Assembly (NCBI GenBank): GCA_026874595.1
Contig: CM049306.1
Coordinates: forward strand, 22,863,019 to 22,927,018
Source: Sipunculus nudus
Lineage: Eukaryota > Annelida > Sipuncula > Golfingiida > Sipunculidae
Direction: 5' to 3'
DNA: 64,000 bases
A model generated the notes under the pieces. That model was not told the DNA's origin, did not search any database, and saw nothing but the letters and a program-made list of their open reading frames with translations. The first letter of the stretch is position 1, and every line of letters starts with the position of its first letter. Position numbers and translations under genes: made by a program. This document shows positions 1-64,000 of this stretch, in pieces.

Positions 1-1683
1 CATAATTTTAGCATCTTTCAGCTTAAAAATGTTTTATGATGAAAGTCTCAAGCTGAATGGTTTAATTATTCACAAGAATTATCCTAGGGTAGGGTTCTCT
101 CAATTGTATAAGAATATATTGGGTTCATTAATTTTTGGTAGAGTCATAGAAAGCTGAAATGGTCTTGTGGTCATTAGTAAGCCTATTTCAAACTGAGGGC
201 TGCAATAGTCTTCTTCGGCAAAACTATTGTTACATTTTCTGTAACATTGCACGAAAATTATCCTTAGGTGGCCTTTGTTCAAGTTTACTTAAATGATTTT
301 GGCAGAATTATTGGTCCTTTACAATTATAGGACTGTGAGATATTTGGTAAACAAAGCTAGTAATTTTATTGTATCATCAAACTGAGCTATTTGGGTATGC
401 AAGCAGAACTGTACAGGTAACATGAATAATTTGTTTCCATATTCAGCTTATGTGTAAGATAAATCAATGAATAAAATATATCCATGTTCTGATTTTGCTT
501 TCAAAAGGTATCTGTTATTATTTTCAGCATTTTGATCAAAAATCTTGTGAATATGCAGCTTGAAAAAAAAGTATTGTAAACAACTCCTTCAGTATGTATA
601 AACAGATTTGGCAACATGACAAGTTTTTGTCTGTATTTTTAAATAGCTTGGCAGACTGCCAACTGTTTCAAACTTGGCAACAGGCTAAGTTTCAGTCTGG
701 ATCTATTTATGGCTTTGGGACACTGGCAACTGTAAAAGATTCTGCAACAGGTCAAGAGTTCACTCATTGCCGCCAGGTACAGGTCAAGAGTTCATTCATT
801 GTTGTAGCTGCACCTGCCAGTTTGCTTCACTTGACTTAGGGCAACTGCCTCGACCTGAAATGTACTTGAAATATAATGGTCAAGCATGTTATCATGGAAG
901 CATTTTACCTGATGTTTATCTAATTGCACAGGTTCGCATCAGGCCTGTAGGCCTTGTTATAGAATACATTGAAGCAATTTTTCTCAGTAGTGGATTGGTT
1001 TCTTGGCCTGATGTTTTGCATTTTCATCCATCTTTGGTAGATTTCTCATAAACAAGACTAGTGGCACCACCTGCATTCATGTATTTGTAGAATACGTTTT
1101 AGCATTTATCGCAGGGCTGGTTTGTGTATCTGGTTGAAATTTCACGTCCATAAATTGCGGATACCTCCATCTTGTACACAAACCTGCTGGCCCCACCTAC
1201 AATCGTTTTCACATAGCATAGATAAATCAAAGACCAGACAGGTGGTGCCACCTTCTTTTCATTTTTGTAGAATATATTGCCCTTTTTTAGGGGTGATTTG
1301 ATGTATTCACCTGAAAATTTGCATGTCCACAGATCTTGGAATAGTTTATCTTGTACACAAGACTGCTTTGACCATTTACATTCAATTTTACCTTGTATCC
1401 ATCTGTAGATCTATTTTTGCATGGTGTAAATTGCACATATTTGGTGCCACAAATTTGGAGTCATGTCAGGAACATTCAATACCTTACTTTACCCATGCCT
1501 CTGTGATATGGTGGATACATGTCCACAATTTTCAATTGCCCATTTTATAGTTTCTTAATCACCCACTATCAATCACAGTAATTCACAGAGTGCACATTAG
1601 ACCCCAGGGTCTCTTGATTACATAACTAATTATCTTCATATCTGATAAAAAATATGCTGATCAAATGTGTTTCAATTTTACAG
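1..1683. repeat. Diverged dispersed repeats upstream of the WD40 exons
   Basis: No coding exon was recognised here, although this is probably intron of the WD40 gene that follows. Bases 11-126 match 3444-3550 at many positions (shared words such as CACAAGAATTATTC and TAAGAATA.ATTGGG). Bases 927-958 match 7285-7317 with one mismatch. Bases about 1040-1560 look like an old, decayed relative of the satellite at 3718-7040: they keep GTGGCACCACCTGCATTCA, CACCTGAAA.TTTGCA and TTGTACACAA blocks at similar spacing. Short ORFs in this stretch are not credible genes. Confidence 0.6.
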
Positions 1684-2574
1684 GCCATGCCCATCCTGTC
1701 CATTGAGCCTGGGACGGGGTACCTGTTCTCAGCCAAATGGTCACCGGTGCGCCCTCTGGTGTTTGGTGTGGCAAGTGAGACTGGGAAGCTATTGTTGTAT
1801 GATCTGAAAGTAAAGAGAGCAGCACCTGCACAGGTCATTGAGTGCTCAGAGAAGAAGAATCCACTCTTTAGCATGCAGTTTAATTCTAAACAGTAAGTTT
1901 TGTATCAACATTTGATTATTGACAATGGTTTTATGTTTCCAATGGAAAACATAACATAGTTAGGATAGATTAGGCAATAATTGTTCCCAAGAACAAGAAC
2001 AATGTTTTTTTTAGGAAAAAGCAGATATACAGTTTAAATTTTAAATTACAAACTTGAGCTTCATAAAATATTTTGCCCAAAATAGAAAGGTGTCCGTGTC
2101 AGAGAGATTATTCCTCAGAATCTACTTTTCACAAGACCACTTGTAATATTTGTAAAAGAGAGGCGTCTGTAATAAAGGAGGTGCTCATGTGGAGAGGTTT
2201 CCCTATATTTATGTCATTTTGTAAAAATCTTGGCTTTTTATTTTACTTGTAAATATATAACGGTAATAAATGAATCCCTGTTCATGCATAAATAAACCAC
2301 AAATACTCTTTATGTTTTATAAATTACTTATTCATCTGGGGGCCACAAACCCGTTTTTACACAATGATCTTTTTAGTTAACTTCAGTAACAGACAGTGTA
2401 AATTTTCTTGTGCATGTGCATAAGCCTTCTCTTTTGTTCTGCAGGAAGCAGTTGGTAGCAACAGGAGATGAACTGGGATATGTACAGATCTGGAAACTCG
2501 GAGCTGATCTGACCGAGCAGGGAACTAAAGAGACGGAGATGTTGGATGAACTGGCTAGTAGTGTACTTGAATAA
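1684..2574 (+). CDS. DYNC2I2: WD40-repeat dynein-2 intermediate chain, C-terminal exons (DYNC2I2/WDR34-like), partial
   Basis: Two exons are seen, 1684-1892 and 2445-2574 (stop TAA 2572-2574); the 5' part lies outside the window or was not recognised. The acceptor is TTTTACAG before 1684, the donor is GTAAGT at 1893, and the next acceptor is TTCTGCAG before 2445; a split CA|G codon keeps the frame. The peptide (112 residues) has two WD40 blades: one around WSPVRPLVFGVASETGKLLLYDL and, in the second exon, VATGDELGYVQIWKL. It ends LTEQGTKETEMLDELASSV. From family knowledge, WDR34 ends with a similar IWxL...TEQG...E..DLD.LA stretch. That protein is an intermediate chain of cytoplasmic dynein-2, which drives retrograde intraflagellar transport in cilia. 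Assignment among WD40 dynein chains rests on this short tail, so WDR60 or an axonemal chain is less likely but possible. Confidence 0.75.
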
Positions 2575-2770
2575 AGAACATCATTGACTACAGTGACACA
2601 ATAAACAAACAGCACAGGGACCAGCTGATGACCTTGTATCATTCATCCCAGGTTTTTGCTGCAGGTTTCAAACTAGATGAATCTATGTTATATATTTGAA
2701 GATGACTTTCATGTATCTCCGTCCAATGTTATTTCTAATATGCTAATGTTGATATTAATGTATTTATTTC

Positions 2771-2776
2771 AATAAA
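2771..2776 (+). terminator. Polyadenylation signal of the WD40 gene
   Basis: AATAAA lies about 200 bases after the stop at 2574, followed within 20-40 bases by T-rich sequence, as expected for the mRNA 3' end. An AATAAA also overlaps the stop itself (2570-2575), too close to be the main signal. Confidence 0.6.
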
Positions 2777-2799
2777 TATAATTGTCTTATAAATACTGT

Positions 2800-3717
2800 T
2801 GATTTTATTTCATTGCTTATCAGAAACACTTTCACATTTTGAGGTCATATTTATTAACAGCAAACCCTGCTGGGCTCAATCTCTTTAAAAAAGGTGATTG
2901 GAGTGTAAAGTTTTTAGCGAACCTGTGAGTGTTGTCTGTCAGCAGTCCGCCGTAAGCCGTCCGCCGTCCAGGGCTGGCTTTCTGCCGTCCATGGCTGTAA
3001 GTCGGAAACCGTCGGAGCTAGCAGCTCAAAATTACATGTAAGAATTGGTCACATGTGAAACTTGGTGCCCTGGAGCTTATTATAAGCTGTCTGCATTAAT
3101 TTAGATTTTATAGAGAAAAAGCTTAAAAACCTTCAAAAATCTTCTTCTCTGAAACTGTCCAGCCAAATTGTAGAATATTATACAGAAATGATCCCTGGAA
3201 CAATCTCTCTCAAGTTTGTTGGAATGGTTCCAGTTCAGAGATTTTTGGCCGAGTTACAGGAGGTTGAACTTAGTCATCTGTCCATAAAAGCACACTAAAA
3301 TTAAAATCTCAGAAAAGGCTAGAGCTATAATCACCAAATTTTATACCAATGTTTGTCACATATGTCATATCTGATTTTGAGGTATTGGTGGCACCACCTA
3401 CATTGATGTGTTTTTTACAAGCGAAAATGTAATTTTAAACTCTTCTAGCTTATACACTGATTTATGATGAAACTGTTAAGCTGATTGGTTTAAACTTCAC
3501 AAGAATTATTCAATGGTAGGGTTTTGCCAGTTTTATAAGAATAGATTGGGAAAATACAGTTTTAAAAAAACATTGTAGCCAATTGAAAAAGGCTGTCTGT
3601 ATTTAAAAACATATTTGACAACATACTGAGTTTCAGCAGCCAAGTCAAGAGGTCACTCAGTACAAACAGGTGGGGTCCAAACATCACCATGGCAACTAAC
3701 CTGGCTCTAGGGGGGTG
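2800..3717. repeat. Intergenic dispersed repeat with CCGTCC-rich patch
   Basis: Bases 2938-3015 are rich in GTCCGCCGT/CCGTCC words. Bases 3340-3420 contain GGTGGCACCACCTACATT, related to the satellite core downstream. Bases 3444-3550 are a second copy of the repeat at 11-126. No gene is seen. Confidence 0.55.
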
Positions 3718-6700
3718 TCTAGACAATGTTTAGATGCAGAATTCCCAGATTATTGGAACTATATCTTTCAACTGTTTGAAAAAAATTGGTTTGCATTTTA
3801 AGCGAATTGGTTTTATTATCAGGTCACGTGAACTGCTGCGCCCTCATTTTTGGTTGACCTCTGACCTTTCCTCGCTGCCCAGGGTCTATTTGTGTGTCTG
3901 TTTCCACACATAAACCCGCATAACTCAGGAAATGTTTGACCGATCAGGCTAAAAATTTTGCACAAATGTAGCCCTGCGATAGCTTTATAACATACACTAA
4001 AAATGGTGGCGCCACCTGCAACCATTTTTGCACAGACATCCAAGCTCATATCTCTGGAACTGCTTGACCGATTGGGCCAAAATTTTGCATGTGTATAGAT
4101 CCCACAAAGCTCTTCATCATAGGCAAAACTGGTGGCGCCAACTGCAACCATTTATGCACAGCATCCATCTGTTCATCTGCCTTGGGATAATATCTCTCCT
4201 ATCTCAGCAGTGGTTTGACTTATCCACCTGAAATTTTGCAGGTTTATACATCCTGGACAGCTTTCTCGATTTTATTACAGGTGGCGCCACCTACATTCAC
4301 GTTTACTCTGCAGACATCCAAGCTCATATATCAGAAACCGTTTGACTGATTGGGCCAAAATTTTGCATGTGTATAGATCTCACATAGCTGTCATAGGCAA
4401 AACTGGTGGCTCCACCTGCAATCATTTTTGTACAGCGTCCATCTGTTCATCTGCCTTGGGATAATATTACTCATATCTCAGCAGTGGTTTGACTTTTCCA
4501 CCTGAAATTTTGCAGGTTCATACATCCTTGACAGCTTTCTTGATTTTATGAGAGGTTGCGCCACCTACATTCATGTGTACTCTGCAGACATCCAAGCTCA
4601 TATCTCAGGAACCGTTTGACCGATTGGGCAAAAAATTTGCATGTGTATAGACCTCATATAGCTTTTCGTCATAAGCAAAACTGGTGGCGCCACCTGCAAC
4701 CATTTATGCACAGCATCCATCTGTTCATCTGCCTTGGCGTAAAATCACTCATAACTCCGCAGTGGTTTACCATATCCACCTGAAATTTTGCAGGTTTATA
4801 CATCCTGGACCGCCTTCTCGATTTTATGACAGGTGGCGCCACCTACATTCATGTTTACTTTGCAGAAATCCAAGCTCACATCACGGGAACCGATCTCACA
4901 TAGCTCTTCATCATAGGCAAAACTGGTGGGGCAACCTGCAACTATTTTTGCACAGCGTCCATCTGTTAATCTGCCTTGGGATGATATTTTTGCAGGTTTA
5001 TACATCCTGGACAGCTTTCTTGATTTTATGACAGGTTGCGCCACCTACATTCATGTGTACTCTGCAGACATCCAAGCTCATATCTCAGAAAGCGTTTGAC
5101 CGATTGGGCCAAAACTTTTTATGTGTATAGATCTCACATCGCTCTTCGTCACAGACAAAACTGGTGGCGCCACCTGCAACCATTTATGCACAGCATCCAT
5201 CTTTTCATCTGCCTTGGCGTAAAATCACTCATAACTCAGCAGTGGTTTACCATATCCACCTGAAATTTTGCAGGTTTATACATCCTGGACCGCCTCCTCG
5301 ATTTTATGACAGTTGGCGCCAACTACATTCATGTTAACTTTGCAGACATCCAAGCTCATATATCGGGAACCGTTTGACCGATTGGGCCAAAATTTAGCAT
5401 GTGTATAGATCTGACATAGCTCTTCATTATAGGCAAAACTGGTGGCGCCACCTGCAACCATTTTTGCACAGCGTCCATCTATTCATCTGCCTTGGGATGA
5501 TATCACTCATATCTCAGCAATGGTTTGACTTATCCACCTGAAATTTTGCAGGTTTATACATCCTGGACAGCTTTCTCGATTTTATGACAGGTGGCGCCAC
5601 CTACATTCACGTTTACTCTGCAGACATCCAAGCTAATATCTCGGGAACTGTTTGACCGATTGGGCCAAAATTTTGCATGTGTATAGATCTCACATAGCTC
5701 TTCATCTTAGGCAAAACTTGTGGTGCTACCTGCAACCATTAATGCAAAGCGCCTATCTGTACATCTGCCTTGGGATGATATCACTCATATCTCAGCAGTG
5801 GTTTGACTTTTCCGCCTGAAATTTTGCAGGTTTATGCATCCAGGACAGCTTACTTGATTTTCTGACAGGTGGCGCCATCTACATTCACGTTTACTCTGCA
5901 GACACCCAAGCTGATATCTTGGGAACTGTTTGACCGATTGGGCCAAAATTTTGCATGTGTAAAGATCTCACATAGCTCTTCATCATAGGCAAAACTGGTG
6001 GCGCCATGTGCAACTATTTATGCACATAATCCATCTATTCATCTGCCTTGGGATAATATCACTCATATCTCAGCAGTGGTTTGACTTTTCTACCTGAAAT
6101 TTTGCAGGTTTATACATCCTGGACAGCTTTCTTGATTTTATGACAGGTGGCGCCACCTACATATTCACGTGTACTCTGCAGACATCCAAGCTCATATCTC
6201 AGGAACCGTTTGGCCGATTGGGCCAAAATTTTGCATGTGTATAGATCTCACATAGCTTTTCATCATAGGCAAAACTGGTGGCGCCACGTGCAACTATTTA
6301 TGCACATAATCCATCTATTCATCTGCCTTGGGATAATATAACTCATATCTCAGCAGTGGTTTGACTTATCCACCTGAAATTTTGCAGGTTTATACATCCT
6401 GGACCGCCTTCTCGATTTTATGACAGGTGGCGCCACCTACGTTCATGTTTACTTTGCAGACATCCAAGCTCATATATCGGGAACCATTTGACCGATTGGG
6501 TCAAAATTTTGCATGTGTATAGATCTCACATTGCTCTTTATCATAAGCAAAACTGGTGGCGCCACCTGCAACCACTTATAAACACCGTCCATCTGTTCAT
6601 CTGCCTTGAGATAAAATCACTCATATCTCAGCAGTGGTTTGACGTTTCCACCTGAAATTTTGCAGGTTCATACATCCTGGACAGCTTTCTTGATTTTATG

Positions 6701-7040
6701 ACAGGTGGCGCCACCTACATATTCACGTGTACTCTGCAGACATCCAAGCTCATATCTCAGGAACCGTTTGACCGATTGGGCCAAAATTTTGCATGTGTAT
6801 AGATCTCACATAGCTTTTCATCATAGGCAAAACTGGTGGCGCCACGTGCAACTATTAATGCACATAATCCATCTATTCATCTGCCTTGGGATAATATAAC
6901 TCATATCTCAGCAGTGGTTTGACTTATCCACCTGAAATTTTGCAGGTTTATACATCCTGGATAATTTTCTCGATTTTATGACAGGTGGCACCACCTACAT
7001 TCACGTTTACGCTGCAGACTTCCATGCTAATATGCAACAC
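3718..7040. repeat. Satellite-bearing element, copy A: about 12 tandem ~278-bp units
   Basis: Marker CATCCAAGCT recurs at about 4037, 4315, 4589, 4867, 5069, 5347, 5635, 5904, 6184, 6461, 6741 and 7018. Spacing is about 270-288 bases except one shortened unit (4867-5069). Each unit carries the near-palindrome AGGTGGCGCCACCT, the block CACCTGAAATTTTGCAGG and TTGGGCCAAAATTTTGCA. A non-repeated leader at 3718-4010 begins TCTAGACAATGTTTAGATGC and matches the inverted copy at 29930-31085, so the whole is one mobile-element family with an internal array. The mechanism is not shown by the sequence; molluscan Helitron-like elements with central tandem arrays are a known parallel. About 60-codon ORFs repeat on the minus strand of the units but have no sign of being genes. 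Confidence 0.9.
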
Positions 7041-8187
7041 ACCTCACTCTATTCCCCTTGCCACTTAATCCATGCCTCACTTCACCCGTCCTACTCTGAT
7101 TTCTGCGGATACACATAGTCGCTTGTCGACTATCCATATTCTAGTTTCAAAATGTCATAGTCTGAAACTTGCAGGTCCGAAATGTTCATATTGCTTAAAT
7201 TTTATTGACTAAGGTAGATATTCAGGACTTAAAGGATCAATATTAAATTTTAAAAATAAACCTCCATTCATACTCCCAAACTTTGCACAGGTTCGCATTA
7301 GGCCTGTAGGCCTTGTTCCAGATTATTAGAGTTTTGTCCCACCCTGCTTCATATGTTCTTGATGGTTAAGTTAAACTTCAGATTTCTAATTAGATGACCA
7401 TGAAAAATACAAAAGAGAAAGCCTGTTACACTTAGAACGTAAGTAATTTTTATGATGGGGCAGTTTGATCCCAGTGGCACCACCTGTATTTCAGATAATG
7501 CACTTTTGTCATGTTTTTCTCTTGTAACATGCGTCTTACAACCAATTAGTATCACCACTCCATGTGTCCTAATCATCATATAAATTCAAAGAATATATGA
7601 TGAATCAAAGAAGAACAATCATGAAAAAATAATTATGTGGCATTTAAAATATATCAGGTTATCTTAAGCTTGAAACTGCCCACCACTCATAAGACATCTC
7701 TAGAGTGAATTCATGGGTTAACTTTAAATGTTTAATAAATAGTGGTCTTAAAAACGCCCCAGATATCAGCCCTTTATGATTTAAATGAAACATTCAATAT
7801 ATATCCACCACATAAAGGTTGGCAAGCGAGGGTGAATGGATAACTTCCTTCAATTCCCAGTAATTTTCCTTAAAATAATATAACATTGGGAGAATAGAAA
7901 AAAGTCAGTACGTTCCATTCTACGATTAATTCTACTATTAGGACCATGAATGAAAAATAATTTTTAAACTTAACAAAAGCCCAACTGGTTTGTAAATTAT
8001 ACCAAAATTACCAGTGATGATGCAAATGCTTATTTAATGTAGAACGTTTCAGATAGTGACTTTCAGACAAGTATGTATTGGACGAGGACATGCATGAGTA
8101 GGACAGTTTGGACAGGTTTTCTTTTTTTTTTGCATGGAAGGACATTCTGGATGTAGGACAAAAGCACTACTGGAAAGAAGCTCCCCA
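7041..8187. other. Intergenic, AT-rich, no gene seen
   Basis: Apart from the dispersed word at 7285-7317 (GCACAGGTTCGCATTAGGCC, shared with 927-958), nothing recognisable is seen. A run of T lies at 8122-8131. Short ORFs here lack homology or splice context. Confidence 0.5.
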
Positions 8188-8400
8188 GGTAAAGAGCCCC
8201 CTAACTTAATGGTAAAGAGTACAACCCCCCCCCCCCCGGTAAAGAGCCCCCTAACTTAATGGTAAAGAGTACAACCCCCCCCCCCCCCCGGTAAAGAGCC
8301 GCCTAACTTAATGGTAAAGAGTACAACCCCACTCCCCCCCCCCCCCCGGTAAAGAGCCGCCTCACTTAATGGTAAAGAGTACAACCCCCCCCCCCCCCTC
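8188..8400. repeat. Minisatellite with poly-C tracts, four units
   Basis: Four units of 50-58 bases begin at about 8188, 8238, 8290 and 8348. Each holds GGTAAAGAGCC.CCT.ACTTA, then ATGGTAAAGAGTACAAC and a run of 12-17 C. Within a unit the word GGTAAAGAG is itself repeated. Length differences between units lie mainly in the C runs. Confidence 0.9.
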
Positions 8401-9230
8401 CCTATATAAATTATTATAATTTATTTTATTCTGACCAAACAACTAAAAGAATTTGTGCTAAATTTACATAATACATACCTTTGTAAAATACATTGTGTAT
8501 GTTTTTATAAATAAAACTGGGACTCAAATACAAGGGAAGGGTTTTAGAAAGCGTTATGTCCGTGACACTGTGAAGATTAATCCCTAGTCAGATCATAGAT
8601 TATAGCGCTACAATTAAGGTCATGTTTTCCATAATCATTCTGGTGAAACAGATCCTTTGACACTATCCTATGGGCATGCTTTACCAATCAACATATAAAT
8701 GAGACTATTTGCTATTTCTGAAAAAAGTAGCCCATGGTTGGAATAAAAAAAAAGTTAGACCTGCTTTATAAAGGTATTACCCGTGTCTTTACAAGAACTT
8801 TAAATAATTTCCTGACATAGACATATATATTACATAGAATAGTAATTTCGACTTGGTCAATATTATAGGGATCAGGGATTTACAATGGGGATTAATATTG
8901 GATTAATCATCTTAAAATAACCATTTTATATACAATGAATTATGCATTTAGTTCACATCTTCCTGTCAAAGCACATCTCATTTGTATGTAAAAGGCCATG
9001 GAATAAAGCTTCCACCGATGAGGGAATGAAGATCTGTCAGCAATCCATCGACACGGTCTGAAATAAGAGTGATCGGAAACTACGATCAAAGTATTTTTGG
9101 ATTAACATAAACGAAGCGTTATCCATCAGAGGTCGCTTTAAAAAAGAGTAAACAAGATATCACGACGTATTTAACTCTCGGATTGTCGCTTTGTTCAGAC
9201 TTTATACTTCATTGTGACAAACTCGTTAAA
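8401..9230. other. Intergenic, AT-rich, no gene seen
   Basis: No repeat family, RNA gene or plausible exon was recognised. It is part of the roughly 4-kb relatively repeat-poor region upstream of the bHLH gene. Confidence 0.45.
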
Positions 9231-9400
9231 TCAAACCCAGTTCGAGCACAGCTTTGTTATTTCAGTAATGATCAAATCCCAGGTGGACAAACCAGGCAGC
9301 ATAGGCCACTGATCTCGTTAATCAACAAAGGTATTTCTCTTTGATGTGTTATAACGAGGGTAGAACATAAAGGATTAACTTGACTGATTGCATTTGTTCA
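9231..9400. repeat. Noncoding paralogous block, copy 1
   Basis: This block aligns with 9985-10145. Shared parts in the same order are CACAGCTTT, ATTTCAGTAAT.ATCA, CCCAGGTG.ACA, then CTTTGATGTGTT.T.ACGAGG and ACATA.A.GGATT. The two blocks are direct repeats about 745 bases apart with clear divergence, and neither is coding. Their position 3-4 kb upstream of the bHLH gene makes a cis-regulatory role possible but unproven. Confidence 0.7.
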
Positions 9401-9984
9401 TTGGTTGAGCGGGAATATACATGGAACATATCATAAAAAAGAAGAAAAAAAAATGAAAAATTTATATAATTGTGTTAAATGTATTTCATAATATTACACC
9501 AACTGGAGAATTAATCACCTCACCATGAAATGTCATACTTTGATATTTGTTTGGTAAAATATAACAAATTATTAAACACATTATGCATTAATGACTGTTT
9601 CCACACTTAAAAAAGTTATTATAAATATATAATTAATATTTATTATTAGTATTATCATTTTAATCACTATAATTATAATTTTTATCATCATGTTTTGTCT
9701 GTATCATTTTTATTAGTAGTAGTATTAGTAGTATTAATATTACTTCTGTCGGTAGTAATGTCGGATAATAAATAATATTTCCATAAATACCATGCAGATT
9801 CACGACATTGACACCCCCACCCAAACACTCTTACCCCCCCCCCCCCCTTTCTCTCCCTCTCTATCTCTCTTATTTTTTTCTATTTTATAAATAACATTGA
9901 ATTTGTACAGATTATGAAGATATATACACAGGTGTGAAGGAAATAGTACGTATTTGGATTTATTTTGAGTTGATTCTATGGCAG
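9401..9984. other. Spacer with AT-rich and pyrimidine tracts
   Basis: Contains ATTATTAGT-type low-complexity sequence (9620-9770) and a C run followed by CTCT pyrimidine tract (9835-9870). No gene is seen. Confidence 0.45.
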
Positions 9985-10145
9985 GAGTGGAACACAGCTT
10001 TAATTGATATTTCAGTAATAATCACAGCCCCGGTCCCCAGGTGAACACACAACAATGCATATGTCACTGACTGTCACAGTACAGTTGTTATTCTTTGATG
10101 TGTTGTGACGAGGTCGGGACATACAAGGATTCACCGAGCGCGAAG
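9985..10145. repeat. Noncoding paralogous block, copy 2
   Basis: Direct-repeat partner of 9231-9400 (see that entry): GAACACAGCTTT, TATTTCAGTAATAATCACAG, CCCAGGTGAACACAC, TTCTTTGATGTGTTGTGACG and ACATACAAGGATTCACC correspond in order. The middle part is less conserved. Confidence 0.7.
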
Positions 10146-10868
10146 CAAATATTGATTTATTAAAAGAAAATAGCTCAAAAAGACTGCACATAAAAAGGAA
10201 TTATTTAACCGAATGTTAAATAAAGACATTTCTCGTAATACAGACCTGTAGAGAACTACTTCCTCTTCCAATGAAAATAAACTTTGATTTGAAAAATGTT
10301 TAAATATTCCATGATTCATTAACATTATTGAAATCATTGTTATAAATCTGAAATTTCTATTATTATACCTGATCTTATTTTTATTGTTTATTTTCCTAAT
10401 TATTACTGTTATTGTAATCATCAGCATTGTCAGATTTTTTTTAACTACGACAGGTTATAACTTTTGGATTATTCCCAACCGTGTGCATATAAAACTTGAA
10501 ATCCAGAATCATTCTTATCATATGGATACCTCCATCCTCATTCAATAGACAGTGCCACCAACAGGCCATGGACCTATCTTTTAAAAAATATTTTAAGTAT
10601 AGCAGTACATGTTTATCATTTTATGATCTGAATTGTGTCCTTGTGCTAAACCATATAAACACAAACAAACGCACGACACAACTGCGGTAAGGCCAACATA
10701 TTTCTCCTATTTCAGGAATTGAGTTCCGAGGCTTAAATATTAGGTCCAAAGGGCTGCACTTTCTAAATCGTGTATCCACTGAAATATGTTTAAATCTATG
10801 CATGAATTAAATAAAGTTTCATCATGCAGGGACACGTTCTAACGTAAATTTTCCAGCATTAACCCTTG

Positions 10869-10869
<1 letters not shown>

Positions 10870-10961
<92 letters not shown>
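10870..10961. repeat. Compound microsatellite (TA)n then (GT)n
   Basis: About 34 TA repeats are followed directly by about 12 GT repeats. ORFs read from it are artefacts. Confidence 0.97.
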
Positions 10962-12499
10962 ACCTTTCTATTAATATTTTATTTAGTAGGCCTATGTTAT
11001 ATTCAGATGTATTACTGTTTTCTATGGCTTCTTTCCATGCCAACATTTGTACACTGAAAAATTCATGCAAGCACTTGGAGAATTTGACTGGTGATATACA
11101 TAATTACTGCATTAAGAATTGTAAAATTTGTCATTAGGTCACTTAAAACAATGCTTGCGATTCCTTTTCAGCTAAAATATGAAACTTTTTTATCAAAAGA
11201 ACCGACGTTATTATGGTACCAATTAAATCATCTAGCCTAATTTTAATACTTTATTGCCCGTGACTTTTTACATGCAAAATTTAGACCATTTTGCCTTGTT
11301 TCAAAACACAGTTGATTTGCATGTTGCTCCTATATGTTACTAAACTGACAGTCGTTGCATTCCAATCCCTCCCCATACAAGATTAACATCCGAGCTAGCC
11401 CTGAACTCTAATGAGACACAGCAAATTGAAATTTCTCCTAGTGATCTGTGTCTGGGGAGTCAGACTTCCTGCGACTTGCTTTACTTGTTAAAGACTTATT
11501 GTCATCAAACAGCCTTTGAAGAAACGTGGAGGCCCAGCACCACGGATTAGTCTTTCAGACACAGGTCTAGTTCTTACTCGAGGTGACTGGTGGTATTACG
11601 TAATTGGGGCGGACCGATAAATGGCCGTAACATTCGAATTAAGAATATCCAAGGCCTCCGTGAAATCAATGAAGAATCCATCATAGCCGGGTCACTTGGT
11701 GCAGATCATCTGATAACGACCTCACAGGCAATGCTGAACAAGGAGTGGTCTTGTATGAATGACCAGCTCTCCCAGGGAATACAATACACTGACACTTTCA
11801 CTGCTGTATAGAATTAATATGGCCCATCTGTTTGTAATTGGTTGAGAACCTACACATCGACCAAGAGATCACTGAAATCTTTTCATCTCCCCTGTCACAG
11901 GAAACGCCAGCGTGTGGCATATGAAACTTGGATATATTAAAATGTCAACATAGACTGTCACGGTCATCCTTTCAAAACATTTACCCAGAAATATATATTC
12001 GATAAACAAAATAATAAAAACAAATAAATAATAAAAATAATAATAGGAAGAAGAATAGATGTATATATGTTTCTTTTAAGCATAAATGCTAACATTTAAA
12101 TATTTCTTTTTTTTTTAATTTCCCATATTTATATTCAGTGGCAGTTTATTTTATTTTTCCCAATTGCACAGAAGAAAATGTACATTCATCGTACCAGTCA
12201 CAACTCTCGTATATTTACATGATTAAGGACCTAAATCCCGTTTAGAAATGTGAAAATAAAACTAATTAAAATTATGCAGGAGTTTTATGAGGGCGCACAA
12301 ACAGTCAAAAAGCTACATATGTTTTCAATCTTTAAAGTGTGTTTTAATAGTGGCCTTTGAACATTTGGGAATTAATTTAAAAGAAAACATTAAAAACACA
12401 TGTCAAATGGTTTTCTTTTGTCATGTCAGGTGTATGCAATCACGATACGCACGATGATTAAGATACTAATTTAATCTCTTATTTTCCACATCCTCCTAT
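10962..12499. other. Intergenic, no gene seen
   Basis: AT-rich DNA with a more mixed-composition stretch at about 11340-11810. A 73-codon ORF at 11590-11811 has no recognisable domain or splice context. The position upstream of the bHLH gene would suit distal regulatory DNA, but nothing specific is seen. Confidence 0.4.
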
Positions 12500-12991
12500 A
12501 AATGTTACATAAAAGGCTGATTTCTCTCCTGGGGTTCGAGGGTTTTCTTTAAAAAGTATAAGGTATATGCACCAATACATCATATGTTTACTGTCGCTTA
12601 ACGATCAGGTGATAATTGGACAGACAAGGCTGTCGTGCAACCGCGTCTGTCCGCGGGGTCAGATCAAAGTTAAATCCTGGCGCCAAGGGGTGTCCAATCG
12701 CAGCAGACGAACTCTTCTCCGCGAATAAGTCTCCCTGAACTGAACTTCACGGCAGTCCCATTATTCTCCAGGAGGGGTGGATTCTAATCAGAGAAGCCAA
12801 AAGCAGCCTATAATCAATGAATTTATGACCTATTTTCACAATGGGTTCGTCGACCTGTCAATAATGAAGGCTGACGTAGTAAAATTTATTGCTTTAGGGC
12901 GAATTATATCAGCCACTTATACATCTTCAGTACTGATTCACAACCAAAACAGCCAAGCATACAGGTTCAGCAGAAGTGTCCTTCAGCAGAA
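12500..12991 (+). promoter_or_regulatory. Probable promoter and 5' UTR of the bHLH gene
   Basis: This segment is more GC-rich than its surroundings and ends at the bHLH start codon. It has a TATA-like TTTAAAAAGTATAAGG at 12550-12565 and CCAAT within GTGTCCAATCG near 12690. In the coding frame a TGA at 12872-12874 precedes the start with no ATG between, so the downstream part reads as 5' UTR. The transcription start is not determined; a further upstream noncoding exon is possible. Confidence 0.4.
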
Positions 12992-15611
12992 ATGGTCCAC
13001 GTTCCAGAGATACCGATTGCAACAGAACAAACTTGTACTGAAAAATCTGAAACCATGATGGATTTAGAGGAGAAACTTGGGCGAAAACCTCTTAAGCGTT
13101 CTCGCATTGAAAATTCATCGCCAATTGTGATTACACCAATAGATTTATCTAAGACGGATGATGTTTCTTCGAGCCCGGATTTGTCAATGAATAAGCCCCA
13201 AGACGAAAATTCGACTATCATCAGTGCCGGTATCCTCACACCGTCTGATGAAATTAACAGAGACACCCGCGGTACCCCGGCGTCAGCCACACTGAAACCC
13301 AACAACGGTCGTCTGCTGACCACAGATCACCCGTACCACACACCCGATGTCGGTCCGGCCAGCTATGCCACAGTCACCGAGGATGGAGTTCTCATGACGT
13401 TCGCGGGCAGCCGTTGCTCTAAGTAAGAATATACTTTACTTAAATATTATTTTGACACATCCGTAAAAATTAAACACGACTTCGGAACCAGGGGGGAGCA
13501 CCGAGAACCAAGTGGGACGCAAAAGGAAAAAAAAGTCGTTAATTGACATGTCCTTCCCCCCCCCCCCTCCTTTTTTTCAACCGGGGGGGGGGGGGGGGCA
13601 CCATATTATACACCCACACACTTTTTTGCCATTAAAAGATAATTTTGGGACAAAAATAGGACCCCCTTCAATACTTGAAAAGAAATGGATCATATAGGAA
13701 AATGTGTCAGTGTTAAAAAGTTCTTCAGATATTAATTGACTGTAGTCTTTCAGAATATAAGCTAACATCGTACTTCACAAATGGTTCATTATAAACCGGT
13801 ACTCCTTTAAAAATATAACATGGAATCAACCGCCGTTTTCTGTATAAAATATGCACTAATAGAGCTTCAAATTGGATTCATTGTTTGCACAAATACAGCT
13901 TCAAATGGGATTTATTGTTTTATCCAGATCAGTTTGTTCCAAGATATAAGTATTTCGAAACACGGAACATTTGGGGGACGTATATATATCAAGGTATATA
14001 TTAAGTTTATAGAAATGATGAGCCCTCTAGTTTCATATATGTTCCGCAGCCCATGAACTTTACGATATAGCTTCAAACAATGTATAGGTACAGTTGAATA
14101 AGGCGAATTAAGGTTTTCTTAAGGAGTGCACATGCACGTCAGTGACACATCCGTTATGTAAAATTAAATATGAATTTAAAAAGCTGGTTAGAATTAGATA
14201 TTTAATCCAGGATGGATTCGGGTTTTTGGAATTAGTTTGTACATCTAATAAGATGTTAATGATACAGGCCATTTTATTAACACTGTGGTAAAAAATTCAG
14301 TCCTCGCACTGTTATACAAATATCTGTACACAAATGCGAGCACGGGGTATTTAAGCAAGTGTCAATCGGGATTTCAAAGGCCGGTGGCACACATGGAGTT
14401 TCTTATTCACATAATCTCATATGCTCCTCCCGAGAACGTGTTCATCAACATGAGCATTCAGATTTTTACAGAGCTTATCAATAAAAGAGAAAGAAAATTC
14501 CGTTGAATTAAATCCTCAGTGTTCAGTTCAAATATATATTGTAACTTTATTAACGACGTGATTTAAAACAGTAGTTTGATGTGTCTTTTGTGTGAAACAT
14601 TATACATAAAAAGACATACAAATTTTTGATAATCATAACCATTATATATGAAGTTAGTATTCCTCAGGACAGAAATCGACTATATGAGCAAATATACTGA
14701 GGTGCATACCACTAAGCTGTAAGCGGTGACTTGGGTTGTTCCGAATGTTGCATATTCAAAGATATTTAGAGGAACACTAGCGAAAAATATAACTACAGAT
14801 ACTTAATATCTGATACAGATAAATTTATCCTATACTCTATTACTACAATTATATCAGAATGAGAATTTATTTTAATAAAAATTGGCTAAATTACTTTAGC
14901 CGAATATCTCTATCATAACAACGTTATTTTGTTAATTGGATTTTTAATGATAATGTATATATACTTCACAGGTACGCTCCCAGAAGAAAGCTGGTCACCG
15001 AGAGTGGCCGCCAGTTACGCCGGAAGATAACAAACGACCAGGAACGACTTCGTGTACGGAAACTGAACGACGCCATGGACAGATTACGCGAGCATCTACC
15101 TCCCAGTCACAACCCTCGTCAGCTGTCAAAGATCCGTACCCTACGTCTGGCCGCAAGTTACATCGGTGCCCTCACAGAGATGCTTGCCGAAAACCCAGTC
15201 TGCGAGAACCAGCGCCTTCTACCGGAGAACCCTGCGTACCTAGGCGCAACTCCCACCGCACCACACGTTGCCTGGCCAACAAGACAAGAAGCACCGTGGG
15301 CGAATGATTCTACTGTTTTCCATGCTAAAGATTTTGCCATGCCATATATTCATGCAAATTCCGAAACACCTGGTTTGGCGACATATTCGTCAGTAATGCA
15401 CCATGTGCAGCCTCAAACAACATCTTCCGAAACGCAACACACTGTGCCCAGCAACGTGTTGTGTCCACAAGAAAATACAACCATGCGCTACGTCTCGTAC
15501 GGACTTCCGTGCTTTCCATACTATCCAGTTTATCCTTATTCGATGTACCAACCGTCTGTGCAGGCGTTTCCACGATATTCTGACCCTCAACCGCAGGGCG
15601 CACACGAATGA
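12992..15611 (+). CDS. bHLH transcription factor, Atonal/neurogenin-like, divergent (356 aa)
   Basis: Two exons, 12992-13422 and 14972-15611, with donor GTAAGA at 13423, acceptor TTCACAG ending at 14971, and a split AA|G codon. The start is the first ATG after an in-frame stop (TGA 12872), with purine at -3 and G at +4. Residues 1-143 are a low-complexity, Ser/Asp/Pro-rich N-terminus. The bHLH follows at about residues 158-212: a basic region RRKITNDQERLRVRKLND, helix 1 AMDRLREHLPP, a short loop, and helix 2 LSKIRTLRLAASYIGALTEM. LSKI.TLRLA..YI.AL.E is typical of group A factors (neurogenin, NeuroD, Atonal). The usual N-x-R-E-R is N-D-Q-E-R here, and IET in helix 2 is IRT. The C-terminus is rich in Tyr and Pro (CFPYYPVYPYSMYQP). 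Such proteins act in the nucleus as heterodimers on E-boxes, usually in neural or cell-fate programmes. The subfamily is not settled. Confidence 0.93.
13555..13600. repeat. Poly-C/poly-G tracts in the bHLH intron
   Basis: A C run (with two T interruptions) and, 20 bases on, a G run of about 16 lie within the 1.5-kb intron 13423-14971. The rest of this intron is AT-rich, with no other feature seen. Confidence 0.8.
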
Positions 15612-15941
15612 AATGAAGCGACACCTGGTGTTCAATGCATACATTAAAACTGCGAAGCTCGAGTGGATATTTCCTTGGGTGCAAACAACACTTTGTATAA
15701 CAATTTTGTGATAATACATTTTTAGTAATGCTGTGAACTGAAACTGAACGATTGTCCAGGTGAACTGTGAAGACATCATTAACTATCTCTGTCTCATTTT
15801 TTTTCTTGTCATGGCAAGTGGGACACAAGTTTGCATTTTATATTTATAAATTTCATCATTTCATTATTAACGTTTATCACATTCATTCAGACATTTTTTC
15901 ATTTGTATATATGAGCTGTTCTTTCATTTATTCACTAATGG

Positions 15942-15975
15942 AATAAAATGGTATAACTATATTTGTTTGAATAAA
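15942..15975 (+). terminator. Polyadenylation signals of the bHLH gene
   Basis: Two AATAAA hexamers at 15942-15947 and 15970-15975 lie about 330 bases past the stop at 15611. The next TTTATTTATT is also A-rich on the other strand, so it might serve the convergent PBDC1 gene; that is only a possibility. Confidence 0.55.
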
Positions 15976-15979
15976 TTTA

Positions 15980-17553
15980 TTTATTCACACATATATTTTT
16001 CTTTTAAAATGGACAGCAGTTGTGGGCCATAAAGACAAGCTACCTCCCCAGATTTAGAAAATTACATTACTTCATTGCAGGTTACTTATTTATGTGTGTG
16101 TGTGCATACTTTCACATACTGACCACTAATCAGCACCCTAATATCCAAGGATGGCTGTGGCTTCAGTTATTCCAGACATAAACACAAATTTAAACATTGC
16201 GTGTAACTTGTTTTAAAGTCTCAAATAAAGGGATCAATAAATTAAACATGGGAGGCATATGCTAAAAGTATGAGAAAAATGTGCAGTTCCAATACAGTTT
16301 CTCTCCGCTTTTCACCAAAGATCACAATTAAACAGTGATGCTTCCAGATTATTTTAAGATATTTTATTTCTTCATATTTGTAGACACCCTGGCCCCTTCC
16401 CCCCCCCCCCCATCACAAACCCCAAATCTGAATCTTGACAAATCTAAAATTGATGACATACTGAGTATACTGTGAACATTCTTAATTTTGCAAGTTTTTT
16501 TGCTCTAATCATACAATTTGTTAGGTCTCAGATCTGATTAAGCATTTTTTTAATACTCAAAATGTTTTTCTGGGTTCACATGACTTGCACATATTCTGAA
16601 ATTAAATTAAGTATATACAAATTTTGATATTTAAAAAACATGCCAAATTATGAAAAAAGAAATCATTGGTTTTAGGTATTTTAAATTTCAATGGATATTT
16701 CTCAGCCATTAATGCTATAAAACAATCCATTTTAAATAATGTTAATATATGCTCATTAGGCAGATCTGAGACCTTAAGTAAGGAAATTAAAATCCATTTT
16801 AGCAAAGGAGAACACAATATAATAAATCAGCAAATACAGATTCAGGATTCATCCTGAATACAGACCTGACAACAATCCCGTTGCCATGAAAACCAATCAT
16901 TATCTCATGCTCTGCCCCTTAACTTATAATTGTGTAAAACTGTGTTCTGTCCCAAATTATTTAATATTCCTATATATTTGTACTCTTATTAGTACATATC
17001 ATATCTGACTAAAGCTGATAAATGGGATTCTTGTGACCCATTGCACCTAACTGTTGCAAAAGTTATGGGCCAGAGATGATTATGAATATATACAAGTGTA
17101 TACTTTTTCCAGCAGGAACCATCCATGAGTAATATATTATCGTTCAATAAATAAGAATAACAACATTACTGAATTATCTTTGTCAGTATATCATGAAGGT
17201 AGTTCAAAGAGTATCTGCAGTATTTACATTTATACCATATAGGCTAACCCCCCCCCCCCCCATTTTCTCAAAACAAAAGTCTGTTACACAAAGAATGAAC
17301 CTGTGTTATTTTTGGAGATATCTATTTTTGTTGTTGAAGGTAAGGTCTATCCCTCTGGTTTCAACAGCAATAAGCATTTTTACAAAGGTGGATAAAATAT
17401 AAAAAAAAAAACATGTTCACTATTGTAAAACACACTGTAATGTCATTTTGGCGTTGATATAAAATCCACTGTGGCAATATATTATACACAGTAGAGAGCT
17501 ATGCATGTTGATTGACAATCTGGAAAAAAAAGTATTTAGTCAAACTGTTTGTG
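15980..17553. other. Convergent intergenic region
   Basis: Lies between the 3' ends of the bHLH (+) and PBDC1 (-) genes and should include the PBDC1 3' UTR. Contains poly-C runs near 16396 and 17248. No exon or repeat family was recognised. Confidence 0.4.
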
Positions 17554-20500
17554 CTATGACTCATTAGTCTGTGTCTGTGAGTCATTTGTTTTCATCCTCT
17601 CTTCTAATGTCTTGTTTTTTGCATATTTTTTTCTCAATCCGGAGTTGTACCCTTCTCTGTTCCTTGCTATCTCTATGGCCAAGAATTGGACTCTTGGAAC
17701 TGTAAAACAGCAAAAGAAAATACTGATTAAATGTATGCAATATGTCTTTACACTCTTCAGAGTCTGAATTGTTGTTATATTGTATTTTATCTAGACTTCA
17801 CACAAACTGGAAATAATCTTTTATCTTATGATCAGACAAAAAATGCTTATACCGAAGTACAAAATATATAGAAAACATTTAAATGTTACAACTCGAAAAA
17901 GATACTTTTTTACTTCCTAGATCACTATTTTAAATCAACTTAACTTGTTTTTTTATACTCTTTTTCAGTGCTGAGTACATATAATCCTGAAAATCTTTTA
18001 TAAAAAACTTACCTATGGTTGTATTTTTCTCACTGTATTCCCCTGTGCAGTCTAATCTCAGCAGTGTAGCAAAATTCCATTCATCAACCTGCTTTTCAAA
18101 CTGGTTGCAGAAATTTCTCCACTCCTGCAATAAACAAGTGTTTAAAAGGATGTGTATCTTACATATGCACATAACTGTTCATCAGCCAATGGGCCAGTGG
18201 CACTGAATAACAGCTAAATTTGATTAACAATATATATAAAATGCTGGTTATCATTCATTTACACTGTTTAATGTTAATCAAAATATTTCACTTGAATGGT
18301 GTTTAACTGTGATGATTTGCATACATCTGAAGATGTGGCTTTAAATATCTTCAGTACACCTGTGACAAATTTATAAATTTCTCATTAGCATTATTAAATT
18401 TACTGTTTCATTATTTACAATATGTTCATAGTAAAATTACATACTTCTTTGCCCTTTGGGGATTTCATTTCATCTTCATCTATGACATCAACCTTGCAAT
18501 CAGGAAAATCTTTTCTAAACATGGCATAAATCCTGTTGTCAATCTGGGAAAGTTTCAGGATTGTAGGATCCACAGAAGTCAAGAGCTGTAAATATAAACA
18601 AACTGTATCAATGTTTCAGTGAGCTGAGCTAAACATCCAGTCAGAGTTTAGGAGAAAATAGGATGCACACATCTTTTTCGAGGATTTCTTTTCAATTTTA
18701 TCTGGCAAGAAAATTAAAAAGATATGAAAATAGAACTAAAAAAATCAGCCAGTTTTTCCTCCTTCCTTTCCTCCTTTCATCATTCATTATGACAAAAAGT
18801 ATTCCAGGAGATGAAAAAATAAGTTAACAAATTAGCAGAAAAATCTAGTGATCTGCACACTCAATTGGAATGCACTAGCCAGTGAGATTTTAATTTTTAT
18901 TCGCAGAAAAAAAATAAAATCCATGGGTAAAAAAAATTTCAGATGCTAAGCGGCTTAATATGAAAGCAATATAACATAAATCTTACATGGATGATGGGAT
19001 CTTTTGAGATTAAAGGGAGAAGGATGTTCTGTTTTTTTTATACTCACATTAAAATGCAGCTCTGCATTTTCAAAGCTCTTAATGGCCCAATGGGCTTCCA
19101 ATGTTTCCTGCAAGTACATATCAGTATACAAATACAGTGTTACCTGTGTTATAAGACCACCTGTTGGACTGACCAAAAGAGGTCTTTATTCACAGGTGGT
19201 CTTATAAGACAGGACAGTAATAACCAGTGTTAGGATCATTTAAGGGTGGTCCCGATACTTATTAGACAGGTGGTCTTACAAGATAGGTGTTCATATAAGA
19301 TAGGTGGTCTTTCAGACAGGTTCCACTGTATTACAATTATTCACATATATCACTGCCAAGACTACAAAGAAATGAAGGTTTGCACTGATCAAACTTATCT
19401 ATTTATAAAAACAAACATTTTTAAAACCGTTAAGTTGCTTGACTATTTGTACTTGGTGAGGTACACATTTAAAAAAAATTACAATATCCTAGGTATCACT
19501 GTATCACAAGTGCTCCTTATCACTATCCCAAACACAGAGAAACCACATACATATTCATCTTAATATTACAGCCACACATAAACAATATCTATTTTCAATT
19601 AGACTGAACATAAGAAAATACTACTCACATCATTTCCATAATTGTCTGCTGGAGACTTCAGGACTGACGCAACATTGGCAAGCTCTGCAGAGTTCTGAAA
19701 GATATTAAAAGCAGGGATATAGAAATGGGACAGAAATAGAAGTGTCAGTCCATAAAGAGCAGTAACATCTTTAATCCTTTCTCAATAAATCAATAAATCT
19801 ATGATACTATCTCCTTCCAAAGGCGCCACACTTGGGCTTCCATTAGATCTTCATTAAGACTATTCACCACTGGGATCTGTCTGTTTCAAGGGAGATTTCA
19901 CAATAGATTAAGGATATCATCATCCAAGCTCATGATAGGGTCTCTCCTGATTCGCTGTCATCTCTACATGTTAAAGCCTGAGATGTCCAGGCTGTTGCTA
20001 TGTCACTGTTGTTCCATTTTTAATGTGTCAGGAAAACACTAAGGTGAAAGGTTACAGCACGGTCAGTCGTGACCTACTCTGTTTACTATCTACAACTCAC
20101 TGTCTACTAACTGCAACTCACTGAGAATTGGTAGGTTTTGTGTTAAAGTATAATAGCATTACATTTCTTGTACATCATTATAATTACTTATAAATCATTA
20201 TATAACAATGAACCATATTGGCTAGTATTAGATTTTATTAGTTAACTAGATGTAATCATCAATGGTCCTCAGAGGGCCTGCAGAGTGAATTGGTGTAGAG
20301 TGATACTTTACTAAAACCGACCGTTCTAATAAAACATATGTTTTGCTTGAAAGAAAATCACTAATTGTGCTCTGGCAGCCATACTGAGTTTTTGGAGGGT
20401 CTGAAAATTGTTAGGAATTGATAGGCTCCTGGAGCCCTCTTTGGCACCAATCATCCCTGTGAATTGCATAAAGATGAAATATATTCTCTTTGGGATATGA

Positions 20501-21755
20501 TGTGTGAAAAAAAAAGACCGGTTGTGCTATGGCAGCCATATTGAATTTTTGGCCAGTCTGAAATTTGATAGGGATGGAGCCTTCCTTGGCACCAATCATC
20601 CCTGTGGATTTGAGAAAGATCCATCATATTCTCTTTTGGATTTCATGGCTGAAAGAAAATCACTGATTGTGCTCTGGCAGCAATAATGAACTTTTTGCAG
20701 TTCTGAGATTCAATAAGGAAGGAGCCATCTTAGGCACCCATCATCCCAGTGGATTTGAGAAAAATCCATCTTATTCTTTGGGATGTCGCGTGTGAAATAA
20801 GCACCGATGACATACAGCCAGATGGACACGGTGATCACTATAGGGCACCGGTTTTTCCATAGGGCTGTAATTCAATAGGTCTAGAGACCCTTATATGTAC
20901 CAACCATCCCTGTAAATTTTGGAAAGCTGAAGTTGCTGTTGTTGAGTTATTGCATGCAAAAGAAAAAGCAATTTCGCTGTGGCAGCCATATTGGAATCCT
21001 GACAGGTGTGTAATTCAATAGGTCTTGGAACCCTCTTATGTACAAATCATCCCTGTGAATTTGGGAAAGTTGAAGTATGTTGTGGTTGAGTGATTGCACT
21101 CAAAAGAAAATCAGTGATTAGGCTGTGGGGGCCCTACTATAATTCAAACTGATCTGTAATTCAAAAGGTCTTGAGCCCTCATAAGGACCAATCCTTCCTG
21201 TAAATTTGGGAAAGCTGAAGTATGTTGTTTTTTATTTATCATGAGCGAAAAAAATCAGTGAAGCAGCTGTGGTGGCCATATTGGAAATTCGATAAGTCTG
21301 CAATTCAAGAGTTCATGAGTCCTCATTAGTACCAATCATTTCTGTGAATTTGGGAAAGCTGAAATATGTTATTCTGGAGTTATTGCGCACAAAAGAAAGT
21401 GTCAATGTCAGGAGGATTGAAGGACAGAAGTACGGACTATCACAGTGATCACTATAAGGCACTGCTTGTCAGGCGGGGCCCTAATTATTATTTTATAGAC
21501 ATTCCTTCAAAAAGATGACAAATTGTCATAGCAAATCACTTGATAACATTTTATACACATACTACCTGTACAACACAACTCATAATAAGGATTTTCATAA
21601 TTCTGTAAGAACATATTCAAACAATTTAATACCATAAATATATTTCAGGCAATTCAAAATATACAATTAACAGGGTTGGCAATTTCTTTTAAGAGGTGAT
21701 TTCTTCCATGGAAACTTACAGAAACTTCCTGCTCTGAAGAAATAGCTTTCTCCAT
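17554..21755 (-). CDS. PBDC1: PBDC1 orthologue, six exons, complete (186 aa)
   Basis: Exons in transcript order: 21755-21720, 19694-19629, 19107-19048, 18585-18445, 18124-18013, 17699-17554 (stop TAG). Every junction has GT-AG ends and the coding total is 561 bases with frame kept throughout. The protein starts MEKAISSEQEVS, continues with LANVASVLKSPADNYGND, then AHWAIKSFENAELHFNLLTS and SVDPTILKLSQIDNRIYAMF, then FRKDFPDCKVDVIDEDE, then EEWRNFCNQFEKQVDEWN and FATLLRLDC, and ends with VQFLAIEIARNREGYN and a short polar tail. This order matches PBDC1 (CXorf26), a small conserved eukaryotic protein with the so-called polysaccharide-biosynthesis domain. Yeast Ypl225w/Chp1 of this family is a dedicated chaperone for eEF1A folding, so the name is misleading. 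The start ATG has G at -3 and G at +4. The charged C-terminal extension of the human protein is much shorter here. Confidence 0.93.
19131..19332. mobile_element. Small inverted-repeat element (MITE) in PBDC1 intron 2
   Basis: The ends AATACAGTG...CACTGTATT are inverted and continue as TACCTGT and ACAGGTT. The interior repeats AGGTGGTCTTA.AAGA.AGG several times. TA lies at both ends, as for Tc1/mariner-type targets. Its edge lies about 24 bases upstream of the acceptor of exon 3 (19107 on the minus strand), so it replaces much of the likely branch-point region. Confidence 0.7.
20350..21480. repeat. Degenerate tandem array in PBDC1 intron 1, about seven units
   Basis: Units of about 135-165 bases share CTGTGGCAGCCATATTG, TCTGTAATTCAATAGGTCT, ACCAATCATCCCTGTGAATT and TGGGAAAGCTGAAGTATG. 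Unit starts lie near 20375, 20525, 20668, 20835, 20978, 21123 and 21263. The array closes with TCACTATAAGGCACTG near 21460; the related ATCACTATAGGGCACCG occurs inside at 20834. The rest of the intron has no feature. Confidence 0.8.
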
Positions 21756-22339
21756 TTCTTCCAAATGAAACTTTCCAATTTCATATGAGAATATACAAAA
21801 CTGATAATTTTCAGCTTTATATCTGCTTAAACCGAATCTGATTCACCTTATTTGCAAATATAAAGGTTTATATTAATATATGAATGTATGACTATTAGTT
21901 TAATTTAATAAGACAATATGCCTCATGTAGTTTTGCACCAGTCAGTTCAGGAGACATAATTCAAAATCAATGGACACTGGTTTCTGTCCAGTAAACCAAG
22001 CAATGATTACCAGGTGATTACATACAAAAGTGCAGCTTCACTCCAGATACCCAGAGAGGCAGGGTATGGGGAAACAATGTCATTATTAACAGGGTTTCCT
22101 CCACTAAACGAATCAAACGGTCAAACTGCTCCATGTTATAACAGATTATTACCCAGCAGATACACATGTACAGAGATAGGGATTCTCATGAAAGGTACTG
22201 ATTAGTACTGATTTTACTCCACTGTGTTTAGCAATAGAACTTACATGGAGAGATGCTTAAATTTAAATGAGTAATAATTATAAGTTCAACTTGTGATCAC
22301 TGATCAATCATAGTGTAATATTATGCAGGATACTGTTGA
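21756..22339. promoter_or_regulatory. Upstream flank of PBDC1; promoter expected here
   Basis: This is the 5' side of PBDC1 on the minus strand. No TATA box or CpG-rich stretch stands out. The 63-codon plus-strand ORF at 22014-22205 has no recognisable domain. Confidence 0.3.
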
Positions 22340-22500
22340 TTCATGGCTTTAGGACAACTACCCCGCGTAAAAATTACCCCCTGAACAATTACCCCCCAGA
22401 CAATTACCCCCTGGTACAACTACCCCCCAGACAACTACCCCCATGGTATATAACACTTTTAAAGTACACATTGTACAAACTAAAAGTAAAATATTCCGAT
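22340..22500. repeat. C-rich minisatellite element, copy 1
   Basis: Starts at GGACAACTACCCC and continues with ACAATTACCCCC units, ending at CCATGGTATATAAC and AAAGTACACATTGTACA. The reverse complement of 29350-29610 has the same three parts (GGACAACTACCCCC, ACAATTACCCCC units, CCATGGTATAAATTAC then AAAGTACACGTTATACA), so the two are inverted copies of one element. Confidence 0.85.
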
Positions 22501-22852
22501 TGTAAGTATAACAAACACCGGTGATAATATATTTCAAACCAAGCATAGGTACATACATCAAGTGTATTGTAAAAATAGAAAAAAAAAATCCATATCATCA
22601 AGTTTTCAGTAGCTGATACAGGCAACCCTGGCATGCCAATCACGTTTGACTGGGTTTCTTCAGTTTCTTCAACCCTGCCTAACTTATACTGCCCAAGTAC
22701 TCAAGACTAATTAAGTAAGTTTGGTCACATAACTATGACCTTATACTCAACCATCTGCAAGCTTACAATAGAATTCCATTCATAAAGGGAATACCATTCA
22801 TTCTGATCCATTTTTACAAGTCATAATAAGTAATATCATAATAAATAATAGC

Positions 22853-23758
22853 ATGATATTATTATCCAAAGTGTTAAGTAAGATTAATGTAAAGAAAGCC
22901 TGTGGACCCCACAACATCAGTGGCAGATTAATTAAAACCTGTAGAAATAGTATGTCCTTCATCATACATCACATTTTTCAATTGTCACTCTCCTTATGTA
23001 AACTACCAAAATTATGGAAGACCGCAGAAATAACTCCAGTCGCCAAAAATAACTCTCCTAAAGTGATGAATGATCTTAGGCCTCTTGCACTTGCATCTAT
23101 TCTCGCAAAATCTTTGGAGCGAATAGTTCTTAATAAATTACTTCCAATTGTTAAACCAATGCTAGATCAACATCAGTTTGCATATTCATCCAATAGATGC
23201 ACAAGCGACGCAATTGCCACATTAACTCATTATATTTATCAACACTTAGACAGGGACCCCAGAAATTATGCCAGATCACTTTTCATTGATTATTCTTCAG
23301 CTTCAATACAATACAGCCACACATTATGATCAATCAGCTCTGTAGATATAACATTCCTCCTTCCTACTGTCTATGGATTCTAGATTTTCTCTCGGATAGA
23401 AGACAACATGTTAGAACAAGCAAAGAAACTTCTTCAGATATAATCATAAATACTGGTGCTCCACAATGCTGAGTTATGTCAGCAGTCCTTTTTATCCTAT
23501 ATACAAATAATTTGTCTGTGAGCCTTTCAGATAGTAAAATTATAAAATATGCAGAGGACACTGTCATTCTAGGCCTGATACACAAGAATGATGAATCACT
23601 CTACAGGAAAACCATTCAATATGTGACTGGTTGGTGTGAGGAACACTACCTTCAATCAAATGTAAAGAAGACTAAAGAAGTAGTCTTTGATTGTAGGAGA
23701 TCAAATCTGTAATTACCCCAGTTGCTATCAAAAATGAAGATGTCGATATTGTAGAAAA
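22853..23758 (+). pseudogene. Broken LINE reverse transcriptase, 5' part (Rex1/CR1-L2-like)
   Basis: Reading starts mid-polymerase with no endonuclease domain, so the copy is 5'-truncated. Recognisable parts are KKACGPHNISG, VMNDLRPLALASILAKSLER, LDQHQFAYSSNRCTSDAI, LFIDYSSA, then NTGAPQ, the catalytic YAEDTVI (family Y-A-D-D) near 23548-23568, and WCEEHYLQSNVKKTKEVVFD. There is a one-base frame shift near 23300 and a TGA inside the GxPQG motif at 23471. The frame shifts again near 23710, and a large insertion begins at 23759. It cannot be active. The reading resumes at 28572. Confidence 0.9.
23751..23758. repeat. 8-bp target-site duplication, left copy
   Basis: GTAGAAAA immediately before the hAT-like insertion; the same eight bases occur at 28572-28579 immediately after it. 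Removing the insertion and one copy restores the LINE reading frame (IVEN continuing to YKFLGC). Confidence 0.9.
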
Positions 23759-25179
23759 TAGGGTTGGCCAGTAAGAGCCACCCCCGGCTTTAACCGCTGG
23801 CTAAAACCAGCTTTAGCCTGCCTGGTCAATACTTCAAAAGTGGTCAGTTCTTGCTATTACTGGCTAATACTCCTCTACTGAATAAAACAAGGGACCTATG
23901 GGTCACGACGCTCAGCTGTTATATATGATAAAAAAATATTATTTAGAAATGAGGCACATGCTGGTTTTGTGTGGTAATAAATATAAGCTGTATTATGAGT
24001 TGTTGTTGTTTAGCTTATGTATGATTTTGATAGTACCTTTGGAGACAGGGAAGAGGATTGATTTCATTTATTTTATTAACAAATGGAGTACTACTGTCAC
24101 ACAGATTTTGACTTGGCCATATAACTTATAAGCAGAACATATAATATAAGAGTTTAACTATTTATTAAAAAAATTACAAATATTGTCCCAAATATAATTT
24201 TTATTAAAAATAATAAGAAAATCATATGATTTTTTAAAATGAAATATAACTGATATGATTATTAAAATAATATTAAAGAATATATTCATGAATGCATTCA
24301 TGAATACATTTTGAAAGTATTTGCACGAGTATTCATATACTTTCATTTTTACCTGAATTCCCATTCTTTATGCAAGAAATTTTATAATGGAGTACATAAT
24401 CATATTCGTATTTAAATACAATTACAAAGTATTCGCACCATGTCTGGTATTTATTCAGTTTTCACCAAACAATGATGTTGAGAATCCAGAATATACAAAT
24501 TTCACACATTTGAATAATGATCATAAGTACCTGGTTTTATGGCTTTTATTTATATTAAAAAATAACTGTAAAAAATTCATTTTGGACTAATTTCACATCA
24601 ATGTACACACTAGACACAGTAGGAATCTAGATTAATATTATCAACTGCATCTTTGTCTATCATTAATTTCCTTCATATAATCCTTAATGATTAGTAATGA
24701 ATAATATGATTTACTTCTTTATCATTAAAAATGAACTGAAAAATGCCATAGGTGACTGCATGGTGTTATTTGGAATATGTGACATTCTACCCATCGATAC
24801 AAGATTCTTATATCATCAGTAACTACAAGTTAATTTCCTGTTATTATAAACTAACAAATTCCTTTTCTATTTTTCTTTAATTTGTTATTAAAAACCAATA
24901 AAAATTTATTAATTTATTGTTTATTGTTATGTTGTTGGTTAAAACTACTAGATGAGTTGGGTTGAACACCTGGATCAACTGTGGCTGGCCATAAGCTGCC
25001 TGGATTCTCCCCTCAAGTGTGCATAATTTGATGAAAGGTCAACAAGGTCAACATACAGGTGACTCAAGAGGGGCTGGAGAGAGCCAAAGTCTGACAGGGT
25101 CTCATAAAAAACATTAATAAATGCTACAATATTTGGCAAATTTCTTTCAGCTTTCTAAACTAAAAAGCTGAAATCCTTA

Positions 25180-26480
25180 TGTGTGCATGATATGAAAATT
25201 ATATCAACAGTGCTCACGGGAAACAAACGTGCCTTGGTCACAGTTGGGCAAAATTTAAGGTACTAATTTTATATTTATACTAATAACTTATAAAATTTGA
25301 AAAATTCAGAACTAATTTTGGGTATTCAATTGAATCTTGATTAAATAATGTTACATCCCTGACAAAAACAATCTCTAGCTTCAGCAATGCCCTTGTTAAG
25401 GGAGTAAATATATTTCTTGATTTTTTACAAAGTGCATTATGTTTGGGCCCATAACTTAAAAAAAAATACACAATACTGACATCATTTCTGGCATGTGCAT
25501 AGTGAATGTATGGAAAAATATGTATATTATATATGATCAAAGTCAGATCAGTGGTTTTGATATTAGGCAGTCTTAAAGTGTAACATTGGGTTTTTAATGG
25601 AAAAAAGAAGTTTTTCATTGATATCTCGAAGGAATTAAGTCCTAGTGACCAAATTCTTGGCATGGTAGGGGATTTTGGAGAAATCTAACTGTATGCCAAA
25701 TTTAAGGAACTTAGAGCTGAAGCTCGGGAGCTGAGCTCTAGCAAACTGCATAACACTAGCAATATGTGACGTGACATGGTGCTTGAAAACTTGAATAAAA
25801 TCTACAGTTTTTGATCAACTGGTTTCAAATTTTTGGTGTTAACAGTTGAAATGCTAACAAAAACATGCTGTGAAAATTAAATCCACAGCAGTTACAGCAA
25901 AAAAACGTGCCATGGTCAAAGTTGGGCAAAATTTAAGGTACCAATTTTTTATTTTTGCTAATATTTTTAAAAATTTAAAAGATTTTGATCTAATTTTGGG
26001 TATACAATTTAATTTTGATTAATAAAAGTAATATTACTGGAAAATAGTGTTTAGCTTTAACAAGTTTTGTGTTAAGTGATAAAATTTCTTTCCTGATTAT
26101 TTACAAAATGCATTATGTTTGGGCCCATAACTTTTTTAAATTAAATAATACAGACCTAATTTCTGGCATGTACATCTGGAATTATATAGAGGATTATTTA
26201 TAGGAAATATGAGGAAAAACAGATGAGTGGTTTTGATATTAGGCAGTCCTAAAGTGTGAAAATAGGTTTTTAATAAAAAATTGAGGTTTTTCCTTAATTT
26301 CTCGAAGGAATGAAGTCGCAAAGACCCAGTTTTCGGCTTGGTAGGAGATCTTGGGGACATCTAAAATTATGCTGAATCTTGGATTCCTAGGTCTTTCAGT
26401 TTCAAAACGTGCCACATCTACGGACGGACGGACAGACGACGGACAATGGACCACGACTATAGCTCAGATGACTTATAGTC
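25180..26480. repeat. Two tandem copies of a ~690-bp repeat inside the hAT-like element
   Basis: Copy 1 (about 25200-25690) and copy 2 (about 25885-26380) share AACGTGCC.TGGTCA, AGTTGGGCAAAATTTAAGGT, GCATTATGTTTGGGCCCATA, AGTGGTTTTGATATTAGGCA and TCTCGAAGGAAT in order. The array ends in GGACGGACGGACAGACGACG and a near-palindrome TAGCTCAGATGACTTATAGT...CAGCTGAGCTA. Confidence 0.85.
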
Positions 26481-27107
26481 AGCTGAGCTAAAAATGCCTT
26501 CAACCACATAAACTACAACAGTATTATTTTTAAAATGTTATTATTGTTATAAAAGCTTGTTCATTGTACATTGTGCCAGGAAATACTCAAGTAAATGATT
26601 TAAAATGACACAAGGTCAGGATTGTGACACAATAAGACAAATATACCAGTTTAACAAAGCAGTAATGATACTGCGGGGGGAACCAAGGTTAACTTAGAGC
26701 ATTAATATGCATGCTTTTAACTGTAAAGTTTTACAGTTGGTACAAATGTTTGACTTGTCAAATGACAAAAGTTCAATGATAAATATCACAAATATGGTGC
26801 TTCACTGTGCCAGTCTCATTAGAATCTCTCTGTGCCTGATAGCAGTCCACCAACTTGGCGGCCTATCACTAAATGTCATAGTTCATGTCATACACCAAGG
26901 CCCAATATCAAAGCTTTGTACCGGAAAGTCTTTGATAATCAAAAGTTAAGATCAAATATGCAGCAATAATAAGCTAGCATGGAGTGTTAGTCAAGGCAAG
27001 ACTGAAATTGAGTCAAAACGGACTCTGATTTTGCTCATTTAATCTCCGTCCCCATAGCCTCAGGGTTAACAACTAAACATCCTTTAATGATGCAAGTCAA
27101 TATGGTT

Positions 27108-27185
27108 TTAAGCAGTTGAAGTTTTATAGTGGTCATCTGACAAACCATTCATAATGTACACTTTTTAAATGGGCTTTAACATAGT
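27108..27185. repeat. Perfect 78-bp inverted repeat, left arm
   Basis: Begins TTAAGCAGTTGAAGTTTTAT and ends TGGGCTTTAACATAGT. Read as reverse complement it equals 28341-28418 at all 78 positions by my comparison. The flanks outside do not match. Confidence 0.9.
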
Positions 27186-27265
27186 ACCTTCTATTACCTC
27201 CACCAAGAAACTATACCTTTAATACAAGGTCAAGTGCTCTACTCAATATACAAAACATTTTCTCT

Positions 27266-27727
27266 AGAACAGAGCTGTACTACAACTCATTCCTACCAAA
27301 ATCTATATGACTATGGAACAAACTAGATGATAGACTTAAACACTGCCAGACCAGTAAATTGCTAAAAAATAATATATCAAGAGAAATTGCTAAAAACAAA
27401 CCACCTAAATATTATAATTCAGGATCAAGAAGAGCCCAGATAATTCACACACGGCTAAGAACACAGTGCAGTAATCTAAACCATGATTTATATAGAAGAC
27501 ACTTATCAAACGATTCAAAATGCCAATGTGGATTCGAAACAGAAAACGCAGAACATTACCTACTGCAGTGTCACCTCCATGTCAACTCTAGAAGTAAACA
27601 TCTCCCCCTAAATATACCTGTAGAAGAACTTCTTTATGGAAATCCCTATGCAAGCCACATCAGAAATGAAGAAATTTTTGAAGCAGTATCTTCATACATA
27701 GAAGACACAAAAAGGTTCAAAATATAA
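27266..27727 (+). pseudogene. LINE 3'-end coding fragment (second family)
   Basis: The frame reads RTELYYNSFLPKSI, a stop (TGA, 27308-27310), then LWNKL and on to TAA at 27725-27727. The FLP..I.LWN motif and the later CQCGFETENAEHYLLQCHLH cysteine-histidine stretch are typical of C-termini of non-LTR retrotransposon polyproteins. It differs from the host LINE at 22853. It is a truncated dead copy lying between the two 78-bp inverted arms. Confidence 0.8.
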
Positions 27728-28340
27728 TATTCCCCACCATATTTTCCCCTAAAAGTGATATTCATAATTCAGTCATAAAATTAGTCCTAATATACTAGGA
27801 CCTGAAACAAAAATGAAACAAAAACAATTTTAAATACTTGTCTTCCAAATAATTAATTAAATTTAAAAAAAAAAGAACAAATGAACAATTTCTTCCATTC
27901 TTACTAAGAAAATTTACAACTTGCCTTCACTTACCCAACATCCATACCACCCTACCTCACCTAAACTCACTCACATCCAAACACTCTGAATACTGCCATC
28001 GTATATTGTTAATGGAAACATTCGGGAGAGAGTCGAGGTAAGCTTTAAGTAGCTTGCACTTAATCCCACTGATGCTTGTATTATGTGATTTATATGTGCA
28101 TATTCAGTATCAATAAAATATCTAAAACAAAAAAACAAGTCAATATTGTAAAACAAACAATGATTATCAGGGAGCCATACAGTGGATCCAGTTTAGTGCT
28201 CAAGATCATATGAAGACTACCGGTAATTAAGTTTGGTCACATAACTGTCTCACTACCACCTGTCCATCTGGTAACCACATGGTTCACTGCACTAGTCAGT
28301 AGAGAGTTAGGCTTTGTGTCGGTTAACTTATATTACAGCC

Positions 28341-28418
28341 ACTATGTTAAAGCCCATTTAAAAAGTGTACATTATGAATGGTTTGTCAGATGACCACTAT
28401 AAAACTTCAACTGCTTAA
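28341..28418. repeat. Perfect 78-bp inverted repeat, right arm
   Basis: Reverse-complement partner of 27108-27185. Twenty-odd bases further on, GAATGATTTGTCAGATGACC (about 28443) repeats part of the arm once more with one change. Confidence 0.9.
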
Positions 28419-28571
28419 GCCTGAATAATAAAGAATATTGTTTGAATGATTTGTCAGATGACCAGTACATTAACCAGTATTGACCAGTAAAAGCCAGTAA
28501 TAGCTGGCTAAAGCCGGCTATAGCCACCGGCCCGGACAACATGAGTAAAAGCTGGCTTTTCGCCAACCCTG

Positions 28572-29285
28572 GTAGAAAATTATAAATTCTTAGGATGTTT
28601 TATTGACAGAAATCTGAATTGTAAAGAACATGTGTTGAATCAATCCAAGAAAGCAAACAAAAGATTATATTACCTTTATTATCTAAGAAAGCTTAATATT
28701 GACAAAACCATAATTACCATGTTTTATAATTCAGTAATTTCCAGTGTCCTTACTCATTCACTGGAGTGCTGGTTAAAGAAAATATCTGATAAGTTAAAGA
28801 AACAGTTAAATAATACCAGGAAGAGAAGTTGTAGAATAACTAGTACTTCTCATGCCACACACCAGGAAATCAGTGAAACCAAAAGAATGGCCTTCATATC
28901 AAAGGTCATGAATGACACAACATCCCCTATATTCAGAGTTCCGTTTTTTACCTTCAGGTAAACGCCTAGATACAATATTCTGCAGAACAACTCGTTTTAA
29001 AAACATCTCTTGTACCATACAGTATTAAACTTTATAACTCGCAACCCTCTTAGATATTTAATGTTTTGAATTATGTGTTTTGTCTGCAGAATTATCTGTT
29101 TTATCATTTTTACATACTTAATTTTACATGCATAGTCAATATGTTATGTGTGATTTTATGTAAATTTATGTATTATTTTTTATGTATTTATCTATTTACT
29201 TATTTATTTTTATGTAATGAATTGCAAGTCAACGACAAATTCCTGGAACTGAAGGCTAATAAATGTTATCTTATCTTATTTTTTG
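28572..29285 (+). pseudogene. Broken LINE, 3' part and tail
   Basis: Resumes the reading of 22853-23758 after the hAT-like insertion: YKFLGCFIDRNLNCKEHV, then KKANKRLYYLYYLRKLNID and MFYNSVISSVLTHSLECW, as in Rex1/CR1-L2-type polymerase C-termini. Coding similarity fades after about 28960, where a frame shift near PSGKRLD is evident. The end TAATAAATGTTATCTTATCT near 29258-29278 looks like a LINE 3' tail with a short tandem repeat. Confidence 0.85.
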
Positions 29286-29349
29286 TTTACAATTAACTTT
29301 ATTTATTTCTTTGGCATTCTGTGCTACTCATTAGCAACACAGAATATAT

Positions 29350-29610
29350 TTAAATGTATAACGTGTACTTTAAATGTGTAATTTATACCATGGGGGGGGG
29401 GGGGGTAATTGTCCAGGGGGTAATTGTACCGGGGGGGGGGGGTAATTGTCTGGGGGGTAGTTGTCCCAGGGGGTAATTATCCTGGGTGGTAATTGTTCGG
29501 GGAGTAATTGTCTGGGGGTAATTGTCCAGGGGGTAATTGTCGGGGGGGGGGGGGGGGGTAATTGTCAGGGGGGGGGGGTAATTGTCCGGGGGGTAGTTGT
29601 CCTGTTGCCG
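29350..29610. repeat. G-rich minisatellite element, copy 2 (inverted)
   Basis: About eleven GGGGGTAATTGTC(C/T) units with G runs of 4 to 14 between 29391 and 29604. The left flank (GTACTTTAAATGTGTAATTT, then ATACCATGG) mirrors the right flank of 22340-22500. The plus strand has many closely spaced runs of four or more G, so it is a strong G-quadruplex candidate. Confidence 0.9.
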
Positions 29611-29929
29611 TTGAGTCATACACAAGCAAGCTATTAATTGTGTTTTATTTTGCAGGCAGTCAAGTTTGCACACTATTCAGATTCTACATTAGTAAGTGTG
29701 TCAACTATTATGCAGCACTGCATGCACCTTGGCAGCTATGTACTTGATTATTAAGATACAAGATGAGAAAATAGTAGTATATCAATCTGTAATTCTCTAT
29801 CCTACAAAAGTAACATTGCTGAGGGGGACAAATTAGGTAAGAACTAGTTACAAATACAGAAAACTTCCTCTAAGTCAACCCTCATGTGAAAACAGGTAGA
29901 CATTTAAACAAGAAACTTTTGTTAATTAC

Positions 29930-31085
29930 GGTGTTCATAAGTGGTTGCAGGTGGCACCACCAGTTTTGCTTATGATAAAGAGCTATGTGAGATCTATACA
30001 CGAGCAAAATTTTGGCCAAATCGGTCAAACGGTTTCCAAGATATGAGCTTGGATGTCTGCAGAGTAAACGTGAATGTAGGTGGCGCCACCTGTCATAAAA
30101 TCAAGAAAGCTGTCCAGGATGTATAAACCTGCAAAATTTCAGGTGGAAAAGTCAAAACCACTGCTGCTATATGAGTGATTTTATCCCAAGGCAGATGAAC
30201 AGATGAATGCTGTGCATAAATGGTTGCAGGTGGCACCACCAGTTTTGCCTATGATGAAGAGTTATGTAAGATCTATACACATGCAAAATTTTGGCCCAAT
30301 CGGTCAAGCGGTTCCCAAGATATGAGCTTGGATGTCTGCAGAGAAAACCTGAATGTAGGTGGCGCCACCTGTCATAAAATTGAGAAAGCTCTCCAGGATG
30401 TATAAACCTGCAAAATTTCAGGTAGATATGTCAAACCATTGCTGAGATATGAGTGATTTTAGGCCAAGGCAGATGAACTGATGGATAGTGTTCATAAGTG
30501 GTTGCAGGTGGTGCCACCAGTTTTGCCTATGATGAAGAGCTGTGTGAGATCTATACACATCCAAAATTTTGGCCTAATCTGTCAAACCGTTAACGAGATG
30601 TTAGCTTGGATTTCTGTAGAGGAAACATGAATGTAGGTGGCGCCACCTGTCATAAAATTGAGAAAGCTGTCCAGGATGCATAAACCTGCAAAATTTCAGG
30701 TGGATAAGTCAAACCACTGCTGAGAAATGACTGATATTATCCCAAGACAGATGAACAGATGGATGCTCTGCAAAAATGGTTGCAGGTGGTGCCACCATTT
30801 TTAGTGTATGTTATAAAGCTATCAAAGGGCTACATTTGTGCAAAATTTTTAGCCAGATCAGTCAAACGGTTCCCGAGATTTGTGGGTTTAAGTGTGGAAA
30901 CAGACGCACAAATGGACACTGGGCAGCAAGGAAAGGTCAGAGGTCAATCAAAAATGAGGGCGCAGCAGTTCACATTTGACCTGATGATAAACCCGATTCG
31001 CTTAATGCAAACCAAGTTTTTTCAAACAGTTGAAAAGATATAGTTCCAATAATCAGGGAATTCTGCATCTAAACATTGTGTCTAG
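29930..31085. repeat. Satellite-bearing element, copy B (inverted), four units
   Basis: Reverse complement of the family at 3718-7040. Units of about 279 bases start at GTGGTTGCAGGTGG near 29941, 30220 and 30499 and, in a diverged form, at 30777. The far end (30880-31085) matches the copy-A leader, ending in GCATCTAAACATTGTGTCTAGA. The open 61-codon frames at 29941 and 30220 are the same spurious frames seen on the minus strand of copy A. Confidence 0.9.
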
Positions 31086-31760
31086 ATGTTTAGATGTAGG
31101 ATGTTTAATGTAGTGTTTAATGTAGTGGAGGAGAGTGTAAGTGGCAGATAAAAATGTCGCAAAATTAAGATGCAAGCAGCAGTATGATTTCATGCATATC
31201 TTATTGTTGTTGGGCTCAAGCCCGCGTTTAATAGTTGTACCAAGACAAGTAGTGTTTCAGACCCTTATCAATTGTTGACAGCTGTGACCTGGTGACTGTC
31301 AGTGTCACCGGTCAAGCATGATGTTCATGGACGATAATAGGTGCATTTTGCTTAATGCCTCCGTAAGCACATAAAACATGACATTGACAAGTAAATCACA
31401 TAGACTTATATGTTCCGTTGTTGATGTCTGTTTTCAGATAAGTCTAGAGTCAGAATTTTACCACTATAGAAGAGACATTTACCAGGAAAACTCACCAGAT
31501 TTGACAGACTCATGTTGTGTTTCCGGTCTCTTTCTGCTTGTAGACTGGTTCCTGCCTCACTAACGTAAGAACGTGGGTACCGCCAGTTGCATGTAAAGCT
31601 AAGTACGATCAAGACTGAAGTGACTTGGCATAAAACGTCAGGTCCCATAACAAGTGTAAAGCCTACCAAACGGCGATCGGAGCTCGATCAACACCCAATA
31701 CGAGCGGGTTCTTCATATTCATCTGTACAGCGTTATTAATTTCTGTTTAACCGTCAACAA

Positions 31761-31842
<82 letters not shown>

Positions 31843-34060
31843 ATTTTAATTCTCTATATAGCATATACAAACTCAGCGGCCTGTAGATAATGATTTTTAT
31901 GAAATTTTCAATATATATATATAGAAACATGCATATAGGCATCATAACTTTTTTACCATGCATGCATGATGTCACTGAAATACGGCCAACAGCTGAAATA
32001 TAGTTATAACATATATTGAACAAATTATAAAATTATCAATTGTAAAAAAGACCTATATGCATATTAAATTGCTCCTTATATATAATTTCTTTACAAGGTT
32101 GTATGGATGATATATATATAAACGCACGCTTGTATGGGTGATATTAACATTTAAATTTTTATATAATGTCTTTCGATGACTTTTTTAAATTCGATTCCCC
32201 CTTTATAATAAATAACAGGAATTCTTAAATGTGAGCAATTAAAATATATATTTCAGTGGGATTACATTCTATATTAGTACAATAAAGATCCGATCGAGGG
32301 GCTATATCTTTAGTCTAAATATCGAATGATCCTATACTTTGCGCTCCCATGTATACATATTTATATAGGTTTATACGTGTGAAATATATATATATATATA
32401 TATATATATATCCTTATACTATGCGTATATCCTTATACTATTATAAAATGCGTGCCCGAACACGTAGGCCTACTCTTATGATTCATTTTTTATATGTAAA
32501 ACCATTTTTACACTATTTCTTATGATTAACTTCTCATTTATACATTCATTAGTTTTTTTCATATTTTAATATATTTTTTATAAAGCAGAGATTATATAAT
32601 TGATAAACGGATTGTCTGCAGCTTTCGTATGCATGAAGCGGACTTCTTCGTATCATTGCCAATTCAGTACTTATAGGCATATATATTGGGCTTTTTGGAT
32701 AAAGATATACACCATTGCTTTAATTGTACTAGTTATAACCGTGTATTTATATATTATGTTCAGCAATTTATTTAAGTACTGAAAAATTTAAATTCGGCTA
32801 ACCTTTCCCATGCATCCGCATCTGTAATCCATGCATGACTGTCTTTATCCATTTCCGTACGCAGGCCCAATTAAACATGCATGACTTAATTAAGTCTTTG
32901 AAACTCCCGTATATACTTTACTTGTCCTTGACAATGAACCTATACATAGACGGGGATGATCTCAGGCATGCATACTAAATCCTGCAAGTATGTAACGTAT
33001 CTACCCACATACACAAATTATCAGTTATATATGAATGATTGTTTTTATTAATTGTAATAATTATTGGAAGTTGATATTTCAATAAAGCACTTAAAGTTTC
33101 GATGCAAGAAGATATTAAAAAGCTCCTTTTACCAGGGGCGCCATTAAAGGGGGGATGGGGTATATATACCCCCCCCCCCATTTTTTTGGCAAGGGGGGAT
33201 GATCATTGACTCAATGTAATCACCCCCCCCCCCCCCCCCACTATTCAGAGAATAATATTTACATTTTGCAAATGAAATATATTATTAAATATAAATCATA
33301 GACGTTGGTTCCATTTCTGAGTTAACCATGAAATATAAACCTGGTTTAGAATAAACTTATACTGGAAACATTATACCTTATTTTCTAAAATCTTATATGT
33401 GAAATGTGATTAAGTATATATATTTGAAATGGGTCATTAAGATACTGTGTGTGTGTGTGTGTGTCTCCCTGCCAAGGAAGATAAATTGACGCCACTGTCT
33501 TTTTGTACCGGTAGGTTATAATTGAACTCTTGAAATTGAAAATCTTATATATGGTTCCTCTGGACAAGAATTAAATATTTTTATCGGCTCTAACTGCTCT
33601 CCTATGAACATATGGACCTTACACTAAGGCTGCGAGCATGGTCTTGTATTTAGCTGGCTTTATTAAGGGAATATTAAGTATTATTTGCATAACAATAAAA
33701 AGAAACAACGCTGCTTTGTCTTTTGGTGTTACACTATTAAACAGCTATTAATTATGATTATGATTATGATTGTTATTATTACTATTATTATTTTTATTAT
33801 AATTATTATCATTATTGAATTTAATCGTCAGTATATAAAGTGTTTTCCTGAATATACGTCGTTATATGTAAAACAAGTTTTTTTTTATTATATTTAAGAT
33901 AACATATACTCAGCTACAGCTGAACCAAATGTCGGGGGATAAATAGGATTAATAAATGTAAACAATAAATGTACGATGAATATCCTGATGTACTAAATAA
34001 TTTTGGTAAGCAAAGCAGAATTACGTGAGGAAAAATGAATAAATCATATTTTTCTGGGAC
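31086..34060. other. Intergenic, AT-rich with microsatellites, no gene seen
   Basis: (TA)n microsatellites lie at 31763-31840 and 32383-32411. Poly-C runs lie near 33170-33180 and 33222-33240, a GT run at 33447-33463, and ATT/ATG trinucleotide-like sequence at 33750-33820. The stretch 31200-31700 is of mixed composition but no exon could be supported. Confidence 0.5.
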
Positions 34061-34195
34061 ACCGGAAGCGCTATTTTGGGGATTCGTCATATTCCACCAA
34101 TGAACGTCGCTCGTGTGTCCGGGTCACATTTGCAATACAAGAAGGCACGTCATTGGCTGTTTTGAAAATAAATGCAGAGGTCTTAGAAGGTGGCG
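34061..34195 (+). promoter_or_regulatory. Candidate KIF20 promoter and noncoding first exon
   Basis: A perfect ETS core ACCGGAAGC (34061-34069), CCAAT (34097-34101), inverted CCAAT as ATTGG (34152-34156) and TTTGAA (34161-34166, the CHR core) lie within about 105 bases. A strong donor GGCG|GTAAGT follows at 34195/34196. The first coding exon of KIF20 starts at an acceptor (39094/39095), so an upstream noncoding exon is required. CCAAT plus CHR is the known architecture of G2/M promoters, including mitotic kinesins. Joining 34195 to 39095 is inference. Confidence 0.45.
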
Positions 34196-34997
34196 GTAAG
34201 TTTAATTCGTGTGCTTTAATCATTAAAACTTTGATATGTAAGTGCCATCAAAACCTGGTGATTCCAGTAGAAAGGACATCAGTACGTCCTGTACAAGACC
34301 GTGTATCGTTTTGTATACAAATTTACATTATATATTCCCGAGTTTAAACTTAGTCATAATTTGATTCATGTTGCGCCTGTGAGTAAACTTCACTGCAGGC
34401 AGTGCCAGTGGAATCCGTGACACTGGCACCATGAGTGAATATTTTATGATGTTATTGCTCTTTTAGATTTGTGGATTCATGGAGAAATTCTAAAGTAAAT
34501 TAATGCAATATGTAACTTTTGATATATTTCGTGTGTATAGCCACTGATTATGCACTGCTGAAATGATTACTGTCTTAATTGTGAGGAACCAATCTCGTTT
34601 GACTTTGAGATAGCCTGGATCTTCTCTACTTCAGCCTACAATACACAATACAGGTTCACACCATTAAATGATATGATTTTTATCTTATATTCATGAGATA
34701 TATTCTGTAAATCTGACCATCCTCCTAAATTATTTATCAATACTGCTACTGTGCTAGATCTAAAAAAAAAATTGATTGACATGTGGATAAATTAAACACT
34801 TTCAGGACAAATAGTAATACTTCAAAACAAAATAGATCCTGTTTAGCTATTTAGTCATTTGGTACCTCATTCATTTCTTTGACTGCATTTTTGTGCAGGT
34901 TAATCTGTGTATTTCATGAATAATAAACAAACATGCAAGTATTTGGGCTGTCACAGACTTGATAATATGGAGATGATCTGTCTGTATATATATGGAT

Positions 34998-35630
34998 ACC
35001 AGTCGATTCGTCACCACAGTCATTTCGTCACCAATTTACATGCGGTACCAAGAGGTCAATTCGTCACCAATACTTTGTATGAAAAAATGTTATCTATTAC
35101 AATTAAAATTAAAATACACAATGATATCTATACTGAAAAGTTTGTTTGGTTGTTGATTCTTTTAATGGCTCAGGATACACCATGCAAGGAGTGGATTACA
35201 TGTAAATACAAACATTGCGCAGCATGGCCAACTGGCCGCCATGGTATTCAGGGCCATTACGTCACTGCTCACCGCAAACGATTCCCTCACGGCAGCCCGC
35301 TTGTAATGTTGTTTTATTTCACACACGCAGGTGTTTTCGTTAAATAAAATCCACGTCCACAATTGACACAGAGAAACAAGTCGCCAAAAGAACTTTCTAA
35401 AATCTTAAACGGCCTTTGCAGAGTATAAACACGTTTTTTGCAGTAACTATTTTCCCACCCATATTTCACTCTGCTGTCAATCAATATTCTGTTCTTCTGT
35501 CATTCCTTATGAATTTGAATTGCTGATTTTAAGGACGTGCCCGACCAAGTCCAGCCTGATTTTTATTTGACGGTCACTTCGTCACCAATTCCTTTGGTGA
35601 CGAAATGACTGTGGTGACGGAACGACTGGT
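34998..35630. mobile_element. Terminal-inverted-repeat element (MITE), 633 bp
   Basis: The left end ACCAGTCGATTCGTCACC and right end (reverse complement) ACCAGTCGTTCCGTCACC match with two changes, then both continue ACAGTCATTTCGTCACCAA. The inverted repeats are about 37 bases. Further CGTCACCAAT words lie subterminally. The 146-codon ORF overlapping it shows no domain and is not a gene. Confidence 0.85.
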
Positions 35631-36229
35631 TCCCATATATATTATAACATTGTAAGCTTTGGATTTAACTTCTAGTTAGGCCAACAGTTTTATTTTTTTT
35701 CTGGTTATGCCACCGACAGGGTTGGGCAAATCCCTGGTTGTTAACATAAAGCCCAGCCAAGTTGGTTTTTCTGAGTAAACCCCGGTTTTATGAGCAATAT
35801 GGTGTACATTTGATATTGAATATGATTACATGCAGTGGTAAATACAATTCTATGCTTTATGTTTTATTAACATAAAGCAGTATCAGGGTCTTTGTCTGAT
35901 GTATAATAGATAAAAAATCATGAATCATGATGCAGTGAAGACCTACAGGACTTTTATTTCCATAAAAGTGGATTACTTTATTGATGTAGAAGTGGGTACT
36001 GGCTGTCAAAAACTGGCTACTGTCTATCATTTTTTTTTTTAACTTTTTTTTCAGTATGAAATATAATGTAGCACAGTTGAAGAGTCTTTAACAATAACTT
36101 CATTTAATACACTTTTGAAAGATATCATGTTAAAAACAGTTTTTTTTATACCTAAGTGTAAAATAAATAAAACCCCTCTGCATATGGACGTCTTATATAT
36201 ATAAACAGAATTCAGTAATGATCTGCATC
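35631..36229. other. Intergenic, no gene seen
   Basis: AT-rich DNA with short T and A runs (36031-36050). Nothing specific is recognised. Confidence 0.4.
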
Positions 36230-36910
36230 AAAGTACGCTCTTTACACAGCACTTTACCTATAGGGCCACTACCTATATCGTAAGGCGCTGTTTGTTATGA
36301 CCTCGTATCCTGAATTGCTACACCAGAGGGGAGCACTGTATTTTTCTCCAATCAGATGAGACCTTGTGCTGGAAGACAAAGCCAAGCGAGGAATAAATGG
36401 AGCCAATCATGTTTATTTCGATTTGAGTGACAGCTCATCACCCCGCGTAACCGTCTGAACAGGCCACAGGCTCAGAGAGAATTGCCCCTGACGTGGTTTG
36501 CTTAGGGCCTTGGGCACATAGGATGCTTGGCCGGTGAGATGTAATTCAAACGAAACGTAACAACAAAGGCTGCATGCACCCCCTGCTGGCTTGTTTCAGT
36601 TCTGCAGACAACAGATACATGGCTACGCTAACACAGTCATAATGTCATAATCCAACTGGTCGATGATGCGAGAATGCGAGCAATTTTAATTCGATTGGAA
36701 ACTCATCAAGCGGCGCTTGAAGCGCAGCAATGGGCGGAGCCAGGATGCCTGTAGAGTGTTTGTTTATTGGCATCCGATTGGCTGCTTGTCACATCTTACA
36801 CACGTTTATTTTAGCGGACAACGAACCGCCATCTGGTGTCTAAATATATCATAAACGGTCAAAGCTGGCAGCGTGAAAATCAGTTGCTTCTTTAGAAGCG
36901 CAAGATTTCC
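36230..36910 (+). promoter_or_regulatory. Promoter-like, repeat-poor segment
   Basis: More GC and CpG than its surroundings. Contains AGCCAATCA near 36393, inverted CCAAT boxes at 36694, 36766 and 36777, a GC box in TGGGCGGAGCC near 36731, and CGCTTGAAGCGC near 36713. It could be a second KIF20 start or serve an unseen noncoding transcript. The 118-codon ORF starting at 36873 matches no family I know. Confidence 0.35.
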
Positions 36911-37208
36911 GCTGCCTCGGGAGCGTACATCAAAGGGATATCATATTCCCTCACTGATGATAATGATGATCAACCACAGGCTGGCTGATATCCACTTAAC
37001 AATTACCTGCTTATCCAGCCACCCAGCTTATGCAGTGCACACAACCTCTATTGATACCAGTATTTATGGCCAGGCTAAAGGAGGACTTATCTATACTTTT
37101 TTAATTGTTAGCAAATTTCCAGTATATGCAGAAATCAGGGAGTTACATGGTAGGTGTGAAGGGGATTCTTCAGTAATATTGATACAAAGCAGCAAGTATG
37201 TCAATACA

Positions 37209-37301
37209 CCTAGTTATCCCTGTATCTAGTTACCCCTTACCTAGTTATCCCTGTATCTAGTTACCCATTACCTAGTTATCCCTGTATCTAGTTATCCCTT
37301 A
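37209..37301. repeat. Minisatellite, three 31-bp units
   Basis: Units start at 37209, 37240 and 37271, each CCTAGTTATCCCTGTATCTA then GTTACCC(C/A)TTA, nearly identical. Each unit contains the half-repeat CTAGTTA(T/C)CC twice. Confidence 0.95.
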
Positions 37302-37448
37302 TGCTTATTTGTCAAATTAAACAATTTGATAACATTGGTAACAGAAGTTGTCACTTGTAAATTTAGTACTTTTTTTTATGTTTTAATTTTTTAGTATTTT
37401 CTTGTATTTAAAATGTATCATTATTGTACATGTAGAAAAATGTGTTGT

Positions 37449-38340
37449 ATCCTTGTTAGTGTTGGGACGATATGGGTTTTTGATATCATGATAATTGTTC
37501 AAATTTTATTGCGATATACCGTGATTTCGCGATATTTTTAATAATGTATAATGGCATTAATAAGCCATCAATAATGATATTAATAACAGCCACCTTTAAA
37601 GTTTTAAGTTTATACAAGGTGTTAAAAATTAATATCATTTATACCCATTGTGCCAGTACCACACAATGACTCATTCAGTGATGCAAGTTGCATGAAGGCG
37701 CTGTAGGTGTGTAAGCTTGAGGCGCGGGAAGTCCTGCCCCGTTCGTCAAATCACGCTTGCCAGAACTTTCCACCATGTTTCCCTAAAGCTACATAAAAGC
37801 AGGAGAATTCTGGCGAATTTTTGGAAAGCGTGTCCTACCCATCATGGCTAAATATTCGAACCCAATTTTATATGGTAAAAATTAGAAACCCGTTAGGAAT
37901 GTTCGATCCAGTGGCGACACTTATATGTTGCCATTTTCGTGCCATGCAATAAAGCATAAATATGTTCATTTATGGCTCTTTCATTTTATGTTATTTTCTC
38001 CTGGAATTCTCTAGCTTTTGTCCTCTCTGATTCATCCTGCTACTTCCGGACATAAATTTCCGACTAATCCCGAAGTCCGTAAGCACACAGTTCCACCCAC
38101 AAGCAGGCATTCAAATACATATGGTTTAAATTAAATAAATGTGATTCTTGAACATGGACTCTAATGATGCCAGTTTGCTTAGAAAATACACCTCAAGGGG
38201 CTTGCTTGTGAAATAAAATGATGAACAAAAATTGATGTCGTGATATCGTTATAATAGGGCAGTTGACGGTATGATAACCGTGGCTGTCAGATATCGTGAT
38301 AAAACCGTATACCGGTAACCGTCCCAACCCTAATCCTTGT
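37449..38340. mobile_element. hAT-type MITE (37457-38332) with 8-bp target duplications
   Basis: ATCCTTGT flanks both ends (37449-37456 and 38333-38340). The ends are TAGTGTTGGGACG and CGTCCCAACCCTA, which are inverted. Subterminal DNA is rich in GATATCGTGATA-type palindromic words. No transposase ORF is present; internal length is 876 bases. Confidence 0.9.
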
Positions 38341-38554
38341 ATACAATAAGTTTGTTTTCATTTTCCCATGATAAAGCCCGAAACCCTGAATAAATAGTCA
38401 ATGAAAAATGTTTTGCCCTACCTACCCTATTTTTTTTTTTTTTTTTTTGCTATGTAATCAAAAATAAAGAACATTTTTACTTTGCCGAAGCTAAGTTGAA
38501 TTTCGAATCTGATTTAAATATAAACTGTTTATTCCTATTATTTCACGATTTATT

Positions 38555-38660
38555 TTAAGGGTTGGGATGGTTACTGGTATCCACTGTTATCTGACAGTTA
38601 CAATAACTATCTGTCAGCTTTCACATCTTGTGATATCATGATATGTATTTTTGTACACAG
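38555..38660. mobile_element. Fragment related to the hAT-type MITE
   Basis: AAGGGTTGGGATGGTTACTG and the following TATCTGACAG...GTGATATCATGATAT resemble the reverse complement of the right end of 37457-38332 with many changes. Only one end is seen, so it is an older or truncated copy. Confidence 0.6.
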
Positions 38661-39094
38661 ATCACAAACATGTCCTTCCATGCCCTATTTTACTCGTTAA
38701 GAATAATGGCAACACAAGTGTCTTACGGTGTCCAGAATAACATTATTTAAAGAATATTTAACATTTACTTAATAATTAATACTATTGAATTCAATAATGG
38801 GCTTATCTTTATTATATCAAAATACATCAGATTAATTATGTTAAAGTGATGATGTTTGAAAAATTGCAGGATCACATTCTCCAAAAGGGCTCACAGGGTT
38901 TGACAACATGTAGGTCGTCCCAGTTCTCAACAGGCAGAACATACTCCCGTTGTGATATGACAAGGGCTGACGTACCTTTGTCTGAAATTGGAATCATTAT
39001 ATAAGATTTAAATCATTCTGATATACAAACTGATATCATCCTAACAGTAACACATTTACATATTGATGGATCTGTAATATTTCTTCTGTTTTAG

Positions 39095-42000
39095 TTTGTT
39101 AATGTAAGACAACATGGGGGACAGTCCAGTTTCCCAAGTTTCACCTACTGAAGATGACCAGGAAATGGGTGACATTTCCAGCTTAGCACGCAAATTGGAC
39201 TCTGAGTTTGACAATGCTCAGCAACCTGAAACAAAGAATTATGATCCAAACAGTGACCATATGAAAGTATACCTTCGCATGCGACCATACACTGAAACAG
39301 AGAAAAAATTAGATGAAGACCAGGTAAGACATTGTATCATTTAGTTTAAAACAATTTTATTGGTGAATTTAGCTCCACATAAGTTCAAAAAAAGTTTCAG
39401 TTCAGGAGACCTAGTTGTGTGGTTTCACTTTGCATGTGTATAAGTGGACAGGTCTTGTTTTATTGGACATTTCATAAATATTACTAAATTGAACAGTATA
39501 ATGAAAATTACTGTGGTGTGCTACTTTCCTGTCACAGTCCAAAACTGAAATGGAATTCTGCAGATGTTTATATTCTGTAGTTAAAATTTGAGCATTGAAA
39601 AAATGGAGGCAGTAAGCCTGTAACCTCCATAAAAAGTACAAAAAATCTATTCCTGTGCAAAAACCCTGTAATCTGAATGGCTCAATAACAGATAATCCTC
39701 ACCTTATTGTAGTTTACTTTATATTTCAGGGGGTAATTTGGACAGGGTGTTACTTTACTTAAATAATCTAAAGAAACACAACAACTAAGAGACAGACGCA
39801 TTGGATCATAATCAACCAGTTTTATCTTTGATCTGTGGAAGGCAGAGTCACTCACTGCCTTATCATTAGCAAATTGCCCTGCAGCCACTCTTGATTGGCA
39901 GAAGTCATGGCCTAGCCAGTCAGGAGCATGCTCTGACTGAGATGGTAAAAAATAGAGGGAAGTTACACTGTTTACTGTCATTAATCTTTATTCATCAAAC
40001 AGGACCTGTCTATAATATTTATGGATGAAATGTCATTTGTAATGATTACTGTATTTGACGCATTGAGCGTCCCAGGTGCCCTCAAAATTGAATTTTTTAA
40101 ACTAGTTTATTGTGCCCCAAGATTTAAGGCTAAGATTTAACTTTTTTAGGATTCTGGGGAAATTTTAAAGTTAATAATTTAGGGGAAATTTCCTGTCCTT
40201 CTATTATTTAAGGGTTTTGGGCACCCTGACATAATAACACCCTATCAAAGTCACAAAGTGAGGTGGCAAAATAATGGTGACTGTTAGGACTGCCAAGTTT
40301 TTTTAAGGTGGGAGTGGCCCATCCTGTCTGTTTCCTCAAAGATATCTCTAAAAAAATTGATTGGGTATGCTCATAACAGCGGAGGTGCTTGTTACGTCAC
40401 ATACAGTATTTCAGAGTCTGTTTTGAATGTAATGTTGATATATCTTTGTTCTCTTTCAGGGTTGTTATGAGATCAACAGCTTACACACACTATCTGCACA
40501 TGCACCTAAAGAATCGCACACATACAAAACAAGCACACATGGCCTCTGCAAGAGCACCCACAAGTTCACCTTCTCACGCATATTCCCAGAGGAAACCTCG
40601 CAGAAAGAATTCTTTGATGAAACCATGCTTGGCACCGTTAAAGACTTCATCGATGGCCAGAACTGCTTGGTGTTCACCTATGGGGTCACAAACTCTGGCA
40701 AAACCTACACCATCCAAGGTAACATGCTTTACAAGTTTGAATATCAATATCTTTCACCCTTTGCTGCTCAGATGACAAATCAGGACCTCTTGAAATTATC
40801 AATTATAGTCTGTTCCATCCCCTTGTGTCAAACATGTTTTTGGCAAAGAAAAAAAATTATTAATTGTATTTTGAGTGAGAAAATGGTTATGTAATGTGGA
40901 AGATAGAAGGGCCTAATTTTCCACAGAGGAAATTTACACCAACCTTACACATAATTTAAGAAACAATTAATTTGAAATATGAGAAATCAGCCTTCATTTG
41001 ACAACATATCAGCCCCACTTATGGCAGTCAAAGTCATTGGTCACAAGCAAAAGCAGCCTCAATTGAAGGCTGCTGATTGGCTGATACAACTAGCTAAAAC
41101 AAAGATGGGACTTAACAGTCAGATCACTGGAAAAGTGTAAAAAAATTATGAAATGTATTTAAACTGAAAATTTATTTTAAAATTCTTGATTTCAATATTA
41201 GGCCTTCATTTCAATATGCAGCTTAAGGAAATTTGAAAAATAAAAACAATTGTGAAAATTACCTCTAAAAAACAGGTTAACACACATTAGTGGAACAGAG
41301 TATAGAACTCCCCCATTTTGATGATTTTCTGAAGTCAAACATTGTATATACTTTACATTGAAAAGTTTCATAAAATATAGCCTTATCTAGCTGTAAAAAA
41401 TGCTCATGGTTTGCACTCAGATGTATTAAGTATTAGAGCACCTGAGTTTTTTTCTTGAATGTACATAAAAAAATCTTAACTTTAGCAAAATGTTCTGTAT
41501 CTATACCAACACAATAAGGTGTCAATACATAGCACTGTCAAATGAACTTTCGGCACTTTTTTTTTTTTCTTTCAACTATGGACACTGAAAGTTTGTGATA
41601 CTGACCTGAGTAATATTTGTTAATTAGTCTGACTTATTACAAATGCTGTACTGCTATTGAAATGTACAGCCAAATTTATTATGTTGTTGAAATGTACTCA
41701 TTAGCTCTTGCAAGTTGAAGTGGAGTATGTGTACACATGAAAATGTGTGCAAGTATTTTCACTTGCCCCCCACCCTAAGATTAATTTATATCAGCACAGC
41801 GATATGATATAAGGTTCATCTTTTTTTTTGTTTAATTTTTTTCAGTTTAAATTTGAATTGACACCTATGAAATGGTATTTCAGGAAATCCTAAGGATGGT
41901 GGAATTTTGCCGAGAGCATTAGATGTGGTATTCAACAGTATTGAAGGTAAACATTGGGACGGGATGTCCATAAAGCCTGAGATGTACTGTGACGTACGGA

Positions 42001-45000
42001 GGCTGAGTACTCGACAAGAAGAAATTGAAATCAAAACCAAGGAGTGTGTACTTAAACTAGCTAATGATAATGTAAGTACATTTTGTATTTCCACCCACAT
42101 ACGTTTTTGTGTATTTGATGTCTCGGTGTAAGGCCAAAAAAATTAGGTCTGGTTCTCAGGCACTTTTTTTCAGAAATCAATGTGGGCGGGCGTTTTTTTT
42201 ATTTTTAATTCTTTTGTTTGTTTCGATAAAAATGTCAAATGATAAGGGAAAAGCATGATAAAGACAGATTTATTTTGCTAAACAAGTAAAAGCACTGCAT
42301 AACAAAGGAAATCTTATCAAAATTGTATGATTTTATCCTCTTGAAAGAAATGTCCGAGCGGCTGGAGCTCAACATTGGTAAGTTTCTATTGAAAATCGAA
42401 ATAAAATTTTTTGATGCGGGGGTTTAAAATTGATGCGGGCTGTGCCTGAGAACCATACCTTTTATTTTTTTTGGCCTCATATGGTTTGCTTAATATTTGA
42501 TTGTGTCAAATTTGTGATATTGGCCCTCCACATCTTCCTGTTATCCATTTACTCACAGCTACGTTTTTAGAGACCTTGCTTTATTGAGACGCTGTGACGT
42601 ACTGTAGTTCCCTTTTTGTTTGCAAAGGTTTCAAATTTGCGATATTCCCAGAAGAAAAAAAAGTCAAAAACAAAACCCTCGTGAATAAGAGGCCCTATCG
42701 TCGATGGGAAGTCGTAGAGCAAAATATTAATATATGATTAATAATGTTCTTGTATGTTACCCCATATCAAAGACTTGTAATAAATTATCTGCGGATAATG
42801 TTCAAGAATGTCAATTGGTCCAATGTTTCCCTGAGTCTTTGTTTAATTTTTTATATATTTATATAATATAATTCAAATTATAATGGATATACTCTATGTA
42901 GGACAAATTCCCAAAATGGAACCCTTGAAAACAATGATAATGTGAAAATGGCGTTAGTATAACCGTACGAACATGAAGCCAACTATAGTATATTACATGA
43001 ATAATGAATCAGGGAATTAAACCAATCAGATGACTCATACATATACATTTCCTCTGTAATATTGATCTCATGTTCTTGTTTGATCCAGATGTAGGGGCTG
43101 TAATTGTATCCCCAGACAAAGTCGGGGGATACTATGTTTTCATACCGGTCCCCCCGCCGCATATAAATCTTGTTGACGCGATAACTCAGAAATATTTCAC
43201 GGATCTTTACCAAACTTGGTATATGTATAGATATGGGTTAGAGGACGAAGACTATTTAAAATGAGGTCATGACCTTTACTAGGAGAGTGTCCTTGACCTT
43301 GAATAGGTCCAATTTTGGGGAAAATCACACAAATTCTTAAATATTTAAAGAAATCTTGCATGGATTGATCCCAAAATCAAGTTGATGGAAGATCATGGAT
43401 AGGGTTGTCATGTTCTAGAAACTGGTGGCGCCACCTATTATTCTTTACTTTTTTTCGTGCCGTTTAATACCCCCAAAATTGCTACTTGACAGTACTGTGA
43501 GCATTATAAGTCAAAAAATAATGGACAGATTTCTTTTATATTGTGCATATACATAGGTATGGGTTCAGAATGATGTTTATTTAAATGGGGTCATGACCTT
43601 TTCTATGAGTGGCCTTGACCTTTAATGTGTCCATATTTGGTGAAAATCACACACCTCTTATGATATCTCCAGTGTTGATAGCAATATGGATTTCAAACAT
43701 GACATATGTATGGCCCACCACTAAAGTAAGAACCCTATAGGTTCTAGAGTCATGAGGTCAAAGGTCAAGGTCACTGGACTCGCATCTTAAAAATACTGTG
43801 GATGCATTTTAAGCCAAACTTTCATCCCAGGTCTTCCATCATGAATATTTTGCTCACTTGCCAATAGTGGATGATCCATATCAATTTTGAGGTCAAAGGT
43901 CAAGGCCGCAGGAGCTATCTGTCAAAAAATTAGTTTCTGGATGATAATCCCTGCTTTTATTGATGTATTGATTTCAAACTTGACTTATATATGTCCCATT
44001 GAAAAAGCAAGACTCCAATTGATTTTGGGGTCATGAGGTCAAAGGTCAAGGTCACAGGACACATCATTTAAAAGATTGTGGATGTATTTTCAGCCAAACA
44101 TTTCATCTCAGACATTTCATCTTGCACATACAGTCCCCCTGCCAATAGAGGAAGACGCCTGTTAATTGTGAGGTCACAAGGTCAAAGATGAAGGTCACAG
44201 GAGCCATCTGTCCAAAAATTAGTTTCTGGATGATAATTCCTGCTTTTATTGATGTATGGATTTCAAACTTGACTTGTATATGACCCATTTGAAAAGCAAG
44301 ACCTGAATTGATTTTGGGGTCATGAGGTCAAAGGTCAAGGTCACAGGACACATCTTTAAAAAGATTGTGAATGCATTTTCTGCCAAACAATTCATCTCAG
44401 ACATTTCATCTTGCACATACAGTTCACCTGCCAAGAGTGGAAGACCCCTATCAATTTTGAGGTCACAAGGTCAAAAGAGAAGGTCACAGGAGCCATCAGT
44501 CCAAAAATTAGTTCCCGAGATGATAATTCAAGCTTGGATTAATATATAGATTTCAAACTTGACTTATATATGGCGCATAAATAAATCTAGACCTCTATTG
44601 ATTTATATATAAAAGTGGATGATCAATATCAATTTTGGGGTCACAAGGTCAAAGGTCAAGGCCACAGGAGCCATCTGTCAAAAAATTAATCCTGGATGAT
44701 TATTCCTGCTTTTATTGATGTATAGATTTCAAACTTGACTTATATATGTCCCATTGAAAAAGCAAGACCCCAATTGATTTTGGGATCATGAGGTCAAAGG
44801 TTAAGGTCACAGGACCAACATCTTCAAAACGATTGTGGATTGATAGATGGAAGAAACAATAATTGCTTGCCAAGTGTCAGTATATGCTGCTAAAAATGGG
44901 GGCCTATTCTTAAAGGGGGGGGGGGGGTCTTACTATGTCTAGGGATACTGGGGGTGCCAAGAAATGTCTAGTTTTGATTTTATGTTTTTGTAGGATCCAG

Positions 45001-48000
45001 ATGTAGGGGCTTTATTGGGACCAGATGCTGAAACTTCCAAATTTAACATAGATTCTTCAGGAACTATGTCTGAAGATTCCCTCATGCCTTCATCAGACAG
45101 ACATTCTACAAGTTCTGAAGTCAGTAAAACAGAGGACTGCAATGACAAAGGTTAGTTTTAATGGACATTGGCTTGTACAAGAACAGCAGTTCACCTGTAG
45201 TCTGGGGTGTTTATCTGCTGTAATCCCTTTTGTAGCTAATCAGAACTCAAAACTGAACTCAATTTGTTTAAATTTGTGCGTATAAGCAGGAGGGTCAAGA
45301 GTTTTATAAAAATTCTGTTTGATATAAGACCCAAAATGGTTTGGTTCTCAGGCATTTTTGCACCGGCCAGCTCATGTACTCAAGGGAAAATATGAAAATA
45401 AGATTTATTTAAACACTTTATAACAAAACAAAATTTTATCAAAATATTATTTTATTCTCTCCAGAGATGTCTAAGCCTCAGGAGCTCAAAATTGGTAAAT
45501 TTTGAGAAAATGATGCGCAGTGCCTGAGAAACCAACCTTTTTTTTTTCTTTTTTTTTTTATTTTTAGCATATAATATTGATAATTATCAACTTAAAAGGA
45601 ACCATCTATGTAGAGCTGTAGGTGTAGTTTGGACTAAGCTTTTGTGTTCAGTTGTTGCAGTCTCTTTCTGTGTATGATCTTTTCTTATGTAATTTCAAGA
45701 GGCTTACTTATTTCAAATACAACAGATTTGCATAATATAGCCTACTATAATAAGTTATTCTCTGTGGCATACTAGTAATACTTCTCTGTTTTAATTTTAA
45801 GTTGATGGTGATAATAATGAGGCAGAAACCCTTGACACCCGTGTCAGAGATGAGGGAGCTGTCAGTGTGGAGGACCAGGGTCCCATCAAGTTCTCAATAT
45901 GGGTATCATTTGTGGAAGTGTATAATGAACAGATCTTTGATTTGTTGGAACCATTGCCCAAAAAGAAGAAAGGCCGTCGCACTGTCCTCAGTTTGAGGGA
46001 GGACAAGAATGGATCACCATATGTCAAAGGTGATTTATCCTTAATCCCTGGCTCTGTGAGAAATATAAAAAAATATATGAAGGCAGTTGTGTTATTAACC
46101 TGTCTCACAGTCTGTCTTATCTGCTTGTTTGTATGTGTGCAAGATATCTAAGAATGTTATGGAATTATAAGGAACATTTTGTGGGGTAATGTAAAATTTA
46201 TTATTGTTTTAGTTGTTAAAATATCTTGCTGACAAGGAGGACCTGCAGTTAAGCTGTTGGAACCGCACATCCACCTGGGAAACTGTAGGTCTCCATCACT
46301 AGGGAGAAACATTTTTGTCTCCTGCTTCCCAGAACTGGGGAAATTAATTTGGGTTTGTCTGTGTGTCTGTCTGTCAGGTTTTCCTTTTTATGTGTGATAA
46401 CTAAAAAATATTATATGATTTCATTCAAATTTGGGTCCGTGATTGCTCTCATGCATACCTTGGTTGTGATTGGTTTTGAAGTGTCTGCCTAAAAATTTAT
46501 TTTCTCCAGCTCCAAAACAAAAATATTAAATTTTGTTCCTATTTCACAACCGAAATGATTACATGTGGAGACATCTTCAGGGCACCATGAAAACTTAATA
46601 CTGCCATCATGACGTGGAGATATCTTCAGGCACACATAAAAACTGAAACATATTTATCAGGTAAGCATGAAAGACAACAAGAGGCAGAAGCAGGGGACTT
46701 AAATTCCACAAATTTGTTTGTTTTGTTAAACATTGCATTTCATCATCAATATGTTACAGGAGAATGCATTCATTTTAAAAGGACCTTGCCTTGGTGTTGT
46801 CCTTAAGATAAATTACTCTGAACATCAAGCACTCAATAGATCAGTTAAATTAGTTTGTCAAGTCTGTATGGTTGTTTATCAGGTGTCAAGGAGATATGTG
46901 TCACCAGCGCTGATGAAGCCTACAAGGTCCTGACTGTCGGACAAAAGAATCTTCAGATGGCCTGTACTAAGATGAACCACAACTCCAGCCGCAGGTAAGT
47001 CTGAATCTGACCCAATCTTAAATCAAATGTAGTAGTTTTTCTTTTACAGCATTGCTTAAATATTAAGTTGAACATATTAAATTTCATTTAACATATCTTT
47101 TTGATGATTTATATGAAACAGTTATATGCTGTTCACTTGATGCTTCACACAATACATACATGATACAATGTCTTATTCATACCATGTTTACTGAACTAAT
47201 GTTGATTGCAGCAACACTTAAGGCATGTCAAACCAAAAACTGGTCAAAATGATTATTCTTGCATTAAAAATAAATATCAGGAAAAAAAAGAAAATTCAGA
47301 AATGTCACATACCTGAATTATCCAAATACTGCTTCATGAAATATGCTAAGATGGATGATATACCAATATTATGGCTGTCATGCCTTTTTTTTGGAATACC
47401 TGGAAAAATCCTGGAATGTTGATTGCTTCAAGGAATATCCTGGAATGAATCTTCCTGGAAACTCAGCTTTTGAGTGGCTTAAGTTCTTGAGCACTGAGCC
47501 TCTGCATTACACAACTGACTTGCTATGGGTTTATAACTGGAATCAGATTTTGGTTTTGAGTTCATCTTTGTAAAAAACATGGCAAGGGTGATTTGAGATA
47601 TTTGCCACAGGGAGAAATTGAGCAGAGTAGACACAAATCTTACCAATAAAGGATAAAAAGCTAATGTGGAGCAAGAATAAATGTTTAATTATAATAATAT
47701 GCATATTGAAGAAACAACAAATTCCACTTTGCAAGTTTTCTGTAGCCTGCTGTTTTCTCAATCTTTTGTTCATCTCTTGTCACATGCCTGTGTCCTTGAC
47801 CTTATTAATTTATTTACCTTCCCAGAGAACAAATTGTTCAAATGATTATTATCTTATGAATATTGGTTCCATGAACAACTGTATTGCAAACTTTAAAGTT
47901 ATAGCCCTATATATATATCGGACATATTGAAGCCACTTATTTCAAAGCATCTGATAAGCATAACTTAAAAAGTAAGATGTTTTGGAATAGAATTATAGTT

Positions 48001-51000
48001 TGTAGACATGGTTTGCAAACTTTGCATCAATCATCTAGTCTATGCAGTTTGGAATTTAGATGCACCTAATTGTAAGAGTCTTTGAATAAAGTGCATTATA
48101 TGTATCCCACGAAGCAAGCCCTGAATTCAGTCTAAAAAGTGCAAGTAATGTATAACTAGCAAACCATGTACATACTGTGTGGACTTCTAGAAAATCAAAA
48201 TTGTTATCTCAGTTAATACTTTAAAACTAGTTGGGCCACAGTGGGAACGAGTGGGAACCTTGCTATATAGATCTGTAAAGTATTGCCTAAGTATGTATTA
48301 TCTGCAATGTGGTTATTGCCACAACTGATTAAAACTTGTGTTTGCAGTCACTGTATCTTCAACATCAAGATGGTGAGAGTGGTGGACACACACAACCCTC
48401 ACATGGCTCGTGTCAGCATGTAAGTATCAAATCATCAGGTGTCAAAATGAATACCTAGTGTATGCTTAAATGAATGCCCTTGACTGGTTGGAGTCCAATT
48501 ACTGAGCAAGTGCTCCGTGCAGTTGTTATTGTCAACAAGTATGGGAGAATCTTCCCTTTGAGTTTTGCTATAAAAATGCTTTCAACTATGATGATGTACC
48601 ATTAATATCCTTAATTCTCAGAAGAATTAATTGGTCTGAAAGAGGTTTCATGTCATGAGGAGAGCCTTCATCTTATGAAAATGCATTATTTGCTAACATA
48701 CAAAGATAATCTATTTATAACTAGGATCAATATCTTTATGTTGTTTGAATCATATGAATCAAAGGATATAATGGAAATAGGGGGGGGGGGCATAAAGCCA
48801 AAATTTTATAATTATCTGTAGTACAAATGATAAAAGACCATTTTCTGTTGCACTCTAGTATTGACACACACTGTTGATGTGATTTTTCCATCAGTTTGTA
48901 TATCCGTATGTGTTCCATTTGCAGGCTTTCTCTGTGTGACCTCGCTGGTTCTGAGCGTTACACTAAGACACAGAGTCAGGGTGACCGTATCAAAGAGGCA
49001 GGAAATATCAACACATCTCTTCTAACTCTTGGGAAGTGTATCAAGGAGCTGAGACATAACCAGCACAATAAGTAAGGCCTGATGGTATCTGTTCTTTGAG
49101 ATTTTAAGTGGTGTAATTTGTAAAGATAAAAACATATTTATACACTAAAATTTTGATTGTTCCACAGAATAGTTGCACCCATTTTGGGGGATTTGTAAAT
49201 TAACACTAAATTCCTTAAAATGTTGCTAAACAGTCTCTTGCCTTGATCAACCTTTCAGAAAATTCATGTTATGATATACTTATTATCATGGGGAATGGAC
49301 TAAACATTATTTTGTTCATATGCCCCATTTCAATAACTGAAGCACATTTTTTGTATCATTCCTTCAAGTAGGCTAAATTCCATGTATAAGCTGGTCATGT
49401 AGCAGTGCGTGTTAGAAGCATTTTGTGATTAACATCGGATGAATAGTGTGATTATCAGCCTGTTGTTCCTTTGACCCAGCTTATGCTCATTTTTTTTTGT
49501 TTATCTACACTGGTAAATGTACATTTGTTAGTGTTCATGATATCACATTGCTCTCTGTTTACAGTAGTTTGATGTAATGTGTTTAGTAAATGGTAATTTT
49601 AGAGTTTTTTTTTTAACAGCCTATTTTACAATCTTTAACATGAATTATAAACAAAAGTAATATCCTTTTATATATAGGAGATTTATATGTTTAGAAAAGT
49701 AAGGGTTATATAATGAAAGGTGGTGTTTTTTTTATAGTCACTTTGTCTCTTAAGTTGACTGTATTGGCTCAGATTTTGATGATCAACCATAACGTTATGC
49801 ATGGTTTTGGTGACATTGCCAAGAAGACATTGCATTTGTACTGTACAAGATATATTTGAGCATTTTTTATCAATGCATGTCAAATATATTGGTTATCAAA
49901 CTGTATCAGCCTTATCTTTTATATAATTATATAATTCTCCTTATTATAGAATAATAAAATTTTGGAAATAATAAGTAAAATAAGCCTTAAAAAAACTCTT
50001 AAAATGCACATTAACCAAGTTTTAAAACTTTGTCTGTTTTATAGAGACCATCAGAGGATTGTTCCGTTCAGAGAAAGCAAGTTGACAAGGTTATTCCAGA
50101 ATTTCCTCTGTGGCAAGGGAAAAGCCTCCATGATTGTTAACATAAACATGTGTGCCAGCAATTTTGATGAGACACTTTATGCTCTGAAATATTCAGCTGT
50201 GGCTAAACAGGTGAGCGATTGCATGTGTTTTTATCTGTAAGCTTAGCCTGTTAGGGGCTGAAGGTCCCTGGATCAAACCCTGCAAGTGCTTTGTGCAAAA
50301 CAGTGAAATAAATTTGTCAGGATGGGTAATTACTTTTGGATTATTACCAGCCAACAAACTTGTCAAGGACTAACTCTTCTTGGGTAAAACATAAATATAA
50401 ATTTAAAACACAAATGTTACTTTTTATTAATTTTTTTTTTTTAAACTGGATTCAGCTTTTATACTGGACATTAACCATAGGTCAGTTTTCTATCACAGAA
50501 TGATTGATTTATTATCCCTTTTTTTTTGGCTTCATAATGATCAAACACAGTTAGGCATAAATATTGGTATTTCATGATGATTATGTGATGATGATCTGTC
50601 ATTTCATAATCAAGCAAGGGATCAACTTCCTGTGTAATATACATGTGAAATATTTTCTGTGAACAGTAAAGACTATAGAAAGAATAAGAGTGCACCTTAA
50701 AAAAGTAATTCAGTGATGGCTCATTCTTCTTGTCATGGGCTTGTAAAGAAATTTGTGTCAGCACAGCCCACAGGTGCAGTAGTCCTGGTTAACACCACTA
50801 TATAAAATGAGAGGGAGCATGTGATACTGCCCTGTCACGTAATCCCAAACAGGAATGGAATTCTGTAGATGTTCAGCTAGTATTATAAAAAGGAGGTGGC
50901 TACCTCCAACAATAAAAAAACTAATATGCTGTACAGTAAAATCATTTTTTCCTTATTTCCAGGTTATTGTTGTCCAAGCTCCTCCCCCTCCACCTGTTGA

Positions 51001-54000
51001 GAACAAGAAACACAAGAAATCCCGAGCAGTATCGTTGGCCCTGGCACCAACTCCTAAAGGTGCTGTAAGGCCATCTATCAGCTGGGCAACACCAAGTAAG
51101 TACCTTGTTATACTTGATGAATATGATCTTCTTTCATGCTGCACATAGATTGTGAGAGCTGATTAAGATTGTCTGCAGTTGAAGATATGTCTTTTTTGGG
51201 GGGATTTGATCAAGGCAATACAGTATACTTATACATTGTTAAATGGCTACTCAGCACAGTTATTCAGATAAATTTTACAGACCCATGTCACAGAAAAATT
51301 TCAATTTTTTATTGATAAACCCTGTTACTAATAATCCCTGATAGATTTTTAAATTTTTATCATCTGTCATTCTAAACTGGCTGATGTTATATCCCAAAAG
51401 TCTGGCTGTTAAAATATCCCAAAAGTCAGCACTTGAGCTGTGTTTCTATATATTTGTATATCTGCATCCATAGTCTTTAGTGCACAAAAAATCGCAAGCC
51501 TATTTAAGCATAACCTGTTCCCCTGTGTACATATGTCAGTACTGTGCATGCACATCCACTAAACGCACCACATTCAAACTGTTTTGAGAAAAATTCAGGC
51601 ATTTTCAAGATGTAAAAATTAACCATATTTCCCAGCATAGCCCAAGGACAGGTCACCTGTGGTTGTCAATCAGAAAATCTTACAAACTTACAGAAACCAA
51701 TCATGCAGATTTGCACATACATGGAGACATAGGCATAGTGTTCCATAATTAATACTTAGTGTTTAATGCTTAATTCTAATACCTAAACACAAGCTTAATA
51801 CAGTAAAACCCCATTGTGTCGAAATCGTTTCAGTCGAATATCCTGCTTATGTTGAAGTTACTTGATTCTCTAAGTTACAACTCTAATTAAATTATTACCA
51901 AATAAAACCAGCTTGTGTCGAACCTCGGATGTGTTGAAATTTTCTGAGGGTCCCTTCAACTTCGACACAAAAAGATTTCACTGTTAACTAAACTGCCCAA
52001 CAGCAGGCGGGTCTGATGAGATGACACTGATGTTTCAGGGACTATGGCTCAGTTGGCAGAAATTGAAAGTGAGGCAGCGGGTGTTCCTCTGCCCATTGAT
52101 GAGGAGGAGGATGAATTAGATACCACACTCGGAGCTTCCCGAGAACAGGTAAGTTATTATGTTATATTCTTCCCTCTGCTTTTTCATATCAGGACATCAG
52201 ACATTCTTGTTCATTGATAAATGGTACCATTTGTGAGGGTTATAAACATCATTTAAGGTCATTAATAAATATTAGTATTTTACATATTTATTATTTTTTG
52301 TTTCTCTGTGATGGATTGTCAATAAATTAATCAATACATTGTGTAAAAAGGTAAATACACATATGCAGGGTAATTTCACATAGGTACAAACATACAAATA
52401 TCAGAATTAAATGTAAGTTGTATTGTAATTTTGAAGTTAAACATCTTTTCATTAAAGACTACACATTATACAGGGAGAGATCTTTTTATAATGAAGTCCT
52501 ATGATGATTCTATCCTTGCTCACTCAGTGTCGTGACTGTGCTTACAGTCGGGGCGTGTAGACAAAATGGCCGCTCTACCGAGGGTCGTGTAGACTATCGG
52601 TAGAACCTGAGGACTTAACATGACAAATTATATCAGTTAAAAAGGAAGAACGTAATACCTATTTAATGATATATATAATGTCTGTGCACTTTTTGTACAG
52701 GAACTTCAAGAAATGATCCAAACTCTTGGTGATATGTTGAAAGAAGAAAAACGTAAGAATGTCACCATGGAATCACGTATACGTGAGGAAGTTTGTAAAG
52801 AGATGTCTCAACATATTGTGGAGATCGAGAAAACTTACAAGTGAGTCCTTTGCCAGGTGTCATTTATGTTATAGTGAAACTGTAAGTTTACCCGTATAAT
52901 GTTTAATTAAAACTGAAAAACTGATAACAGGTATCTTGAATCTCATGATTTAAATGTTAAAATGTATGTTTAAAGTGCTTACATTTTCAGAAATCTTGCA
53001 CCTTCACAAAATTTGAGCCATTCCTTTTTCCATCAATGTCAGATAAGTTGTTCCTTAGGAAAGACTTATTAAATCAGATTTAACAGCCTTTTCATCCTTC
53101 ATGTTCATGCCATGTTCTGTCTGAATGCTAGTAACAAGAGGTGTAGGTGTATCTCATTGGGTATGTATATATATCATTACTTATCAAAAGCTGTGAAATT
53201 GGGAATATGAAGTTTATGTATTTCAGAAGTCCTGAAATTAAAGAAAAACGTCAAAATTCAGGACAAAGTTATGAAATTTGGTTCCACACGTTGGCTAACA
53301 GTAGGTCATCCCTTGACTGAGCCATAATACTGCACCTCGTTGTTTCCCGACACTAATTAAATTTTGTGAGACAGCCCCCACTACCCACAATGCCTTGCCC
53401 TGCCTGGCAACTGGGTTAGTGTACACTACCATTCAATTTACTCTGTGTCGCCGACCAAGCCGGTCACGTCTCAAACGTGTGGCCACAGGCTGGTTCTGCT
53501 GTCTTGGTTCAGCGCCAGTGTGACAATTTTTTCTTCAGACGTCTCATTAGACAAAAGAATTAAATTCAAAGGCTGGCTCACACATAAGGTGTTCTGGTGC
53601 ACTCTCCCAAAATCGTCTTGATGTGTCCCAGTGTCACTACAATGTATTCTGGTGTCACCCCAATTCTAAAAATTTTGAACATGTTCAACAAAGTCTCTAT
53701 GTCTCCCTGATCTCTCAGTCCCTGAATGCGATGTCACCCCTGTGTATAACCCCCAGTATTAAGCTTATGTGTTAGACCTGTCTTTGCTATAAATCGTGTA
53801 TGCATTCACCCTGACAAAATAAAATTTATTTTTAAAAAATATGTAAGTTAGCTTATATATTGTCATGAGGTCTTGGTTTTAACAATTATTAAGGACCCCT
53901 AAAATTATTAAATATTAATCCTCAAGGAGTGCATGATTCCTCTCACATTTGCCCAGTCTTGCTGTCTTTGTATGATATATTCTGTGTATTAGCCCTATCA

Positions 54001-57000
54001 TTTAGAAAATCCTCTCATTAATTAGTGATATGATCGAGGAGGAGAGAGAGCGGGCAGGAAGATGGGCAGATGCTCGCGTGGAAATGTACATGAGGTCCGT
54101 GAAAAAGAAGTCCACCAAGCGTAAAAAGCGAGAGGATGACGAGGAGGAAGAGGAAATGGTTCCACTGTCCCAGCACAACGCTCAGCTGGCCAGACTGCAG
54201 GTATTGACACTTACATACTATCTTAAATCTTGTTCCTTTGGTCTTAGACAAATGATATAAAATGAGATGTACGAAAGTAGCCTCATAGTGACCCTATTAA
54301 TGCATTCATATTTTACCTCATGCAATGTTTAATAGCTTGTTTCTTATGGTCCTGTGCATCATGATGCAGTTTGAATTAAGGGTGAAATGGATAGCAGATT
54401 TAGGATATGCCCTCATGTATCCAGTGAGTAAACATGGAGAAAATATACATAAAAGGATTTCTTATTTACTTTGTATTGCAATATTTTGTTGAAAATAGCA
54501 TGAAACATGAAAGGTCTGGAATAAGGGTCCTGTAGTTCTCTGCAAGTTTTGATGCTACTCATTGTTGTTATTGATCTTTTATGGTACACGTGAAAATGTG
54601 AAGATCATAATCTTGAAGGTAAAATTAAGAACTATTGTTATATGATTACCCTCATGTGCAGGTATTCGCTTTCTATAGGACAAGTTCCTAATTATATTTC
54701 TAGTCATTTGGTGGTATAAAATTTTCCCTTATGATGTAGGGTCAGTGAAAAAGCCTGCAGGGTGACTCTCTTTAAGACAACTTTCAGTCTTTGTAGCTAA
54801 AATCTGAAATAAAGCCTAATTTCCTTGGTATCATTAATTTTAAAAGCGCAAGAAAAATGGAATTTCTGTATCTCCCCTTTCTTAATATTTTTGCGTGGAT
54901 GTGATGAAGTCAAAATCAACTTGACTCAATAGCTTTGTGACCTTCCTCATGAATATTTATTGGATTGTAAGTTGTATGTTCTTGGTATATTGTAACGTAA
55001 TGCAATTAAAAGTTCTGGTGTTGACAACAACCGTTTATTAGCGGAACGAGAACACAACGGGAGCATATGGGGGTGTTTCACCAGCCCCTAAAAGAGAGTG
55101 TATAAGGGGCATGTGTCAAGATTGCTAAACAAAATCAAACGTGCAGAGATACTGATATAAAACTAACATGGTCTGTCTAGTACACGACAGTAAGGCACAA
55201 ACTGTACAAGCACATATGGTCCATTTCTTTGTTTTAGGATCAGGCTGGCCAGATTGCTGATCTCCAGGATTCTTTAGATAACACTAAAGAAGAAATTAAG
55301 CAACTGCAAGACGCACTCAAAGCTGCCATATCTGAAAGAGAGGCTGCCCAAGGCCAGCTGTCTCAGCTGAAATTTGAAGTCGCTAATCTAAAAGAAGCTA
55401 CAGAGAAGTCAGACTCAAAGGTAATGAGTTTCCCCTCATTTAATATGAGAAAACCTGATGCTGATTCTTTCTCAAGTTTAATGTGAATGAATTTGATGTC
55501 AGTAATTGATCACGAGACACGCATTCAGGATTATTAAACACAGTTTTATTCAACCGTTAAGTTAGGTATATATCCAGAGAAATACAAAGAGCACTCTAGA
55601 TATATGTAACTATATCTTTACTATTTAACATATTCAGGTTGTATTTGCTGAGAAATCACAGAAAATGGTTCACAATTCAATAGTAATATCTTAACTAAAT
55701 TGGAAATGCCTTGATGAAGCTTGGGTATTTTTAAAGCATAAGTTATAAGCATAAGAATAGCTGAATGATTTAGACTTTTTACATTTTTTTGTGTTTGGCT
55801 GTTGCAGGCCCTTAACAAGTCTCTGTGTGAACTGTCACAGTCTGAGATTGTGAGGTCACTCACACAGCAGATAAGTCAACTCAAACAAGAACTGGAGGGA
55901 AAGGTAGGCAGTGAAGAGAATTTTCTTGATTTTTTTTTATATATTTACCAAGAGCTTATTTTATTTAAAACTATCTTCTAACAACTGGCCCACTTCCTCT
56001 GTTGAATGTTTTTTTTTTTTTCTAACACAGAAACCCCTCATTGTGTAGAGTTTAAAGTTATCGTCACTGAATTGTGTACCTCCAGTGTATCAGGTGCTAA
56101 GTATATTTTCAAGTACTAAACCACAAACAAGGTTTATATTTTTTACTTTATGGCAGAATTGCATTCATTAAATTAAACTTCATAAAAACACTTATGACAC
56201 GTTTTCTGTATGGGCCATGGAGCTGGCAGTTTTATGATTAGATTTAACGATTCGATTCGGGTTTTGGGATACTTTAGTTTGTTAAATTAATGCTAGATTT
56301 CATACTGAAGCAGGCTATGGAGAGTTTTTTGTTTGTTTGATGTTATGCTTCAGTTTGAATGTTTCAATGACCACCTGATTCATAACCTTTCAGATATTTA
56401 AGTAATTAGTAACCATTTGTTCTAATCTGTTTCAGATTGCTGAGAATGGCGAGCTGAATGAGATGCTAACAGAAGCCGGGGAAACATTCCAGGCCAAGGA
56501 AGCTCGAATCCGTACACTCGAGGCGCAAGTGGCAGCCGGGACACCTAAAAAAGGTAGGACTCCTACCTTCGCTCGTCTTACAGCCAACTCCAGTGGTTTT
56601 GCATCTGACTTCAGTGACTGTGTCAGTGTACACAGACGGACCATTGGGGTACAGACTATTGAGTCCATTAAAGACTTTGCTAAAGCATGCAATAAAGGGG
56701 GCGCCCTTACCATGTTCGATTCTAGTAGAGCGTCTAACCATGTGGACATCCCCTGTACTCTGAAACCGCTAAAAGAAGTACAGCTACCGGATGAAGAAGA
56801 CAATTACCATGGCAATGCATCAGTGGTTGTTGACTTGTCCTCCTGTGTTAATGAAAACATGGCATCTCAGATGCAGTCCTTCAGCTTGAGTCACTTCCAG
56901 CCTGCAGCTTCGTCAACAATGGCCAACTGTTTAGAGGAAGAGCCCACGCTGGTGAAAAGAGCAAGTATATGCAAGAAAAAATATGGCGAAACACGCAAAC

Positions 57001-60000
57001 ACACTGCCAACGAAGAACAGGAACCAGATAGGCATAGGAGGCAGCAGAAATCAAGTTTAGATGATAAAAAACAAACTGGGGCTGCATGCAGCAAATCCAT
57101 GCTGTCAAATGCTGCAAGGGGCTCAGGCATGTTGGCAAAGCATACCCACACCAGTAGAATGAGACTCATGCATGCAGTGTCCCCGTCTGCTAATCCTGCA
57201 AAACGCGCAAAAACTGACAGGGATTCTGGAAAATCTATCATGAACAAAATGAGCAATGCTCTGCGCAGAGCAGTCGCTGGTAAAAAAGGCCAGACGAAGG
57301 AAGAAAAGAGAAGGTCATCAGTCGGAGTCAGAACAAGGGCAAGGACAAAAAAGCGATAGACTGGTCTTATTTTTCTCAGAGTGATTAGATGCCATGGTCT
57401 TGTTTAGGATATTTCGTTCAAGCCAATATCGGGTATGAGAGCTCATCACTTGATTTGTAATGTTGTCTTATATCTCACTGTAACGATTAGTAACATCCCT
57501 ATGTAATATACATAAGTACCTGTTCTTTCCTTGTCAGACAACATGAGCCTTAGAGTTTATTTAAATCCAAGGCTGTGTCCTAATGCAATGGGGCCTGTTA
57601 TGACAAGTTTTGAGTTGCAGGTAGCAGCATTTGTATATTTTAAAGTTTTACCATTCATGGTGATAAATCTATAGAAAAATTTAATGTTTGTACCATATAT
57701 GTGAATACATTAATAATGGTAATGAAAACACCTGCGGCCGGTATCAGTTTACCCCCTGAATATTTATTCCTATTAATGTAATTCAATTCCAATAAATAGT
57801 TTTTCCTTCTGTTTCAGAATTGACCCCTTATTTAACATTCTTCATTATCACAGGCTTAATGAGTTTGTGTTCAGAAGCTATTACCTGCTTATTAAGATCC
57901 TGCAATCTGTAAAGGTCCTCTGTCAGACTCTAAATGTTAAAGTAAAATTATAAGGCCTGGAGCTGTTTACTTAACATTTTCAACATTTAACCCTTGCACT
58001 GGAGGGAGCCTGTTTCTCCTTCCATTCATATAATATTGCATATTTATGAGACATCCCTGAGACATAACTGATACTTTTTACCATGTTTTAAGTATGTGAA
58101 AAAGAATTATATGGAAAAAAATTGATACTTTGAACCATGCTTTAAGTATATGTAAAAGATTTATACTGTGCTTCTCTCTCTCTTCAAACCATTCCAGTTT
58201 GTGGCCACAGAGTGATGGAAAAAATAGTTATTTTAGTCTTTAAGTGGAGAATAACCAGATCCATTAACTGCTGTTTATAAAATAAAAATGAACCATTTAA
58301 AATGTCTTTCATGTTACGTTAAACTGTGGTATTTGGGACCAGTTATATATGAGATTTACAAGTTCCAGTATTTTTGTGTGATATTATTTAAAACTGCTTT
58401 GATCTGTTTTATGGAAAACCATGTAAAAGAAATTATCAAACAGATCTCACAAGGCCTGTTAAAGGTCATTACTCAGGGGCTTTTTCTGGATTAGTTATTC
58501 AGGAGTATACCTTTCTCTTTCAAATTAAATTGAGTTAGAATTTACAATCAACATTGTTTTCATACGATTTCAAATATATTTATCAAATGATGGTTGGAAA
58601 GAGCTTTTTCATTTAAATACAATGCACCGTTAAGCTCTTTGTGTTTTAATTCTTGATTAATAAAAGGGTCTCAGGAAAATATGCTCTTGTTAATACATAA
58701 GTCATGTTGGACTTCCACTCTGGTGTCACTCCATTGACATATTACATTAAGGCTGTTTCATTATAGCTGATGTTCCTGACTGCAGATAGGCTGGAACAAG
58801 TTACCCTCAAACTAAGGCAGTGTCCGTGAGTCTGTGTTGTTATATTTCGTTTAAAGCTGATGGCACATCGGCCCATGCACACTGGTGTGTTGTCAGTTAT
58901 TTGACAATATTTTCAATATGTAACAACATCGAGCTATTATGGACGCCCTGCTCTTGGTTCAAGGGCGACTTATTCTGGGCAGCCTGGCCGTAGGAGGAAC
59001 ATGGCTACGATTAAATAGCTTTAATATCATCATAGGTCAATGGTGCAGGAACAGAGTCAGTAAGAGTACAATTTACTTATTATTTAATAAGAGTAAGGAA
59101 AATGTGATCGCAAATGATTGATAGCAAGACGCACATCATAACAGTTAATAAAGTACTGATGAATGTGTAGATCTATAAAGAATGTATGATGTGTATAGTT
59201 TGGTATGGTGTGTAAATATTTTATATTGTATATACATCTGTGCTTTGTACATAGTAAATCAGTAATATTGCATAATGTGTTCATAATCTTTTCCATATAA
59301 TGCGTGTATGGTTATAGAATTATCATTTTGATTTCAGTTGTATTTTCCCCACAATCCATTCACATTTATTAACAGTATGTGAAATAGTTATTTCATTTGA
59401 ACTAAATATATATGTAAATGGAAGATTTAATGATTAAATTGAAATGTTCAATAATTAAATTGAAACTTATGAATTCAATTATAATTTGGTGCTTTAATAA
59501 GAGTATTTTTATTGTTTACCTCATGAAGAGTAATTATATTGGTTCAGTACACTGCTTGGCTCACCTGAGCTCTGTAACATTTAAATGTGCAATGATCATT
59601 TCTCTGTCATCAGTATTTGTAATGGTTGTACTTGGTTTATCATTGTAGAAATAATAGGTTTTATTGCCTATTGTTTATGGCTTTACATTAAAGCTATCAA
59701 GGAATAATATCTCAGGCCACCCAAAAATAGGAAATTATTGTCCAAAGAAATGACCACTCCTTTATTTATAAAGTTTTACCTCTGAATCAAACATTCACAT
59801 GTTTTTGGTGTTGATAAAAAAACATTTGACTTTAGCAGATATTATTGACTGGTATTATTATTGCATGGATATTGAATTTTTTTTTTATAATCAGTGAAAC
59901 CTCAAAATCAATTCCAGCATGAATTGCCATGCTCCAGTGAAAATAAATGTGGGATGTGTTAGTTCAAATGGTGGCTTGTATGTCCTGCATCAGTTTGAGT

Positions 60001-63000
60001 GTTGTAAAATGTGTGACACTGCAGGATGTTGTTTTTCTGTCATATGATACAGAAACATTCATATAATTTTAAAATTTTATGAAATACAATGCAGTAGCAT
60101 TAGGTGATACATCTCAGTATATATATCACAGTTTATATCACTGAATTAAGATAAATTTTGATGTATCAAAATATTAAATTATTTCTTTGATGCTTGTTTC
60201 CACGTCTAGCGTATCTGAAGGTTTTTCAGTAATATTTTTAAACCAAAGCCCCCCCCCCCCCCCCCCATATCTCAAAACTCTGCAAACTTGGTCTCCATAT
60301 TGAATTCATTTCAGCCATATTACTGTCAATACTGTATACAGTGGTTGATTTCAAATTCACAGGGTTCAAAATTTTGTAATTTTCGCGTTTTCTGTGTCTT
60401 TCAAGGGATCTGTTTTCACTATTTCACCATACAAAAGACCTGCTCAAAGTATAACCATTTACATTTTATGAATTTAATAATAAAATAAAATATTTCATAT
60501 GCACAAAATTTTAATAATTGCACGCGGGAACCCAAGAAACATTGACAACTGGAATTGTTCATTAATGGCAGATAAGTTGACACAGAATTGATATAATTTA
60601 TAATTGCAATCCTTGAACATGCATGATTTATTATCATTCATAATATATATTTTTTTACCAAGTTTCAACATGCCTTCAATGATGCACCAATTCCCCTTTC
60701 ACAAATATCACAAATTTGAAACCCAAGTGAACAAAAAGGCAACCACCGTATACACTTGATTTTTTTTAAAAAGGTAGCTTGGTTTACTTCAGTGATGAAA
60801 ACATGACATTGTTAATAAGTTACAGATTACATAAACATGAAATACAAAAACTACTATTCAGTACACCAGGTGTATCACTCTACTCTACCATGAAGTTTGT
60901 GTGCTTCTGATTGATATAATGGTCTCAGTCAGGAGTCATGTTTAGTCTGCTGAAGGAGTCTCTTCTGCAAGTTGCGACAAGTCAGGTATATCTTAAAGAT
61001 AAGTTTGATAAGTCAGGAGTATCACTGGTGTCTTGGAGAAGTTTCGTTCAGTCAGAAGTGAAAAGAGTTATTGGCAATCCATGATCATACTATGTCATTT
61101 GGACCAGGCAATAGTTGGGTACCGTATAATAAGTAAAATGACTGGAGACTTGGGGAGTCACTGAGACTAGTCATTATGACTTGAGTCTGGGGAGTGTCTC
61201 TGACAGGTCATCATGACTCAAGTCTTGTGAGGCTTTGAAACAAGTCATAATGACTCACTGATGTGTAAATGTTAATGGTTGTGTCATTTAATACTTCATA
61301 CATTTTATGAAATTTTGTAAAATAAATATTTATTAACTTAAATAATATGTTTCTGCTTTACTTTTGTCATCTGTTCAGGGTACATTTTCTGGTATACATG
61401 AGTTTACAGTGAAAGCTTGATGAACAGACATCAGATATCTATGTAATTTATTAGCCTCTGAAGTTAATCTTTGGTATTGGCTTTAACAATTAACTTTAAC
61501 ATTAAGAAGTTATTTTTACTCACTTGAGGCAAAGTTGAAGACCTTTAGGGATGAAGTACTCCTTTGTAAAATGCAAGGAAATCTCTTTTAGGTAACTACA
61601 ATTTTGTTAACAATTCAGTGAATATCTTTTTCATTGTCACACACTGCCTGGTTGTGATTTAATCTTGTCAACGTGTGTACAATTATGTAACAGTAAAACT
61701 AGGCAAACAAGTGTTGGTTTGCAATACTAAGAAGATCCTGCCTAATGAAGTTTGGAGACTGGAGGAAGATAATGCAAAATGGATGGTTCTGCCATTGAAG
61801 AGAAATATACTTTATGTCCCATTTCCCTTCAGAAATCCTTACTTCTTTTAAAACATCAGTCACTGAAGTCAGATCTTGCATCATACAAAGTTAAATATTT
61901 ATGTGTGCATTTAATCAGATAAATCTAAGGGAATTTAGTGTTTTAACCATTTAAAAATTTTTCAGATTTAAATTAAAGTAGGTTTGCAATGTTTAAGTTT
62001 TAAAGCAATAGTCCTAAACAATATTTCCATGTTATCACCTTACATCAATGTAATTGTTTCACAGGGGACTGGAATGGCAAAAATATGAGCCATATCTGCA
62101 AATACAAACATTGAGCCTTCAGGTTCCATGTAATTTCAGTCATTTGATTTTTTAGGCAAGAGAGGAAAAGTGACCATGGCCATTTATAGCATATTTCATA
62201 AATATATACTCGTATTTTTATTAATAAATTAATATTTATACAAAAAGGCATGTGGTTTTGACCCCCCTTCCCTGATTATAGTCCTTCCTTGTGAGACTAC
62301 CTACTAGGTCAGTTATCCTGTCTGTATAGAATGAACTATAATGAGAAATGTGTGAGCTGCATATCCATTGTGAATGAATGCATGATTGTATGTGTGTGCA
62401 AGACAGGTATTTTACTGTGCAAAATATTGTACTGTTCAATCAAGCACAAAATTTAATGGCAGCAGTGACCGTGGTCTATAATGTCCAGGTAAAGGCAGTG
62501 TAAGTTAGAGCACCTTGTTTTATGCAAGGTAAAGCTTGAAAGTATGGTAAAATTCAGTGAGTAGGGTGTGGTAAATCCTTTAATCCTTTTTTATGATTCA
62601 TTGGGTAACACGGACATCCTTTTGTTAGGTTTTATTGTCATGTAATCCATAATTGTCTACAATAATTGAGTGCTTGAATTTGAAAGAAAAATTACCCACT
62701 TTTAAATTAAATAGTATGTGATGATCCTCCCATCGAACAAAATTTGTAATATTAAAGAAAATGGTAATAGTACAGGGTTACTGCAACCCCAAAGTTTAGG
62801 CAACTAGATGGATGATTACCCCTGCAGGGAAATTAAAAGTTCCCCAGAGGGAGAGAGAGGAGTAATCTCCTGAACACTCATATCAGCCAATGCCTTCTCC
62901 CACACCCCAGAAAACAGACATTTTAAGCCTTCGGTGGAAATCCTGTGGCATTAGTAGTATTTTTATTTTTACTTTTGTTATTATTAATATTATTATTATT

Positions 63001-64000
63001 ATAATAATCCTAACATAATAATTTATTAAATGGTTTTCTATATCTTCCTTTATAGACAGTGCCATCTACAGTCCATAGACTTTAAAGATTTAACAGGAAT
63101 AGATTAATTTCAAGCTCTGGATGTGAAGGTTTGAGGATGCTACCCCTGCAAGACTTCACTGCAGTGAATAGAGTAAGCATGTGTACTCATGTCTTTACAG
63201 GTTCAGACCAGACACTGGAGGATGTGACTCGACAGTTAGGTCAGGTGATCAGTAAGCTCGCTGATACAGAGGAGCAGCTGGATAGTAAGACCAGCGAGAC
63301 TGAAACTCTGAAGAAAAAGCTTGAGGAAGCTTCCAAAGCTGTTCAGGATCTGCAGGACATGAGTAAGGAGAACAAATCACTGAGCAAGAAGTTGATGGCT
63401 GTGGAGTCAGAGCTTTCAGCTTTGAAGTCTGGATTCAAAGAGAGAGAAGCTGAACTTGGCAAGATGAAACTAAAACAGAAAGATGAACAAGAGCTGCAGG
63501 AGCAGATAGCCCAGCTAACTGCAGATAATACGAAACTTAATACACAGCTCAGGAAAGCAAATGAAAGTCTTACAGTAGTGGAAGCCAAGAACAAGAAATT
63601 AGAAGAATCTGTCAAGGAGCATTCAACTGTCCTCTCTGACAATGAGATCTTTATTGCAGAACTTAACAAACAAGTCAGGACATTAAAAGCAGAATTGGAG
63701 GTAAAACACAAGGAAATTGAAGAAGATCCTGCTGAAGCTGATATGGACATCATCAGGTCAAGTCCAGAAATGAAGAAAATTGCAGATACAGGGGTTGACA
63801 ATAGAGACAATGTTGAAGGCTCTATAAAGGCACTCACTGACCAGCTTGAAGGTTTGCAAGAAATTCTAGAACGCAAAAGTAAGGACCTGAGCAAGGAATC
63901 CAGAAGATCATGTGAGCTTGAGCTGAAGATCAACGGCTTGGAGGAGTCTTTGAAACAGGCCAATGAAGAAATCAGGAAGAGGGCAGGTGAGGTTTCCAAG
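39095..64000 (+). CDS. KIF20: Kinesin-6 motor protein (KIF20, KIF20B-like), 3' end beyond window
   Basis: Coding exons: 39114-39323, 40460-40718, 41884-42071, 44994-45150, 45802-46029, 46883-46994, 48348-48419, 48925-49071, 50045-50210, 50963-51095, 52039-52148, 52701-52840, 54026-54200, 55238-55420, 55808-55903, 56436-56553, and 63201 to at least 63986. All junctions are GT-AG with matching phases. The start is ATG 39114 after an in-frame TAA (39105). Motor domain, residues about 51-513: P-loop GVTNSGKT (145-152), switch I NHNSSRSH (379-386), switch II DLAGSE (414-419), then [17 protein letters not shown] in place of GQTGSGKT, and a long loop-6 insertion (about 175-300), mark kinesin-6. The neck has VRPSISW, as in KIF20B, then coiled coil. 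Kinesin-6 proteins bundle midzone microtubules in cytokinesis. Switch-II surroundings ([20 protein letters not shown]) favour KIF20B over KIF20A, but the gene may predate that split. Confidence 0.95.
39102..39107 (+). promoter_or_regulatory. Start-stop uORF (ATG TAA) just before the KIF20 start
   Basis: In the 5' UTR part of the first coding exon, ATG at 39102-39104 is followed at once by TAA 39105-39107, in frame with and 12 bases before the main ATG at 39114. It fixes the main start and could reduce initiation. Confidence 0.6.
42131..42477. mobile_element. MITE copy 1 in KIF20 intron 3
   Basis: The ends AGGCCAAAAAAATTAGGTCT...GGTTCTCAGGCAC and GTGCCTGAGAACCATACCTT...TTTTGGCCT are inverted. 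The middle holds a TCCGAGCGGCTGGAGCTCAA block shared, in altered form, with the copy at 45328. Confidence 0.8.
43062..44993. repeat. Tandem repeat insertion in KIF20 intron 3 with nuclear-receptor-like motifs
   Basis: About five units carry GATTTCAAACTTGACTTATA (near 43690, 43972, 44259, 44548, 44726; spacing about 285, last about 180) and GAGGTCAAAGGTCAAGGTCA. The segment opens with GTATCCCCAGACAAAGTCGG at about 43108 and includes one GGTGGCGCCACCT at 43425. It is bounded by two copies of GATCCAGATGTAGGGGCT, at about 43084-43102 and 44994-45011, the second being the start of KIF20 exon 4. Confidence 0.85.
45328..45560. mobile_element. MITE copy 2 in KIF20 intron 4
   Basis: GGTTTGGTTCTCAGGCA at the left and TGCCTGAGAAACCAACC at the right are inverted and match the ends of 42131-42477. 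The internal CTAAGCCTCAGGAGCTCAAA matches the copy-1 block. It is shorter and lacks the GGCC terminal bases. Confidence 0.75.
51799..51985. mobile_element. Mariner-like MITE in KIF20 intron 10
   Basis: The left end TACAGTAAAACCCCATTGTG and right end (reverse complement) ACAGTGAAATCTTTTTGTGT are inverted, with TTAATA and TTAACT outside. GTGTCGAA words repeat inside. No ORF. Confidence 0.65.
56554..57359 (+). CDS. KIF20: Alternative terminal exon of KIF20 (short isoform tail, 268 codons)
   Basis: At 56553 there is a usable donor (AAAAAAG|GTAGGA), yet the frame stays open beyond it for 268 codons to TAG 57357-57359. Read through, the exon 56436-57359 ends a 1099-residue protein. The tail (residues 832-1099) begins [16 protein letters not shown], has no coiled coil, is Ser-rich and becomes basic, with [34 protein letters not shown] and [10 protein letters not shown] at the end, which look like nuclear-localisation or microtubule-binding stretches. 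AATAAA signals follow at 57791, 58281 and 58659. Splicing at 56553 instead joins 63201 in frame. Both products are inferred from sequence; no transcript was seen. Confidence 0.75.
57791..57796 (+). terminator. Candidate polyadenylation signal for the short KIF20 isoform
   Basis: First AATAAA after the stop at 57359, followed by a T-rich stretch (GTTTTTCCTTCTGTTT). Further AATAAA copies at 58281 and 58659 are alternatives. Confidence 0.5.
57797..63200. other. Intron to the long-isoform exon, no gene seen
   Basis: AT-rich DNA. A poly-C run lies at 60250-60266. Bases 60930-61260 repeat AGTCAGGAGT and ATGACTCAAGTCT-like words as a decayed minisatellite. ORFs here are 60-76 codons with no recognisable domain. 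AATAAA at 61321 is isolated. Confidence 0.45.
63201..64000 (+). CDS. KIF20: KIF20 long-isoform coiled-coil exon (open at window end)
   Basis: Acceptor GTCTTTACAG ends at 63200. Phase 1 joins AAA G|GT with exon 16. At least 266 codons of heptad-rich Glu/Lys/Leu sequence follow (for example [19 protein letters not shown], then [17 protein letters not shown]), ending at the window edge without a stop. A donor-like CAG|GTGAGG at 63986/63987 could end the exon. The long C-terminal coiled coil is a KIF20B trait. The 218-codon minus-strand ORF over the same bases is its antisense shadow. Confidence 0.85.

Follow-up and report, generated by a model that had tools for sequence, protein, structure and literature searches.

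Human KIF20B is 1,820 aa in length, and its motor, coil and tail are parts of one protein. In a passage of PMC9581516, KIF20B/MPP1 was termed vertebrate-specific, and an excerpt of PMC9603694 described it as absent in invertebrate genomes. Human MKLP2 (KIF20A) has 890 aa according to a passage of PMC7337490. For CstF-77, the poly(A) site in intron 3 was described in an excerpt of PMC3708835 as defining a composite terminal exon by intronic polyadenylation. A KIF20 gene with two ends was not found described in the literature searched, which is weak evidence, as the results were partly swamped by papers without KIF20B. We propose that one KIF20-type kinesin-6 gene of Sipunculus nudus probably has a composite terminal exon and two alternative protein ends.

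The window analysed was a stretch of 64,000 nucleotides, in which a KIF20-type kinesin gene was modelled on the plus strand from a start ATG at 39114. Only coding exons were modelled. The first (39114..39323, donor score 7.1) joins exon 2 in frame without a stop. The kinesin motor is encoded by exons 2-10 within 40460..51095 (40460-40718, 41884-42071, 44994-45150, 45802-46029, 46883-46994, 48348-48419, 48925-49071, 50045-50210 and 50963-51095), which were placed by splice sites, a single open frame, and matches to Pfam Kinesin and to KIF20A in PDB. The motor matched PF00225 (Kinesin) with an E value of 1.3e-93. The top three PDB matches were all KIF20A sequences, with E values from 1.6e-114 to 3.7e-114, and the next match was at 1.3e-60. 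Judged by these best matches of its motor, the gene is KIF20-type. Between motor exons 41884-42071 and 45802-46029 the model includes about 80 residues rich in Ser and acidic side chains, which may correspond to the long motor-domain insert that is a kinesin-6 trait. Exons 11-15 on the same strand (52039-52148, 52701-52840, 54026-54200, 55238-55420 and 55808-55903, together spanning 52039..55903), supported by splice sites and the open frame, encode the neck and a coiled coil recognized by eye. They are followed on the plus strand by exon 16 (56436..56553), whose modelled start coincides with the one in the first-pass annotation and has an acceptor score of 2.6. This exon is modelled as composite: splicing from the donor at 56553 makes it an internal exon, and without such splicing it forms the 5' part of a terminal exon. 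The two resulting forms have 832 residues in common.

The donor after 56553 (AAG/GTAGGA) scored 4.5 bits and ranked 40th of 5068 GT sites on the plus strand of 93.2 kb, and the acceptor before 63201 scored 5.15 and ranked 32nd of 5335 AG sites on the same strand, both with a generic matrix. Within the gene the donor is middling rather than weak, with 19 of the 35 modelled donors scoring lower. Joining 56553 to 63201 preserves the frame (TPKK-GSDQTL) and removes an intron of 6,647 nt (56554..63200, plus strand), which is longer than any other among the 35 modelled (2,922 nt for the next in size, median 926 nt). Reading through the donor is also in frame and extends exon 16 on the plus strand over 56554..57359, adding 267 codons after a split Gly codon up to a TAG stop at 57357-57359. 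The modelled short form is 1,099 aa with a basic C-terminus (pI 10.0). The first-pass annotation had placed the donor within a reading frame open to 57359 and followed by AATAAA, with 63201 accepting the same donor in frame, and all of this was confirmed, its count of 268 codons corresponding to the 267 that follow the split Gly codon.

Three measures indicate that the 267-codon extension is not random, namely the probability of meeting no stop, the coding score and the synonymous codon choice. Given the first-order composition of the tail itself, a stop-free run of 268 codons had a probability of 2.7e-6, in agreement with the earlier estimate of a few per million; given that of introns, the probability was 4e-9. 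The coding score of the tail was 0.255 bits/codon in the kinesin frame, 0.072 and 0.076 in the other plus-strand frames, and between -0.204 and 0.008 in the minus-strand frames. It exceeded the best of six frames in all 441 other 801-nt windows (mean -0.206, sd 0.123, maximum 0.227), a few of which overlap real coding sequence such as a bHLH gene. The score was sustained towards the stop, reaching 0.45 bits/codon in the last sub-window. The synonymous codon choice gave a log-likelihood ratio of +10.0, compared with -40.8 ± 12.0 under intron composition, a value reached by none of 2000 simulations. These data support a coding-like frame whose synonymous choice resembles that of the gene's own exons, and the suggestion that one KIF20 gene has two in-frame alternative C-terminal ends was borne out. 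The GC content of the tail is 0.468, versus 0.320 and 0.331 in two later parts of intron 16. A frame open by chance, or as an antisense shadow, and yielding no protein is hardly credible: minus-strand frames are also open here for up to 170 aa, but their coding scores lie near or below zero, the signal peaks in the kinesin frame, and the synonymous test was not matched by any simulation.

The short tail had no match above the cut-off in Pfam, NCBIfam or PDB; one Pfam line had an E value of 0.19 and scored 11.8 bits, where the cut-off is 35. Viral and prokaryote collections yielded 1 and 27 pattern matches, respectively, none of which was confirmed, as expected. An origin as a mobile element was rejected, the tail matching only once in the 1.43 Gb genome. 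A copy of the tail or coil of the long form was also rejected, as the longer local matches had 17-25% identity and lay in charged stretches; they were judged to be compositional, the best having an E value of 0.001 when neither masking nor composition correction was applied. On the plus strand, the first AATAAA past the short stop lies at 57791..57796, is followed by a U-rich stretch, and is a candidate poly(A) signal, as are further AATAAA motifs at 58281 and 58659. Over 57360-63200 there was no clear enrichment of either hexamer, with 9 AATAAA against 6.2 ± 2.3 expected and 11 ATTAAA against 6.9 ± 2.7 expected. The chance frequency of these signals and the lack of a match for the tail in the libraries searched would suit a terminal exon that was used formerly or is used now and then: its sequence would once have been coding, or be weakly so, and would now appear only as a low-level by-product of intron retention, the long form being the functional protein. 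We consider this unlikely, because a decaying frame would soon acquire stops, whereas all 267 codons are open with the codon choice of the gene's exons and the coding score does not diminish towards the stop.

The long form continues on the plus strand with its first specific exon (63201..64000 in the window, modelled past it to extended coordinate 65302), which encodes a long coiled coil, and with 19 more modelled exons on that strand, which lead to a stop codon at extended coordinate 87249. By eye, coil-like sequence was recognized in open frames of 706 and 324 aa and in further exons. The first exon chain skipped weak splice sites and gave 2,399 aa; with laxer splice limits, the modelled protein was about 2,661 aa with an unchanged C-terminus, and the small exons at 79190-79217 and 80227-80246 are doubtful. 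The modelled long form has its own basic tail, ending ...HAIVTRRLRSRKN. The pI of the last 244 aa in the first long-form model was 10.46, compared with 10.0 for the short tail, and the initial contrast between a basic tail and a long coiled coil did not hold, the long form being basic-tailed too. No retrocopy that could serve as natural cDNA evidence was found in the genome, since the tail and the initial 700 bases of the exon at 63201 matched once each.

The end of the long form was compared with the human KIF20B end, part of which was confirmed in a paper. The last 20 residues scored 36 against 16.0 ± 3.55 for shuffled sequences (2 of 5000 as good). The global alignment, whose start was a chosen shared motif, scored 88 against 32.8 ± 11.4 (0 of 2000). 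Likeness was weaker elsewhere: a middle block was equalled by 408 of 5000 shuffles, and the local score over 190 aa was reached by 69 of 1000, where a plain coil stretch did better (26 of 1000). The architecture and the C-terminal comparison support a KIF20B-like long form, as the first-pass annotation had suggested. Two adjacent genes unspliced to each other could also be considered, one of KIF20A type with its stop at 57359 and an independent one for a coiled-coil protein starting from about 63201: these positions are 5.8 kb apart, poly(A) signals lie between them, and the 63201 exon contains ATG codons (Met residues in frame). Such an arrangement is very improbable in view of the high ranks of the donor and acceptor, their agreement in frame, and a downstream protein that ends like human KIF20B, a single motor-coil-tail protein.

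The proposal of a KIF20A-like short form stood in architecture and size but not in the tail, which scored 23 against a 35-aa human KIF20A end, with a shuffle mean of 24.3 and 649 of 1000 shuffles as good. Nor did the short tail resemble the human KIF20B end (477 of 1000 shuffles as good).

The genome contained 24 motor matches, nine being pieces of the KIF20 gene, two lying in a gene at C4:93.60-93.61 Mb and 13 elsewhere. From its neck motifs we take the C4 gene to be KIF23/MKLP1-type, and the idea of a single kinesin-6 gene is therefore unsupported. Five of the 13 other matches, at four loci, are presumably a KIF18/19-type gene (C2), a KIF17/KIF3-type gene (C14, two pieces), a kinesin-14 (C11) and a KIF3-type gene (C8). 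No second KIF20-type gene was recognized among the 16 stronger of the 24 motor matches. An ApeC domain, which is not known from vertebrates, was found in the genome and suits an invertebrate. A search for COX1 yielded bacterial genes and one probable nuclear mitochondrial fragment, and the C1-set Ig and haemocyanin beta-sandwich families, searched without a positive control, yielded no match.

The most likely explanation is a composite terminal exon in which intronic polyadenylation competes with the splicing out of intron 16, the longest in the gene model. Use of the donor at 56553 would remove the 6.6 kb intron and join the exon from 63201 onward, giving the KIF20B-like protein with motor, neck, very long coiled coil and basic tail. 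If the polymerase had already transcribed past an intronic poly(A) signal, for which 57791, 58281 and 58659 are candidates, while the donor was still uncommitted by U1, cleavage would occur at that signal, and exon 16 would be read through to 57359 to give the short protein, of KIF20A-like architecture with motor, neck, short coil and a different basic tail. We infer that both mRNAs exist, with intronic polyadenylation as the switch, and that the short form is used. The two proteins would share the motor and central-spindle work and differ in reach and in tail-bound partners. Since one gene can be predicted to make a short or a long end, it may serve roles that are split between KIF20A and KIF20B in vertebrates.

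The locus argues against a vertebrate-specific KIF20B: a KIF20B-like protein from the sole KIF20-type gene found in an invertebrate genome would undercut that view. It would also be a clean case of alternative 3' ends substituting for gene duplicates, the switch being donor 56553 versus an intronic poly(A) site. Possibly, as a tentative and rather doubtful extension, the ancestral bilaterian KIF20 gene used alternative terminal exons to make KIF20A-like and KIF20B-like proteins, and in the vertebrates these outputs were later divided between two genes. If so, KIF20B would be an old animal protein and not a vertebrate invention.

Among known systems, KIF20B/MPP1 resembles the long form in having a motor, a very long coiled coil and a basic tail, and the RKRKSNE motif and an RRLR close to the terminus are common to the long form and the human C-terminus. 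The modelled long form is larger (about 2,661 aa versus 1,820 aa in human) and, unlike KIF20B, has its motor exons in common with a predicted short form. Vertebrate KIF20A/MKLP2 and Drosophila Subito resemble the short form in their kinesin-6 motor and moderate coiled coil followed by a C-terminal tail, whereas the KIF20A-like end here would be one of two from one gene. The short form, at 1,099 aa, compares with the 890 aa given for human MKLP2 in a passage of PMC7337490, and the shared coil had no match, in a PDB sequence search, to the human KIF20A coil fragment whose structure appears in an excerpt of that article. The sequence has the anatomy of a composite terminal exon, in that the frame runs through a donor to an in-frame stop and the intron contains a candidate poly(A) signal. 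As described in an excerpt of PMC3708835, CstF-77 is alike in having a poly(A) site, here a candidate one, in a very large intron that leads to a short mRNA. In that excerpt the short CstF-77 mRNA is without an apparent protein product and the donor is weak, whereas here the donor is of intermediate strength and the read-through would encode a tail of 267 aa.

The gene model was built from the sequence from position 40001 onward together with the open frames over the whole window, and covers the coding part only. In the assembly the window lies at G000:C1:22863019-22927018, and the contig was followed 29 kb beyond the window end (the first 800 bases of the added stretch were the last 800 of the window). 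Sixteen shared coding exons, from the ATG at 39114 to the donor at 56553, were joined without a stop. The encoded protein matched the Pfam Kinesin profile with an E value of 1.3e-93, and its top PDB matches were three KIF20A sequences at about 1e-114, ahead of the following match at 1.3e-60; by sequence, the encoded motor is KIF20-type. Upstream of this gene, a bHLH protein frame was observed at 14919-15611 (+ strand; PF00010, E 1.7e-13), and the frames at 22772-23329, 27311-27727 and 28545-28961 (+ strand) are probable non-LTR retrotransposon remnants, with RVT_1 and zf-RVT below the cut-off and ALKBH8_N, a domain common in such elements, above it. By eye, a GGTCAAAGGTCAAGGTCACAGG-like unit was seen to recur as dispersed repeats at about 43700-44850, within the intron that separates the motor exon ending at 42071 from the one starting at 44994.

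The first-pass annotation proposed that this gene has two mutually exclusive C-termini, a proposal that concerns the final 8 kb of the window. The short end reads through the donor at 56553 on the + strand and stays open for 267 codons (268 had been claimed) to a TAG at 57357-57359. A run of 268 codons would lack a stop with a probability of 2.7e-6 given the composition of the stretch itself, in line with the few per million anticipated, and of 4e-9 given intron composition. With codon scores trained on the shared exons only, the tail in the kinesin frame scored 0.255 bits per codon; the maximum in 441 other windows, each taken at the best of its six frames, was 0.227. With amino acids fixed, synonymous choice favored the gene's exons (+10.0 versus -40.8 ± 12.0, 0/2000). 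The GC content of the tail is 0.468, compared with 0.320 at 57360-58700 and 0.331 at 58701-63190. The acceptor at 63201 continues the frame from the same donor, with 832 residues common to both readings; the donor ranked 40 of 5068 GT sites and the acceptor 32 of 5335 AG sites under a generic splice matrix. The long form then continues across two open frames (706 and 324 aa) and more coil-like exons to a stop at 87249 in extended window numbering, giving 2,661 aa in the second of two models, with laxer splice limits. Since the last 244 residues of the long form have a pI of 10.46 (first model) and the short tail a pI of 10.0, each form has a basic C-terminal tail, and the supposed contrast between a basic tail and a long coiled coil did not hold. 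The short tail also carries a PAKRAKTD stretch that resembles a nuclear signal and a predicted amphipathic, positively charged segment starting at residue 1055. For human MKLP2, PMC7337490 places the passenger-complex site in the coil region; of the phosphorylation sites that it lists, three lie near the C-terminus.

In the genome, the short tail had a single match, and so did the long-form exon over its first 700 bases. Nine of the 24 motor matches belong to this gene and two to a KIF23-type gene on contig C4, further exons of which were located by tblastn; of the 13 elsewhere, five were read and judged to be other kinesin families. The suggestion of a single kinesin-6 gene is thus not supported: one KIF20-type and one KIF23-type gene were found, in an exon-by-exon search that a fast-evolving copy could escape.

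The end of the long form was compared with the human KIF20B end. Three peptides printed in PMC6709729 match the human sequence used, and at two positions checked its numbering was no more than one residue off that of the paper. The last 20 residues of the long form scored 36 against this end (shuffles 16.0 ± 3.55, 2/5000 as good), and the global alignment, which started at a shared motif picked by the analyst, scored 88 (32.8 ± 11.4, 0/2000). Three results count against KIF20B likeness: a middle block was equalled in 408/5000 shuffles, the local score over 190 aa of the long-form end was equalled in 69/1000, and a plain coil piece did better than that (26/1000), so that local scores are unreliable in this comparison. 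The short tail showed no likeness to the human ends of KIF20B (477/1000 shuffles as good) or KIF20A (649/1000), and against KIF20B its last 20 residues gave 1007/5000 and its last 140, globally, 227/2000. The observation was confirmed at the level of coding anatomy, and the proposed interpretation was borne out only in part.

An ApeC match suggests that the genome is invertebrate. KIF20B is termed vertebrate-specific in PMC9581516, and stated to be absent from invertebrate genomes in PMC9603694; if the genome is invertebrate, the long form would contradict this view. In titles and abstract openings, with most subscription journals outside the scope, no description of a two-ended KIF20 gene was found. 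Elsewhere in the assembly (G000), the CEP55 EABR family (PF12180) matched at G000:C1:41141420-41141491 with 28.4 bits (cut-off 25; E 0.0026 for the genome), in frame 1351-1572 on the minus strand of locus L016, a frame that looks CEP55-like. CEP55 is likewise stated to be absent from invertebrate genomes in PMC9603694. A COX1 search gave nine matches of near-equal score among contigs C60, C61, C62, C66, C72, C74, C75 and C89 (two copies). The single one read, L008, is an aa3-type oxidase of bacterial kind, and C123 carries a cbb3-type oxidase, likewise bacterial; judged from these matches, such contigs are symbiont or contaminant contigs. An animal-type mitochondrial COX1 fragment at G000:C5:67852325-67852477, on a 93 Mb contig, is probably a nuclear copy.

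The simplest reading of the two ends would be a composite terminal exon. Intron 16 of the long form (56554-63200) spans 6,647 nt, 2.3 times the next-largest of the 35 modelled introns (median 926), and contains the AATAAA signals noted downstream of 57359, at 57791, 58281 and 58659. Because these signals are no commoner than chance in the intron and the donor at 56553 is middling in strength (19 of the gene's 35 donors score lower), we only infer that U1 at this donor may compete with cleavage at an intronic poly(A) site. Such exons occur where a large intron holds a usable poly(A) site, as in CstF-77 (PMC3708835). The KIF20 gene resembles it in its large intron with a candidate poly(A) site, but its donor is middling, whereas that of CstF-77 is weak.
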